DNA from: Coptis chinensis
Lineage: Eukaryota; Streptophyta; Magnoliopsida; Ranunculales; Ranunculaceae
Reading direction: 5' to 3'
Assembly (NCBI GenBank): GCA_015680905.1
Contig: CM027381.1
Location: 15,415,501 to 15,479,500, forward strand
DNA: 64,000 nt
Shown: in pieces, positions 1 to 64,000 of the stretch
Layout of the letters: each line of letters begins with the position of its first letter
Numbering within the stretch: position 1 is the first letter of the stretch
Made by a program: the position numbers and the translations under genes
The notes under the pieces: model-generated
What the model was told of the DNA's origin: nothing
Seen by the model: the letters and a program-made list of their open reading frames with translations, nothing else
Databases searched by the model: none

Positions 1-820
1 CTAAGAAGAAAGATTTCAAGTTTTAATCCTAGTCATTGCACTCTTTAACTTTTGATAGAAGCCCAGGTAATGCATGCATTGTTTCATTGCTGGACTTTCC
101 TCGGAAAATATTTTGTAGTAGCTCTTTCTTATGATCCATGACTCATCAGTCATCATCACATTACCTGGTCAAGTGGCTGAAGGCAGGGTGACGATTTCGT
201 CTATGCTTCTTATATATGTACTCTGAGTATATCAAAAAACAAAAAAACAAAAAAATACTCGAGTGTACTCACGAATATGTTGGTGTACACTTTCTTCTTA
301 CCTATTAATACCAGACTCGATTATACTGCGCCAAAAAGAAAGTTTCTCAGAGCAAACTCAAAGAGTACTGGTGTTGAAAAGAGTAAATGCATGATGACGG
401 TTGGCTTATGTTTTTGATCTATAGTTGTTGGGGAATTTTGACTTAATCTCTCAAAATTATGTAGCGTTTTGACTAAACCCTCCATTTTCAAAATCATTTG
501 AGTTTGCCCCCATTCTATCAATCTTTGGTTATGCAAACGTTGGTATTTATCATATTAACAATTTTGCTCTTACAAAATAGGTTTTGGAGTTTTGTATGTT
601 TTGTATAAACCCCTCAAAATTTAGCATCGAATTTGAGTTTATCCCATTAGCAAAATTGAAAAGAAAACTAAGGAGAAAAGTTGGGGTTTGTATGAATCGG
701 TTCGGTTCGGTTATGTATATTTGAAAACCGATAGAATCGGTTTGGTCGTCGGTTTAATCAGTTTAGTCTCAAGTTGTTTCTTTGTGTTCTCATAAACTCA
801 TAAACTGATCCACGCATCTG
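1..820. other. Intergenic DNA, nothing recognised
   Basis: AT-rich sequence with no convincing coding region on either strand. Around 697-760 there is a short run of degenerate CGGTT-type repeats typical of plant intergenic DNA. The short open frames here have no recognisable motif. Confidence 0.5.
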
Positions 821-824
821 CCAT

Positions 825-1500
825 TTGGGATTAACGCTTTGGTACTCTTGGAAATGCAGAAATTCCATACTGTATGAATATGAAAAGGAGAAGCTTAATC
901 AAGGTGCTACTGCTATCAGGGCAATAAAGAAAATACAATACACAGATCATATAGCCTCTCCAAAAGGCATATGGACAACAGAGTACCTGACTGGGCAGCT
1001 CCATAAACTAGGACTACAGAGCAAGACTAGATGAGCACCTAAAATACTTGAATGCTACCGGTCAGAGCCTTGACCCAGGTCGTGAAGGTGAAAAAGGATC
1101 CTCTAGGGGGAATCCCAGGATATCTGATTGGGATGCTCTACTTAGAAAAGTGGTGGAACTACAGGAGCTACAGGTGCCCTGGGTATAGAGAATTTCTCTG
1201 TGGCTGAATATGTTGCCATTGTTAAAGGAACCACTAAAGCCATTGGGTTAGGCTGGGAAAACAAATGGATGGAATCTGATTTAGCTGAAGCTGTGAAAGC
1301 TTTTCAAACTAAAAAGGTGAACTGGAAGTGAAAGTGAATGGAATATGACTGCAACATGGAGGGAAGTAAACACTGCAGCAGATTTATGTGCCAGAGCCAG
1401 TGGAACTTTTCTGTTGTGGTATGGCAAGCCTGACTACGTTCATAGAATGGAGCCGGATGGCATGACTTATTACAGATATTTGATCCACACAACCATCTCT
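825..1500 (+). pseudogene. LINE-type RNase H domain remnant
   Basis: Broken coding remnant on the plus strand that resembles the C-terminal RNase H region (RVT_3 type) of plant non-LTR retrotransposons. Visible pieces are a tryptophan-rich segment (LWYSWKCRNSILYEYEKEK, 840-890), a stretch around 1170-1310 reading ENFSVAEYVAIVKGTTKAIG and then WMESDLAEAVKAF, and a tail with the motif TWREVNTAADLCARASG at 1349-1399, which matches the REAN.AAD.LA signature near the end of these domains. The pieces lie in different frames and stops interrupt them, so this is a fossil. No reverse transcriptase was found in the window next to it. An endogenous RNase H-like gene fragment is the alternative. Confidence 0.6.
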
Positions 1501-1549
1501 CCTTTTTATCTTTTGGATACCCTTGTAAAGATACCTTTCTGCACACCAA

Positions 1550-1914
1550 TCATATCACAAAGCCTATCACAACTTACACACAAATATGCACAGAATAGTA
1601 AGATAGATAGACATGCTAGTTAAACAAACAGTAACATGCTCATTGTTTTCAACATTCTTCATTATAACTTGAAGGAAAGGCGCAGAGTTGTAATGAGGAA
1701 ATGGACACTATGTAACTACAATTTGAAAATCAGTTCTCCAAATTCAAAGTAAAGGCCATAAGCACTATATAAATTTAGCTGGACTGCACAACAACAAATC
1801 CATTAAATCCTGAAAAACACTGACACTCACGGGTTTATAATACATGTACATAATTATTACAGTATATAAAGGCAGGGATAACTTAGCATCCTGAGATCCT
1901 GTGATTACATCATT

Positions 1915-1948
<34 letters not shown>

Positions 1949-2048
1949 GTAAATAGCAATCGCCAGGGCTACTAAAATTCAACATGTCTGAATTTCTAGC
2001 AGCGTGTACTTGATAAAAGAAGGCTTACCTATTAATAAATCACACCAG
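1550..2048. other. 3' flank of the EXO70 gene with an AAC microsatellite
   Basis: Probably contains the 3' untranslated region of the minus-strand EXO70 gene. A perfect (AAC)n run lies at about 1916-1947. No other coding signal was seen. Confidence 0.4.
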
Positions 2049-4046
2049 CTAAGAACTTATTTTTCTCCTTGGATTGTGCAGAAGTCCAGGGGTCCCCTCA
2101 AATAAATCCAACAAATGGTTCTCCAAATCATCTGGTGTGTATTTTATGTATTTCCCAGAATGTCTTCCACTCTCAAGATGACTCCCGAACCTGCCCAGAA
2201 AAGAGCGGTATGCCGGTAGTACTTTCTCTGATATAGAAATTCGAAGCTCTTCCCGAAGTTGAGAGTCTGGAACCTTCCATTGTGTCTGGTTTCTGTAAAC
2301 TTCTTCAAAACTGAAGTTAAAACTCTTGAACCTTTCCTTCAAAGTCACCTTAGAAATGTTGCTAGAGCTCCCACTCCCACCAATCCCTTCATCCTTCAAA
2401 CAGGATAAGACTTTGCTCCATGACGCTCTCAGGTAACTGGTGGCATACTGACGTACCTGCCCACGGCGCTTACGGACCCAGTGATCACCCAAAAGCTTGC
2501 CAAGGTCAGAGTCTTTCACCTTTTGAACAATATAAAGGATATTATTCATCAGGAATATATACTGCATTGCACCATCCTCGTATAGCTTTGACTTCTCTTC
2601 AAGGTTTGATTCCAGAGATGAGATCAACAATAGCAAGCGTCTACCCAATGGAGATTCAATTCCAGAATACAAAGTATCGTCCTCATCACCGGCCACACGA
2701 TTTGGGCTGTCTGTACTACTTTCTAGAAGAACATTCAGTGCATCACTGTAATCGACAAGTAACTTGACATAATTCATCACATAACGCGTTAATGGATGAA
2801 TCTCACCACCCTGTATTGGCCTCCGAGAGGTTTCACTCTGAACAGCATTCTCGAATTCCTCAAATGTGCATTTGGCTGCGTCACCTAGTCTGTCTAGTAT
2901 TTGAATGGCCTCTTTATAAACATAAACACCAGATCCATCCGAAAACAGTAACTGCAAATCCGGCAGTCCATCTGCTACAGCTTCATACATGTCCAGTATC
3001 CTGAAAAGCTTTTCTGGGGAAGGCCTTGCAATTGCAATTGCATCACCGAAATTCAACAGCTGTATCACACAACCCTTTGCAGTCTCAGTAAAAGAGACCT
3101 CCCTAATCAGTTCCGACCCCTCGAAAATCTGATCACACATATGCTTCTCGCCAGACAAAAGAACCCGAATGACAATCTTAACAGCCTGAATCCATTTCTT
3201 CATCTTTTCATCAAGAGATCTCCACTCAACTCTCTGCACTTCTTCAATGCTCAGTTTCTCAATACCAAGGATAGATAAACACTCATCCAGAACATCACGG
3301 CGAACTGTAGTATAAACCTGACAACACTCCTTCTCATACCCAGACCTAATCATTCTCTCCGCAATATCTTTAAGGTCCAAAACAGCATCTGGATTAATCA
3401 AATCAACACACAAATCATCACACAAACTCGCCCCTCTCTCGTGATACAAACTAACATGATCATCCTCCACCGAGCTCTCAAAATCATCAATATCCCCATC
3501 ATTCGAAGTAAACGAAAGCGAAACCCTCCTAATCGACCCATACAACTGCCCCGCATCAAGAGGAACTGTGTTCCTAATCAAAATATGTCTAAACTCCTCC
3601 TCAAGCCTAGACATAGCAATCTGCAAAACACTCTCGGCCCGGTCCATAATCTCACCATCTGTCGAAGAAAGAGAAAGATCCTCAGTCAACTGAAGTATCT
3701 CATCAACAGCAGTCAAGTACTCCGCCGCCTCATCCGGAGCTTCTTCCCAAGGTAAAGAATGATGTTGTGGTGTACCAGTACTAGAATCCCATCTAAGAAC
3801 AATCTTCTCCGCCGCCTCAAACTGTTCTTCCATCTCATTCCTCTTATTATTATCATCACTACAACAAGATTTATCTTTCCCAGTTGATAATAAATCAGTA
3901 ATTGTCGATAAACGGTTATCGAAATTCGATAATATCAAGATCATATCTTCTGTTACATTTTTTGACGTACCTAAATTTTTCACGATCTGTTGTGCTGCTG
4001 CCATCACTCTCTCATCTCCATCTATAGTAGTAGCAGCAGCCGCCAT
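2049..4046 (-). CDS. EXO70B1: EXO70 exocyst subunit, EXO70B-like
   Basis: Intronless 665-residue frame, the normal length for plant EXO70 proteins. EXO70 is the exocyst subunit that helps tether secretory vesicles to the plasma membrane through phosphoinositide binding; plant EXO70B members also act in autophagy-linked transport and immunity. Visible features are an N-terminal helical segment (about residues 10-110), an acidic [19 protein letters not shown]-type linker (about 180-200) typical of the EXO70B group, and a C-terminal EXO70 domain from about residue 240 to the end. That domain includes [34 protein letters not shown] and the closing signature [19 protein letters not shown]. The start is the first ATG, preceded by an A/T-rich leader. 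No stop or frameshift is present, so it looks functional. Family assignment is firm; the B1 versus B2 choice is inferred from motif memory only. Confidence 0.92.
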
Positions 4047-4490
4047 CTCTTTATTCTCTTTATTATTAATTAGGTTTTGTAAATAAAACGAAAAGTATTA
4101 TTATTTATTTATTTATTTATACATGGGAATTTAAATCAGTGATGATGATGATAAACAGAAAGAGAAAAAGAGTTTGTACCATAAATGATGGATGTACCGT
4201 TGCGTCCGACCGCCGCAAGGAAGGAAGAAGAAGAAGAAACATTCAAGTTTTACACGGCCGGCTTTTATTTAATGGAAATTTTTTATGTTTTATGTTTTTT
4301 TTTTTTTTTTTTGTAAGTTTGAGATTTGAGGTGTGTACTGTAAGAAATGAGAGAGAGAGAAGAGAAATGACTGTCTGACTAAGACTGACTTTTACTTTAT
4401 TGTACTTTGGGAATCTACTGTTCTGCTTGTGAGTTGTGTGTTAGATACGAGTTAGATTAGTGCACGTGGGTTCTATGTCCTAAGGAAATG
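4047..4490 (-). promoter_or_regulatory. Upstream region of the EXO70 gene
   Basis: The likely promoter and 5' leader of the minus-strand EXO70 gene. It contains ATTT repeats (4105-4120), a long T tract (4296-4312) and a GA-rich stretch (4349-4368) that would read as CT-rich in the direction of transcription, a common leader feature in plants. No TATA box was placed with confidence. Confidence 0.35.
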
Positions 4491-6140
4491 AAAGGGTAGT
4501 TTTGTATCTATACAGCCCGATCCTAATTGGGGCAGTCGTAACCAAGCCCAAGCGCCTCAGGCCCAATGGTACAGATCCTTTAATTAACAGATTTCAGCCT
4601 ACTAGTAACTGCTCTTGCCAAGAGTTGGAAAAGATAAGCTAAACCGATTTAGCAAAATCTAGAAGGATTTGATCCAATCTTGCCGCTGAAGCAAGATCGG
4701 AACCGAATAGGAATGTGCCTATGTCTAAGGTTAGATATCTCCTCACAAAAAAAAAATCATCCTATTTGACTATGTCTAATCATGCGAAAACTAGTATTAA
4801 AATTTGAACTTTTATCTAATGGTCAAGAAATTTCTGTAACAATAGTTGATGGAAGGGACCTCCTACTCCAAATCAATCGTAACTAACCTGACTCAGGTAT
4901 TCATCACTCAAGCAGTCGTTACTATACTCAGGCACTCGTCACTTGGGCAGTCGTTACTCAATATCATCTCGTGACATAATTATCTACCACTCTCATCATT
5001 GATATCACTAGTATTAGGCCATAGGCGGCGCCATTGTAGCGCTCTTACCATCATTACACTTTTGCCATCATTAGAGCCTTGACCTTACTCTTTCTATACC
5101 AACCCAAACAACCTAACACCTATCCATATCACCACACGTGTCTTACCATCTACACAATCTCATTGCCTATAAAAGCCACCATCAAGAACTATGTGTGGCT
5201 TAGTTCCAGTCTGGCTATTCATCTTAACTTGAGTTACTAACTCAACCTTCACTACCACTTCCAATACTCAGACTGGATACGTAGGCATCTTCATCTTCAT
5301 GAAGAACAGCCATTAACAACAACCAAAACCATCTCCTTTCTCCATCTTAACTTAAGAGCCAAGTCTTAATTTGGTGTAATGTCATAATAATCCCAAAAGA
5401 ATAATTTTAGACATTTACATTTGTTACTTAATCACGGAACGTGTTGATTGTATAGGTCGCTCAAGAGGGCCAAACAATGAACGACCTGTATTGAAGTGAT
5501 GAAGTGTGCTAAGTAACGCCTTAAGTAACCAAGTGTCGACTTCTTGAGTAAGTAGTTGATGAGTGTGATGAATAAGCTGAGGAAATAAACAATATGATAA
5601 GATAAAGTGATAAAAGTAATGATAAAGTGATTGCATGGTACACATGGGACAAAGACATGAGAAGTGGGTTCGTTAGAGTATATAGTGTTGTTAGTGAGAA
5701 AATGAGCTAAGGAGCTATATATAGTTTAGGTAATGTTCTAGAGTAACTAAATAATGTGCTAAATATAAGGATTATTTATGCATGGTATTTATGTTAACGT
5801 TTTTGGATAGAATGCTACTAATGATTGGGGTAGCAGTATGCAAACTATAATTCGTTGTTACTTTATTTTTCACAAATCCCCAATCTCTTTCATCAATTAC
5901 TTTATTTCCTCAACTAGTGTGTTTTGGTACATCTTGCTAAAACATATTTGGCGCCGTCTATGCTCCTACTCTCAACCACAAAAAAAGTTACATCAATAGC
6001 ATCATCAAACACTCAACTTAACGGAGAGGACCCTCCTCCTATTCAACTTTCAAATTCAGAAGCTAATGGATGGATATTCCCACGTCTCCAAGAGCATCAA
6101 TGGTTCCCAACAATCATCAATGCCTTTGTTCTATAAAGAA
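4490..6140 (+). mobile_element. Ty3/Gypsy remnant: LTR plus primer-binding site
   Basis: An LTR-like stretch with a TATA box (CCTATAAAAGCC, about 5165-5176) and a transcribed-leader look ends in AAAACA at 5944. It is followed at 5947 by TTTGGCGCCGTCTATG, the primer-binding-site type used by plant Tat/Athila-group Ty3/Gypsy elements; the Gypsy element at 24.1 kb has nearly the same site. The left edge is not defined and no second LTR was found. It is a fossil fragment covering the 5' end only, perhaps with a little leader to about 6.1 kb. Confidence 0.6.
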
Positions 6141-7590
6141 ACCCACTAAAAATTCACTCCACTCTAACTTTCCCCTCAAGGTAAAACAAAAACGGAGTAA
6201 ATCTCTTTCGAAACCCTAGCCACTAGGGTTTTGAAACCACCTCCTTCCCTCAAATCCTTTAAACAACATCTTAAATCTTCACTTTTTGAACTAGATCTTT
6301 AACCCCAATCTCCTTTCTTCTCATTCATTGGTTGTTATTCATCTCTGGCATCGATTTCTTCACAGCCTAGTCTAAATCACAATTTGATCGGCAATGGTCT
6401 GGAGCTAGCTCTTAAAGCAACTCAGTATTGTTTGACGGATTTCGTTAGGAGTCTCTTATCCACTATTTTGGGGTTTGCTTATCTTTTAATGAACTATAAT
6501 AAGCCAGATCAAGTTTTATTTTTAGGTGTTTTAGGTGTTGTAGAAGTTTTTTTGTTTTGGTGTAGTGTTGTTGATTGTGGTAACAAGGTATACTCTTTTA
6601 GATATGTTAGTGTTTGTGGGTTTGCTTGGTTTTGATTTGTCGTTATTGTTACAATCTTCAATCATGTTGGAACGGGTCTTGCTCTCTTGCATATCTAACT
6701 GCCTGGTGTATTGATGCCTTGAGGTGTTTATTTGTTAGGCCATTACTGCGCCGTTGTTGCGCACATGATGGGGCACGTACTCTCATTTGGGGGCGTTAAT
6801 TTGACTCTTGTTCTAGTACAAAGATGTTGTCTTGGTGCAAGTTTGACCTTCGGGTCGATGGAGATGAAGGATATTGTGTTTCTAGCATGGTAAGGATTGT
6901 TGTTGTAGGGGTATTGAAGAAACGAGCTTGCTGGTTCGAGATGGATCTGATTGGTTATGGTATCCGAGATTACAAAATGGTTGACTACTATTTGTTCTTT
7001 GCTATATTAAGTTTCCATCTGTATTTTGGTCTTGCTATTTGTTTGTACAATCACAATATTATCCTTTAATGAATAATGATGGATTATTGAAAAAACAAAT
7101 AAAAAGGAACATCAGTTCTATCATCGACCTCATTGAGTGCAAAGTGCTTGAGAGTTGTGACCAAATCTGCCGCCTGCAAAAAGAGAGAACTCTAGGAAGC
7201 ACTTGACTGCTATGGAAGCTTGAGGAAGCTTCGAACCAAAGAAAACTTGTTGGTCAGGTCAAGACCAGTCAATGCTCTGAAGAGAAGGTTAACTTACCAA
7301 AAGAAGAAACTTTATTGAACTAATATAAATCTTTGAAGAAAAAGATTGCTATGAAAGGATTAAAAGGAAAGCCTTATCCAAAGTTTAGAGTGAGAAGTCC
7401 AGAGCTTCTCTCACTAGAAGTCATGACTGTTGAAACTGATGATGATGATGATATTTTATGTATAACTAGTGACGTGACAACAATCATCTTTATATCTCCA
7501 TGAACATATATAATCATACAAGTTGAAAATTTTACCATTCATGTGATAATTTAAAGCTTTGATATAGAAAATAATCAAATGTCCAACCCA
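6140..7590. other. Unassigned region, weakly coding-like
   Basis: It begins like a plant 5' leader (AAACCCTAGCCACTAGGG at about 6211) and has several short plus-strand frames (6384-6635, 6824-7069) with no recognisable domain. Around 7100-7450 an interrupted plus-strand frame reads as charged, ending in VMTVETDDDDD. None could be assigned; degraded transposon sequence is as likely as a gene fragment. Confidence 0.3.
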
Positions 7591-7591
7591 A

Positions 7592-7594
7592 ATT

Positions 7595-7679
<85 letters not shown>
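7592..7679. repeat. (TA)n microsatellite
   Basis: An essentially uninterrupted TA dinucleotide run of about 44 units, seen directly. Copy number in such runs is often unreliable in assemblies. Confidence 0.95.
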
Positions 7680-7681
<2 letters not shown>

Positions 7682-7689
7682 CTAAATAT

Positions 7690-8028
7690 ATAACCAGACT
7701 CCTAAAAGGGCCTTAAAATAAGTACAAAACTAAGTACCAAATCTAAAACAACCCACAACTTCACCTACAAAATTATTTAAAACATAATTTTTTAGTGGAT
7801 ATGATATACTAACCATAAAGATCATCTCTACAAAAATTCAACTTGTTTGACAATTTTTAACATTGGCAAAAGATGATTGCAAAAACTCGACATTTCTGGG
7901 CCGTTAGATATTTTTTCAAAAGTTGACAACAATTTTTATCTAAGTTAGAGGATATCAAACAAGTTAAATTTTTGTAGAAATGTTCTTTATGGTGAGTAGA
8001 TCATATCAACAAAAAATTAGGTTTTAAA
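7690..8028. mobile_element. Foldback MITE-like element, copy 1
   Basis: The left side (CAACCCACAACTTCACC, then TGGATATGATATACTAACC, then ACAAAAATTCAACTTGTTTG) is mirrored on the right by CAAACAAGTTAAATTTTTGT, GAGTAGATCATATCAAC and TTAGGTTTTAAA. The whole segment can therefore fold on itself. It is near-identical to 8522-8880. The right end is cut where the small Helitron begins at 8029. Confidence 0.7.
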
Positions 8029-8517
8029 TCTATATCTTAATATTAAAGCTCCCACAAGGGGTATTTTTCGAGCTCTATTAAAATTCAACGTCATCTCCTA
8101 TTAAAACGGGAATTTCTCTCCTATTTGAAAAATGGGAATTCCTCTTCTATTATAGCGGGAATTCTTCTCCTATTTGAAAAACATGAATTCCTCTTCTATT
8201 ATAGCGGGAATTCTTCTCCTATTAAAACAAATTATAGCCCTTCTAATTAAAGCGGAAATCCTTCTCCTATTAAAATGGGAATTCCTCCCCTATTGAAAAT
8301 TAAGGGAAAATCTAGCGTATCTAATTAAAATGGGAATCATTTTCCTATTAAAACAGAATCTCTCTCCCAATTGAAAAAATGGGTTTTTAAAACTTAATTT
8401 AAAACAATTTGTTAGAAAATTAAAACGGTTTAGCGACTAAAACGGTAGTCCCAATTTTCTAAAAAAATCTAAATATTTTCAAAAGAGCCGGTGAGTATAC
8501 ACGGGCCTACAAGTTAG
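8029..8517 (+). mobile_element. Short non-autonomous Helitron (H4), 489 bp
   Basis: The 5' end is A|TCTATATCTTAATATTAAAG, the usual TC start with an AT-rich leader. The 3' end shows an imperfect hairpin (CCGGTG, loop AGTATA, CACGGG), eight bases, then TTAG|T, one change from the canonical CTAG|T. The host bases A and T flank it as expected for Helitron insertion between A and T. The interior is a minisatellite built on a GGGAATTCYTCTYCTATT-type unit of roughly 30-45 bases in nine or ten degenerate copies. There is no coding capacity. Confidence 0.75.
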
Positions 8518-8521
8518 TATA

Positions 8522-8885
8522 TATAGATAGCCTAGCTCCTAAAAGGACCTTAAAATAAGTACCAAATCTAAAACAACCAACACCTTCACATACAAAATGA
8601 TTTAAATCCTAATTTTTTGCGGATATGATCTACTAACCACAAAGAATATCTCTACAAAAATTCAACTTGTTTGACAATTTTTAACATTGGTAAAAGATGA
8701 TTGCAAAAACTAGACATTTCTGGACCGTTAGATTTTTTTTCAAAAGTGGACAGTAATTTTTATCTAAGTTAGAGGATATCAAACGAGTTGAATTTTTGTA
8801 GAGATGTTCTCTATGGTTAGTAGATCATATGCACAAAAGATTAGGTTTTAAATCATTTTGTAAGTGAAGTTGTGGGTTATATATA
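8522..8885. mobile_element. Foldback MITE-like element, copy 2
   Basis: A second, more complete copy of the foldback element at 7690-8028. The left end AACAACCAACACCTTCACAT is mirrored by GTAAGTGAAGTTGTGGGTT at 8860-8878. It contains the same inner ACCGTTAGAT box. A more distant relative lies at about 20690-20900. Superfamily not determined. Confidence 0.65.
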
Positions 8886-9512
8886 TAGGGAGGGATACGC
8901 CCACTCTCGCCTCTACCCACTCCAAATCGTGGCCACTCACTCCTCACATCTAGACGGTTCAAGTTAAAACAACCAAATAAACAAGGGAGGGTAAAATAGT
9001 CATTCAACTAACCCTTCGTTTGAATCGCAAAAATTCTCTTTCTCTACATGTTTTCTACCGGTCAAACCTTCTTCTCTAAACTCTCTCCTATTTCCCACCA
9101 ACCATAAAGAGAGATGGAATTGACGCCAACATTGAATGATTCAAGTGAGCAAACATTAATTTCAATTCCTTTTAATTTTTGCATACTTATATTTCCAACT
9201 TGTTTTCATACCATCTGTTTGAAGAATCAATTGTGTTTTTTGCATACTTAGAGCATCTCTAGGTGGTGGTAGCATACTCTTCATATTTGAAGAAAAATTT
9301 GAAGAAGTTGGTCGCAAATTCCGACCAACTCTAGCTGGTCGCAAATTTCACGAGCAAATTCACTTGACGGGCCCACCCTGCACGACATTAGTACTGGCGC
9401 ACGCCAGTACTAATGTCGCGTGCTATGTTTAATATAATGTCGCGCGACAGTTCGAGTTTTGTCATTTCACAACTTTTTTTTCAACTTAAGTCACTCTAGT
9501 TCTAGGAAAAAA

Positions 9513-11735
9513 ATGAGTTCCGACAACGAATACGTCTATAATAACCAAACACGATGGAGTGGTGACGGTGAGGAAGAAGAACATAGTGGTAATAGTGCAT
9601 ACATTTGGAACAATCCCATTGGTGATCTAGATGATGAACCAACCATACGGAGCTGGAAATCGTGAGAGTCGAGGTCGACGATCCATTCTTTGCTTCAATA
9701 TCGCAAAGTCGATTTTGAATTCCTGCGGAGGCTATTGATTTCAGCCATCTTAGGCCAGTGTCTAAGAGGTTTCATGATAGACATGTCTCAAGAGTTGTTC
9801 TTGAACAACAGGTATGTATTTTAATTTCCTAAATTAGTAGTAGTAGTAGTTAATTTTAGTAGTTCAATACGTACATTTTTACTTTTTATTTTTTTAATTT
9901 TAGTTTCATTTTGCGTACATCAGAGATGTGTTATGTATCGGGTTCGGTGCACTCCACATGCGCTTAAGACGTGGTGGGATGATATTAAGAAAGTTGGTGC
10001 ACTTGACCATGTTAGAGATGCAATTTTAGCGACTCCCTTTGCTCATCTAGTTGACATCCCTTACAATAAGACTGACATTCAGGGAGTTATTAATGGTTTA
10101 GTTGAGAGATGGTGGGATAGTACACATACTTTTCACTTCCCTCAGAGAGAGTTAGGCTTCACTCCATTAGATTTTTGCATGATATCTGGTTTGAGTATAG
10201 GATTAGGTAATCTATTGAGATGTACCACTGAATTCCAGAGTTGTGCCCAAATGATGACTTTCTTCCCTTGTTTGATCGATGAGTCATATGACAGTGCTGG
10301 TGTTAGGATTTCTGGTATCAGGGCTGCATACATTACACTGTTGACTACTGATTCAGGATTGCAGTTTTTGATAGATTATTTGTCACTTGATTCTGATGAT
10401 GGTCAAGCACATGTTGATGAGTATGTAAGAGCTTTCTATATGTATTTGATGGGTGTCTTCTTTTTTCCTTCTGGCCATTCCACAATTAACTTGGGATATC
10501 TAGCCAACTTTGAGCACTTGTATGAGTTGGGCGGTATTGATTTTGGTGGAGCCATATACTGTCATTTGTTGCATTGTTTAGATAGGGATTCTTGAGAGAC
10601 TGGTGTTGTCAGTAGTCCCCAGATGGGAGGGTTTGTCATTCTCTTAGAGGTATGGTTTTATGAGTATTTCCATGCTGTAAATCCTATCCTCACAGAGTAT
10701 ACCGATGAGAGGCCGAGGCTCAAGGCTTGGCACGGACCTCGTCGAGCTCGTCTGACCAGTGAGATCAGTCATAACATAACTTCTGTTCGAACCCAAATCG
10801 AGCTTAGCACACAGACTTCTATTGTTTGGAGGCCTTGGAGGACATCTGTGCACATCAGCGCGAATGACTGTAGATATGCATTGTTCATTTCTCATAGGAG
10901 AATGGTATTCACTTGTGGGAGTGATATGGAGTGGTATTTAGGGGATAGATGTTACAGACAGCTCACACCATACTTTGGTATCCCCCCTAATCTGCCTACC
11001 CATGTATCAGAGGCTAAGGACATGGCTTAAGAGCAAGTCATCGAGAGTAACGTGCATTGGACTTGGCTACAGGCTTCTAACCTAGTTACATTGCAGACTT
11101 ATGAGCAGTACTACCATTACTGGTTTAGGGTGTCTATTGGTCATTTCCTCCCAGCTGTAGGTCGTACAGGCAACATTCATACGGTTAGCAATTTGGGTGT
11201 CAGACGTGAATTCCAAATTGGCCAGCCGTCACAGCCGACGTTTCAGCCTGGACGTGTACACACATTTGTTCCAGCGCCAGACACCCCTCAGTCATAGTGG
11301 CCTTGGGTTTTTAGTTTGAGCGATCCGAGTGGCCAGACGATTTACCAGCCCATTTCTTCTATTGATGACACTCGCGTCGTACAGTTAGAGCCTGACCTTG
11401 GACATCTATCTCTAGTAATTTTTTTTATTGGTTTTGGTTTATTATTTTTGTTTATTATGAAAATGTCATAAATTATTAATGAATAATTATTTCAGGATGA
11501 CCTATGCATGAGATATGAGACAAGCATTCGTGTAAATGATGGCTTGCGCTCCTCGGTATTCGCCTACAGTGTTGAGAGAGAGAGAGACTTCTTTCCCAGG
11601 CTCATGTGGATTTTGACGATTTGCAATGCCAGATTGAGGAGTTACAGGCTCAGATTGATCGCACAAGGGTGAGTTCATCACAGCATGGTCAGACGGAGAG
11701 TTCAGCACAATGACAATCGAGGAGGAGTTCACGGC
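9513..11735 (+). pseudogene. Plant mobile domain (PMD) gene, left arm
   Basis: Aminotransferase-like plant mobile domain protein (PF10536 type), a family found both in host MAIN/MAIL1 genes and in transposons. The start MSSDNEYVYNNQTRWSGDGE at 9513 follows an A-rich leader. Exon 1 runs to about 9811 and the second exon starts near 9924. PMD hallmarks are TWWDDIKKVG, INGLVERWWDSTHTFHFPQ and LGFTPLDFCMISGLSIGLG, followed by a long helical C-terminus (GGFVILLEVWFYEYFH; DMEWYLGDRCYRQLTPYFGI). Relative to the right arm it has a frameshift in exon 1, an in-frame stop at about 10593 (after LDRDS) and another at 11028, so this copy is broken. A tail exon near 11500-11735 matches the mirrored sequence at 13480-13670. 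Confidence 0.8.
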
Positions 11736-11739
11736 AGAG

Positions 11740-12100
11740 GAGGCGTATGTAGGACAGTCTAGGAGGTTGTTGTATGACGATTATTATTATGTTGTGTGAT
11801 TTAGAATTGTTCATTTGATCATTTTGATATATTGTGTGATTATTATTATGTTGTGTGATATGTTGTGTGGTTATTATTATGTTGTGTGATTTAGAATTTA
11901 CTTCCTTTGATTTAGCAAATGAATTGCAATTTTTATTAATAGAACGACAACTAATACGTGATTGCAAAAACATAAAATAAAAATAAATAAATAAAAGACA
12001 ACTATTACATATCACCCTTATTACATACTACTAAAGTTACTCTAGTTATCAAGCCAGTCATCATTTTCTTCATCATTGGCTTCTTCGTCGTTGGAAGCAT
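11740..12100. repeat. TTATTATGTTGTGTGAT minisatellite between convergent ORFs
   Basis: Short repeats of ATTATTATGTTGTGTG at 11778-11890 lie in the region between the PMD gene and the convergent second ORF of the left arm. The same block is mirrored at about 13270-13390 in the right arm. Confidence 0.6.
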
Positions 12101-12108
12101 CATTTGTA

Positions 12109-12570
12109 TTACTTGCTCCAGCCTTTTTTTTCATATGTAGCTACAAGTGCATCTTGTTTTAGCTCTAAAACCCTTCGCAAACGAGGATTGACATTGTCGA
12201 GTGACATTGCCAACAACCTAGTCTCATTTTCCTCCTCTCTAACACGGAGTTTTTCTTGCTTCAAAAATAACTTTTTTTGTGTCTTCTCTTGCTTCAATTT
12301 CATCATACTTTGAAATTGCTCATTTTGAATCTCTTCTTTATTTCTTTGACTTTCTTTAAAAGCTTCAAGAAATTCATCCATATTTTTAGCAGTGAATGCA
12401 ACATTACCCTCAATAGTAGAAGCAATTTTCTTGTTCTTCTCAATTTCTTTGCTCTGCTTCCCTCTTGACCCGACCTCTCCAAAACCTTGATGCTTTGCTA
12501 GGATCATATTTCGAGTACAATGAAGGTGAAGGGGTAAAGTAAGGCGTTGAAGGGGTTGGGGGGAGGGTGA
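12109..12570 (-). pseudogene. NAM-associated / Harbinger ORF1-like C-terminus, left arm
   Basis: The minus-strand frame carries a charged coiled coil, MDEFLEAFKESQRNKEEIQN then KLKQEKTQKKLFLKQEKLRV, and ends ETRLLAMSLDNVNPRLRRVL. This order (glycine/lysine-rich GSRGKQSKEIEKNKK, coiled coil, LMS.D..N..PRL block) is the pattern of the C-terminal domain in plant PIF/Harbinger ORF1-derived, NAM-associated proteins. The N-terminal Myb/trihelix part is absent: the frame runs into the palindrome centre, where both arms are cut at the same point. It converges on the PMD gene of the same arm. Family call is from pattern recognition only. Confidence 0.6.
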
Positions 12571-12602
12571 AGAATCGAAACCTTCAACACTCGAAAGCAA
12601 GT

Positions 12603-13056
12603 ACCAACCCTTCAACGCCTTTACTCTACCCCCTTCACCTTCACCGCATCAAATATGATCCTAGCAAAGCATCAAGGTTTTTGGAGAGGTCGATAGAAAA
12701 AGCAGAGCAAAGAAATTGAGAAGAACAAGAAAGTTGCTTCTACTATCGAGGGTAATGTTGCATCCACTGCTAAAAATATGGTAGAATTTCTTAAAGTTTT
12801 TAAAGAAAGTCGAAGAAATAAAGAAGAGATTCAAAATGAGCAATTTCAAAGTATGATGAAATTGAAGCAAGAGAAGACACAAAAAAAGTTATTTTTGAAG
12901 CAAGAAAAACTTCGTGTTAGAGAGGTGGAAAATGAGACTAGGTTGTTGGCAATGTCACTCGACAATGTCAATCCTTGTTTGCGAATAGTTTTAGAGCTAA
13001 AACAAGATGCAATTGTAGCAAAATATGAAAAAAAAAAAAAAGGCTGGAGCAAGTAG
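12603..13056 (+). pseudogene. NAM-associated / Harbinger ORF1-like C-terminus, right arm
   Basis: Mirror copy of the left-arm ORF, reading outward on the plus strand. The frame from 12778 carries MVEFLKVFKESRRNKEEIQN and ends SLDNVNPCLRIVLELKQDA. An upstream piece at 12603-12700 (YDPSKASRFLER) is joined in another frame. It lacks the same N-terminal region as its partner, which shows that the dimer was formed from already truncated ends or that the fold point lies inside this gene. An A tract near 13028-13040 distinguishes it from the left copy. Confidence 0.6.
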
Positions 13057-13479
13057 TACAAATGATGCTTCCAACGACGAAAAAGCCAATGATGAAGAAA
13101 ATGATGACCGGGCTTGATAACTCGAAAATCTCTAGTAGTATGTAATAAGGGGTGATATGTAATAGTTGTCTTTTATTTATTTATTTTTATTTTATGTTTT
13201 TGCATCATGTATTAGTTGTCGCTCTATTAATGAAAATTGCAATTCATTTGCTAAATCAAAGGAAGTAAATTCTAAATCACACAACATAATAATAACCACA
13301 CAACATATCACACAACATAATAATAATCACACAACATATCAAAATGATCAAATGAACAATTCTAAATCACACAACATAATAATAATCGCCATACAACAAC
13401 AACCTCCTAGATCTGTCCTACATACGCCTCATCCGCCCGCGGAACCCCTTGATTGTCCTTGTGTCAACTCTCCGTCCGC

Positions 13480-15579
13480 CATGTTGTGATGAACTCACCC
13501 TCGCGATCAATCAACGAGAAATCAGAACTCATCAATCTGCATTGCAAATTGTCATAATCCACATGAGCCCGGGAAAGAAGTTTCTCTCTCAACACCGTAG
13601 CGAATACCGAGGAGCTTAGCCATCATTTACACGAATGCTTGTCTCATATCTCATGCGTAGGTCATCCTGAAATAATTATTCATTAATAATTTATGACATT
13701 TTCATAATAAACAAAAATAATAAACCAAAACCAATAAAAATAATTATCAGAGATAGATGTCAAAGGTCAGGCTCTAACAGACGACGCGAAAGTGTCATCA
13801 ATAGAAGAAATGGGTCGGTAAATCGCCTCGCCACTTTGATCGCTTCAAACCGAAAACCCAAGGCCACTCGACTATAGGATCCGGGCGCTAGAACAAATGT
13901 GTGTACAAGTCCAGGCTGAAACGTCGGCTATGATGGCTGGCCAATCTGGAATTCACCCTAAACCAGTAACGGTAGTTCTGCTCATAAGTCTGCAATGTAA
14001 CTAGGTCAGAAGCCTGTAGCGAAGTCCAATGCACGTTACTCTCGATGACTTGCTCTAAAGTCATGTCCTTAGCTTCTGATACATGGGTAGGCGGATCAGG
14101 GGGGATACCAAAGTATGGTGTGAGCTGTCTGTAACATCTATCCCCTAAATACCACTCCATATCACTCCCACAAGTGAATACCATTCTCCTATGAGAAATG
14201 AATAATGCATATTTACAGTCATTCGCGCCGATGTGCACAGATGTCCTCCAAGGCCTCCAAACAATAGAAGCCTGTGTGCTAAGCTCAATCTGGGTTCGGA
14301 CAGAAGTTATGTTATGACTGATCTCACTAGTCAGATGAGCTCGACGAGGTCCGTGCCAAGCCTTGAGCCTCGGCCTCTCATCGGTATACTCTGTGAGGAT
14401 AGGATTTGCAGCATGGAAATACTCATAAAACCATACCTCTAAGAGAATGACAAACCCTCCCATATGGGGACTACTGACAACACCAGTCTGCCGAGAATCC
14501 CTATCTAAACAAATGCAACAAATGACAAAGTATATGGCTCCACCAAAATCAATACCGCCCAACTCATGCAAGTGCTCAAAGTTGGCTAGATATCCCAAGT
14601 TAATTGTGGAATGGCCAGAAAGAAAAAAGAAGACACCCATCAAATACATACAGAAAGCTCTTACATACTCATCAACATGTGCTTGACCATCATCAGAATC
14701 AAGTGACAAATAATCTATCAAAAACTGCAATCCTGAATCAGTAGTCAACGGTTTAATGTATGCAGCCATGATACTAGAAATCCTAACACCAGCACTGTCA
14801 TATGACTCCTCGGTCAAACAAGGGAAGAAAGTCATCATTTGGGCACAACTCTGGAATTCAATGCTACATTTCAACAGATTACCTAATCCTATACTCAAAC
14901 CAGATATCATGCAAAAATCTAATGGAGTGAAGCCCAACTCTCCCTGAGGGAAGTGAAAAGTATGTGTACTATCCTACCATCTCTCAACTAAACCATTAAT
15001 AAATCCCTGAATGTCAGTCTTATTGTAAGAGATGTCAACTAGATGAGCAAAGGGAGTCGCTAAAATTGCATCTCTAACATGGTCAACTACACCGACTTTC
15101 TTAATATCATCCCACCACATCTTAAGCGCACGTGGAGTGCACCGAACCCGATACATAACACATCTCTGATGTACGTAAAATGAAACTAAAATTAAAAAAA
15201 TAAAAGTAAAAATGTACGTATCGAACTACTAAAATTAACTACTGCTACTACTACTAATTTATTAAATTAAAATACATACATGTTGTTCAAGAACAACTTT
15301 TGAGACATGCCTATCATGAAACCTCTTAGACACCGGCCTAAGATGGTTGAAATCAATAGCCTCCGCAGGAAATTCAAAATCGACTTGCTGATATTGAAGC
15401 AAAGAATGGATCGTCGACCTCGACTCCCCTCGATTTCCGAATTGGTTGGTTGGTTCATCATCTAGATCACCAATGGGATTGTTCCAAATGTATGCACTAT
15501 TACCACTGTTTTCTTCTTCCTCACCGTCACCACTCCATCGTGTTTGGTTATTATAGACGTATTCATCGTCGGAACTCAT
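13480..15579 (-). CDS. Plant mobile domain (PMD) gene, right arm
   Basis: Better preserved inverted copy of the left-arm PMD gene. Exon 1 runs from MSSDDEYVYNNQTRWSGDGE at 15579 to about 15283, ending VVLEQH before a GTATGT donor. Exon 2 starts at about 15163 after a CATCAG acceptor (RCVMYRVRCTPRALKMWWDD). One stop near 14974 separates the first 60 residues from a 349-residue frame (14937-13888). That frame runs through GFTPLDFCMISGLSIGLG, GGFVILLEVWFYEYFH, WRPWRTSVHIGANDCKYA and EWYLGDRCYRQLTPYFGI. The long open frame next to the broken left copy suggests the right copy stayed under constraint longer or has had fewer hits. Function in the host is unknown; known PMD proteins MAIN and MAIL1 act in genome stability and silencing. 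Confidence 0.7.
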
Positions 15580-18500
15580 TTTTTTCCTAGAACTAGAGTG
15601 ACTTAAGTTGAAAAAAAAGTTGTGAAATGACAAAAGTCCGACTGTCGCGCAACATTATATTAAACATAGCACGCGACATTAGTATCGGGCGCTAGCTAGT
15701 ACCACCGGCCGCTACGACAGTGATATTATATCGCACGCCACTAATGTCGCGTAGGGTGGGCCCGTCAAGTGAATTTGCTCGTAAAATTTGCGACCAGCTA
15801 GAGTTGGTCGGAATTTGCGACCAACTTCTTCAAATATGAAAAGTATGCTACCACCACCTAGAGATGCTCTATATTTCCAACTTGATTTTTGCATACTTAT
15901 ATTGTATCATTTGCATACTTATTTGCATACTTATATTTCCAACTTGATTTTGGGCATACTTATATTATCTATTGTGTTTTTTGTAGAATCAATTAATGAT
16001 ATCTTTCTTCATACTGAAGTATCTGAGAAAAATTAAAATGAGGCCGCTTCTTCTTCTCTTCCAACTCGAGATGACATAGAAATAGTAGAGAATGTAAAAT
16101 CACCATATTTTGGAATGAATTTTACAAGTCTGGAAGCTGCGAAACGGTTTTTTATAAACTACTGGAAAGCATTGGGATTTAGTGTCGTTACTCGAAGTAC
16201 CCAAAAAAGAATTCCACGTTCAGATGAAGTGAGTACTTGTTAAATAACTTGCGAGCGTTTTGGGACTTACATAGAACGAGTAAAAAAAATGACAGATGAG
16301 GGGTCTAAGAAAGAAGTAATAAAGTAGAGGAGAAACACGAATATGGTGAAATGTGGGTGTTTAGAAACAATGAGAGTGGCAAAACAAGATAGTGGATTAT
16401 GGAAAGTGGTGAAATATATTAGTGTGCACAATCACAACCTTGTTAGTCTGGCGAAAAGGATGTGCATGCCTGTTTGCAAAAATTTGCATGTTGCAGCTAA
16501 GATGTTGATTGACTCATTTCGTGATGAAGGCATACATGTGAATAAAGTTGTTTATATACTTGACGGACCACAAAATGGTTTTTTTGACAGAGATTGTTGG
16601 AACCACTTAACTCCATCGAAGGAGTACAAGAAACTTGTCAAAGGTGATGCTACCACAATGCTTAATTTTTTTTTTTAAGAAGAAGAGTATAGAAGATCCT
16701 AATTTTTCTTCTACGCAATACAGATGCCCCGATAGCGAATGAAGCACGGGCAATAATTTTTTTTTGGGTAGATGGTCGTTCACGTATGCAGTTTTAGTAT
16801 TTTGGTGAGGTTCTTTTCTTTGACACCACATATCGCAAAAATGTATATGAAATGCCATTTGCGCTGTTTACTGGAGTAAACCGCCACATGCAGTCAATCC
16901 AGTTTAGTTGTGCACTCCTATTGGATGAGACAGAAGAATCATTTCAATGGGTTTTTGAGACTTGGCTTGCAACCATGGGCGGGCGGGCCTCATCTTCAAT
17001 CATCACATATCAAGACAGAGCTATGACGGCGGTTGTTGCGAAGGTATTCCCAAATACACGACATAGATTTTGCCTATGGCACATTTTGAAGAAATTCTCT
17101 GAAAAACTTCCACATGTTTATTTCAAGAGGTCATCTTTCAAAAAAGCTATCAAAATGTGTGTTCGGGAAACTTATATTCCTAGTGTTTTCGAAACGAAGT
17201 GGAAGAAATTTATGTCTACATATGAGTTGGTGGAAAATGAATGGCTCATAAGAATATACGAGATTCATGAAAAATGGGCACCGGTTTATCACTTGGATAC
17301 TTTATATGCTAGCACTAATACTACCGGGCATTCGGAAGGCATGAATTCTTTTTACAAGAATTTTTTCCATTCAACTGTAACTCTTAGAGAGTTTGTGTTA
17401 AAGAATGATAGGTGTTTGAGTAAAATTTTTTATATTTACAGAACACTCAGATCGCATTGTCGATAGTAATGCTTTTCTCTTGAACAGTGCATCAAAGGTG
17501 TATATAAGGAATGTGTATGATAGGTTCAAGAAAGAATGTGAGAAAGCTCGAGCTGAGTATGTCTTGGATGATGATGAAAAGGGTAGTGATGGCTACATGA
17601 CCTACACTTACAGGTCTCAAGTGAAGGTGATCAGTGTGAGGGGAAGGTGAAGTTTAACCCAGCCACAAAATAAAGTAACTGTGAATGCAAACTTTTTGAG
17701 TTTCTAGGGATACTTGTGAACACCTTGTAAGGGTTTTTCAGTGTCATGATATAGAGATACCCGATCACTTTATTTTAAAAAGGTGGATGAAAGGGGCTAA
17801 CAAATATAGAGCTGAGTATGACGGTGGACTAGTAATTGGCCATAAGAGTTCTAAGGTACTGAGAACTACCCAAATTTAGATGGATGCCAATCAATTAGTC
17901 TATGAAGTGGTTGAAACAGATGAGACTTACCAATTGATGTTGCAAAGATTACAAGAACTATCACTGGAGCTCAAGGAAATAAATAAGACTAACGATGAGA
18001 GCAAGATTTCAGTTGTCAATTCATGCACTGTTAATGAAAACTCACAACCTGCAATTGATGCCTCACAAGTGTTACTGATGAATCCTAACATCTCACAAAC
18101 TAAAGGAAGGAAAAAAAGAAGTGAAGGTTTACAAAAGTAGTACTAGAATAAAAGGAGGTATGGAGAAAGGCATTGCAAAAACTAGCAAAGGGAAGACAAG
18201 CAAGAGATGTACGTACTTGTTGTAACCAGGTTGGTGTTAATCACGATGAACGAAATTGTCCAGAAAATCCAAATAGGAAGAAGGGGATAAGTAAGTAAAA
18301 TGATTTCCGTAGTTTTCATTCATTTATGTTTTCCTAGTATACTAAAAAAATTTGTTTGGAGTTCACTTTAAAATTGACATTTGTCATCACTTTCTTACTT
18401 TACAGTTATTGATGAGGAGATTGAGGATGTGGATCGGACGATGATGGAGATGATGATGACGACGACAAAGATAGAGATGGTGATGAAGACAACGACTAAA

Positions 18501-18589
18501 GGATTACCCATAGTTGAAGAAGTTGAAGTTATGTATAGTACTGTTTGAATTAGGTGTATACATAAACGTTTGAAGAGGTTTTTAATGCA

Positions 18590-19110
18590 ATTTGTTTTGG
18601 AATTTGAAGTTATGTATAGTGGCATTTGAATTTGGAATTTTAAGTTATAATCATTTGTATATGAATTTGAAGTTATATATGTATATGAATTTGGAATTTG
18701 GTTATGTGCATTTGAATATGAATATGAATTTGAATTTGAATTTGAATATGGTTTATGAATATGAATTTGAAGTTATGTGCGTATATGAATTTGCTTGGAT
18801 TTTGGTCCAAACGACCCAGCCAGGTCTCACAAAAGCATCCAAAACAATCTCAGCAGATCGTTCCCCGAGAGTTTAGGCCTAATCGACCTCTGCAGACCAC
18901 TAGGCATCCCTCCACGACCTCTTCAGACTGATGGTCTATCTTATAGACCTAAACAGCCTCATAAGATCGTTTAAGTATACACCTGAACAACCCAGCCATG
19001 TCGTGCCAATATTTCTTACCAGAGACATTTGGGCTTAACGACATGTGCAGATCGCTTAGGTATACAATAAACGACCCAATCATGTCGTCTAGACATTTGT
19101 AGACATTTTG
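18590..19110. repeat. GAATTTGAAGTTATGTATA-type and CGACC-type repeats
   Basis: 18590-18800 is a run of short degenerate units built on TATGAATTTGAAGTTATGT and GAATTTGAATATG. It is followed at 18810-19090 by imperfect repeats containing ACGACCCAGCCAGGTC / CGACCTCTTCAGAC / AACGACATGTGCAGATCG motifs spaced about 70-120 bases. No coding signal. It may be the 3' tail of the MULE-like element to its left. Confidence 0.5.
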
Positions 19111-21033
19111 AATTTTAATTATGAAATTTTGAGTAAAATTTGAAATTAAGATAGATAGATAGAAAAATTTTACATGAGACTTTGGTATGAAATTTGTTAA
19201 CCCTAAACCCTAAATGATTTGTTGATTCACATTTGTGAAAGTGATTAAAACTTAATAAAATTTACAATGCCCCATACGTAATTGAACAATAATTGATAGA
19301 AACAAATGATTAACCGACTATTTACTCGAACATGTTTACAACTTAGTGAGTTTAGGGTTCAACCTAGCTACATCTTATAAGTTTACAACTGATCAACACA
19401 ACCAATCAAGATTGCAAAATTGAAATCTGATTTGGAGTCAAACAAGATCAGTCCGTTTGATACTTGAGGAGTGTAAATCTTAAGATTTTCAGCACCTAAG
19501 CTCCCACTCTCTGCATCGAGTTCCGGATTCTCCATTTCATTATAACCTGACACAAAAATAAATTAAACTCATTACCAAAAAGCACTATGCAATAATAATT
19601 AATTATTTCTTTTAGCAGGTACATGCAATACCTACTAATAAGTACAAAAAGCAAACAGAGATAATGCGTAAATAGTGTGGTGTGTGTAGTCAGTGCGCGT
19701 GGCATATGTAAAGTACTGTTTATGTTGTGCATTTGCATCCAAGGACTAGGTAGGATAGTTTAAACTCTTACAGGGGGTGGTGATTTAATGTGTTGTTCAA
19801 GGGCTAGTTTGGTGGTTTGACCACCAACATCCCACTAAAGGTATTCAAGAGACCAGGTTATAGTTTGGTGCCAGTTATATAAATTTCTGTCGTAGGCTCC
19901 TAGTTTGTATCTTTTATATCTGAAGGTAGTAGTAGCATCATTGATTTTGGTCTATCATAGACTCCCATATTCAATTTGTTCAAATAGCTTCGGTAAGCAG
20001 TCACTAATAATCTATAAAATGGCCTAAGGGAAAAAAACCCCCATATTCAATTTGATCTAGTAGCTTCAGTAAGCAATCACTAATACATTGTATACCCAAG
20101 GAAGTAAAAACCGTTTGATTTGAGTTGATGTTGGAGGATGTTAACGCGCGTTACCAAAATCAGTGAAAATGGACAATCTAAAACTTTGGCTGGAAATACA
20201 CTATATTCCATGGTGGACAAAAAAAAGAGAATAAAAAAGAGACTATATATAGGCAAAATATTCTAGTTCTACTTCAATATGATATTGTTAAAGAAACGTG
20301 AGTAGCACCACATATATACCTTCAAACAGTAGTGAAATTATATTGTGCTTGTTCAACAAAGAAAATGTCAAAGAAAAAGTACTGGAAGGATATGAATGAC
20401 GTTTTTTTCTTTTTTTTTGGTTGGAAGAGAGAGAAATGTGAGAGAAAAGAAAGAGATTTAAGCCGTGAGAAAAGAGAGCGGACCATGAGAGAGAGGGAGA
20501 GGGAGAGGAAGAAAGTCACATAATGGGGGAGAGAAAATAAGGAGGGAAAGAGAGAAAATAAGAAAGATTACGGTGGGGGTTTTTCTGTTTTAGGATTACT
20601 AAATCTCATGGGATATCTTGTAAGGTTTAGTCCGTTAATTACTAACTTAAGTACATACTTCTAAGATCATTACTATATATATATGAAATCGGAAAATTCT
20701 TGACCGTTAGATAAATGTTCAAAATTGAACACTAGTTTTTGCAAGGTTGGACATATCCAAATATGATGAAATTTTGTGGGTTGATATCAATTGTGGGAAG
20801 ATCATATCCACAAAAAATAGGATCTTAATTCAATTTGTAAGTCGATGGAATGGCTCAGGAGTGGCTAATGGGAGTGGCTCTATCCCTCCCCATATATATT
20901 TGTTACCTTTGATTAACTCGTGTACATCTGCATACATATATATTTGTCACTTTGATATATTTTAACAAATATAATATACATGTTTAGTGTAATTGTTGAC
21001 ATATATGAGTGTCCCCAAACCTACTATAATATA
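19110..21033. other. Intergenic DNA, no gene seen; purine-rich tract and a MITE-like piece
   Basis: No coding region recognised. A GA-rich tract lies at 20430-20560. About 20690-20900 is a distant relative of the foldback element at 7.7-8.9 kb (ACCGTTAGATAAATGTTC, AAGATCATATCCACAAAAAA), ending GGGAGTGGCTCTATCCCTCCCC before an AT stretch. Two telomere-like AACCCTA units at 19199 are too few to matter. Confidence 0.45.
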
Positions 21034-21163
21034 CTAGAAAGATGCACGTGTTATGCACGCGATGTTAAACAAAACTTGCCGAAAAGTGTAAATATAATTT
21101 GGGTGAGCACACTTACAATTGACATTATGTCTGAGCAGACACACTGGCAGCCGTTTAAATTTT

Positions 21164-22040
21164 GAATTGAATGGAACTCCATTCCTATTTGATTTCCAGA
21201 CATACCTAAGCAATAAACTTGTAAGTATAGTTCCAAATAACATGTACTTTTAGCCTCTCATCCTAGCAACTGCACGTTGCAAACAACAAAGATAAAAGGT
21301 TAGTGCATCAAAAGCATCTATGTAACGCTATTCACTGAAATTAGTATCCAACCCTTAGGTAAAACGGGGCACACTCGATGAGCCTGAACTAGAGAGGTAG
21401 TCTTGAGTAATTGCTTCTATTTAATCGAGGATATTGGCTCTGGTATTTTGCAATGTCGGTTGGCATGATGACATGTGTTGTAGAACGTAGACAACGAAAA
21501 TTTTGAATATTTAAACAAAAAAAATTATTTGTACATCTCAAATACATGGTAGCAAATTAAAAAAAAAATGGTGATATACATGGTAAGAGAAAAAAGGGAT
21601 GAGCTATGATGTCAGAAGAGAAAGGATGAAGCCTTGTGAACTGCATACCGCTTCAAGCTGACAAATGCTCTAAGCAAGTAATATGGCTCTTGGATGTTGG
21701 AATAGTGTTCTGTAGTAGAAGTACAAACTTATATATCTAACCATCACAATCCAATATGTTCAATATTTTACTTGCCAAAGCAACGACACCGATCCTAGAT
21801 AGAAGAAGCACTAAGAGTCATGCAACTGAAATACGAATTGTTATTTTCATTTATACTCATATCCAAATATCTTCCATCTAATTGCAACGATTGTCACAAT
21901 GATATTGAGTAAATGTTGAAACTGAATTTAGGATTTTATGTGTGACAGTATCTATGCACGCGTCATCTCTAACATCGAAGAACTTATAAAGGTACTAAAA
22001 TAGTAGATTTTATGAATGTCGTACGTGAAGAATTAGTGAC
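21164..22040. other. Helitron H1 interior, nothing recognised
   Basis: Between the shared 3' terminal block and the SLC35F-like exon. Probably intron or 3' flank of the captured transporter piece. No further exon could be assigned. Confidence 0.4.
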
Positions 22041-22236
22041 CTGAACCAGACTCATTTGCTTCTGAGAGCATAACTAAACTGAGGCCTCCTATGCATAATA
22101 AAACACCGAAGAACTGCCCTAAGGATATCGAGTGCCGATAAAGATCCATGTCAAAATAATGACCCATGGTATTGTGAAGCAGTCCAGCAGAGTCACACTG
22201 GTTATAGAGTACTGGTATGCCGTAATAATTGCATTA
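22041..22236 (-). pseudogene. SLC35F-like transporter gene fragment
   Basis: One exon-like piece reading TAYQYSITSVTLLDC, then PWVIILTWIFIGTRYPLGQF, then CIGGLSLVMLSEANESGSG. It matches the region of solute carrier family 35 member F proteins (drug/metabolite-transporter fold) with the YQYTSVTSV.LLDC motif and two adjacent membrane helices. Full-length proteins have about 10 helices; only this part is present. It is the last captured piece before the Helitron 3' end and lies in the same direction as the element. No stop occurs inside the piece. Confidence 0.65.
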
Positions 22237-22704
22237 AATCACCAGTAGTTAATGAACACAACAACTGCTCCCAAGATGCAAATCCAGTGTCAGTTGGAGA
22301 GACAACTTCTAAGCATAGGCATTTATCTTATCTCTTTCTATCTCATTTCTAAAAATTTAAGCAAAAGTAAAACCCCTAATCACCATCTTAAATTGCTAAT
22401 TAGTTTCCGTTTCACCCACAAAAATGAGTCAAAGACCGCAATGAATTATTAATCAACAGCTTTCGTCCTTTTCTGTAGTAAAAAATTAGTTATGCAGTTG
22501 GGTCATCACATAGCAATTTTGAGTTTTCAGAAGAAATTTGGATTTAAAAGCACAATTTAGTATCCAAGAGTTAGTTTGACAGATGAGAAAAAATAGTAGC
22601 AAACATATCTTTATGTCAAGTAACATTCGATAGTGGTAATACTTATTTACTTGGAAACATTTTCCCATCATTCTAGTATATAGTTGTCATGAAGTTATAG
22701 AAAA

Positions 22705-23923
22705 GGTTTAAATACATAAATATGCAACGTACTTAGGTCCTATTAACACTTGTATCAACATAGAATTTTTTTTCACAAACATATCAATATACTATGCCCG
22801 ATTTCACGAAAATAGCAATATGTTAGCATCCGTCAGTTAAATGATGATGTGTCCATTTTTTTCCATTTTTTTTTTTTTTTTTTTTTTTTGCATTTTCCAC
22901 CCGGCATAACACTAGGACATGATGTGGCGAAAATAATACACCTAATATAATGGGTGAGATTGATAACTCTTAAAGCCCAAAAAGAATAAGGACCCAGCCC
23001 CCAAAAATGACAGAACCCGACCCATGAAACAAAAGATTATAACCTGGCCCAACAATCTAACCCAAATTCTTATACTAAGCAACAACCGGATGTATAGGAT
23101 CACCCTCGCCCTCATCTTCTTCCCCAACCATCGAACCAACAAACCCTAAATTCTTGGCTTCTTTTCTAGCAACATCAAGAACATAATCAATTAACTCAGC
23201 ACCTTCAGTATAATGTCCCTTAGCCCAATTATTCCCCACACTAGATTGACCAAAAACAAAATTATCAGGTCTAAAAATTTGACCAAAAGGACCAGATCTA
23301 ATACTATCCATAGTACTCGATTTAAGATGGATAAGTACTGCTCTTGGTACATAACGACCACCACTTGCTTCATTGTAACAAACATTAATTCTTTCTAATT
23401 ATAAATTTAAATATGTTCCTTTATATCTTCCTATTGGATCTATTCCATGTTCATCACATATTACTTCCCAGAATTTTGATCCTATTTGATGCCCACATTG
23501 TCCTCCTTGCACGTGGAATATTTCTCTCATTTTTGGTTTTTGAATTTAGGGTGTGTTGGTTCGATAGTTGGGGAAGAAGATGAGGGCGAGGGCGATGGTT
23601 GAATTTGGGTTAGATTGTTGGGCCGGGTTCTGTCATTTTTGGGGACTGGGCCCTTATTCTTTTTGGGCCTTAAGAGTTATCAATCTCACCTATTATATTA
23701 GGTGTATTATTTTCGCCACATCATGTCCTAGTGTTATGCCGGGTGGAAAATACAAAAAAAAATGAAAATAAATGGACACATCATCACTTAACTGACGGAT
23801 GCTAACAGATTGCTATTTTTGTGAAATCGGGCATAGTACATTGATACGTTTGTGAAAAAAAATTCTATGTTGATACAAGTGTTAATAGGACCTAAGTACA
23901 TTGCATATTTCTGTATTTAAACC
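22705..23923. mobile_element. Pack-MULE carrying beta-tubulin exon 1
   Basis: A 1.2-kb element bounded by long terminal inverted repeats, 22705-23153 and 23542-23923. The ends read GGTTTAAATACATAAATATG and its inverse with one or two changes. It is flanked by a perfect 9-bp duplication TATAGAAAA at 22696-22704 and 23924-23932, the size made by Mutator-like transposases. The left repeat has a T-tract and a 30-base insertion relative to the right one. The unique centre is a piece of a beta-tubulin gene. There is no transposase. It sits just inside the intron that follows the HMA5-like exon, so it postdates or accompanies capture of that gene. Confidence 0.9.
23154..23530 (-). pseudogene. Beta-tubulin N-terminal fragment (exon 1)
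   Basis: Starts at the natural ATG (23530): [20 protein letters not shown], then [18 protein letters not shown], then one stop, then [60 protein letters not shown] and VARKEAKN. The beta-tubulin signatures [19 protein letters not shown] and [15 protein letters not shown] are obvious. The piece ends at about residue 125, close to where the first exon of plant beta-tubulin genes normally ends, exactly where the left inverted repeat begins. Several conserved residues are changed (for example DLEPGTMD to HLKSSTMD), so it evolves without constraint. Confidence 0.92.
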
Positions 23924-23945
23924 TATAGAAAACTATCAAGCTAAC

Positions 23946-24141
23946 CTTATGGGCACTTTCAAGTGTTAGGCCACCTTTGATCAATACACCTTGAAAAGCA
24001 CCAACTCCAGTACCAACCATAACTGCAGTGGGAGTTGCCAGGCTGAAAGCTTTGATCAATACAACCTTTTGCAAGTATATGACGATAACAGATATTCCAA
24101 ACTAAAGAGCCAGCTGGAAGCTAACCATTGAAGAAGGTATC
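23946..24141 (-). pseudogene. HMA5-like Cu-ATPase exon, 3' half
   Basis: The half of the exon downstream of the Gypsy insertion. It reads SSMVSFQLAL, a stop, [12 protein letters not shown], then [36 protein letters not shown] and a GTTAGC donor. In P1B-type copper ATPases this region carries the metal-coordinating CPC motif (ACPCALGLATPTAV). Here CPC is replaced by unrelated residues, so even without the insertion the fragment could not encode a pump. The exon continues at 43862-43940 across the 19.7-kb insertion. Confidence 0.88.
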
Positions 24142-24432
24142 TGTATAGGACGTACACATGACCTAGGAGGTTAGTGGTGACAAAGGGACGGATGCGGTAT
24201 AGCGTTGGAAGACAGGGTGGTGCACAGATCGATCCAGCGGTATCCCAACCGGCCTGAACCCCGCTAAACGTGGAGAGTGGGAGAGCGGCACCAGGAACTG
24301 CAAGGTAACCGCTGCGGTACGTGGAAAGAGGGAGGATATAAGATAGAGAAGGAGCGCCAAAAAGAGGGGGAAAGAAAAACGGAAAAAGAGGAGAGAGGAG
24401 GAAGATCAGAGGTTGTAATCATAGTCTATACA
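24142..24432 (+). repeat. 5' LTR of the Tat-type Gypsy element
   Basis: 291 bp, TGTATAGG to CTATACA, followed directly by the primer-binding site. It contains GAGGATATAAGATAGAG, a plausible TATA region. Direct repeat of 43569-43861. Confidence 0.9.
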
Positions 24433-24466
24433 TTTTGGCGCCGTCTGTGGGGAATAGCGAGATAAA

Positions 24467-26614
24467 ATGGCCACCATAACAAAAAAGGGGGTAGGAAGAC
24501 CTAGAAAGGAAGTTGTTCGAGAGGAAGTAGTGGAAGAAGTGAGTGAAGAGAGAGAGGTGAGTAGAGAGGAAGACATATCGGATGTGGCGGCAGACGCCAC
24601 CAGACTTATGCAAGAAGAAATAGTCAGGTTAAGAAACGAGAACGATGAATTGAGAAAGGAAAGAGACACCGCACAAGAGGACATGGAACATGGGGATCGC
24701 CGGGGCAGTGAGATGGAAGGAGAGAATGAGGTATACCAGTCTAGGGGAGTAGATACGGTAGAGGGCATCACGCTAGAAGTGGTACAGGCCATGATCGAGA
24801 AAGATAGAGAAGCTAACCGTGCGGTAGAAAAAATGAACCAAAGTGCTGCTCAAAAGGAGGTTGCTAACCTCAACAAGAATCCACTGGCGGATTCGATCTG
24901 GAATTCAGAGGTACCTAAGAGATTCAGTCAACCAAGATTCGAAAGATATGATGGGAAAGGCGACCCAACTGATCATTTGCATCATTTTAGACAAATGATG
25001 CCATTGTGGCGAGGAAAAATAAGTATGACGGATTAAGCCGCATGATGTTCCCCCGCAAGCCTTAAAGGGGCGCCGGATTGTATTACCGCCTATCTTCGCG
25101 AAGCATCAATAGGTTTGAAGAACTAGAGCGAAGCCTTCGTGGACCATTTCATCCACCGTAAACGGAGAGTAGTGGATATCAGCGCACCGCTTTTAACATC
25201 AAACAAATGGGTCACCGAATCGTTAAGGGAGTTCCCGTCGCAGATTCAAAGAAGAGACCCGAGGGTGGAGAATCTGGAGGAGCATACCGCGGTTATTGCA
25301 TTTCAGCACGGATTGAAGCAGGGGACTAGGGTGCATGAATCAGTGTCCAAAATCGAAATCACCACTCTGCACGCTTTGTACCCAAAGGTAGAAAAGTATA
25401 TTCGGTACGAAGATATAATGCAAAGAAATGCGAGGGAACAAAAGAGATCGGGGAAGGCAGTGCAGGCGGTGGATAAAGACGACAGAAGAGATAGGGGTAA
25501 GAGAGAAGAGAGAGAAGGGGGATCCAACAGAGGGGAAAGACGTGGACCCGACAGATCTGGAGATCGGAACAGGAGGGATATTCGTGAAAGAAAGCCGTAC
25601 CGTGAGATAGAACAAACACCTCTTAATAGGCCACTAGAGGAAATCTTGCCACTCATCAAGGGGCTGCAGCATTACGAAGGACCGCGGAATACACCTGGAG
25701 AGATTGAGGGAAAACCATTTTGTGCCTATCATCAGATTAGAAACCACGCCACTAACGAATGTTATGCTTTGAAATGGCTGGTGGAAAGAATGATTGAGAA
25801 GGGGATGCTTAGAGAATATGTCGCGGAGGTTCGTCATGCCGAGAGAGGGCAGGCTCCCGCTAGGATCTTGGGTACAATAAATGTCATTTACAGTGGAGAG
25901 ACACTCGGGAGGAATGCCCACCGGGACAAGATGAGAAGGACAGCGAGCTTACAACAGGTTAATGAAGTGACAAGCATGACGCGGTTAGTTTCAGGAACCG
26001 CGATGGCAGTGGGAAACATAACTTTCACTCCGAAAGACTTGGAATCAGTGATTTCGCCGCATGAAGATGCGTTGGTGATTACCATAGCAATGGGTAATTA
26101 TCTAGTGAAGCGAGTGTTGATAGACTGCGGAAGTTCAGTAGACATGTTGTTCATAGGGGCCATGGAAGAGATGAATATAGATAGGGATCAGTTGAGGGTT
26201 TCTCAGACTAATTTGTACGGCTTCAATGGAAGCATGACAAAGCCTATGGAAGAAATAACGTTGCCGGTAACTGTAGGTCCGACGACGGTATTCACCAGAT
26301 TTATGGTGGTAGATACGGGGTCCCAGTATAATGCCATTCTAGGGAGAAGATGGATTCATGAAATGAAAGCTATTCCATCGACCTATTATCAGGTGATCCG
26401 CTTCCCCGCGAAAGGGGGGGTGTACGAAATAAAGGGGGATCAGGTCGCGGCTCAGAATATACACCAAGTGACGGTAAAAAGTATGGTTCGTGGAATAGGG
26501 AGTGAAAAGCGAGAAATGACAAGGGAGAAGCGTAGCAATTACAGGAAGCCGTACTCACTGAAGAATGCGAATCTCATCAGAGGCCCAAAACTCTGGATGA
26601 AATTGAGATCGTGA
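24467..26614 (+). pseudogene. gag and protease region of the Tat-type Gypsy element (fossil)
   Basis: Begins with a charged coiled-coil N-terminus, then a retrotransposon gag domain around 24870-25400 (PRFERYDGKGDPTDHLHHFR; FQHGLKQGTRVHESVSKIEI). An arginine-rich linker follows, then CAYHQIRNHATNECYALKWL, a knuckle-like segment, and the protease at about 26085-26400 (VLIDCGSSVDMLFIGAMEEM; GSQYNAILGRRWIHEM). The order and the long basic linker fit the Tat group. Treated as a broken fossil. Confidence 0.85.
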
Positions 26615-26749
26615 ACCTGGGGGTGGGGGAGGAAGAAAAATTTACTTCAGTGGGGTCGGACTTGCCAAAAGAGTGGAAATTCAAACTGACACAATTATTA
26701 GCAGAGAATGTTGACATATTTGCTTGGGCGGCGATTGAAGATATAACAG

Positions 26750-28400
26750 AATAGATCCAGAGTTAAGCTTGCCATCACTTGCACATGAAGGAGGGTGCGA
26801 AGCCTATAAGACGTAAGATGAGAAGCGTAAAGACCCAAATCTGTGCGGAAGGGATTCGCGAAGAAGTTATCATATTAGGGATGCGGGTATAATCGGAGGC
26901 GTAGGATGTACAGAGTGGTCATCCAAACGTGGTCGCGGTTCCAAAAAGAACGGCAAGGTTCGAATGTGTGTGGACTTTACAGATGTAAATAAAGAGTGTC
27001 CTAAAGATCTGCTTATCCTGCCGCCAGGTGGATGAGTTAGTAGATAGAACAGCTGGTTTCAAGGTATTCTCTTTCATGGATGCTTCCATGGGATATAATC
27101 AGGTCGCGATGTTTGGCCCAGATCAAGAAAAGACTACATTCGTGGTGGAAGGAGGTACGTATTGTTATACAAGAATGCCTTTTGGTTTGAAGAATGCGGG
27201 GGCTACATTTCAGCGGTTGGGGGAAAAAATGTTCGAGGACAAGATTCGAAAAGGCATGGAAATATACATTGATGATATGGTGGAGAAAAGCATGTCGGAG
27301 GAAGAGCATTTGAAGGGTCTCCAGGAAACTTTTCACATACTGCGGAAGCATAGTCTGAAGCTGAACCCAGAGAAATGCACATTCGGGGTATCTTCGGGGA
27401 AGTTCTTGGGATATATAGTCATGTATCGTGGAATTGAGGCCAATCCCGAGCAGATTAGATCCCTAGTGGAGATGCCGTCCCCTCAGAATGTAAAGGAAGT
27501 GCAACGGTTAGCAGGTAGAGTCGCGGCATTGAACAGATTTATATCCAAATCCTCGGACAAGTGCAGACCGTTGTATCGCTTGCTGAGAAAAACGACAGAT
27601 TTTCGATGGACCACGGAGTGTGAGGAAGCCTTCCAGGAGTTAAAGATTTATTTAGGGAAAGCCCCTTTACTATCACGGCCAGAGGAAGGAGAGATATTGT
27701 ATCTCTATTTGGGGGTTTCAGAGTACGCAATAAGTTCAGTTCTGGTCCGTATTGTAGAGAAGATAGAGAAACCGGTTTATTTTCAGAGTAAAACCATGCT
27801 AGCCGCCGAGTCGCGATACAGTAGAATTGAGAAGTATGCTTTAGCGTTGATGTTCTCCGCATTAAAGTTGAAACCCTATTTCGATGCACACTCAGTGGTA
27901 GTGATAACAAATTTGCCTCTCAAGCAAGCGTTGAAGGCAGACAAGTCAGGGAGAATGCTGAAATGGGCGGTGATGCTTAGTTGTTACGAAATCAAATATC
28001 AGGTTAGAAAAATGAAAAAGCGCAAGCCATGGCGGAGTTCCTAGCGGAATTTCCAGCCGAGGATCCCACTTGGGGAGAGGAAATGGTTATGGATCAGGAA
28101 GAAGAATCTGATCATGATCCCTTGGACCCATGGGATACCCGCAATGGTTGGAGATTATTCGCGGACGGATCAGCTACAGACACCGGAAATGGGATTGGCG
28201 TGGTTTTGGTGACTCCAGACAACACAAAGTTGGAGTTATCAATGAAACTAGGATTTGCAGCTTCTAATAATGAGTCCGAATATGAAGCAGTGATAGCAGG
28301 TTTGAATATGGCACAGGATCTGGGAGTAAGCGAGTTATCGGTGTTCTCGGACTCCAATTTGGTTATTTGTCAGATGAATGGGGATTTGTAGCGTTGTCCA
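26750..28400 (+). pseudogene. Reverse transcriptase and dual RNase H region (fossil)
   Basis: The reverse transcriptase shows FSFMDASMGYNQVAMFGPDQ, RMPFGLKNAGATFQRL and the catalytic YIDDM at about 27270. The retroviral-type RNase H follows (RPEEGEILYLYLGVSEYAIS; AAESRYSRIEKYALALMFSA). A second, archaeal-type RNase H is at 28140-28400 (WRLFADGSATDTGNGIGVVL; ASNNESEYEAVIAGLNMAQD). The second RNase H is the diagnostic domain of Tat-lineage elements. Broken fossil. Confidence 0.88.
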
Positions 28401-28507
28401 AGGATGGCACGATATTTAGAGGTTCTCCGACAAAAAGCCGAAGTTCAAAAGATTCAATTTGCTCATTTCAGCCAAGGTGAAAACGTGACATCTTGACGCT
28501 TTAGCAT

Positions 28508-29411
28508 TTGTGGCGCTGGTTCTTCCAGAACGAGGGTCGTTCTATTGAAGTAAGAGTTTTAAACAGACCAAGTACATCAGAAACTGAGAGTGTGTGTCTC
28601 ACCGTTGAAAAGGAGATAGGATGGATGACGCCCATTAAAACTTTTCTTATGGGAGCAGAGATAGAAAATGCCAAGGAAAGACGCCAGATGGAGCAGGTTA
28701 GCCAAAGATATGTTTTGTTAGATGGGGAGTTGTACAAAAAGAGTTTCAGCGGCCCCCTACTGAGATGCATAGGACCACAGCAGGTGCAAGAGGTTTTGGC
28801 CGAAGTACATGAAGGTGATTGTGGAAGTCACTCAGCGGGTCGAACCACGACCCATAGATTGATATCGCAGGGATATTTTTGGCCTCATATGAAAAAGGAT
28901 GCGACAGAGTATGCAACAACTTGTGAGAAATGCCAAAGATTTGCCCAACTAATCCATTCCCCGGCAGAGCCACTCCATAATGTGTTTAGTCCGTGGCCGT
29001 TCGCCATGTGGGCACTCAATATAGTGGGGCGTTGTTCCCCGCCAGCGGCAAGAGAAGATTTATGTTGGCCGCCACTGATTATTTCACCAAGTGGGTAGAG
29101 GGAGTGGCGCTCCAGCAAGTCAAAGAGGAAAATGTGAAGAAGTTCCTCTGGGAAAACATAATATGCAGATTCGGTTTACCCCATACAATCATTGCAGATA
29201 ATGGAACACAATTTACTGGAGGAAAAGTACGTCAATTTCTTCAAGCCTACAAGGTGAAATAGAAGTTCTCGACGCCATACAATCCGGAAGGGAACGGCAA
29301 AGCCGAGGCATCAAACAGAATCATAATGGACAATTTAAAGAGAAAATTGGAAGACCGAAAAGGAGCGTGGGCTGATGAATTGAATCATGTGTTATGGGCT
29401 TATCGTACTAC
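28508..29411 (+). pseudogene. Integrase region, split by the nested element (fossil)
   Basis: Zinc-binding HHCC-type N-terminus (EVHEGDCGSHSAGRTTTHRL; CEKCQRFAQ) and the catalytic core (ATDYFTKWVEGVALQQVKEE; GLPHTIIADNGTQFTG). The frame ends in WAYRTT at 29411, where the nested LTR element begins. The C-terminal part resumes at 39074 and runs to about 39330 (LEEYHRRLQRQYDKRVKPRE). Broken fossil. Confidence 0.85.
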
Positions 29412-30549
29412 TGATAAATGTAAAAATAGTAGAATCCTAATATCATGTTAACAACACTAATACGAAATCCTATCGTTCTTACGTTTAAATCAATTCTTCT
29501 TACTCTCAAAACATAATCATGCAATACAACGAGTAAGGATTTCGTTCCACTCTTAAACCCTCAAGACTTAAATAGAATTCAATTATTCAAACACAAGGAA
29601 CAGTGAGAGTGATGTGTTTGGTGTTTAAACTAAAACTAATTATAAATTTAAGACAACTAAATCTAAAGATTCTAAGTTTATGAAATTTAACAAACAATAA
29701 TTAAAATCTAACATCAATAACTACGAAATGACTAACAACCAAGAAATGAAATTAGATCTAAGCAATAGATAAATGACAAAATCGAATTTGATCAATAATA
29801 AACTACTTGATTTATCTAATGAAGCAATAACAATATTTTAATACTTTAAATTAAAACAAGGGAAATGAAAACTAATAAAAATGGAGATTCAAAACTAGAT
29901 CTAGATCTAAAAACTAATCTAGATCTATCTTTTTCTAACCCTAAACTCCATTAACATTAGCTTCCTAACCTAACTGCCATTAACAAAGAGTCAAGCTTTT
30001 GTTTTTATCCTTCCAGATCCAAAAATCGTGCATGGGCTTGGAGCCATGTTTTGGGCCGGAAAATCGGGCCCAAAACCCAATTTCTTTAGTCCAAAATGGG
30101 CTCCTCAGCTGCAGTTGGCTTCGACAGATGTTTCGTCCACTTCTACTCCTCTGATTGGGTCAAGGCTTGGTCCATTGGAAAGCTCTTTCCGAGCCGGTCG
30201 TTTTGACATAAGGTAGGCCCAATTCAAGGTCTGAGTCCAAAGATATGGTCTTCGAAGTTCTTGCTGTCTTTGTGCATTTACTTTTGCGTGGACTTTGACT
30301 TTTTATCTTTTGACCAGGCTTTACAAAGGCTTTGTCTTCTTGAATCTTGGCCTTTAATCACCGAACTCCTTAGTAACCAACCATTGCTCCTTTATCTCAT
30401 CAAAGTGGCACATTCCTGAACATAATTGACTTTGAAGCCTGAAATACATAAAAACACGTAATCAGTATTAACTCTTACTTATTACTCACATAATTAGTCT
30501 AAAAGTACAATTGTTAAGGGGTTAAAACTACAGTTTTGGGCTCTTATCA
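29412..30549 (-). repeat. LTR of the nested element (3' LTR on the minus strand)
   Basis: 1138 bp, a direct repeat of 37934-39068, with inverted ends TGATAAATG and TTATCA on the plus strand. Differences from the partner are a handful of substitutions and short indels. Confidence 0.9.
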
Positions 30550-33500
30550 AACCACCCCAAACAGCATTTTGCTTGTCCTCAAGCAAATATGAGAAATTAG
30601 AATAAGTGACCAAAAATGAAGTTCTAACTACTCGCTTTTCGAGTGCGATTGCATTGACCATATGCAACAAGGCCTTAAACCACTAGGAATTCCCTAGTGG
30701 GCGAGTTATAGCCTCGTGAGAGTTTTCCAATTGAAGGTACTCACAAACTTCATCTATACTACAACGACTAAGAAATAAAACTATTGTTTCCTCATTCATG
30801 TCTCAACTATCTATACATCTCACTAGCAATTGAATACAGAATAATCATGTCGAAACCTAAGCTAATATATGCATAATAATCAATCATCTATGAATAAACA
30901 TATATACAATGAGTAATGCTATGAAATGCTTAGCAGGTCCGTTTCTGAAAACTCGGAATAGCGTCCTTAAGTAGGTCCTCACATAAAAGTCAAGACAAAA
31001 ATCACTCTCGATTTTTCCTTCCAAGTTCGCTACTCCGATTAATGCGGTGGGCACACTTTACCTTACAATCTCAATGACAAACAGGAAGCCGGAGTCGATC
31101 AAACACATCTGCCACTTACTATCACACCAACCTATTCCTAATTGAGCTAGAGGTCTTTATTAGGTGTTGCGGGGATTAGGAGATGGTTTTGAGAAAGAAG
31201 GAAATGGATATACAAAAGGACAAGTCCGAGATAATAGAGTCTTCATATTATGTAACTTAGAAAACCTTGTTATTTTCTTTTGCTTCTATACTCTGTTTCC
31301 ATCCTTAGCCATATTTTTCTTTTTCTTTTCTTTGGCTTTTGACTCCCTTTTATTCTATTTTTGGAGTTTTTATTTATTTCTATTTTTCTTTTTCTTTTTC
31401 TTTTCTTTTCTTTGGATGGAAACTTCTTTTCTTTTTTTGAAGCAACTAACTAATTTTTGTTTACACAGGTTTTTCTCTTCTTCTTTCTTCACTCATTCTA
31501 TTCTCAGACTTATTCTAGATTGGGTAAGTTGAATTTTTTATTTTGTTTTGTTTTGTAACAGGGTAAAGGAATTGTGGTTTATGGAAGGCTAAAGAAAGGC
31601 TCGAGGGGCTTAATAAGCGGAAAAAATTTCATAGGTTTGAATTTCTGGCTATATCGATCCAAAGAGGGCCTAAATTCTCGCTTAGGATATAGCATAGTGA
31701 TCAAGCAAGTGGACGTGTGATTTCTCTATCCGGATTTTACTTCTCCCTTGTGTCATTTCTCAAATATTTCGCTCATATAAGGCTTTTTAGGCTATATTCT
31801 CCACAGGATTTGTAGAATAAGTACTCTAGCCTAGATTTCAGAAACTTACTACTAACAATCATAGATACTCATGTAATATATTTATAGATAGATGCAAAGA
31901 TTATTACCTACATATTAACCTAAGTTTCTAACAATTATTCGATGCAAAAAGCTACATTGAGACTTCTAGATTGTTAAGAGCATAGAGAAAGAAAACAATA
32001 CCAATATTCCTAAGTGTATAGCATAAATTTATTTATTTATATTTTTGAAATTTTTAACTTGAAAACAAATGCATATTATACATATCTATATCCTAACATA
32101 TGCCTTAATTACACGTATTTCTATGCCCCCCAACAAGAAGAATGCTTTGTCCTCAAAGCATTTAAATAAAGAGGGTAAAAAATACCATGGAAATACGAAA
32201 TTCGGAACATCTCGCAAAACAAGGTTAAAACATACAAATATAGTAATATAAAAAAAAAAAAAAAACTGACGCAACTCTATAAGAGTTCCACCCATTATGG
32301 GGTTAACAGAATTAAATTGCTTGGGACATAAGCAGACACTAACTGAAACTAAAAACTTACCTCCACTCCAGCGTTTACTCGTCATCCTCCTCTTCTATAA
32401 AGAAGTGAGGTTCCTTTGCATCCTGCCATGCCATTATAATTTGCCAAGCTTGCCGCCATTTATCATCTACGGATCCTAACCTTTAAAGCCCACTTGGTCG
32501 GATGGGGTGTAAGGTGCAACCCGATGAGGTTGTATCCTCCACCCTTGCCAAGTCATTACACGGAAAAGATCGAATAATAGAATTGGTGGGTCTCACAATG
32601 TCGACCCCAACCTAGTCCGCGTGAAACGGGCACAAAAAAAGGGAAGAAACATAGTATAATACGGCAAACTAATATAGGCATAAGAAGATACTTATGCCTC
32701 ATGCTATGGGCTCATGCTAAACTAGACATTAAGGTCTTAGGAAGGTCATATAGCAGGCGTTCCTCGCCTAAAGCAAGGAAAACATCGCAAGTGGCATCAT
32801 TCGCGGAGAAAAAATGTCACTCCCCTAATATGTTTAGCATGATAAAGAACATTACCGTATCACATTAAGGGACAAGCTACCAAGGGCTACGTTATATGTC
32901 CCTTGGTCCTCTACACGGAAAATGCCGGACCCATAAGCCTCATGCAAAAAGTCATAAGTGTAGACATGCATATTATCTACGAATAGCATCATGGGTCTTG
33001 CATTTCAGCGGCATGGCAAGTCCAAGAACAAATGCTAGCAAGAACCATAAAGCGGTTCCCAGCCTCCGTGTGTGATCACCTCACAAAACCAAGCACCATA
33101 AGTAGTGCTTTGAAACAAATCTTTGAAAGATCTGTTCGGTATTATTGTAGGAGATGTCATCTCAAAACTACGCCTGAACAAACCGCAAATCACCCCGAAC
33201 AACCCGCTGAAAATTGGAATTTTTCCGTCCACGGAAGTCGAGCCTTGAAGCGCCAACTAGAAGCGCGAAGTCGCTCTCTGTATTTAAATTCCAGTGTTTG
33301 GCGAAGTCGCTTTGGTATGAGGGCGGGTCGGTGCTCTGTCCCATGGTCGATGGGTATGGTCGCTTCGATTATGAAGGCGGTCGCTACCGACAAAATTCTT
33401 CAAAAAAAAGTAAAAGGCCATGGCGACGACAAAGCCTTGAGCGCTTCGTAAAGTAGCTGAAACCGGAGTTTAGAGCAAAAAGAAGGTAAAACTTGGAGTG

Positions 33501-33840
33501 GAAAACGTTTTTTTTTTTTTTTAAAGGAGCGAGGTGGGGGTAAGAATAGGAAGTTTAGTGATCAAGCATGGAAAAACCAAACACCCCACCCCCAAACAAA
33601 TTTTTGAAAACAGGTTTGTAAAAATTTGTTTTAAAACGTGGGTCTTTTAAAGTCAGATTCCCTAGACTTAAAGTGATATATATGTATTTACATGCAGTTT
33701 CCCATATATCAATAATCTAAAAGTTGTGGGTCTTTCCACAAATAATTAACATGGAATGCACCATCAAAACGTAATTAAGCACCAAGATTTCCTATGATGT
33801 AGCTTAGTGGAATGAGAGTAAAGCCTTATAGATCTAAAAC
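30550..33840. other. Non-coding interior of the nested LTR element
   Basis: 3.3 kb without recognisable coding sequence on either strand, including pyrimidine-rich tracts (31290-31440) and an A tract (32251-32266). This is where reverse transcriptase, RNase H and integrase would lie in an autonomous relative. The longer open frames here (31164-31532, 33032-33451) are low-complexity or unrecognised. Confidence 0.55.
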
Positions 33841-36760
33841 CTAATCGAGCATACAGTTTCTTCTTTGTCCTCCTACAAAGGGAATGCCAAGTAAATGAAC
33901 ATGAGAAAATTGATGGTTGTGGAAGATACGTAGGATGTGGATAATTTTGAGAAGGGAAAATGGAAAAATGAAAAAGTGTCCGATGGGCTTGTCCTTGGGT
34001 GTTACTTCTTCACTAGTTGGTTTTAGATAGTTATGAAGCATAGGAGAAACACCAAGGTCAAGTACAAACTCAATGGTTCTTTGAAAAGGTAGAGGGCGAG
34101 GGACATGCGTGATGGAAGGTGAATGAGTGACATGAGGATGTGAGGTGGGTGAATGGTGTTCAACTAGTGTTCTTAGGTCTATATCATCAGAGGCCTTGAG
34201 ATATGCAAGACATTCCTCAATAGGTGGGTAAGAAGAATCACTGGGATAGAGGGCGAAAAATTCTTCTTCCGTCATGGCATCAAGAGATGAATGGATGTCA
34301 ATAGGAGAGAACTCGCGAGGCAAAGAAAGAAGAGTTGCAAAAAGTCGAAGGAAATCCTCCTTGATGTTATCTACGTCTAGGGAGTAGAAATTGTGATCCT
34401 TGTCTTCTTCCATAAGAGGGGTATCTACTAGTGTGGGGACTAAAGTGTCAGCCGCACTAATGTGAGGTACAAAACTCTCAATGGACTTCACTTCCCCTTC
34501 TACAGTAAACCTAGTTGTCCCCTCGTTTTTGTCTAAACATGTTAACTTCTACGAAAGATTTCCAAACGAAAAGAGTCATTGAGCCATCCCGACAATTGAT
34601 TTGGGCATTGGCGGTTGCCAAGAAAGGACGCCCTAAGATGATGGGAATGGAATCATGAGCAACTTCGTGTCAAGAATAACAAAGTCGGCCGGATAGAAAA
34701 AATCTGCGCGACTTTAACGAAATGTTTTCAACTACACCCCTGGGATACTTAATAGAACGATCGCTTAACCGCAAAGTCATTTTGGATGGTTAAAGTTTTG
34801 TTAGACCTAATTGTTTATATAAATAAAAAGGGAGTAAGTTAACACTTTCCCGTGTCTAATAAAGCAGTTGTTATGAAGGTATCACCTAAGGTGCATTGTC
34901 TGATGAGGGGCGACCGGGGTCCTTGTACTTAACAATTCCGTTATGTTCGGATAAAGAGGGATATTGTTCGATTTAAGAATGCTTAGAGTGGGGTATGTTG
35001 GTTTTCCTCTTCTTGGTGCACAACTCTTTTAGAAACTTAAGCGTGTCCAGTAGACTTTTTATAGCTTCTAGAAAAAGGTAGGTTTATAGTCAAATTTTTA
35101 AACACTTCCCTAATCTCATCAAAATTCTCGCCCTTTTAAACACAACTAGTCTTTGGGGATATGGTGCTTTATCGCTATTTTTAACGAAGGGATAAAAGTA
35201 TTATTAGGCTTTGCTTTATCTCTATCCGTTTTCCATCTAGGTATCCATATTGGAACCTCTACAAGTGTAGGGTCTTCACTTTCTATTATTGGATCTTGTA
35301 ATGTTTTCCCTTTTTGGTTGTGGTTTTAACCGGTACTTCTACAGTTGTAGGGTCTTGAGTTTCTATTATAGTATGTGGTATGGTATCATTTTTAGTTTGG
35401 CGGGTAATCTTTAGGCATAGTCACTTGGTTATCAACTACTACTAGTGACTACTGTAGGTCCCCTTGGTTTATATTACCATTACGAAATCTTTTTTTATTT
35501 CAAAGGCGGTGTTTGTTGACTTAGGATTAGGCATCGCTTTGCTTGACTTGGAAACCCGCCGGTTTATATTATTTTGGTTAGAAGACATGTCAATAACCTT
35601 TTGGCACAAAGACATCATTTGCATCGTTTGTTTCATCATATTAGAGTTTTGATCATCTTGATCTTTCATCAAGTTGGAGTTTTGTTGCATAATTTGATTT
35701 TGTTTCTCCAACAAGGTCACTACTACTTTGTCCGTAGATGGTTGTATTGGAATTAAAAGCTTGTTGGCGTTCATGTCTTGATGTTGATAGTTACGGGTTA
35801 TGGGTACTAAACCTCTATTCTGGTCACCTAAGTTCCCTTGTCCTTGATGTTGAGTTAAGCTGGTTGAAGTGTGATGGTTGTGGTGGTGTTTGTGCATAGA
35901 CAAGAGGACAATAGAAGTCGGAATGCTCAAGACTACAAATGAGACATTACAACGAGTAGAGTTAATGTTCATGGCCGGAGTGGGTTGTTGTTGAACGAGA
36001 GATGGCATCTACCTTTTAGTGAGGGGGGCATCGATAAGAGTTTTAAGCTTCGGGATCATGTTTAACCTCAATGAAGAAGGAGAGGAGCCGGGAGGAATCG
36101 TTACCTCCCCAATTGTTGTTCCTCTTAGATTGATCTTCTAAGAATGTATAAGCCTCTAAGGCTCCTTTACTAAGAAAACTACCCCGGTCATGATATCTAG
36201 AACCTCCTTATGACGATGTAAAAGCCCCTTGAAGAAGGCACGAACAAAGCGTGTCTTTTCGCAAGATTATGATGTGGGCATTCAATGAGAAGATCGATGA
36301 AACGATTCCGTGCCTCGAAAAGGATTCATGAGGATTACGGCGGAAGAAATGAATCTTTTGAAGCATTTCATCCGTCTTTAGTGGTGGGTAAAATTGTTCC
36401 ATGAACAATTGAACAAGTTGAGCCCATGAGTCCACAGAGTTTGGCGTTTGGGCAGTTAACCAAGACGCCTTTTTGTTGGCTAGGGTGAAAGAAAACACCC
36501 TAAGTTTAACTTGATCCGGACTTACGCTAGGATGATGGAATGTAGTGAGAACTTGGTCTATCCTACGATAATCTTTGGTAAAGGCTTCTCGTGGTCTAAA
36601 CCATGAAAAACCGGTAACAAGTTAAATATATTAGGGGATTCGAAAATCCCCACTAGGTCTGCAAGAACGATGCGACTTAGGGCCATCGTTTAGGGCTTTA
36701 TAAAAATCGAGAGAGGAGTCTCTTGTTCTTTAGCCATTGATGCAGGTGTAGTGTGTGAAA
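33841..36760 (-). pseudogene. gag and protease remnant of the nested element (fossil)
   Basis: From about 36760 leftward: MALSRIVLADLVGIFESPNI, then FSFTLANKKASWLTAQTPNS and FMEQFYPPLKTDEMLQKIHF (36208-36498), the gag pattern of Athila/Tat-group elements. Then come a glutamine- and asparagine-rich coiled stretch (35469-36008), a protease-like stretch near 34550-34900, and an acidic linker (33841-34491, SLDVDNIKEDFLRLFATLLS) of the sort that precedes reverse transcriptase in Athila elements. Broken fossil. Confidence 0.7.
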
Positions 36761-37933
36761 TTCTAGATAGGCGTGTTATATTTATTTCTACGAAAAACAA
36801 GCCCTGATTATACTAGAATTAAAACTCCTCCTACGAAGAGGCGAGGAGTGGAAGAAGAAGGAGTACATGAATGCCTCCTTTCTACGCGTTTGAATAAGCG
36901 TCTTGTATCTGCGATTTCCATTATTTTAACAAGTTAGAAACACTAAATAACTTTAAGGAATAAAATTTGCATTTTTCTGTGAAAATTGGGCTGTTCACAC
37001 TGAATTTTCCCTTGAGGGCGCGAGTGGGCGCGAGTGCCCTCTGTTTTGTCGAATGTCCAGTGTTTTCGGCGCGGGTCGCGCTCGGTTTGGGCGCGGGTCG
37101 CGCTCCAGGGTTTTCAAGTTTTAGGCCTTTTATCGTACTCCAAAAAATCTGAAATTTTTACAGTAATTTTCTAAGACGTCTATCAAGTAGCCTGTAAAAT
37201 TTCAGATCAATCGGAGCTGTGAAAGTCCCTCTACAGCCCTTCAAAGTTTGCGAAACGGTTTTCGGACACAATACAAACAACCGAATGGTTAACCCATCAA
37301 AAAAAATCCAAAAATTTCCAAATTTTTACTGGAGACTCCTGACAGATCCTACTTGTTCCTGTAAAATATTTAGAGCAATTGGAGTCCTACAACCTCTCCT
37401 TATTGGCTGGTGTTTCAGATATTAAGTGTTTGCAACACTGCAGAAACACACTGGAAACACTCTACTATTTAGGAGGTCAAAACAAATCAAAAACTTGTCA
37501 AATTTTTACTAAAAACTTCTGACTTAGGATAGATACTCCTGTAAAAATTATAGAATTTTTATAACTCCCTAAGTAACCTTATTCGTCTGTTTTTCAAGAA
37601 CATACGGTGTGAAAACTGAAATGCAGCACTGTAAAGATCGTATTTGTTTCACAAGGTAAACCAACTTTGAAAAATCTGAAAATATTCCAGTAAATCAACA
37701 ACACATTCAATAATATGTATGAAAATTTTAAGAATTTTCGAAAATTTAGAAATACCTTCACCGCAGTGTTTTTCTCAGTGAATCCGCAGCCCCTATGCCT
37801 GAAACGAAGAGCGGTTCGAAAATCAAGAAATAAGAATGAAAAATTAAAGGGTGGGTGGGTAGAGAATGGGGATTGCCCCTTGATTCAAGCAATTGAATTC
37901 TTGTCATGAAACGAGATTAAGATGGCAGCCATT

Positions 37934-39068
37934 TGATAAATGTAAAAATAGTATAATCCTAATATCATGTTAACAACACTAATACGAAATCCTACCGTTC
38001 TTACGTTTAAATCAATTCTTCTTACTCTCAAAACATAATCATGCAATACAACGAGTAAGGATTTCGTTCCACTCTTAAACCCTCAAGACTTAAATAGAAT
38101 TCAATTATTCAAACACAAGGAACAAAGGATGAGAGTGATGTGTTTGGTGTTTAAACTAAAACTAATTATAAATTTAAGACAACTAAATCTAAAGATTCTA
38201 AGTTTATGAAATTTAACAAACAATAATTAAAATCTAACATCAATAACTACGAAATGACTAACAACCAAGAAATGAAATTAGATCTAAGCAATAGATAAAT
38301 GACAAAATCGAATTTGATCAATAATAAACTACTTGATTTATCTAATGAAGCAATAACAATATTTTAATACTTTAAATTAAAACAAGGGAAATAAAACTAA
38401 TAAAAATGGAGATTCAAAACTAGATCTAGATCTAAAAACTAATCTAGATCTATCTTTTTCTAACCCTAAACTCCATTAACATTAGCTTCCTAACCTAACT
38501 GCCATTAACAAAGAGTCAAGCTTTTGTTTTTATCCTTCCAGATCCAAAAATCGTGCATGGGCTTGGAGCCATGTTTTGGGCTGGAAAATCGGGCCCAAAA
38601 CCCAATTTCTTTAGTCCAAAATGGGCTCCTCACCTGCAGTTGGCTTCGACAGATGTTTCATCCACTTCTGCTCCTCTAATTGGGTTAAGGCTTGGTCCAT
38701 TGGAAAGCTCTTTCCGAGCCGGTCGTTTTGACATAAGGTAGGCCCAATTCCAAGGTCTGAGTCCAAAGATATGGTCTTCGGAAGTTCTTTGCCTTTGTTG
38801 TTTTACGCAAGCGACTTTGACTTTTCATCTTTACCGGCTTTACAAAGGCTTTGTCTTCTTGAATCTTGGCCTTTAATCACCGAACTCCTTAGTAACCAAC
38901 TATTGCTCCTTTATCTCATCAAAGTGGCACATTCCTGCACATAATTGACTTTGAAGCCTGAAATACATAAAAACACGTAATCAGTATTAACTCTTACTTA
39001 TTACTCACATAATTGGTCTAAAAGTACAATTGTTAAGGGGTTAAAACTACAGTTTTGGGCTCTTATCA
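37934..39068 (-). repeat. LTR of the nested element (5' LTR on the minus strand)
   Basis: 1135-bp partner of 29412-30549. On the minus strand it is followed by AATGGCTGCCATC, a possible degenerate primer-binding site of the TGGCGCC type; this is uncertain. Confidence 0.85.
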
Positions 39069-39639
39069 ACTACACCACGGACTTCGACGAAGGAATCACC
39101 ATTCGCAATGGCATATGGCGTAGAAATCATCATACCGGGTGGAAATGATAGGAAACGACAAGAACCAGGCCGGGAAAGAGTCTTAATGAAAATATATTAG
39201 CCACTGAGTTGGATATAATGGAGGAAAAACGAGATACGGCTCGCATACGACTGGAGGAGTATCATAGAAGGTTACAGCGACAGTATGACAAACGAGTGAA
39301 GCCGCGGGAATTCACGGTTGGGGACTTGGTGCTCGGGCGGTTACACCACCACTAAAAAGGAGAATGACGACAAACCGGGACCTAATCAGGAAGGAGTCGT
39401 ATGTCGTGGACGCAAAAGGAAATTCGGGTACTTACAAAATTAAGACCCCGGAAGGGGTAACTGTGGAGAAACAATGGAATATAAGAATGCTGAAAAAATT
39501 CCATGAGAGGAGCAGTGTGTAGCTTCCATTGAAACAAGCATCTTTTGTGTTATGTATATATGTTATCTGCGGAATTCTAAGTCAATGAATCAAAGATTGC
39601 ATTCCTGGCTCAATAACTTGCATAGAAATTAATCGATAC

Positions 39640-40330
39640 TGTAAAGGCGTGAGCCGCTTCATGACAACATTCGAATCCAAATTGGGGGCAAACCGAGCTG
39701 CCTTATCAGCTTCACACCGTTTAAAGACAAATGGGGATGAGCCCTTCGCGGACTATACGTCCGAATCTAACTGGGGGCAAACGGAGCTGCCCCTATCAGG
39801 TTTCACAGCCGGTTAAAGACAGCGGGGGGGACGAGCCCTTCATGGATCGTGAGTCCAAATCGAATCTGGTAGGGGGCAAACCGAAATGCCACTTATCGAG
39901 CTTCCGGCCGGTTAAAGACGGCCGGCGGGGGATGAGCCGCCCTTCGCGGACTATACGTCCGAATCTAAACCGGGGAACCGAAATTTTGCCCTATCGAGAG
40001 CTTCACAGCCGCTCAAAGACAGCGGGGGGCGAGCCCTTCGCCGCCGATCGTGTGAGTCCGAATCCAAATTGGGCAAAAGCGAAATTTGCCTATCGGGCTC
40101 CACACCATTGGAAGAGTCGCTGGGGGATGAGCCCTTCGCGACCGCGGTGAGTCCGAATCAAACCGGGGCAACCCGCCCAGCTTCCACCGGTATCCCAAAG
40201 CGAGCGCGGGGGGGACGAGCCCTTCGTGGACTGTGAGTCCGAATCAAACTGGGGGCAACCCTGACCAGCTTCACAGCTGTCCAAAGCGAGCGCAATGGGG
40301 GCAAACCTAACTTGTGTAAAAATTATGCAA
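39640..40330 (+). repeat. Tandem repeat block in the Tat-type Gypsy 3' region
   Basis: Six or seven degenerate units of about 100-115 bp, each containing GATGAGCCCTTCGCGGACT, GTCCGAATC..A.CTGGGGGC and a TTCACAGCCGGTTAAAGAC motif. Tandem repeats between integrase and the 3' LTR are common in Tat/Ogre elements. Open frames across it are products of the repeat and not genes. Confidence 0.85.
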
Positions 40331-40899
40331 ATGGTAAAGGTAGGAGGAAGAGAGCTCTTCACCAACAGTGCATCAAACTAATAAGGGACAATCATATCTA
40401 ATGTCCAGCGAACGGAGTTTGGGGATCTCATAGGAAAAAGGGTTAAGTCAATGTAATATATTGATCAATAGTTTATGCATAAAGAAGTTAAAATACGTTG
40501 TAATCAAACACAACGAAAAGCGATTTACTTTGCAAAAGGAGCACAAAAGTACTAGCTACAAACAACATGGTTCCTGACAAAGACAAAGATAATTGTTTAA
40601 GTATTACAAAACCAAGGCCATCTACAAAGAAAGTAAGCCGAGATAGGTTACTACTGAGGCGCGGTAGTGGGTTATTCAGGGGAAATATTTTCATCTTCAC
40701 TGATTGGGATGCTGACATCTTCATTCGCCGGTATTGGAGAAGGGACCGCGCTGGGGATGGGAGGCGTGACAGCCGTGGTAGGCGTCTCAACAGCTTCAGA
40801 TGGTTCTCCAAGGGATGAGGTCCCTACAACAGGAGGAGGAGGTGGGAGCAGTCGGCCGGCAGCGCTAAGCTGATCAAGTTGTTGTTGCGGTTAAGGCGT

Positions 40900-43341
40900 C
40901 GCGATCTTTTTTCAGAAAGCGCTTCGAAATCGATCCGCGGCCTCCTGGACAGCCTTATCCACAGCAGCTTGAGTAGCAAGCCTCTCCGTCTCTCGGAGGC
41001 TTTCCATTTTTGAATTGACACCCGCTACGTAATCGCGGTGTCTGTCCTCAGCTACCTGGAGCTCCTTATGAAGCTTGACTGCCTTGATCCGGTTCGCTTC
41101 CCCCTCCTTCTCCAGCTTGGCGTACCTTGCTTTCCAGCCGTCAGGGCCGTGTATCTCGTGCTTCGCCGTGTCCAAATTCTCCACGGTGCTGGTCAGGCCA
41201 CGCAGCACATAGCCGATGTCTAGACTCAGCTGTAGAGACACAAAAGGTATAAGAGTAGCACAAAGAATGGAGAGATACCATTAACAATTGGTAGACACTA
41301 CCCACTAGTCCAAGACATACCTTTTCCCATCCAGTGTAAATGGAGGCCCTGTGGGAAGCAACGGTACCAGCATCTCCATAAGCTTGATCCCGCGGCAGGT
41401 GAGAGCTGAAAAATAAAGAGGCGGCAACGGCTGGGTTTTCCAAAGCCGAGTCTCGTGTCGTCACATCGCGGTCCCTAGCCTTAAACTTGGGATGCCACAC
41501 CTCGGCAGGCCCAGAGGTTACCGGACCAGCCGAAGACGAATCCTGTCTAGGGCGGCGTGCAGATATCACAGACCTAGGAGGTTCATTACGGCCTGTAGTT
41601 GGGGAAGGAACGGCGGCGGAAGTTTTAGCCCTTTTGGCGGGAGGGCTCTTATTTGACAAGTCAACAGGAGCGTCCCCATCAGAGTCGCTGTCCCAAAGCT
41701 TGTATTTGTTCACATCCATGGCGGTGGCAGAAGGGGGAGCGGTATTAGCAGCAAAAATCGTCCTCCCACTCGGCCCACACGAGTAGGAAGAAGGAAGGGT
41801 TTCCACGGTAGTAGCCTTGTTTTTAGTAGCATGCACGCGTGAGCAACAAACTTCGTGAATGGGAGATTTTTTTGGTATAGTTGAAGGACTTGTAAGACGA
41901 ACGTTGTCTTTTTTGAGGTGGGGATGGTTTGGGCTTCCTTTCTTTGGGGGGCGGCAGGCGATAGAGGGGGCCTTGGTATTTGCCAATGTTTTTTAGAGAA
42001 GGGTCAAGTAGCGTGAGGGTGGCTTTTTCCGGATCAATGCCAAGGACTTCACACTGTGAACTACCGAGTTCGCGGAGGGATTGGAAAATTTCTGAGTAAA
42101 CACCGTTGTATATTTGGGATCGCGAATCTGGTCTCCAACCTACATCACCAAGAGCAAAGACAAATTAGTGCGAGGGGGAGGAGAGATAAATACCGCGCGA
42201 CTCTAACGGCTTACTTACCACTTGTTAGGAAATGGAGATGCCTCGGAGAAAACTTCCCGAGGAGGTCCGCGGATAAAAATTTGCCGCATTACACATACAA
42301 CGGTAATGCGATGCCACACTTTGTCGGTGGTAATGTGAAGAAGGAAAGACTTCTTTTGAGGGCCGGGTGCAAAGGATCGGTATCCCACACCCCCAGCTTT
42401 AGTGCTTTTCTTTATGTAGAAGTGGGCAAGGATATCACGGGAGTTGTATTGTGGGGAGTGAGTCTCATTGTAGTGGTTGGCGGCATACATAACACGCCCG
42501 AAGTTACCTATGCCCCGACGGAGGAATGTTGAAATGGTTCTGAGACCTCGGCGTCAAAGAGTCAAAGGGGAAACGTAAAGTCGGCCGCTATCCGGGTCTA
42601 CGGTAGCTACTAAATAACCGGTATGGCGATACTAAGTGAGGAAAGTGGGTGGCCTTGGACACATGTTCGAGATTAACGTCACCGGAATGCCGTAAAGCGG
42701 CCTTAACGGCATCTAGATTGGGTCTGCGGTAATAGGGCCGGCTGGGATGGCAGAGAAGGTATCCTCTACAGGAAGTAGAGGGGCAACCGGTGGGATCGGT
42801 AGAGTTTGAAGCCGGGGATTCAGATCTGTCCCGCGGATTGATGGCTAGACCTAGGGGTAGAGGATCCGTTGGCCCGATGTGGTGGCGGAGGATTGGGTGG
42901 AGGAGATGACCTCACATTCCGATGAAGGCATAATGGAAAAAAAAGGTAAAGGGGAAATTCAAAAAAGATGGATCGCGCAATCTAGGAAAAGAAGATAATG
43001 AGGAAGCAACCTCCAAAATAAACAGTGAATGCACAAATAACGAGAGGAAAGGAAAGGAAAGGAAAGGAAACTAAAAGACAAACCTGTAACAAGAAGGCCA
43101 AAGCAATGGGAGCGTAACCAAGGGCGTCTGCGGGAGGTTCTTGCTTGAAAGTGACGACTGGAAAGGGGGAAGAGGTTGAAGAAGATGGAGTGGAAGTGGA
43201 AGAGAAAAATGGCGAGGGTTTACTGTTGAGGGTTTTTGAGGGTTGTGAGAGGAGAGAGAGATTTAAGCGGGATTTGAGGCGGGGGCAAAAGAAGCCCGCC
43301 AAACCGATGAGAGAACCAAAGGAATAGGGACGCTGCGTCAT
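40900..43341 (-). pseudogene. Antisense gene inside the Tat-type Gypsy element (fossil)
   Basis: On the strand opposite to gag-pol, just inside the 3' LTR. It begins with a serine/proline-rich N-terminus (43341-42982). A middle piece (42490-42215) reads KSTKAGGVGYRSFAPGPQKK and WHRITVVCVMRQIFIRGPPR, resembling the WYYFS/W...FFFV region of the transposase-like antisense ORFs in Retand-type elements. Further on is a lysine/serine-rich stretch with an acidic DSDSDGDAPVDLSN (41986-41290), then a coiled coil (41241-40912; KLEKEGEANRIKAVKLHKEL). The spacing suggests introns. Product function is unknown; antisense ORFs at this place are a described feature of Tat elements. Broken fossil. Confidence 0.6.
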
Positions 43342-43568
43342 CTCGATTTTGAAGGGCGACCCTACTTAGGCACGTCTCGCCGTATTTCGCCCGTATTTCC
43401 GGTTAAGCGATCTGAGGGAAGCACGTGGAACACGTCTTTGGGAAAAAGGGAATATGTCAGAAGTGGGAGGATCAAACAAGAAGAATTCAGCAGAGGGTGT
43501 ACGGAAAGAGAAAGAGGAGTTCTCGGCACCATTGCCCGTCGCGGACCAACAATGGGGCCGAGAGGGCA

Positions 43569-43861
43569 TCAGATAGGGCGCATACACATGACCTAGGAGG
43601 TTAGTGGTGACAAAGGGGCGGATCGCGGTATAAGCGTTGGAAGGCGAGGTGCACAGGGATCGATCCGCGGTATCCCAACCGCCTGAACCGCTAAACGCGT
43701 GGAGAGTGGGAGAGCGGCACCAGGAACTGCAAGGTAACCGCTGCGGTACGTGGAAAGAGGGAGGATATAAGATAGAGAAGGAGCGCCAGAAAGAGGGGGA
43801 AAGAAAAACGGAAAAAGAGGAGAGAGGAGGAAGATCAGAGGTTGTAATCACAGTCTATACA
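43569..43861 (+). repeat. 3' LTR of the Tat-type Gypsy element
   Basis: About 293 bp, a direct repeat of 24142-24432, ending CTATACA immediately before the GTATC duplication. The exact left edge is blurred by divergence around 43567-43571. Confidence 0.88.
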
Positions 43862-43940
43862 GTATCCAAGATTTGGGGTACCAACTAAGTTTACCGACCA
43901 TATACCAGGTGAGCCAAGTGGACAACGAAAGCGTAATGAT
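43862..43940 (-). pseudogene. HMA5-like Cu-ATPase exon, 5' half
   Basis: After a TTTTGCAG acceptor the exon reads ITLSLSTWLTWYMVGKLSWY then PKSWIP, where the Gypsy element enters. It continues SSMVSFQLAL on the far side at 24141. The WYP.SWIPSSMDSFQLAL string is typical of HMA5-type copper ATPases, in the membrane segment just before the CPC helix. The reading frame on both sides of the GTATC duplication matches, which confirms a single interrupted exon. Confidence 0.88.
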
Positions 43941-44328
43941 CTGCAAAAGTATAAGATATCATAAGATTCTAAATGGAGCAACACTGACTCAAAACAGATA
44001 GCAGACAAAATTATTCGTACTGTCTAACTAAACTCAGTAGGGCTATGAAAATTATTCAACTTCACAATAAAGATTATTGATCCAATCCCCAAATGGTCCA
44101 ACACTTGAGGAACACTGAATTGTAATGTTGTCTACAATAAGTTGTTAAAAAAAATGGTATGTTATCCTTTTAGTCTTTCCATTATTGAAATGTATAAAAA
44201 AGTTAATTTGCTAAATTTATCCAAGAACAAATTTCTCGAACTTTGCAAGTAAAAAAAAAGGAAAAAGAAAAAGAGAAATCTCCAACAAACTGAAAGGGAA
44301 GAAGAAAATGGCAAAAGTAAATACTAAC

Positions 44329-45089
44329 CAGAGCCACAAAATACTTAGAAAAACGGTCAGCAAATTTCTGAACTGGAGCTTTGGCCATCTTTGCTGATTC
44401 CACAAGTCGAACAATCTGTGACAGGGCACTTTCAGACCCAACTCGTGTTGCTTGAACATGTAATACACCATTCGCATTCAAAGTCCCTCCAATCACTACA
44501 TCACACTTTTTCTTTGCCACGGGTCGGGCTTCTCCTGTTATCATACTCTCATTGACATGACTTTGTCCCCATGTTAACAAAAGATCTGTATGCAGGCAAC
44601 AGGACTTCGGCAAAAATGGAGCGAATCCCCTTGAGATCTGCTCCAGTTCTAGAGACCGTACTAGCAAGGAATGGATTTTGTTGTGTCCACTACTGAGAGA
44701 ACCATATCGATTTGATTGCATCTGTTTGGTAGATGCCACTCTCTTAGCTGTTGCACTGCTGCTGCCTTCTTTGCTGTCCTTAGTTTTGTGCTTTTGAGAA
44801 GTCTTCTCTTGTAGCAATCCGCTTCTTTAATTTCACTGTAACTTATCGGATTGGCCTCCATCAATCTGTTATTCATTGTTCCTGACAAACAATTGCAGCT
44901 CCCACTTCCACGTAGACGCATCTCATGCAGAATATTGGCAGTTTGTTCAACATCTTCCATTTCCATAAGATTGTGATCTGAAGCTGCCCGTTGAGAAGTT
45001 TCAACGGTCCTTTGATCACATTGCTGCTTCAAAATGTCCATCATTCTTACAATAGGAAGGTTCTGACAATGACGTGCGCCAGAGGAAGC
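44329..45089 (-). pseudogene. Chimeric exon: EMF1-like tail joined to HMA5-like piece
   Basis: A CATTTCAG-type acceptor precedes 45089. The first part (to about 44575) reads ASSGARHCQNLPIVRMMDIL, then QRAASDHNLMEMEDVEQTAN and, after one frame change near 44815, TSQKHKTKDSKEGSSSATAK. It resembles the region of EMBRYONIC FLOWER 1 around its IVELMAKNQYER block, a tentative match. From about 44571 it becomes a P1B-type copper ATPase: WGQSHVNESMITGEARPVAK, GGTLNANGVLHVQATRVGSE, SALSQIVRLVESAKMAKAPV, QKFADRFSKYF, ending at a GTTAGT donor. That part is the actuator domain (TGE loop at MITGEA) of HMA5. Two unrelated genes share one exon, typical of Helitron capture. Confidence 0.75.
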
Positions 45090-45932
45090 CTGAAATAATT
45101 ACTTCAATTCATATATATATATATATATGTGTGTGTTCTTTCAATTTGATCAAGTCCATCCATAATAGCAATTAATCAAAGAGAAGAGGGTGAGAGCAAA
45201 AATAAATTAAAATAAAAAACTCTGAGTTTCTAAGTCAAGCATGAAGTACATATTGTATTTAGGGTAGCATACATGAAAAAATAAGCACGGAATACTAACG
45301 AAAGTAAGAAAAGACACGATTTCAGCTCAAAGAAAATGTTATCCCTTCTACTAAGAAATTTCAGCACAGTATCGCCTAAAAGATGTAAAAAAATGATCTT
45401 ACAAAGTTCTAAATGCTGCCTAGGTAACAATGCTAGGGATTTCAGGTTCCTTGGAGGATTCACATTTTGATGTTAATATAGCAAAGAGATTAAACAAAGC
45501 AAAAAATAATAAATAAAAAAAATTGCTTCAATGGGCAGTTTGAGTTGGTAAAACTAAACTAAAAAGGAAGAAAATAAAACTTAATTTTACATTTTGAGGT
45601 TCTTGATTCGTTGGAAAGTATATATAGCCAAACAAATGATACTCCAAATTCAAGGTCACACATGCTAACATAGAATGTGACAAAAATTGTACTACAAATT
45701 GGAAATTTGAAGATCTTCTTTCTATCACCTAATTAAATGAAAAATATGATTCTACTCACGTGTTGTGACAATATATGAAACTTCAGTAACTCTCGATTCA
45801 CAGCATGCTAATTGTTTTAGATGAAGTATAGTAATTAAATAAAAAATAGTTATATAAAGGCATAAAGCAAGGTACGTACAGATTCAAGTATGAATGAGTT
45901 TTACTGATGAGTATCTGAATAAATGTTCATAC
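45090..45932. other. Intron between EMF1-like exons
   Basis: AT-rich, flanked by a GTATGA donor (minus strand, 45931-45932) and a TTATTTCAG acceptor (45090-45098). A short AT/GT microsatellite sits at 45110-45133. No coding signal. Confidence 0.55.
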
Positions 45933-46089
45933 CTGTGGTTGGTCCTGTAGCGCAGAGGCCCCACTCTCTAGTTGAGGTGTGCTAACTCTTTCCCACCGAT
46001 GTGGGACTTCAGACTGAGAGTTCACAAATGTATTATTGTTTTCAATAAGTTCTCCCCCATTATGTTGTCTCTCCATGTGAGTTTTAATA
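45933..46089 (-). pseudogene. EMF1-like exon, part downstream of the Copia insertion
   Basis: Reads in frame from the TAATA duplication: THMERQHNGGELIENNNTFV, NSQSEVPHRWERVSTPQLES and GASALQDQPQ, then a GTATGA donor. Removing one TAATA copy joins it in frame with KGFPYDI on the other side of the insertion. That shows the Copia-type element split one exon. Confidence 0.7.
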
Positions 46090-48356
46090 TGTTAGAATAT
46101 ATCAGTATTAGATTATGTCAGTATTATAATATGTCCAATATGGAAAGTCTCATGTTTCTATAAGTGTGGACATCCATATCTAGTAGTTTCTATTATTATG
46201 TTTTAGGTTAGTATAAGTATGTAACTCTGGGTAGAGAACAATCTCTCTCAGACTCTCTCAACCTAAGAACTCTTTAACCCTAATCAATCTCTAGTCTTCT
46301 TTGGTCTTCTTCTTGGTGTCTTTAATATATCAATATCACAACTCTCCTAGCATCACCACTAACACAGAATTCAACATGGTATCGGAGCGAGGTTCAGTGG
46401 TATGCTAGGAGAGGAAACCCTCACCAAGAAAAAAAATCAAAATCAGTTTGTTTTAATTTTCAGTATAGTATTCAAGTCAAGTTTCAAGAAGAAGAAGGAT
46501 TTCTCACAAGAAGAAGTTCTTATATCTCAATTCAAGTTTCAATTTTTTTTCTCGGCGGTTTAATGTTCACTGGCACTGTTCACGGTTTACTGTTCATAAT
46601 CACTCTGTCTTAGCATCACCACTCATCAGTTTTCGAGATTTTTGAAGTATCAAGCCTTTGGAAGGTAGTTTACACTCTCATCCAGGATTGGAGGGGTAGT
46701 ATTATTTGTATGCCGTTCTGGATGTTTGGGTTTCTAGCTTCCACGCAATTGGTATTGATGCCGTCTTCTGTCTCAGTTTCTAGAACATGATCAAGTTGTT
46801 TGTTTGAAGTATTATAGGGGCACATGACCTCTATCTCACGAGGAATTATTCTTTCCATTTTCCACTGTTCGGAAGTTCACAAATATAAAAGGCGACCCAC
46901 CCTCCACCCTCTATCGTGAGTTTTGTTTGATGCATGTTCTATTAGAATTTTTTGTGAATTAGAGTATGAAGTATTGTTTTTTTTGGTGGGCATTGGTTGG
47001 TTGTATAAGTTGGTATTTAGTTTTCTCGGTTTCAAGTTCAAGTCGGAATAGACAAGCCTTTGTATTTTTCAACGACCTTGTATATTCCCCACTTGAGAGG
47101 GGAATATGGAGATATGAAGACATTCAAGAGGTATATGAGGGAAAGAGAATATGGAGACGTATGAAGAAGAGTACTCATGTCTCCATATTCCAACAAGCCT
47201 TGACGAACTCTTCATGACAAGGCAATCCACTATTTCGTCTTCGCGATGACATCCCCACTGCGAGCTTGATATTCGTGCTTGATCAAGCCTAAACTGCAAA
47301 CAAGTTTTAGGTAGCGATCAAGCCTCAACCGCAAGTATGTTTCGTAGCGATCAAGCCTCAATCGCATTATGTTTCGTGCTTGATCAAGCCTCAACTGCAA
47401 GTATATGTTTCGTAGCGATCAAGCCTCAATCGCGTATGTTTCGTGTAGTGTCAAGCCTCAATCAGACGATGTTTATGTTTGTACCCCATAAGCCTAAACT
47501 GCAAACAAGTTTCAGGTAGCGATCCAAAGCCTCAACCGCAAGTATGTTTCGTAGCGATCAAGCCTCAACTTTACCGCGTTATGTTTCGGTGCTTGATCAA
47601 GCCTCAACTGCAAGTATGTTTCGTGTAGCGATCAAGCCTCAACCGCGTATGTTTCGTGTAGCGATCAAGCCTCAATCAGACGTATGTTTCGAGAGTACCC
47701 ATAATAGTATTTTGTTGACATTAACGGTGATATTGATAGTAGCGACCAAGAAGCGCACATCAAGTCATCATTATTGTTTTCAATTTATATTATGACAGCC
47801 ATAACAATGAATGAAGTGAGTAGTAGCCAAGCAAAGACGCCACTACACCGGGTGTTATGATTTCAGTTTGTGGACTGAGGTACACCTTCGATTCGGGTTA
47901 GGTCATTGCCTACACCGACGGTTTCAACTCGAGAATGTCTCAAGCGGTTGTTCGAAGTTCTTCAACCGAGCAGTTCTATCGCGAAAAGGGGAGCGATATT
48001 CTTATCTTTTGTTTTTTGTAATCCAAGTTGTAATTTGCATTGTTTGCGTAATTACAGCTTGAGGGGGAGTGTTAGAATATATCAGTATTAGAATATGTCA
48101 GTATTATAATATGTCCAATATGGAAAGTCCCATGTTTCTATAAGTGTGGACATCCATATCTAGTAGTTTCTATTATTATGTTTTAGGTTAGTATAAGTAT
48201 GTAACTCTGGGTAGAGAACAATCTCTCTCAGACTCTCTCAACCTAAGAACTCTTTAACCCTAATCAATCTCTAGTCTTCTTTGGTCTTCTTCTTAGTGTC
48301 TTTAATATATCAATATCACAACTCTCCTAGCATCACCACTAACACAGAATTCAACA
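46090..48356 (+). mobile_element. Non-autonomous Copia-type LTR element (fossil)
   Basis: LTRs of 287 bp at 46090-46376 and 48070-48356 (TGTTAGAATA to GAATTCAACA), with a TAATA duplication at 46085-46089 and 48357-48361. A primer-binding site TGGTATCGGAGCGAG follows the first LTR (initiator-Met tRNA type, as in Ty1/Copia elements). A polypurine tract TTGAGGGGGAG precedes the second. The 1.7-kb interior has no gag or pol and contains a tandem-repeat block, so it is a TRIM/LARD-like deletion derivative that looks structurally whole. The LTRs differ at only about three positions, so it inserted recently. Confidence 0.93.
47275..47700 (+). repeat. Tandem repeat inside the Copia-type element
   Basis: About ten degenerate units built on GTAGCGATCAAGCCTCAA followed by YCGC(AA)GTATGTTTCGT, roughly 30-45 bp each. 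Open frames across it repeat the same peptide and are not genes. Confidence 0.85.
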
Positions 48357-48361
48357 TAATA

Positions 48362-49041
48362 TCATAAGGGAAACCTTTTCCAATAGACGCATCTTTTGTT
48401 GGTGCAAGAGAAACCAGTTCAGTCCGATTAATCGAACCGGGTACATTTTCATCTCTAGTTTGAACACGACTCAAACAGTGATACCCTTTCGAAGGCATCA
48501 AGGCAGACTCCACATCAACACACTGAGGCATTTTGCCTTTCTTTGTATGAGAAGTAGCCTGTTGATCTGCTGCAGCAGCATTTACCAAATTCTCAAGTAT
48601 AGCCTTTTGGAAACTCATTTGCAAGGAGTTGTCTTCATCGGGAATGACATTTTTCTTTTTCTTAGCCACCTGCCTGGTGGGACTAAGATTGAGATCAATA
48701 CCAAGTGATACATCACTTGATTGTTTATCATTTCCATCACTTGATTGCGCAACCTCTACCTCGGTGATATTGATGTTGCTATCTTCTTTGAAACCATAAG
48801 ATTGGTCGGACAGAGCTGGAGGAGCGCTTTTTAAGATGTCATGCAACATACGCACTTTCCTTTGCCTTTTCTTCTGGGAATTTCTGCTCGCATTACTATT
48901 TTCAAAAATCTCGTTGTCACTCTCCTCCAACTCCTCGGTATGGACTTTACTTGTTTCACCAGTGAGAGCATTTTGAGTGTCATTTTTGCAGAAGTCCACA
49001 TCCACTACCTCGTGTGCCTCACTATTTGAAGCACCCCACAT
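48362..49041 (-). pseudogene. EMF1-like nuclear protein fragment, main exon
   Basis: A long open frame (SNSEAHEVVDVDFCKNDTQN onward), hydrophilic and serine-rich. It has a basic block SQKKRQRKVRMLHDILKSAP, a motif SLGIDLNLSPTRQVAKKKK and an amphipathic helix LQMSFQKAILENLVNAAAA. The basic block followed by V-R-L-L/H-x-I/L-L resembles EMBRYONIC FLOWER 1 (SRKVRLLSELL), a plant Polycomb-associated protein, and the later IVRMMDIL block falls in the expected order. Assignment is tentative because EMF1 is poorly conserved. The frame ends at the Copia insertion. It lies in sense within Helitron H1. Confidence 0.45.
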
Positions 49042-50873
49042 AATAAGTGCATATTTATGACCTGCCCTTCACTATTGCTCTTGAAACCCCACTGCTACTT
49101 CCTCCGTCACCTCCCATTCCACTACCACCCCTTGATGAAGTCATGCCCTGAACCAAAAGAGTTTGCAAAATCTACAGTAGAAGATGCATGGGTTAAAACA
49201 ACCAAAAGAATTTTATTTTTTAATCTTGCTTCGAAACTGACATGGAAGAACCTAAGATTTGAAATTTGTTTCCAACAGTTTCAGATTGGCAACCATGAAA
49301 ACATTCAAAATAGCAACAGATACCAGAGGCCTGAGTGATTAGTAAGAAGAGTTTCATATCAGATGAATCAACAACTATCCCTTCTCTTCTTGTCCTCTTA
49401 ATTGATAGATGTCCCAGATGTTAGTACCTCTTTTGTCCTACCTATAAATAAGTGAATAGCTCTTACCCAACCCACCTATCTAGTACCAAAAAATTTCAGG
49501 AAAAAACTTTAGTCCCCCCTTTTCAACACACACATACTTGAATTGTCTGCCATAATTCAAATTTTTTTTATTTCACTGTCTTAAGTTTCATGACCATTAC
49601 TTTACTGAAGCTCAACATTTAAACCCAGCCATAAAACAACATCAGGCTATTAAATTTGTATTATTTGTTTGACATAAACAACGACATATCTCTTCAAACT
49701 CGACCAGTCCATACGAAAACCTCATGGATATTGCATGACAAACTCGTCACCATAAGAACAGATTCATATAGAAATCAATGGAATCTCAAATTCATGAAGG
49801 AAAAGAAATTAAACATCATTATCCACAAAAGTATAAACCACAAAGAAAAATCCACAAAAAATAAATTTATTTCTCTAAACCCATCATGTATTTGGAAAAG
49901 GATAATCTATTATTGCAATCGGGGGCAGTAAACTCAAAGTTGACAAAAGATAAACCCATTTTTGCAAGAAAATATTAACTTGGGGCTACGTAACTATAGT
50001 TTGTGCAATTTATAAAAACAGGTACCTAGAATAAGATTTTGAAATTGTCAATAAGAAAAAGGCATTTAAGGCCTCCACTACATTTATAGACTATGCAGGA
50101 AAAACTTTTGAAAAGGAGAAGGTTACCGAAGTAGGCTTCTTTTAAAACCAAATTGATTTTTGGAGAATATGTTATAGATGTCCATAAAGTCCAAGAGGTT
50201 TTAGAAAAGAAAAAAAATCATAGGACGTCATGGGCAACATAAGCTTTTATTAAAAAGATACGCAAAAGATACAAGAATACATGCTTGCAGATACACACTT
50301 TTCTCCTATAGATACTAACCAGTACAGATTAAAATTGAAACACAGAAGAAGCTTCCAGTTACAATCTCATTTATACTTTTCACAAGGTCCAATTTTTTTA
50401 ACATGAATCAATACCTACCAAGTAGTCTAGGACACCTACCTACCTAGAGTGAGATACAACTGTCATGAGAATCCCTAATGCAAGCATAAATATTTGCCAT
50501 ACATATTCCAAAACACTAAGCTACTAAAATGGTGAAAGCACTTAAACATCAAGAATAGGTTGGAAACTACAGAGGTCGGCTATCCTTTTTCATACCTAAT
50601 TACAATTAATTCACATCAACTTGCACTTGTAGGTGCGTTCATGCACATATGTACATAAAGAGATATTCACATAATCTAATAAGCGCATAATCATTTATCA
50701 AGAAAGATGCAGGCAAGAGCTAATTATGCTTCTGAGTACTCTCCAGTATGGCACATCACATTGGTACCAATCAGAGTACTTCAGCTAAATACATGTATAT
50801 TATACACCATCAGGCAAAAGATAATGGGACTCGCAATAAATAAACCATTTGAACTGGGAGTTTATAAACCAAC
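49042..50873. other. Helitron H1 interior, one small possible exon
   Basis: Mostly AT-rich intron-like DNA. On the minus strand at about 49063-49153 a small exon-like piece reads GMTSSRGGSGMGGDGGSSSG then VSRAIVKG, after TTGGTTCAG; it may belong to the KH-domain or the EMF1-like piece. Nothing else was recognised. Confidence 0.4.
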
Positions 50874-51144
50874 CTTATTTATAACTTCCGTAATCATCTC
50901 TCTTGCGATTTCAATCTGCATTTTATCGCCAGTAACTCTAACAGTTTTTTCCAGGAAATGATCACCATCAGGAAGATGTTGGGGTGTAAGCTAAACAGAA
51001 AAAGGAAGTCAGGATCTATGAAGTTCAACCACACAAATATGCAAAATCCATCTACCTTACGATATCAACTACCTGGATGCGTGCCCCTGATCTCGTTTGC
51101 AAAATTTTGATGGTCTCTCCTCCCCTGCCAATAATCAAACCTAC
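50874..51144 (-). pseudogene. KH-domain protein fragment (FUBP-like), two exons
   Basis: Exon 51073-51144 reads VGLIIGRGGETIKILQTRSG then ARIQ, containing the GxxG loop (IIGRGGETIK) of a KH RNA-binding domain. It has an AG acceptor and a GTAGTT donor. Exon 50874-50990 reads LTPQHLPDGDHFLEKTVRVT then GDKMQIEIAREMITEVINK, the second half of the same KH fold (variable loop, beta-3, helix), with a TTTAG acceptor and a GTTGGT donor. Together they make one KH domain like those of far-upstream-element-binding-type plant proteins, which have several. It is the first captured piece inside the 5' end of H1 and is in sense. Confidence 0.8.
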
Positions 51145-51832
51145 CTGAAACAAATAATATACAACCAAATGTGATGGACCGAGAGAGAGATAAATGAAAT
51201 TCCAGCGCTCCTTGGGGATGTGTTCTCTGAGCTTGATTGTTTGTTTTCAAATTGCTTCCATTAATAATTTAGAAAGAAAAAGAGCGAGATCAACTTTCAC
51301 AACAATCTCATGGATCATCAAAATGGGAATTAACAAAAAGATCAATATCAAGTTTTTTTTTTCAATAATCGGCAACGGAGAGATTAGGGAGTTGGAAGAG
51401 TGGGTAGATTTTGGGTTAGCGAGAAGAAAATAATAGATGGTTTACTTACTTTGCACTCTCTCTCTCGTCTTTTCATTTTCTAAACGTCTCATTAATTTCG
51501 TTATTTAATAACCTAATTAAATTGCTAATTAATTGTATAATTAATTGTATTTATGGTGGCGTACAATTTGATTTGATGGTGTGGATTTGGTTTATTAATT
51601 CACTAGCACATAAAATGACCGATTACTCCTAATTAAAGTACTAACCAGTAGTTTCATTTAAGGACAATATGAGTACCATATATTAACAAAAGCAGAAAAA
51701 GACCAAGTTATCCTTGTAAATGGTATTTGGGTGTTTTGATTTAATTATTTATTCAGGGGCATTATGCATAAGAAAAAAACCTGGATAAATTTAAGAGGCC
51801 ACGATCATTATAGGATATGCTACTAGTAGAGA
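51145..51832 (-). other. 5' terminal region of Helitron H1
   Basis: No coding sequence recognised. 51545-51832 is the terminal block shared with H2 (57725-58000), containing TTCAGGGGCATTATGCATAA and TAAGAGGCCACGATCATTAT, and ending with the 5' terminus TCTCTACTAG on the minus strand. Confidence 0.7.
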
Positions 51833-52082
51833 TTAATAGAATTGACCATTCACATAATTTCAAGTTTATATAGAAATTGGCAATTTAATAGTAATATTAT
51901 AAAATGTACATTTATTAGCAACACACATGCATGCATTCACTATTATGACTAGCAAGATGCACGTGCTATGCACGTGATGTCAAACAAAACTTACCGAAGA
52001 GTGTAAACATATATAATTTGGGTGAGCACACTTACAATTGACATTATGCCTGAGCAAACACACAGGCAGCCGTTTAAATTGC

Positions 52083-52500
52083 TTGGTTCCCAACTTCAAC
52101 CTATGAGTAAAGTTCTTGGTTCAATCCTTGGCGATGGTGTTGCGCCGAGACTAGGCTTTTGTTTTTGGGTATCTCTAGCCAGTCCATGACCATGCCTTGC
52201 ATCTTACCCGCTAAATCAAAGTCTATGTGTTGGGCAGTACTTAGGCTCTAGTCATGCCCCACGAGACATTGTCCCACATCAGAAGTATAAACTTTAAAGT
52301 CTTGCATAATAGCATATGTGTTCCTGGGTCGGCTCCACTCATATTGCCAATTAATATTAAGCTAGATGTTCCAAAGTTTAATACACTTACATAATACTCT
52401 ATAAAAAAAATGAGAACACGAAAAGCTCTAAATATTCAACTTAAAGCACCATATTATCTGATCAGAGGAGGATTTATCTAATCCACTTAAGATCACTATT
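52083..52500. other. Helitron H2 interior, nothing recognised
   Basis: Unassigned. CCTGGGTCGGCTCCACTCAT at about 52325 looks like common dispersed-repeat sequence. No gene seen. Confidence 0.35.
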
Positions 52501-52529
52501 TTAAGAACATATAAGAGCATTGTATTAAG

Positions 52530-52700
52530 AAATTAATTGCCCATTCAACCAAGCTTCTATTAGATTCTAAAGACTCAGATTGCAAAGCTTCTCTCCCACT
52601 TACTAACTCCAGTAGGAATACTCCAAAGTTGTATACATCACTTTCATATGAAAATCTCCCAAATTCTTTCACCCTATAATTAGTAAAAGGAGATAGATAA
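52530..52700 (-). pseudogene. Receptor-like kinase fragment
   Basis: Reads EFGRFSYESDVYNFGVFLLE then LVSGREALQSESLESNRSLV and EWAINF. This is kinase subdomain IX (SDVYSFGV.LLEL.SGR) and the start of X of a plant receptor-like or receptor-like cytoplasmic kinase. No ATP-binding or catalytic loop was found in the window, so only one exon piece was captured. It is in sense with Helitron H2. Confidence 0.75.
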
Positions 52701-52839
52701 ACAGAAGCTATAAAGAAAAACTTAAGTGGAATCCACAGGATTGCAAAAGATCGATGACTCCATAGCCGATAACGGAACATAGTGAAAGGTCTAGTAGTAC
52801 ATGAACCAAACCAACTCACCGCCCAGTTGGACATACCGA

Positions 52840-55800
52840 AGACAACCTAGACTCCAATTTCCATGGAAAAGGACACCCCACATTTATGAGATCTGTCGAT
52901 GATAAATTATGAATAATATTGGTAAGCCTGCTTTTGATTCATTAATGAAAATTGTAGGATTTGATCAGCATTGAGGATATGGCACCACCGATCCTGCCAC
53001 TGTTTTTTTCTTGGGGATGTTGATGCAAAAGCATTCCTTTACCAGATATAATTGTCTTTGTCTTGTTATTTTAAATTGGCTGCAAAGAGGTCATCCAAGC
53101 TTCTTTTTGAACTCGAAACATTGAAAGCCAAAGATTGTTAAGCCGGGGCTGTTAGTTTAAGACCTTCTTAAGTTGGGGCTGTTCATTTTGCGCCTTTTTT
53201 TTTCAATAGGATTTTTAAATTTGTCAGGGTCATTGTTTTTGTAGATCAATAACAGGCCTTAGTCCATTCACCTAATACAATTAGCATATAGAAAGGGAAG
53301 TAACAAATCAGCATACATCTCTGGAAGTGAAGATGGTGGGTTTTGTTAGAGAAACATCATTCTCCAAGCTTAATTCATATGTTTACCACAAAAAGAAAAT
53401 CTAGCTCATAATATGATCATCAATTGGCATGGCATGGTTACATTTTCTAAAAACAGGAAGAAGAAAGTGTCTGATGAGAATCATGAGATATAGTAAGTCA
53501 TTAAGAAGTAGTTCCAAAAAAAAAGGTTTCTGTTCTGTTTCAACCATAGTCCCTATATCTCTTGAACACACCCTTCTCAAATGCTTACCAAGTTAAATAT
53601 TTAAACTCTTCAAATCTGTATTATCAGTTCTAAGAAAACAAATATTTGTTACTAATAATTTTTACACCCAGCACCTTGTCCGTTTTCACAACCCTTCCAT
53701 TTTCTTCTGTGTTCTTCATATATGTAACCTTTTAAAACACACTTAAACTAATCAATAAAACAGGAAAAAGTAGAAAAACCAATACAACACTGTGATATGT
53801 TAGTTGTACAACATGGGAGCATAACTTTAAAAAAAAAATGGAACATCAAGGTACATGCATTTTAGTAGCAGAAGTGAGTGCTCGATGAGATGTTGAATAG
53901 ATAACGACCAAAAGTGAGATGTTCAGGTATAGTACCTGTACAGTAATGTTAGGAATTTTGATTGTTAGTGAAAGGAGTGATAACAATATAAACCAATAAG
54001 AAAAGGAGGTAGAAAAAACACCGAAACTGAATGTGGTATAATCAATGTGCGTCAAATAAGCAGGAATCAAAAGCCTTGAACTCCAACAAATAGAAAAGTA
54101 AACTACTGTTATCTGAAGCCGAAGAGAGCTCTAGAATCCATGACAGTGCTATCATTTTCCCTCTCCTTCGAAACTCAGTAAAATCAATAATATCACCATC
54201 AAGTCAGCAACATCCCAACACCACCTTCATCACTAATTATCTTAACAATCAAACCAATAACAGGGAAAAAAAAGTTGGATATAGAACAAATAACTCAGCC
54301 ACATATGGTACAACATAGGGACAAAACTTCTCCAATAAGAGAAAAGAATATCGAATGCAAAATTGAGGATTATTAAGATCCATCGAATTTAACATGTAAA
54401 CACAATACAAAGATTAGATAAGCAGAAACAACATTTGGCACTTGGAGAGGGTCTGAATCCGAGTATATGACATTTTTGCATGAAAAGCCTTTAAAACATA
54501 TATGAAACAAAGAGAGGAGAAAACGTCTGCAAAAGCAAAAGAAAGTTTTTAAACCGGCCTTTAGTACTTCCTGGCCTTATATTTGCATTTCATGACTTGC
54601 CCCACTCTTAATTCTAGATATCTAAACAGACCCAAAAGGAGAAAAACTACGCATAACAAAAGTCTTAAAACAACTGAAAAAGGGATCTGAATCTTCTACA
54701 GTTACACCTGGATCTTGTGTGAGTGGTAACAGTGTAAACCAATATAAAAAAAAAGAAGGATAAAACAGGGAACTAACTGCAGTGTGGGGGTAGAAACATA
54801 AAAGATATGCACCTCGCGGATAAAGGTTATACCATAGGACACATTAACCGCTTATCAAGAGTGGATGCCAACTTGCCATGGAGCTGTGATATCATGTAGC
54901 TACACATAGGATTCAATATATATGAGTGTAAAACAAATGGAGATGGTAAAGTTGACAAATAAAAAAAAAACAATAGCTGGTAGTTATTAATAAATTAGTA
55001 GTAACAGATAGATTATGAGCAAGAAAGCATTATGCGTGAACATAGCTATTACATACAATTAGTTTTCTCATCTCCCATCTTCGATTGATAGAATGTTATT
55101 TGCCAAGTTTGTTATCACCAATACCTACAAATACCTACCGTTATAACCTCTTTGTTAAACATCCCATTTATCACCTTCTTAAGAACGTGTATAATCAAAA
55201 TTGTTTAAAGTTTAAATTGTTACTTATATCTTCTCATCCTATTCATCATATGCCCAACCCCATGTACAATTTCACTATTCAACCCACCATCTATTACTCG
55301 ACACTAAAACTAAAAAGAGCTACTGACGGGCTCATCTAGTTGAGGTCAGAATCATATTAGAACCTCTCATTATCCATATTTTGTTTATCCTAATTCTAGT
55401 GGGCGGCCCTAAATTATAAGGTGAGCAAGAAAAAGCATCCACTTAGAACACTATATATAAACAACACTAAAATAATAATGGAATAATTAATTATTACCAA
55501 TTGGTTGAAGTAGAATCTTGTTAACAGTCTAGACGCCTTCCTCCAATTGTCATAAGCATAAACAAAATCGCATCAAGAAAGATAGGGGGAGAGGTGACAG
55601 AGTCATATTATATTTCCCAGCAAAATTAAAAGATAAAATCATAGAATAAACGATCAAACAATGATCAAAATATTAAATCAAATCTTGCTCGAAATAGCGC
55701 GTAACTTGTTCTGTTTGCATCATAGCCTTCCAAAAACAGCTTAAGAAGAAGAGGATTGGAAAGTACATATGTAGTGATTCTTCAAATATAAAAACAACCA

Positions 55801-56710
55801 AACAGGTACAAAAATACCTTAGATATAATGGTAGGTTGAATCTGATATCAAAGATTGTATTGGCATCTGATCAAAAAAATAAAAGCAAATGAACATGATG
55901 GAAAAAAACATTGTAACGTATACAAAATCAAGTTATATGCTTGCACTATGAGAAAGACATATTGGATTAACATAACCAACCGGGAAAACAAAAAATTATC
56001 TCAAAATATAGGCCATGACCACCAAAGGAAGACATTCGGATATGATCAATTACTATTGATAGTAGATACTATTAACTTAGTGTGGCTACTCAATCTATCA
56101 AATAAAAGAAAGAAAGAAGAGAAAAAAAATTAAATAAAAGGAAACTAATCAAGGAGGTGAGGTTAGAGGCACCTATGGCCAGTCGATGAAGATTTCATTG
56201 TCCTTGATGACTTACATTGTTGAATAGCTCCACAACAATCATTATCCCTCAGTTGGAATATAAAGCATATGTATATACCCAGGTCCCCAAAATTATAAAC
56301 ATAAATCTGCGTATGATAAAAATTTCAAGGACAACACAATGACACGAATTGCAAGAATATTATTGAATTCTAAGAAACCATTTAAGCATACTTGTATTAC
56401 TAAATATTACGTTACACTCCACAAGACCTACAATTTTAGTCTGCAAAGTTTAAGACATGCATATCAAGGCGTAAAACTAAAAGAGATTCTATAGGCATAT
56501 ATTAGTACAAAGAGCAAACTCCACACCACAGCAAAACTGAGAATACGACAAAAATAAGACCAACAATAACCCCAAGTCTTAAAAAAGAGGGAAATATCAT
56601 AATAGAAACAACACATGGCAGCACTTTCCTCCTTGGTTTAAATAACGCAAAATAAAAAGAAAACATAAAACAGACTAATAAATTCTGAAGGCACTCAATA
56701 TTATACTTTG
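52840..56710. other. Helitron H2 interior, intron-like
   Basis: 3.9 kb of AT-rich sequence with no coding region I can assign on either strand. Short frames at 55085-55339 and 55855-56133 have no recognised motif. Some of it is probably intron of the captured genes. Confidence 0.4.
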
Positions 56711-56711
56711 T

Positions 56712-56810
56712 ATAAAGCACATAGTCTACGCCAGCCAAACGTTCCAATACATCTCCTCCTCGTATAAGAAGCCCTTGTTTTGCCCCTGGCCCAAGTAACA
56801 AAGAAGAAAC
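56712..56810 (-). pseudogene. HMA8/PAA2-like Cu-ATPase fragment
   Basis: Reads GPGAKQGLLIRGGDVLERLA then GVDYVLYTK. In chloroplast-type P1B copper ATPases (PAA1/PAA2, HMA6/HMA8) the matching stretch is TSLGAKQGLLIRGGDVLERL followed by the DKTGTLT phosphorylation site. Here the sequence leaves the family before DKTG. It is a different paralogue from the HMA5-like piece in H1. Only this short piece is recognisable, in sense with H2. Confidence 0.7.
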
Positions 56811-57177
56811 TAAAGTTAGTACTGTACTGAGGACCAAGAAGTTGTAATTTCTTATAGAGCAGTCAATCAATTCTTACAAAATCCACACTGAGATAGTAGT
56901 AACAAAAAGTTAAACAGCAAACAACACATGGCTGCAGATCAGATAAAACCAAATAGGGCTAGATGATGCACCAAGAGAGGTAAGTTCTTTCTTTCAATCC
57001 CTATGCAAATACAGAAATCACGGCGTGCAATAAATGGCAGGTCTTTTTCTCATGTCATCAGTCAAGTTTTTAGCTAAAGCCAATTAAATTACCACACTTT
57101 GGTGGGTTGCCCTCAACCATTTGTATGGGACTTGACATTTACCAATTTTGCACTTTTGTAGAATACAAAAGACATAC

Positions 57178-57600
57178 CTCCTCAATGCTGCCATCTTCAG
57201 TATCCGTATTGAAAGAGAGCATCATGTGTTCATCAAGCAAATGTTCTAAATCATCGATACTTAACGCTACTGAATAGCACAATAAAGAAATTCAAATCAA
57301 TACCCAAATCAAAACATCGATAAACACTAAATAAGAAACACGTAGACATGTTCTTGAGGTCCATTAAGGTAGAAACTGAAGTACTTTTAGGTTGAGAGAA
57401 CCAAGATAAAATATCAGCTGCAAGATTCTCCGATTTCTGAAGATGTTGATGATGATTTGTTGAAGGTGAGAAGATGGCATAAAACCCCAGCCAGAATTTG
57501 AAAAGCAGTGAGAGAGAGAAGCATAATTTGAAAAGGAGAAGATTGAGAAGAAACGATGCAAAACTGGGGGTGGGTTCGGAAGAGGAAGGGATTTACTAAT
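57178..57600 (-). pseudogene. TSR2-like pre-rRNA processing protein fragment
   Basis: The first piece (about 57380-57600) contains QKSENLAADILSWFSQPK. The second, an exon at 57178-57269 with a TATTCAG acceptor and GTATGT donor, reads VALSIDDLEHLLDEHMMLSF then NTDTEDGSIEE. Both match plant TSR2 proteins, which chaperone ribosomal protein eS26 in 40S maturation (pattern Q.AE.LA.DI..WF and IDDLE..LDE.M..SFNT..EDGSIEEVA). The usual N-terminal NEWGG region is degraded. It is the first captured piece inside the H2 5' end and lies in sense. Confidence 0.7.
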
Positions 57601-57998
57601 AGCTTTTGTTCTTCACTCTGTTGAAAACCTTGGAGAAGGTTTATGAGATTGGGAGAGAGAAGACATTGTGGGTAATTAAAGTATGGGGGTTTAGGAAGAC
57701 AAAGAGTTTCTAATTAAAGTAGGTATTTATGGTGCGTTCAATTGAAAAGATGCGTAGATTTGGTTTTTTTATTAGCCAACACATAAAATGACAAATTTCT
57801 CCTTCTTGAAAGTGTTAAGCAATATTTTAATTTAAGGACAATATGGGCAGGCGAAATTTGTACAGCCAGAAAAAGACCGAGAATCCCTTCTAAGTAGTAT
57901 TTTGGTGTATTGATTTAAATATCCATTCAGGGGCATTATGCGTAAGAAAAAAACCCGGATGAATTTAAGAGGCCAAGATCATTATAGAATATACTACT

Positions 57999-57999
57999 A

Positions 58000-58074
<75 letters not shown>
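57999..58074. repeat. (TA)n microsatellite at the H2/H3 junction
   Basis: About 37 TA units between the 5' end of H2 and the 3' CTAG of H3. It appears to have replaced the terminal bases of H2. Confidence 0.95.
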
Positions 58075-58075
<1 letters not shown>

Positions 58076-58729
58076 TAGTTTTTGAGCCCGTGCATACGCA
58101 CTGGGTTTTTTTTAAAACGAATGCAAAATTTAATGGTCACTTAATAGTTTATTGAAATAAGCCCAACACAATGGAACTAAAAATATATTTGACTTAATTG
58201 TTTGTCAAAACAATGTAACATTAGTATCTCTGGACATCAACGTAGAATAATGGATATTTGAAATAATTTGCATTCATCACGTAGTTCTTTAAATATTTGC
58301 CATATGGCATAACATCAATTAATTAGTGGTGTGAGGGAATGAAAAGTAGCTATCAATATATTATATATAAGATTCATTGAAATATTTATATTGAAACTAC
58401 CATAAAAGTAAATCTACCAATTAATTAAATATCCACTAACAATAAAAGCAAATTTTTGTATTTCTAAATTCTACTATTTTTAAAATTCCTTTTGATTATT
58501 CCTTGTGCAAAGTCTTTTTGTTGCGTGTTCATCTTCATGTTGCTCATTTGTCTCGTTCATTTGGATTTGTGGTAATGAGACCCATCCTCATGCAATGAGA
58601 GCAAAGGTGAAATTCGATGGTTTATATTCATGTTCCTATTCGTAGAACACTGGGCTTCAAAATCTTCCTGTAATTGCAAGAAGGAAAATTTAATATGGAT
58701 TCAAGTTTGAATGTAATGCGAGTGTAGTT

Positions 58730-60690
58730 TAATATTTTTTGAGTGAGAGTAGTACCTTTTCGGTGTGTTCGATCGTGTTTCTCGCTCCATTGTCTTCATT
58801 TTCAGTGGTCTTGGAAATATCGGAGATTGAAAAAGACTGGTACCTCTCTCTCATGCTGAATGGACTTAATTTAACTTTAAAGATGAATGTCTTGTTGAGA
58901 TTCTTTTCTAGTTTCTTTTGAACAGCTTCCTGGAGTATTAATTAATTATATTAGTGTAAATATATTAGTTTATAAGATGTAAGTTTACTGAAAACAATTC
59001 CTTTGCTTGCCTGTGAAGATATATCTAGCAACTTTTCAATCGGTTGTTCTATAAGGAAATCAGCATGTTTTCGAAAAGCAACGAAAGTGGTTTCCCCAGT
59101 TTCATCTTCAAATTCTATTTCCAACTTGTACCTGTTTATTCAAGTTTAAAATCAGTATGTACTTGATAAAAAAATTTGTTGTCAAGTCTAAATTTAAAAT
59201 CAATTTACCTTTCTTTTGGATTTTGTGTGCTGAGCTCACAAAATTCCTTGAGACTAACCTCGAAGTCCGTCTCAACCTGTTTTCTCGGACATTGTGGGCA
59301 TGTTGAGTAGTGCCATACTTTTCCGTTTACAGATTTTATTGTTGCTTTGCAAGTATGAAATGTGCCCTGTTTTGCAAAAAAAAAGTTGTAATTAATATAT
59401 AAAATAGAATGATAATTTTTTTTTTTAGAGTAGGAATGTAGTTACCTGTTGGTGTATATCTTGGCCAGAATTTTTAGTTGTTACGTTGTTTTGTTTTCAT
59501 TTTGTAATATGTCCATTGCATTGATTTCCTTGCGGTGAGGTTCTTCAATTTGGACTGTATGTTTTGTATTCCCCGACCTAAAAGATAAGTAGAAGATAAG
59601 TATGTGTATAATACTAATGATGTAGACATTATAGTTGTGATAATGTTACCTATTTCTTAATTCTTCGACGCATTTCATATCCAAGTTCAAATATATCCTT
59701 GTTGCCGACGTCGGGGATAGTTTGAACACGTCCCTTTTATTAACTGTAATCATATTGACTGTAAATGTGAGTCAAATATAAAAGTAGATATAGCTAATTA
59801 TGTCAATTTAATAAATAATACCTTCAAACTTTTTGACAAACATCGAAGATAAGATGATGACGACGTCTTCTTTTCCAGACATACTGCTTAATATATGTTT
59901 TGAGAGATCATCCCATAAAGCTGCTTTTAGTTCTGTTCCCCTGTTTAATAAGTATAATTATGTTAAGTAATGAGATATTTTCTAGTACATAAAGGAAATA
60001 ATGTATGTATAAATATTTACCTCTCGTTTACGATTGTAATTTCAATGTACTTCCTGGAACCTTGTGGGCTGATTCCTTTCAGAAATCCAATAACATCTGT
60101 TTTGTTGGAATTGTCAGTTTAAAATAATGTATGTAAAGATATATAAGAAACCTTCTAAATTCTAACTTAGCCTTCATACCTATAGTATAAGTCACCTTCC
60201 CATGTTTGCTTGGAATATGTTCTAGATCGAATGTGAATTTGTTTTTGAGAACGGACCATCATCATCATCATCAGTTGTTGCAGTTACAACTGTGTCGTCT
60301 TTTGAATTTGATTGTGAGATCGTTGTCTATTTGACGGTATGTTCCGTATGTGCTTGCAACAGTAAACTTTTCAAATACGAATATATCCCCTTCTTTTAGT
60401 TTATCTTTAAATTGGTCTATGTTGTATGCGGGTATGGAAGCTTTCATTTGATTTTCCTGCAATTGAAAATATTTTTTTAATAAAAGTAATAGTAATATAA
60501 TTGAAAGCTTATTGATATTATTTTACCTTTTCGTCAATCATTAACATTTCCAAGCCATATATGGTTTCTGGATTCCTCTGGTTTCTGGATTCCTCTGGTT
60601 TCTAGCTATCCACATCCTCGTAATTCTTGCTTTTATCTTGCCGCGAAATTTTGTGTCTTTTATTTCATCGAATGTTTTGTATCCTTTTAC
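58730..60690 (-). pseudogene. RPA1-like single-strand DNA-binding gene of Helitron H3
   Basis: A multi-exon gene reading leftward, typical of plant Helitrons. Pieces in order are an OB fold of DBD-A type (GYKTFDEIKDTKFRGKIKAR, IQKPYMAW), then IPAYNIDQFKDKLKEGDIFV and FEKFTVASTYGTYRQIDNDL. Next are DVIGFLKGISPQGSRKYIEI with LWDDLSKHILSSM, and a linker with SATRIYLNLDM. Last is a C-terminal Rep-A-like domain with a zinc-type CKA...CPQCPRKQVETD, LEIEFEDETGETTFVAF and KTFIFKVKLSPFSM. The order DBD-A, DBD-B, DBD-C matches RPA70. GT-AG boundaries are visible between pieces; exact exons were not fixed. It may be intact or nearly so; I did not verify the whole splice product. Confidence 0.8.
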
Positions 60691-60749
60691 CGCCATCTTG
60701 ATACGATTCTGAAAAAACCACAAACTGCACTGTTACAATAGAATACGGT

Positions 60750-61990
60750 GATATTATTAGATCTAACTTCATCATATTTATTAGATCTGTAAGCATGCAA
60801 GTTTTATCGAGTAACTTAATTTTGTGATATATAGGTTTGTTTTAGCTTTTGCAATGGGAGGTGGTCTATGTTTGTTTGAATGTCAGTTCATTGGGTAATT
60901 ATTTTTGTGCTAATTTATTTTAATTGGGTGAAAACTACAAATAAGCTCTTAATATGAGTGAGTGTACTTTGGCATAGTAAGTGGTCATCATATATGTGTA
61001 TAATTTAAGTACGTTATGACTGTCAATCAATTGGTTTGGGCCTCAATTACAGATCAACAATACCCACAACAAAAACAAATCCCACATAAGAACAAAACAA
61101 AAAAAACAACGGTGTCATGAGTTTTTAACAAACAAAACAAAACTGACCTTTCGTGTACAACTCAACCACCAAAGTAAACTCATTACTTTGTTTGAACAAA
61201 AAACAACAAATCCTTCTTCATTCACACCATTAACTCTTTTCTAATAGGTGTCCTAATGTTATTTTTTCCTTAACTCTTTTCTTTTCAAAAAGTTCTTATC
61301 ACAATTAGATATCTAGTGAAGGTACGGTAGCCTTGAAATTCTGACTCCATATAGTTGTATCTAGGTATCCAGACTCCATAGTTAAATCTAGATGTGTAGT
61401 GTGTTTTCTATTAACATGAAAAAAGTTATCAACATTGTGTGTGTTATGAATAATGCAGATAGTAATCAAATATATGTACCTTTGTTTCTTGCAGATGAGA
61501 TGAAGAGATGAAAATTGAGTACCTGTGTTTGAAGAGGATGAAAGCAATTGTTTTCTTGTCTAAACTCTACCGTATGTTATTCTCTCCTTAGTTAGGTTGT
61601 ATTTATAGTTATTCAAATACTAATTCCAATCTGACTTGGATTTCTTTCTAAATATTGTTTTATTAGTAAGTTTCCTAATTGGATTCCACTTTTATTAAAA
61701 TCCCGTGATGTAGCTTTTCAAAAAGTTCGCATTTTTTTTTTCATCTCGTTCGATGTATAGTGATAGTGGGAGGACACCTTGTCTTACACTCCTATATCAC
61801 TGTATACGTGTCAAAGTAAAGATGGTGAAAAAGGCGGTAAAATTAGGTAGATATATAATCTGGACTATAGATATTGGTTACCTGTCCATATATTGCCTAT
61901 GTTTTCCAATATTGAAATTGTGTGATATTTCTCGTTATGTGTTAGTGAAGACAATGTTAACGATCATTTAAATGGCTTTCATGAATATAT
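60750..61990. other. Helitron H3 interior, nothing recognised
   Basis: AT-rich, no gene assigned. Possibly the promoter and leader of the RPA-like gene and flank of the TBP piece. Confidence 0.4.
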
Positions 61991-61994
61991 GTAG

Positions 61995-62082
61995 GAACAT
62001 TGTGTCAACAGTGAACTTGGATTGCAAATTGGATCTTGAGTCGATTGCTCTCCAGGCTCGTAATGTGGAGTATAATCCCAAG
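61995..62082 (+). pseudogene. TATA-binding protein (TBP) exon fragment
   Basis: Between a TATGTAG acceptor and a GTATGT donor the 88-nt exon reads [20 protein letters not shown] then ARNVEYNPK. This is nearly identical to the start of the TBP core domain ([29 protein letters not shown]), which binds the TATA box. No neighbouring TBP exon was found, so it is a one-exon fragment with intron flanks. It lies opposite to the Helitron H3 genes, unlike the sense captures in H1 and H2. Confidence 0.88.
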
Positions 62083-63040
62083 GTATGTTGATTATAGACC
62101 ATGGATTTCATTTCATTTAAGGAGCATTTAGAAGCTTGATCTTATTGTTATCTAGCAATTAAAGAATCAGATGTTCATGAACCCGATATGTTTTCCAAAC
62201 TTTATTACTCTCAACTTACTTTGAAACGATAATTGGGTTTTCAAGTGTTCATAAACTGATATATCCTGCGAAACTTATATCAGTTATCAATCTAATGTGA
62301 AGTTTTAAGCAACTTGATTTGGGTTTTTATAATTACATACCAAGTAGATGGCTAATCATAAGAGTTTGATGCGTCATAGAGTTAATAATCCTTAAATTAG
62401 TTACTGTTAGTATTTTTAGGGATTTTCAGGATTGAGTTTAATTAGTGTTTTAGAGTGTTTTAGGCTATTTCTATCTGTGGGGTTATTTTAATTACGAATA
62501 TAATGTTTCTATTTTGATTAGAATTATTTTTAGAATAGGTTTCTATTAAAAGCATAAGAATGAAAAAATGTTATAAGGAGAGGTGTTAAGAAGATAGAAA
62601 ATGACTTGCAGTATCTTGGTACTGACTTGTCATTTACATCGACTTACAAAGCGATAATAAGTACATCTTGTCTTTGACCATCGGGTTATTTTTTTCTTCT
62701 TTTCAAGTCTGAACCCATTTCCTTACCTTTAATTTCTTGAGGTATTTTAGAAAAGCTTACGTAGGCGTGCGGATTGTCTTCAATTATTGAAGTTATGCCT
62801 ATACGGAGAAACCGGGTCGGGTTTGGTTAATGAGAATGCGGTCGTTGTGACCTATTTAAATGGAAATCTTTTTCCTGGATTGGCAAGATTGAATATATAC
62901 AAAAGAAAAATATATAAAATTAAAAAAAAAAAAAAAAATCATTGAATTTATATATGGAATAAAAAAAAAAGTGCACCAAATAAGCATTATCTAACTAAAC
63001 TTGAGGTAAATCATTTAGTACTTCTCTATACACAATGTTT
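62083..63040. other. Helitron H3 interior, non-coding
   Basis: TBP intron-like flank, then AT-rich DNA with an A tract at 62922-62938. No gene seen. Confidence 0.4.
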
Positions 63041-63059
63041 TGTGTATATCCTTCGAACT

Positions 63060-63905
63060 CGTTTCTGCTCTAATTATTAGGAACTTTAGCCCTTGTCGCG
63101 ATGTTGTCGTGATGCACAACATCACCGTGGCCATGAGTGAACACCGGCCTTGGCAAGTAAACCCCAACATCATTGAAAGTCCGCCCACGACTTTTGTTTA
63201 TCGTCATCGCATAGCAAACTTTAACAGGGAATTGTTTTCTCCTAAATTCAAATGGCAACTTGGTGTCACTTGGTTCCAATATTATTAGGTGGGATTATTA
63301 CCTTGTCGCCTATGTTGGTCCCTGTTATAATATCGGCTTCTATGACCTTTTTCCCAAATCGTATCACAATCGGCCTTGTTCCATTGCACAAACCTGCACT
63401 TTGGTTTATGTTCCGCATAAGTAGAATCGAACACCTTTCTTTAGCTTCGAGGTCGTGGGTTTGGTAATCCGAGAATTGCAAGGTGTTCAAAAACTCAATA
63501 ATAAGTACGTAACATCCTCGGCTTTCGATTTACCCGCTATTGGGCTTAGTGAGTCTGCACTCAAGTAGTGATGAACTTCTCGGGGAGGATTGAAGACATT
63601 ATATAAGAATTTATCTCATCAACGTCTTCATTTTTGGAGCGAAATACTCCTCTCTTCGGATAGTGTATTTGATTTTCAAGAACATCGTCGTACTTGTTGG
63701 AAAGATCTGGATAGATTGTTGAAACTATCTGGTGGATTGAATCATCAGAAGGTGGTATGAGGAGATCATCTAGAATTCTTACCCACGATGGTTCGGCTTC
63801 GTCGTTTATCGATATTGCTGGTAGTTTGCCATCTCCAAGGTCTAACACCCACTTACTGAAATCTCTTGCACTTTCTGAGTCGATTGCGTCATTCATCACC
63901 CTCAT
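63060..63905 (-). pseudogene. PIF1-type helicase of Helitron H3, C-terminal part
   Basis: Helitron helicase coding sequence in pieces. 63905-63561 contains DFSKWVLDLGDGKLPAISIN, LIPPSDDSIHQIVSTIYPDL and NEDVDEINSYIMSSI. 63490-63266 contains LRNINQSAGLCNGT-type sequence (ILLMRNINQSAGLCNGTRPI) and EADIITGTNIGDKVIIP. 63279-63070 contains LPFEFRRKQFPVKVCYAMTI, NKSRGRTFNDVGVYLPRPVF. In PIF1 helicases the last part carries motif V (NKSQGQT) and motif VI (ALSR). Here QGQT reads RGRT and the ALSR end is not recognisable, and two frame changes separate the pieces. It is probably inactive. The N-terminal part lies beyond the window. Confidence 0.85.
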
Positions 63906-64000
63906 ATTCTTTGCTAGCTGAAAAACTTTACAGTTCCTCCAAAGGTGCGACCTGCTTATTGAAGCATCAACAATATTTTCCCTTCTTCCTTTTCGAACGA

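What the first reader, a model, noticed from the sequence alone, without database searches (positions are those of the whole stretch)
9251..15869. 6.6-kb palindrome made of two inverted copies of a PMD + NAM-associated gene pair
Each 3.3-kb arm holds a plant mobile domain gene and a convergent ORF resembling the C-terminus of Harbinger ORF1-type proteins. The arms meet at a spacer of about 40 bp inside the second ORF, so both copies lack the same N-terminal part. Outer ends form a terminal inverted repeat flanked by TA. A foldback element built from a whole gene pair is not a structure I know as described. PMD genes are known in transposons, but this arrangement would put two promoters and two convergent gene pairs in one mobile unit and could produce long hairpin RNA.
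Basis: partly seen in the sequence, partly recalled or inferred. Interest (0 to 1): 0.78.

Follow-up and report, generated by a model that had tools for sequence, protein, structure and literature searches.

The report
Head-to-head double copy of a transposon
In a plant genome, the left four-fifths of a jumping element of known type has been copied back-to-back in mirror image; it looks like a single accident of DNA repair, close in design to maize's Mu killer, and whether it makes silencing RNA is untested.

Summary
The palindrome is real. Arms are 3339 and 3266 bp, 93.6% identical (2996 of 3201 aligned positions), with a 14-bp filler between them. The divergence and a genome-unique junction speak against an artefact. 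The window lies in a 936-Mb genome, a plant by its genes. The parent is an abundant family: 613 left-type ends at up to 2 mismatches, short derivatives included. Nine near-complete copies are 4.1-4.3 kb, with a PMD gene and a convergent NAM-associated gene; target duplications are mostly TTA/TAA (11 of 14). The ends are Harbinger-like; no transposase was found in them. The window element is the left ~3.3 kb of such a copy, doubled in mirror image. Both outer ends are LEFT-type, and the missing part of the second gene is the lost right end. Among the copies examined no other is a palindrome of this kind. Best reading: fold-back repair at a short inverted repeat, or an equivalent template switch, then insertion as one unit. 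Two tail-to-tail copies with a central deletion remain possible. Closest precedent: Mu killer of maize. Hairpin-RNA function is untested; methylation-type decay in the arms is like that of ordinary copies.

The parts
9248..9250 (.). left target-site copy TTA
   Evidence: the family's duplication is TWA in 11 of 14 copies
9251..9310 (+). left terminal inverted repeat, left-type (GAGCATCTCTAGGTGGTGGTAGCATACT...)
9251..12589 (+). left arm (3339 bp), collinear with the left part of ~4.2-kb family copies
9513..11297 (+). PMD gene copy, left arm, approximate limits, broken by stops (PF10536 hits in ORFs 9933-10595 and 10623-11030)
12109..12589 (-). C-terminal part of the NAM-associated (ORF1-like) gene, left arm; N-terminus missing
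12590..12603 (.). 14-bp filler at the junction; the 26-mer across it (12585-12610) is unique in the genome
12604..15869 (-). right arm (3266 bp), mirror copy
12604..13056 (+). C-terminal part of the NAM-associated gene, right arm
13888..14937 (-). PMD gene copy, right arm (349-aa ORF, PF10536 E 1.1e-19)
15262..15633 (-). first PMD-gene exon region, right arm
   Evidence: exon reading by eye
15811..15869 (-). right terminal inverted repeat, also LEFT-type, not the family's right-type end
15870..15872 (.). right flank TAT (TA duplication, or TTA minus one T)

Best explanation
This is a defective, single-copy, inverted-duplication derivative of an abundant ~4.2-kb transposon family with Harbinger-like ends. 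The family carries a PMD gene and an ORF1-like NAM-associated gene. Inferred formation: one copy broke ~3.3 kb from its left end, at a short inverted repeat (GTTGAAGG...CCTTCAAC, loop ~28 nt). The broken end folded back, or the repair switched template, and the left part was copied in mirror image up to the left terminus, leaving a 14-bp filler. Having two compatible left-type TIRs, it was then inserted as one unit at a TWA site inside a repeat with FAR1-like remains. The arms have since diverged: K2P 0.067, roughly 2.6-4.8 My at two recalled substitution rates. Read-through from either PMD copy would give a self-complementary RNA; that is inferred, not shown. Shown: structure, left-type ends on both sides, junction, its uniqueness in this assembly, element-free paralogous sites. 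Inferred: the order of events, the fold-back step, any RNA effect.
For: Single-arm copies: in 20 of 20 loci fetched around the left end (L009-L028) the arm match runs in one orientation, apart from opposite-strand pieces of 40-170 bp in L009, L016 and a few others; L026 holds only the first 172 bp. Fourteen were given both a left and a right end. Both window ends are left-type, while the right ends of those 14 carry other sequence after the first ~17 bases. The two arms break within ~34 nt of the same parent position, with filler between. A GTTGAAGG/CCTTCAAC stem at the breakpoint is the predicted fold in 5 of 9 copies and partly in L017; L009, L011 and L028 fold otherwise; local stability is in the top 3.6-10.3% of each element. 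Arms are sisters at 100% UFBoot with 10, 22 and 32 other copies (branch 0.008-0.009). Homology ends at the TIRs plus 1-2 flanking bases. Three element-free paralogous sites are contiguous over the joined point. Junction 26-mer: 1 match at up to 3 mismatches, the window's own.
Against: The sister branch is short (~0.9%) beside 2.8% and 4.9% terminal branches. In three genome searches with arm segments 1-2 other copies matched better than the partner arm. Only 3 of 6 segment trees give the arms as exclusive sisters. Most of the several hundred family members were not sampled. Six-bp stems with loops up to 40 nt cover 31-33% of the two copies measured, so a stem at the breakpoint is mild evidence. 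The target duplication is imperfect. The reversed-pattern control of the junction search also had 1 match.
Confidence: 0.6

Rival explanations
1. Two different copies inserted tail-to-tail (left ends outward) and the facing right ends were then lost by a central deletion with filler.
For: The family does sit side by side: L029, L030 and L043 read as left-end-outward pairs of elements with right ends between. The partner arm is not the clear best match.
Against: Arms are sisters at 100% UFBoot. They share changes at arm positions 72, 1235 and 1652 that 0 of 22 sampled others have. Two deletions would have to end within ~34 nt of the same element position.
Confidence: 0.22
2. In-place gap repair: a normal element sat here, broke or excised, and the right side was resynthesised from a left end through the ~17 outer bases shared by both TIR types, giving two left arms joined by filler. 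No transposition of the palindrome is needed.
For: Left- and right-type ends are alike over the first ~17 bases. The filler and the one-base defect in the right flank fit repair.
Against: Nothing distinguishes it from unit transposition; the needed template switch is not directly visible.
Confidence: 0.15
3. Sequencing or assembly artefact (missed adapter, chimeric read).
For: Palindromes are a known artefact class (recalled).
Against: Arms differ at 205 of 3201 positions with 32 gap runs, carry different stops, and are bounded by TIRs.
Confidence: 0.02

Closest known systems
Mu killer (Muk), maize
   Same: Internally deleted, partly duplicated DNA transposon; both TIRs derive from the same element end; two partial gene copies end in an inverted duplication (PMC3440606, abstract and passages).
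   Different: Parent is MuDR, not this family; Mu killer silences its parent; its centre could not be sequenced, whereas here the centre is read. No RNA or silencing data here.
PIF/Harbinger elements (Tourist-type ends; type name recalled)
   Same: TWA target duplication, short TIRs, ORF1-like NAM-associated gene.
   Different: No DDE transposase found in the copies examined; a PMD gene is present; the window copy is palindromic.
PMD captured by DNA transposons (MULE) and carried by Ty3/Gypsy
   Same: PMD inside a mobile element (PMC5418596, passages).
   Different: Those reported there are MULE and Gypsy; this family has TWA sites and an ORF1-like gene.
Fold-back inverted duplications at double-strand breaks (yeast)
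   Same: Inverted duplication near natural inverted repeats (PMC10622511, outline and abstract); fold-back at microhomology with end joining of the other side (PMC11724301, passages).
   Different: Experimental yeast events, those of PMC11724301 mostly very short; the plant event is inferred from a scar.

Membership tests
Mu killer-like inverted-duplication transposon derivative | Both outer TIRs derive from one end of the parent element | tested here: met
Mu killer-like inverted-duplication transposon derivative | Two partial gene copies meeting in an inverted duplication, parent family present | tested here: met
Mu killer-like inverted-duplication transposon derivative | Produces RNA that silences the parent family | not testable with these tools
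   no RNA data; sequence decay at CG/CHG/CHH sites in the arms lies within the range of nine ordinary copies
PIF/Harbinger superfamily | 3-bp TWA target-site duplication | tested here: met
   parent family: 11 of 14 copies clean, 1 ambiguous (L013), 2 without (L009, L028), read; the window copy itself is imperfect
PIF/Harbinger superfamily | Myb/SANT-like ORF1 | tested here: inconclusive
   NAM-associated PF14303 41 bits, over its cut-off of 27.7; Myb_DNA-bind_4 only 13.8 bits against a cut-off of 27
PIF/Harbinger superfamily | DDE_Tnp_4 transposase | tested here: inconclusive
   none of 150 listed PF13359 places lies in or within 2 kb of 36 examined places, but only 150 of 1585 candidates were scored and the ORFs were scanned only in part (4 pieces); a transposase may act in trans
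Foldback (FB/FARE-type) elements (names recalled) | Family whose members share long inverted arms | tested here: not met
   20 of 20 fetched loci are not palindromes; only the window matches both halves of the centre among 40 scored of 159 candidates; junction unique

The most novel reading that the evidence does not exclude
A natural hairpin locus that silences, or once silenced, hundreds of copies of its own PMD-bearing family: a Harbinger-side counterpart of Mu killer with its centre sequenced, arising in a previously undescribed group of Harbinger-like elements that carry PMD, a domain of silencing proteins, where a transposase would be expected.
Probability: 0.1. Interest if true: 0.65.

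Novelty: new member of a known kind. Interest (0 to 1): 0.35.

Why it matters
It gives a base-by-base view of the centre of a Mu killer-type rearrangement, the part that could not be sequenced in Mu killer itself (PMC3440606), and points to DNA repair, possibly at a short inverted repeat. The parent family is worth a look of its own: an abundant transposon group with TWA target sites that carries a plant mobile domain. In the passages I read, PMD is described for MULE and Gypsy elements; the listings showed no paper on PMD in Harbinger-type elements. If the locus makes siRNA, it would be a testable self-silencing switch.

Tried and rejected
Other palindromic copies. Of 613 left-type ends, 227 distinct ones from the listed rows were compared. 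Three facing pairs lay within 20 kb: L029, L030 and L043. I read all three as neighbouring elements that keep their right ends; none has long mirror-image arms like the window's, though L043 has a 70% self-inverse core of 424 aligned bases and L030 has TTA on both outer sides, so a composite is not excluded there. The other 386 ends were not compared, so palindromes may be missed. Among the 32 places with the shared marker, the window was the only close inverted pair (read by eye).

Shared marker as proof of one ancestor: rejected. It is also in 12 other exact places, which are less like the arms overall. I relied on the trees instead. L026 (172 bp of arm) was left out of the trees, and so were L029, L030 and L043.

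Unequal divergence of the arms (121 against 72 derived sites): much of it is one stretch, arm positions 2000-2500 (42 against 10), so no rate argument was built on it.

Selection on PMD: weak at best. N/S relative to neutral in the main PMD frame is 0.91 for private and 0.78 for shared changes; the shifted-frame control gives 1.12 and 1.04; the first-exon frame gives 1.77 and 0.71.

First hairpin-stability scan anchored at a wrong place in 5 of 9 copies; redone. One search failed on a file path and was redone. In one search a short hand-typed list of transposase places held wrong entries; it was replaced by the full listed set.

Full report
Observation. The self-inverse match runs over the whole of 9251-15869. 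A global alignment of the arms gives 2996 identities in 3201 aligned positions (93.6%), 32 gap runs, 137 transitions and 68 transversions, K2P 0.067. Twenty mononucleotide shuffles gave at most 37.4 bits against 3507. Arms this different do not come from a read folded on itself.

Genome context. The window is C5:15415501-15479500 of a 936-Mb, 116-contig genome. Plant origin is inferred from the plant mobile domain and a FAR1-like hit. The left 28-bp terminus occurs 613 times at up to 2 mismatches, 0 in the reversed-pattern control; short derivatives are included. I fetched the next 20 places after the window itself from a list in which 40 of 996 candidates were scored. In all 20 the arm match runs in one orientation apart from short opposite-strand pieces (40-170 bp), and none is a palindrome of this kind; L026 holds only the first 172 bp. 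Of nine near-complete copies, eight are 4186-4258 bp long and L011 is 4126 bp.

Parent element. In 14 loci both ends were placed. Reading, 11 have clean matching TTA/TAA duplications, L013 is ambiguous, and L009 and L028 have none. Left and right ends share about 17 outer bases and then differ. The PMD gene reads inward from the left end and a second gene reads from the right end towards it. The second gene hits NAM-associated PF14303 (E 4.5e-10, over the cut-off); its N-terminal part reaches only 13.8 bits for Myb_DNA-bind_4, below the cut-off. PF13359 transposases exist in the genome (151 matches, 150 of 1585 candidates scored), but none of the 150 listed lies in or within 2 kb of 36 examined places, the window included. 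The family has Harbinger-like target sites and second gene; no transposase was found in it, and the test is not exhaustive.

The window element. Both outer ends are left-type. The left arm is collinear with parent copies to about 12589; the right arm starts at about 12604, ~34 nt short of the same parent position; 14 bp belong to neither. So the second gene lacks its N-terminus because the right end of the parent is lost. At the breakpoint a GTTGAAGG/CCTTCAAC stem is the predicted fold in 5 of 9 parent copies (L010, L013, L014, L019, L025) and partly in L017; L009, L011 and L028 fold otherwise. The 52-nt stability there is in the top 3.6-10.3% of each element. Stems are common, covering about a third of the two copies measured, so this is suggestive only. 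In the centre search only the window matched both halves as one palindrome, among 40 scored of 159 candidates. The 26-mer across the filler has one match at up to 3 mismatches, its own; the reversed control also has one. So the palindrome has not visibly multiplied in this assembly.

Insertion. It lies in a repeat next to FAR1-like remains (PF03101, 25.8 bits, just under its cut-off of 28.1); the neighbouring 204-aa ORF looks MULE-transposase-like by recall and was not searched. Paralogous sites without the element cross the joined flanks. The three fetched (L044-L046, 75-80% identity) have extra repeat bases 5-11 nt left of the joined point, and are contiguous at the point itself. The flanks fit a TA duplication or TTA with one T lost.

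One copy or two. The arms are sisters at 100% UFBoot with 10, 22 and 32 other copies, and share changes seen in none of 22 others. Against this: the branch is short; in segment trees the arms are exclusive sisters in 3 of 6 (100, 98, 93), not in the other three; and in genome searches the partner arm ranked behind 1 other copy, behind 2, and behind 1 and level with another. Each of those searches scored 40 of 195-278 candidates. I hold single-copy fold-back as likelier, not proven.

RNA and silencing. Read-through from a PMD promoter would make a self-complementary transcript, but nothing here shows transcription. C-to-T type decay against the majority of copies in CG, CHG and CHH contexts is 0.12/0.10/0.02 and 0.10/0.12/0.03 for the arms, within the range of nine ordinary copies (0.07-0.12, 0.07-0.14, 0.02-0.06). 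That gives no sign of extra RNA-directed methylation; the test is weak. PMD genes can yield phased siRNA in tea plant (PMC10673657, passages), so the idea is reasonable.

Comparison. Mu killer has the same plan: two TIRs from the mudrA end of MuDR and two partial mudrA copies in inverted orientation; its centre resisted sequencing, and later transcript data changed the hairpin model (PMC3440606, abstract and passages). PMD is reported in Gypsy and, by capture, in MULE elements (PMC5418596, passages). A review (PMC8616336, passages) treats PMD proteins and Harbinger-derived proteins in separate sections. Full-text searches for PMD with Harbinger, with transposon and with terminal inverted repeat listed no paper whose title, abstract start or passages, as I saw them, describe PMD in Harbinger-type elements; preprints and most subscription journals are not held. 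A search for Harbinger with inverted duplication listed no palindromic Harbinger element by title or abstract start; for PMC11390486 I saw passages.

Verdict. Real, well bounded, explained by known processes, of a known kind. Interest 0.35; the main open value is the parent family and an siRNA test.

Noticed in passing
L009-L028 (parent family): Abundant Harbinger-like family (613 left ends, short derivatives included) carrying a PMD gene plus an ORF1-like gene; no transposase found in the copies examined.
   Followed up: partly
L029, L030, L043: Family members, some about 500 bp, sit side by side with right ends facing; adjacent insertion seems recurrent.
   Followed up: partly
about 13415-13912 (right arm, arm positions 2000-2500): A divergent patch in the right arm (42 derived sites against 10 in the left arm), possibly gene conversion or misalignment.
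   Followed up: partly
24132-43861 and 29412-39069: Direct-repeat pairs (92% and 97% identical) around retroelement-like ORFs look like nested LTR retrotransposons; only, names by recall.
   Followed up: no
8520-8878 and 7683-8030: Short repeats 87% alike to each other, one with 121-nt inverted arms at 8575-8878, next to the palindrome.
   Followed up: no
L031-L042: A sequence marker shared by the arms also occurs in 12 less similar copies, suggesting mosaic, recombined family members.
   Followed up: partly
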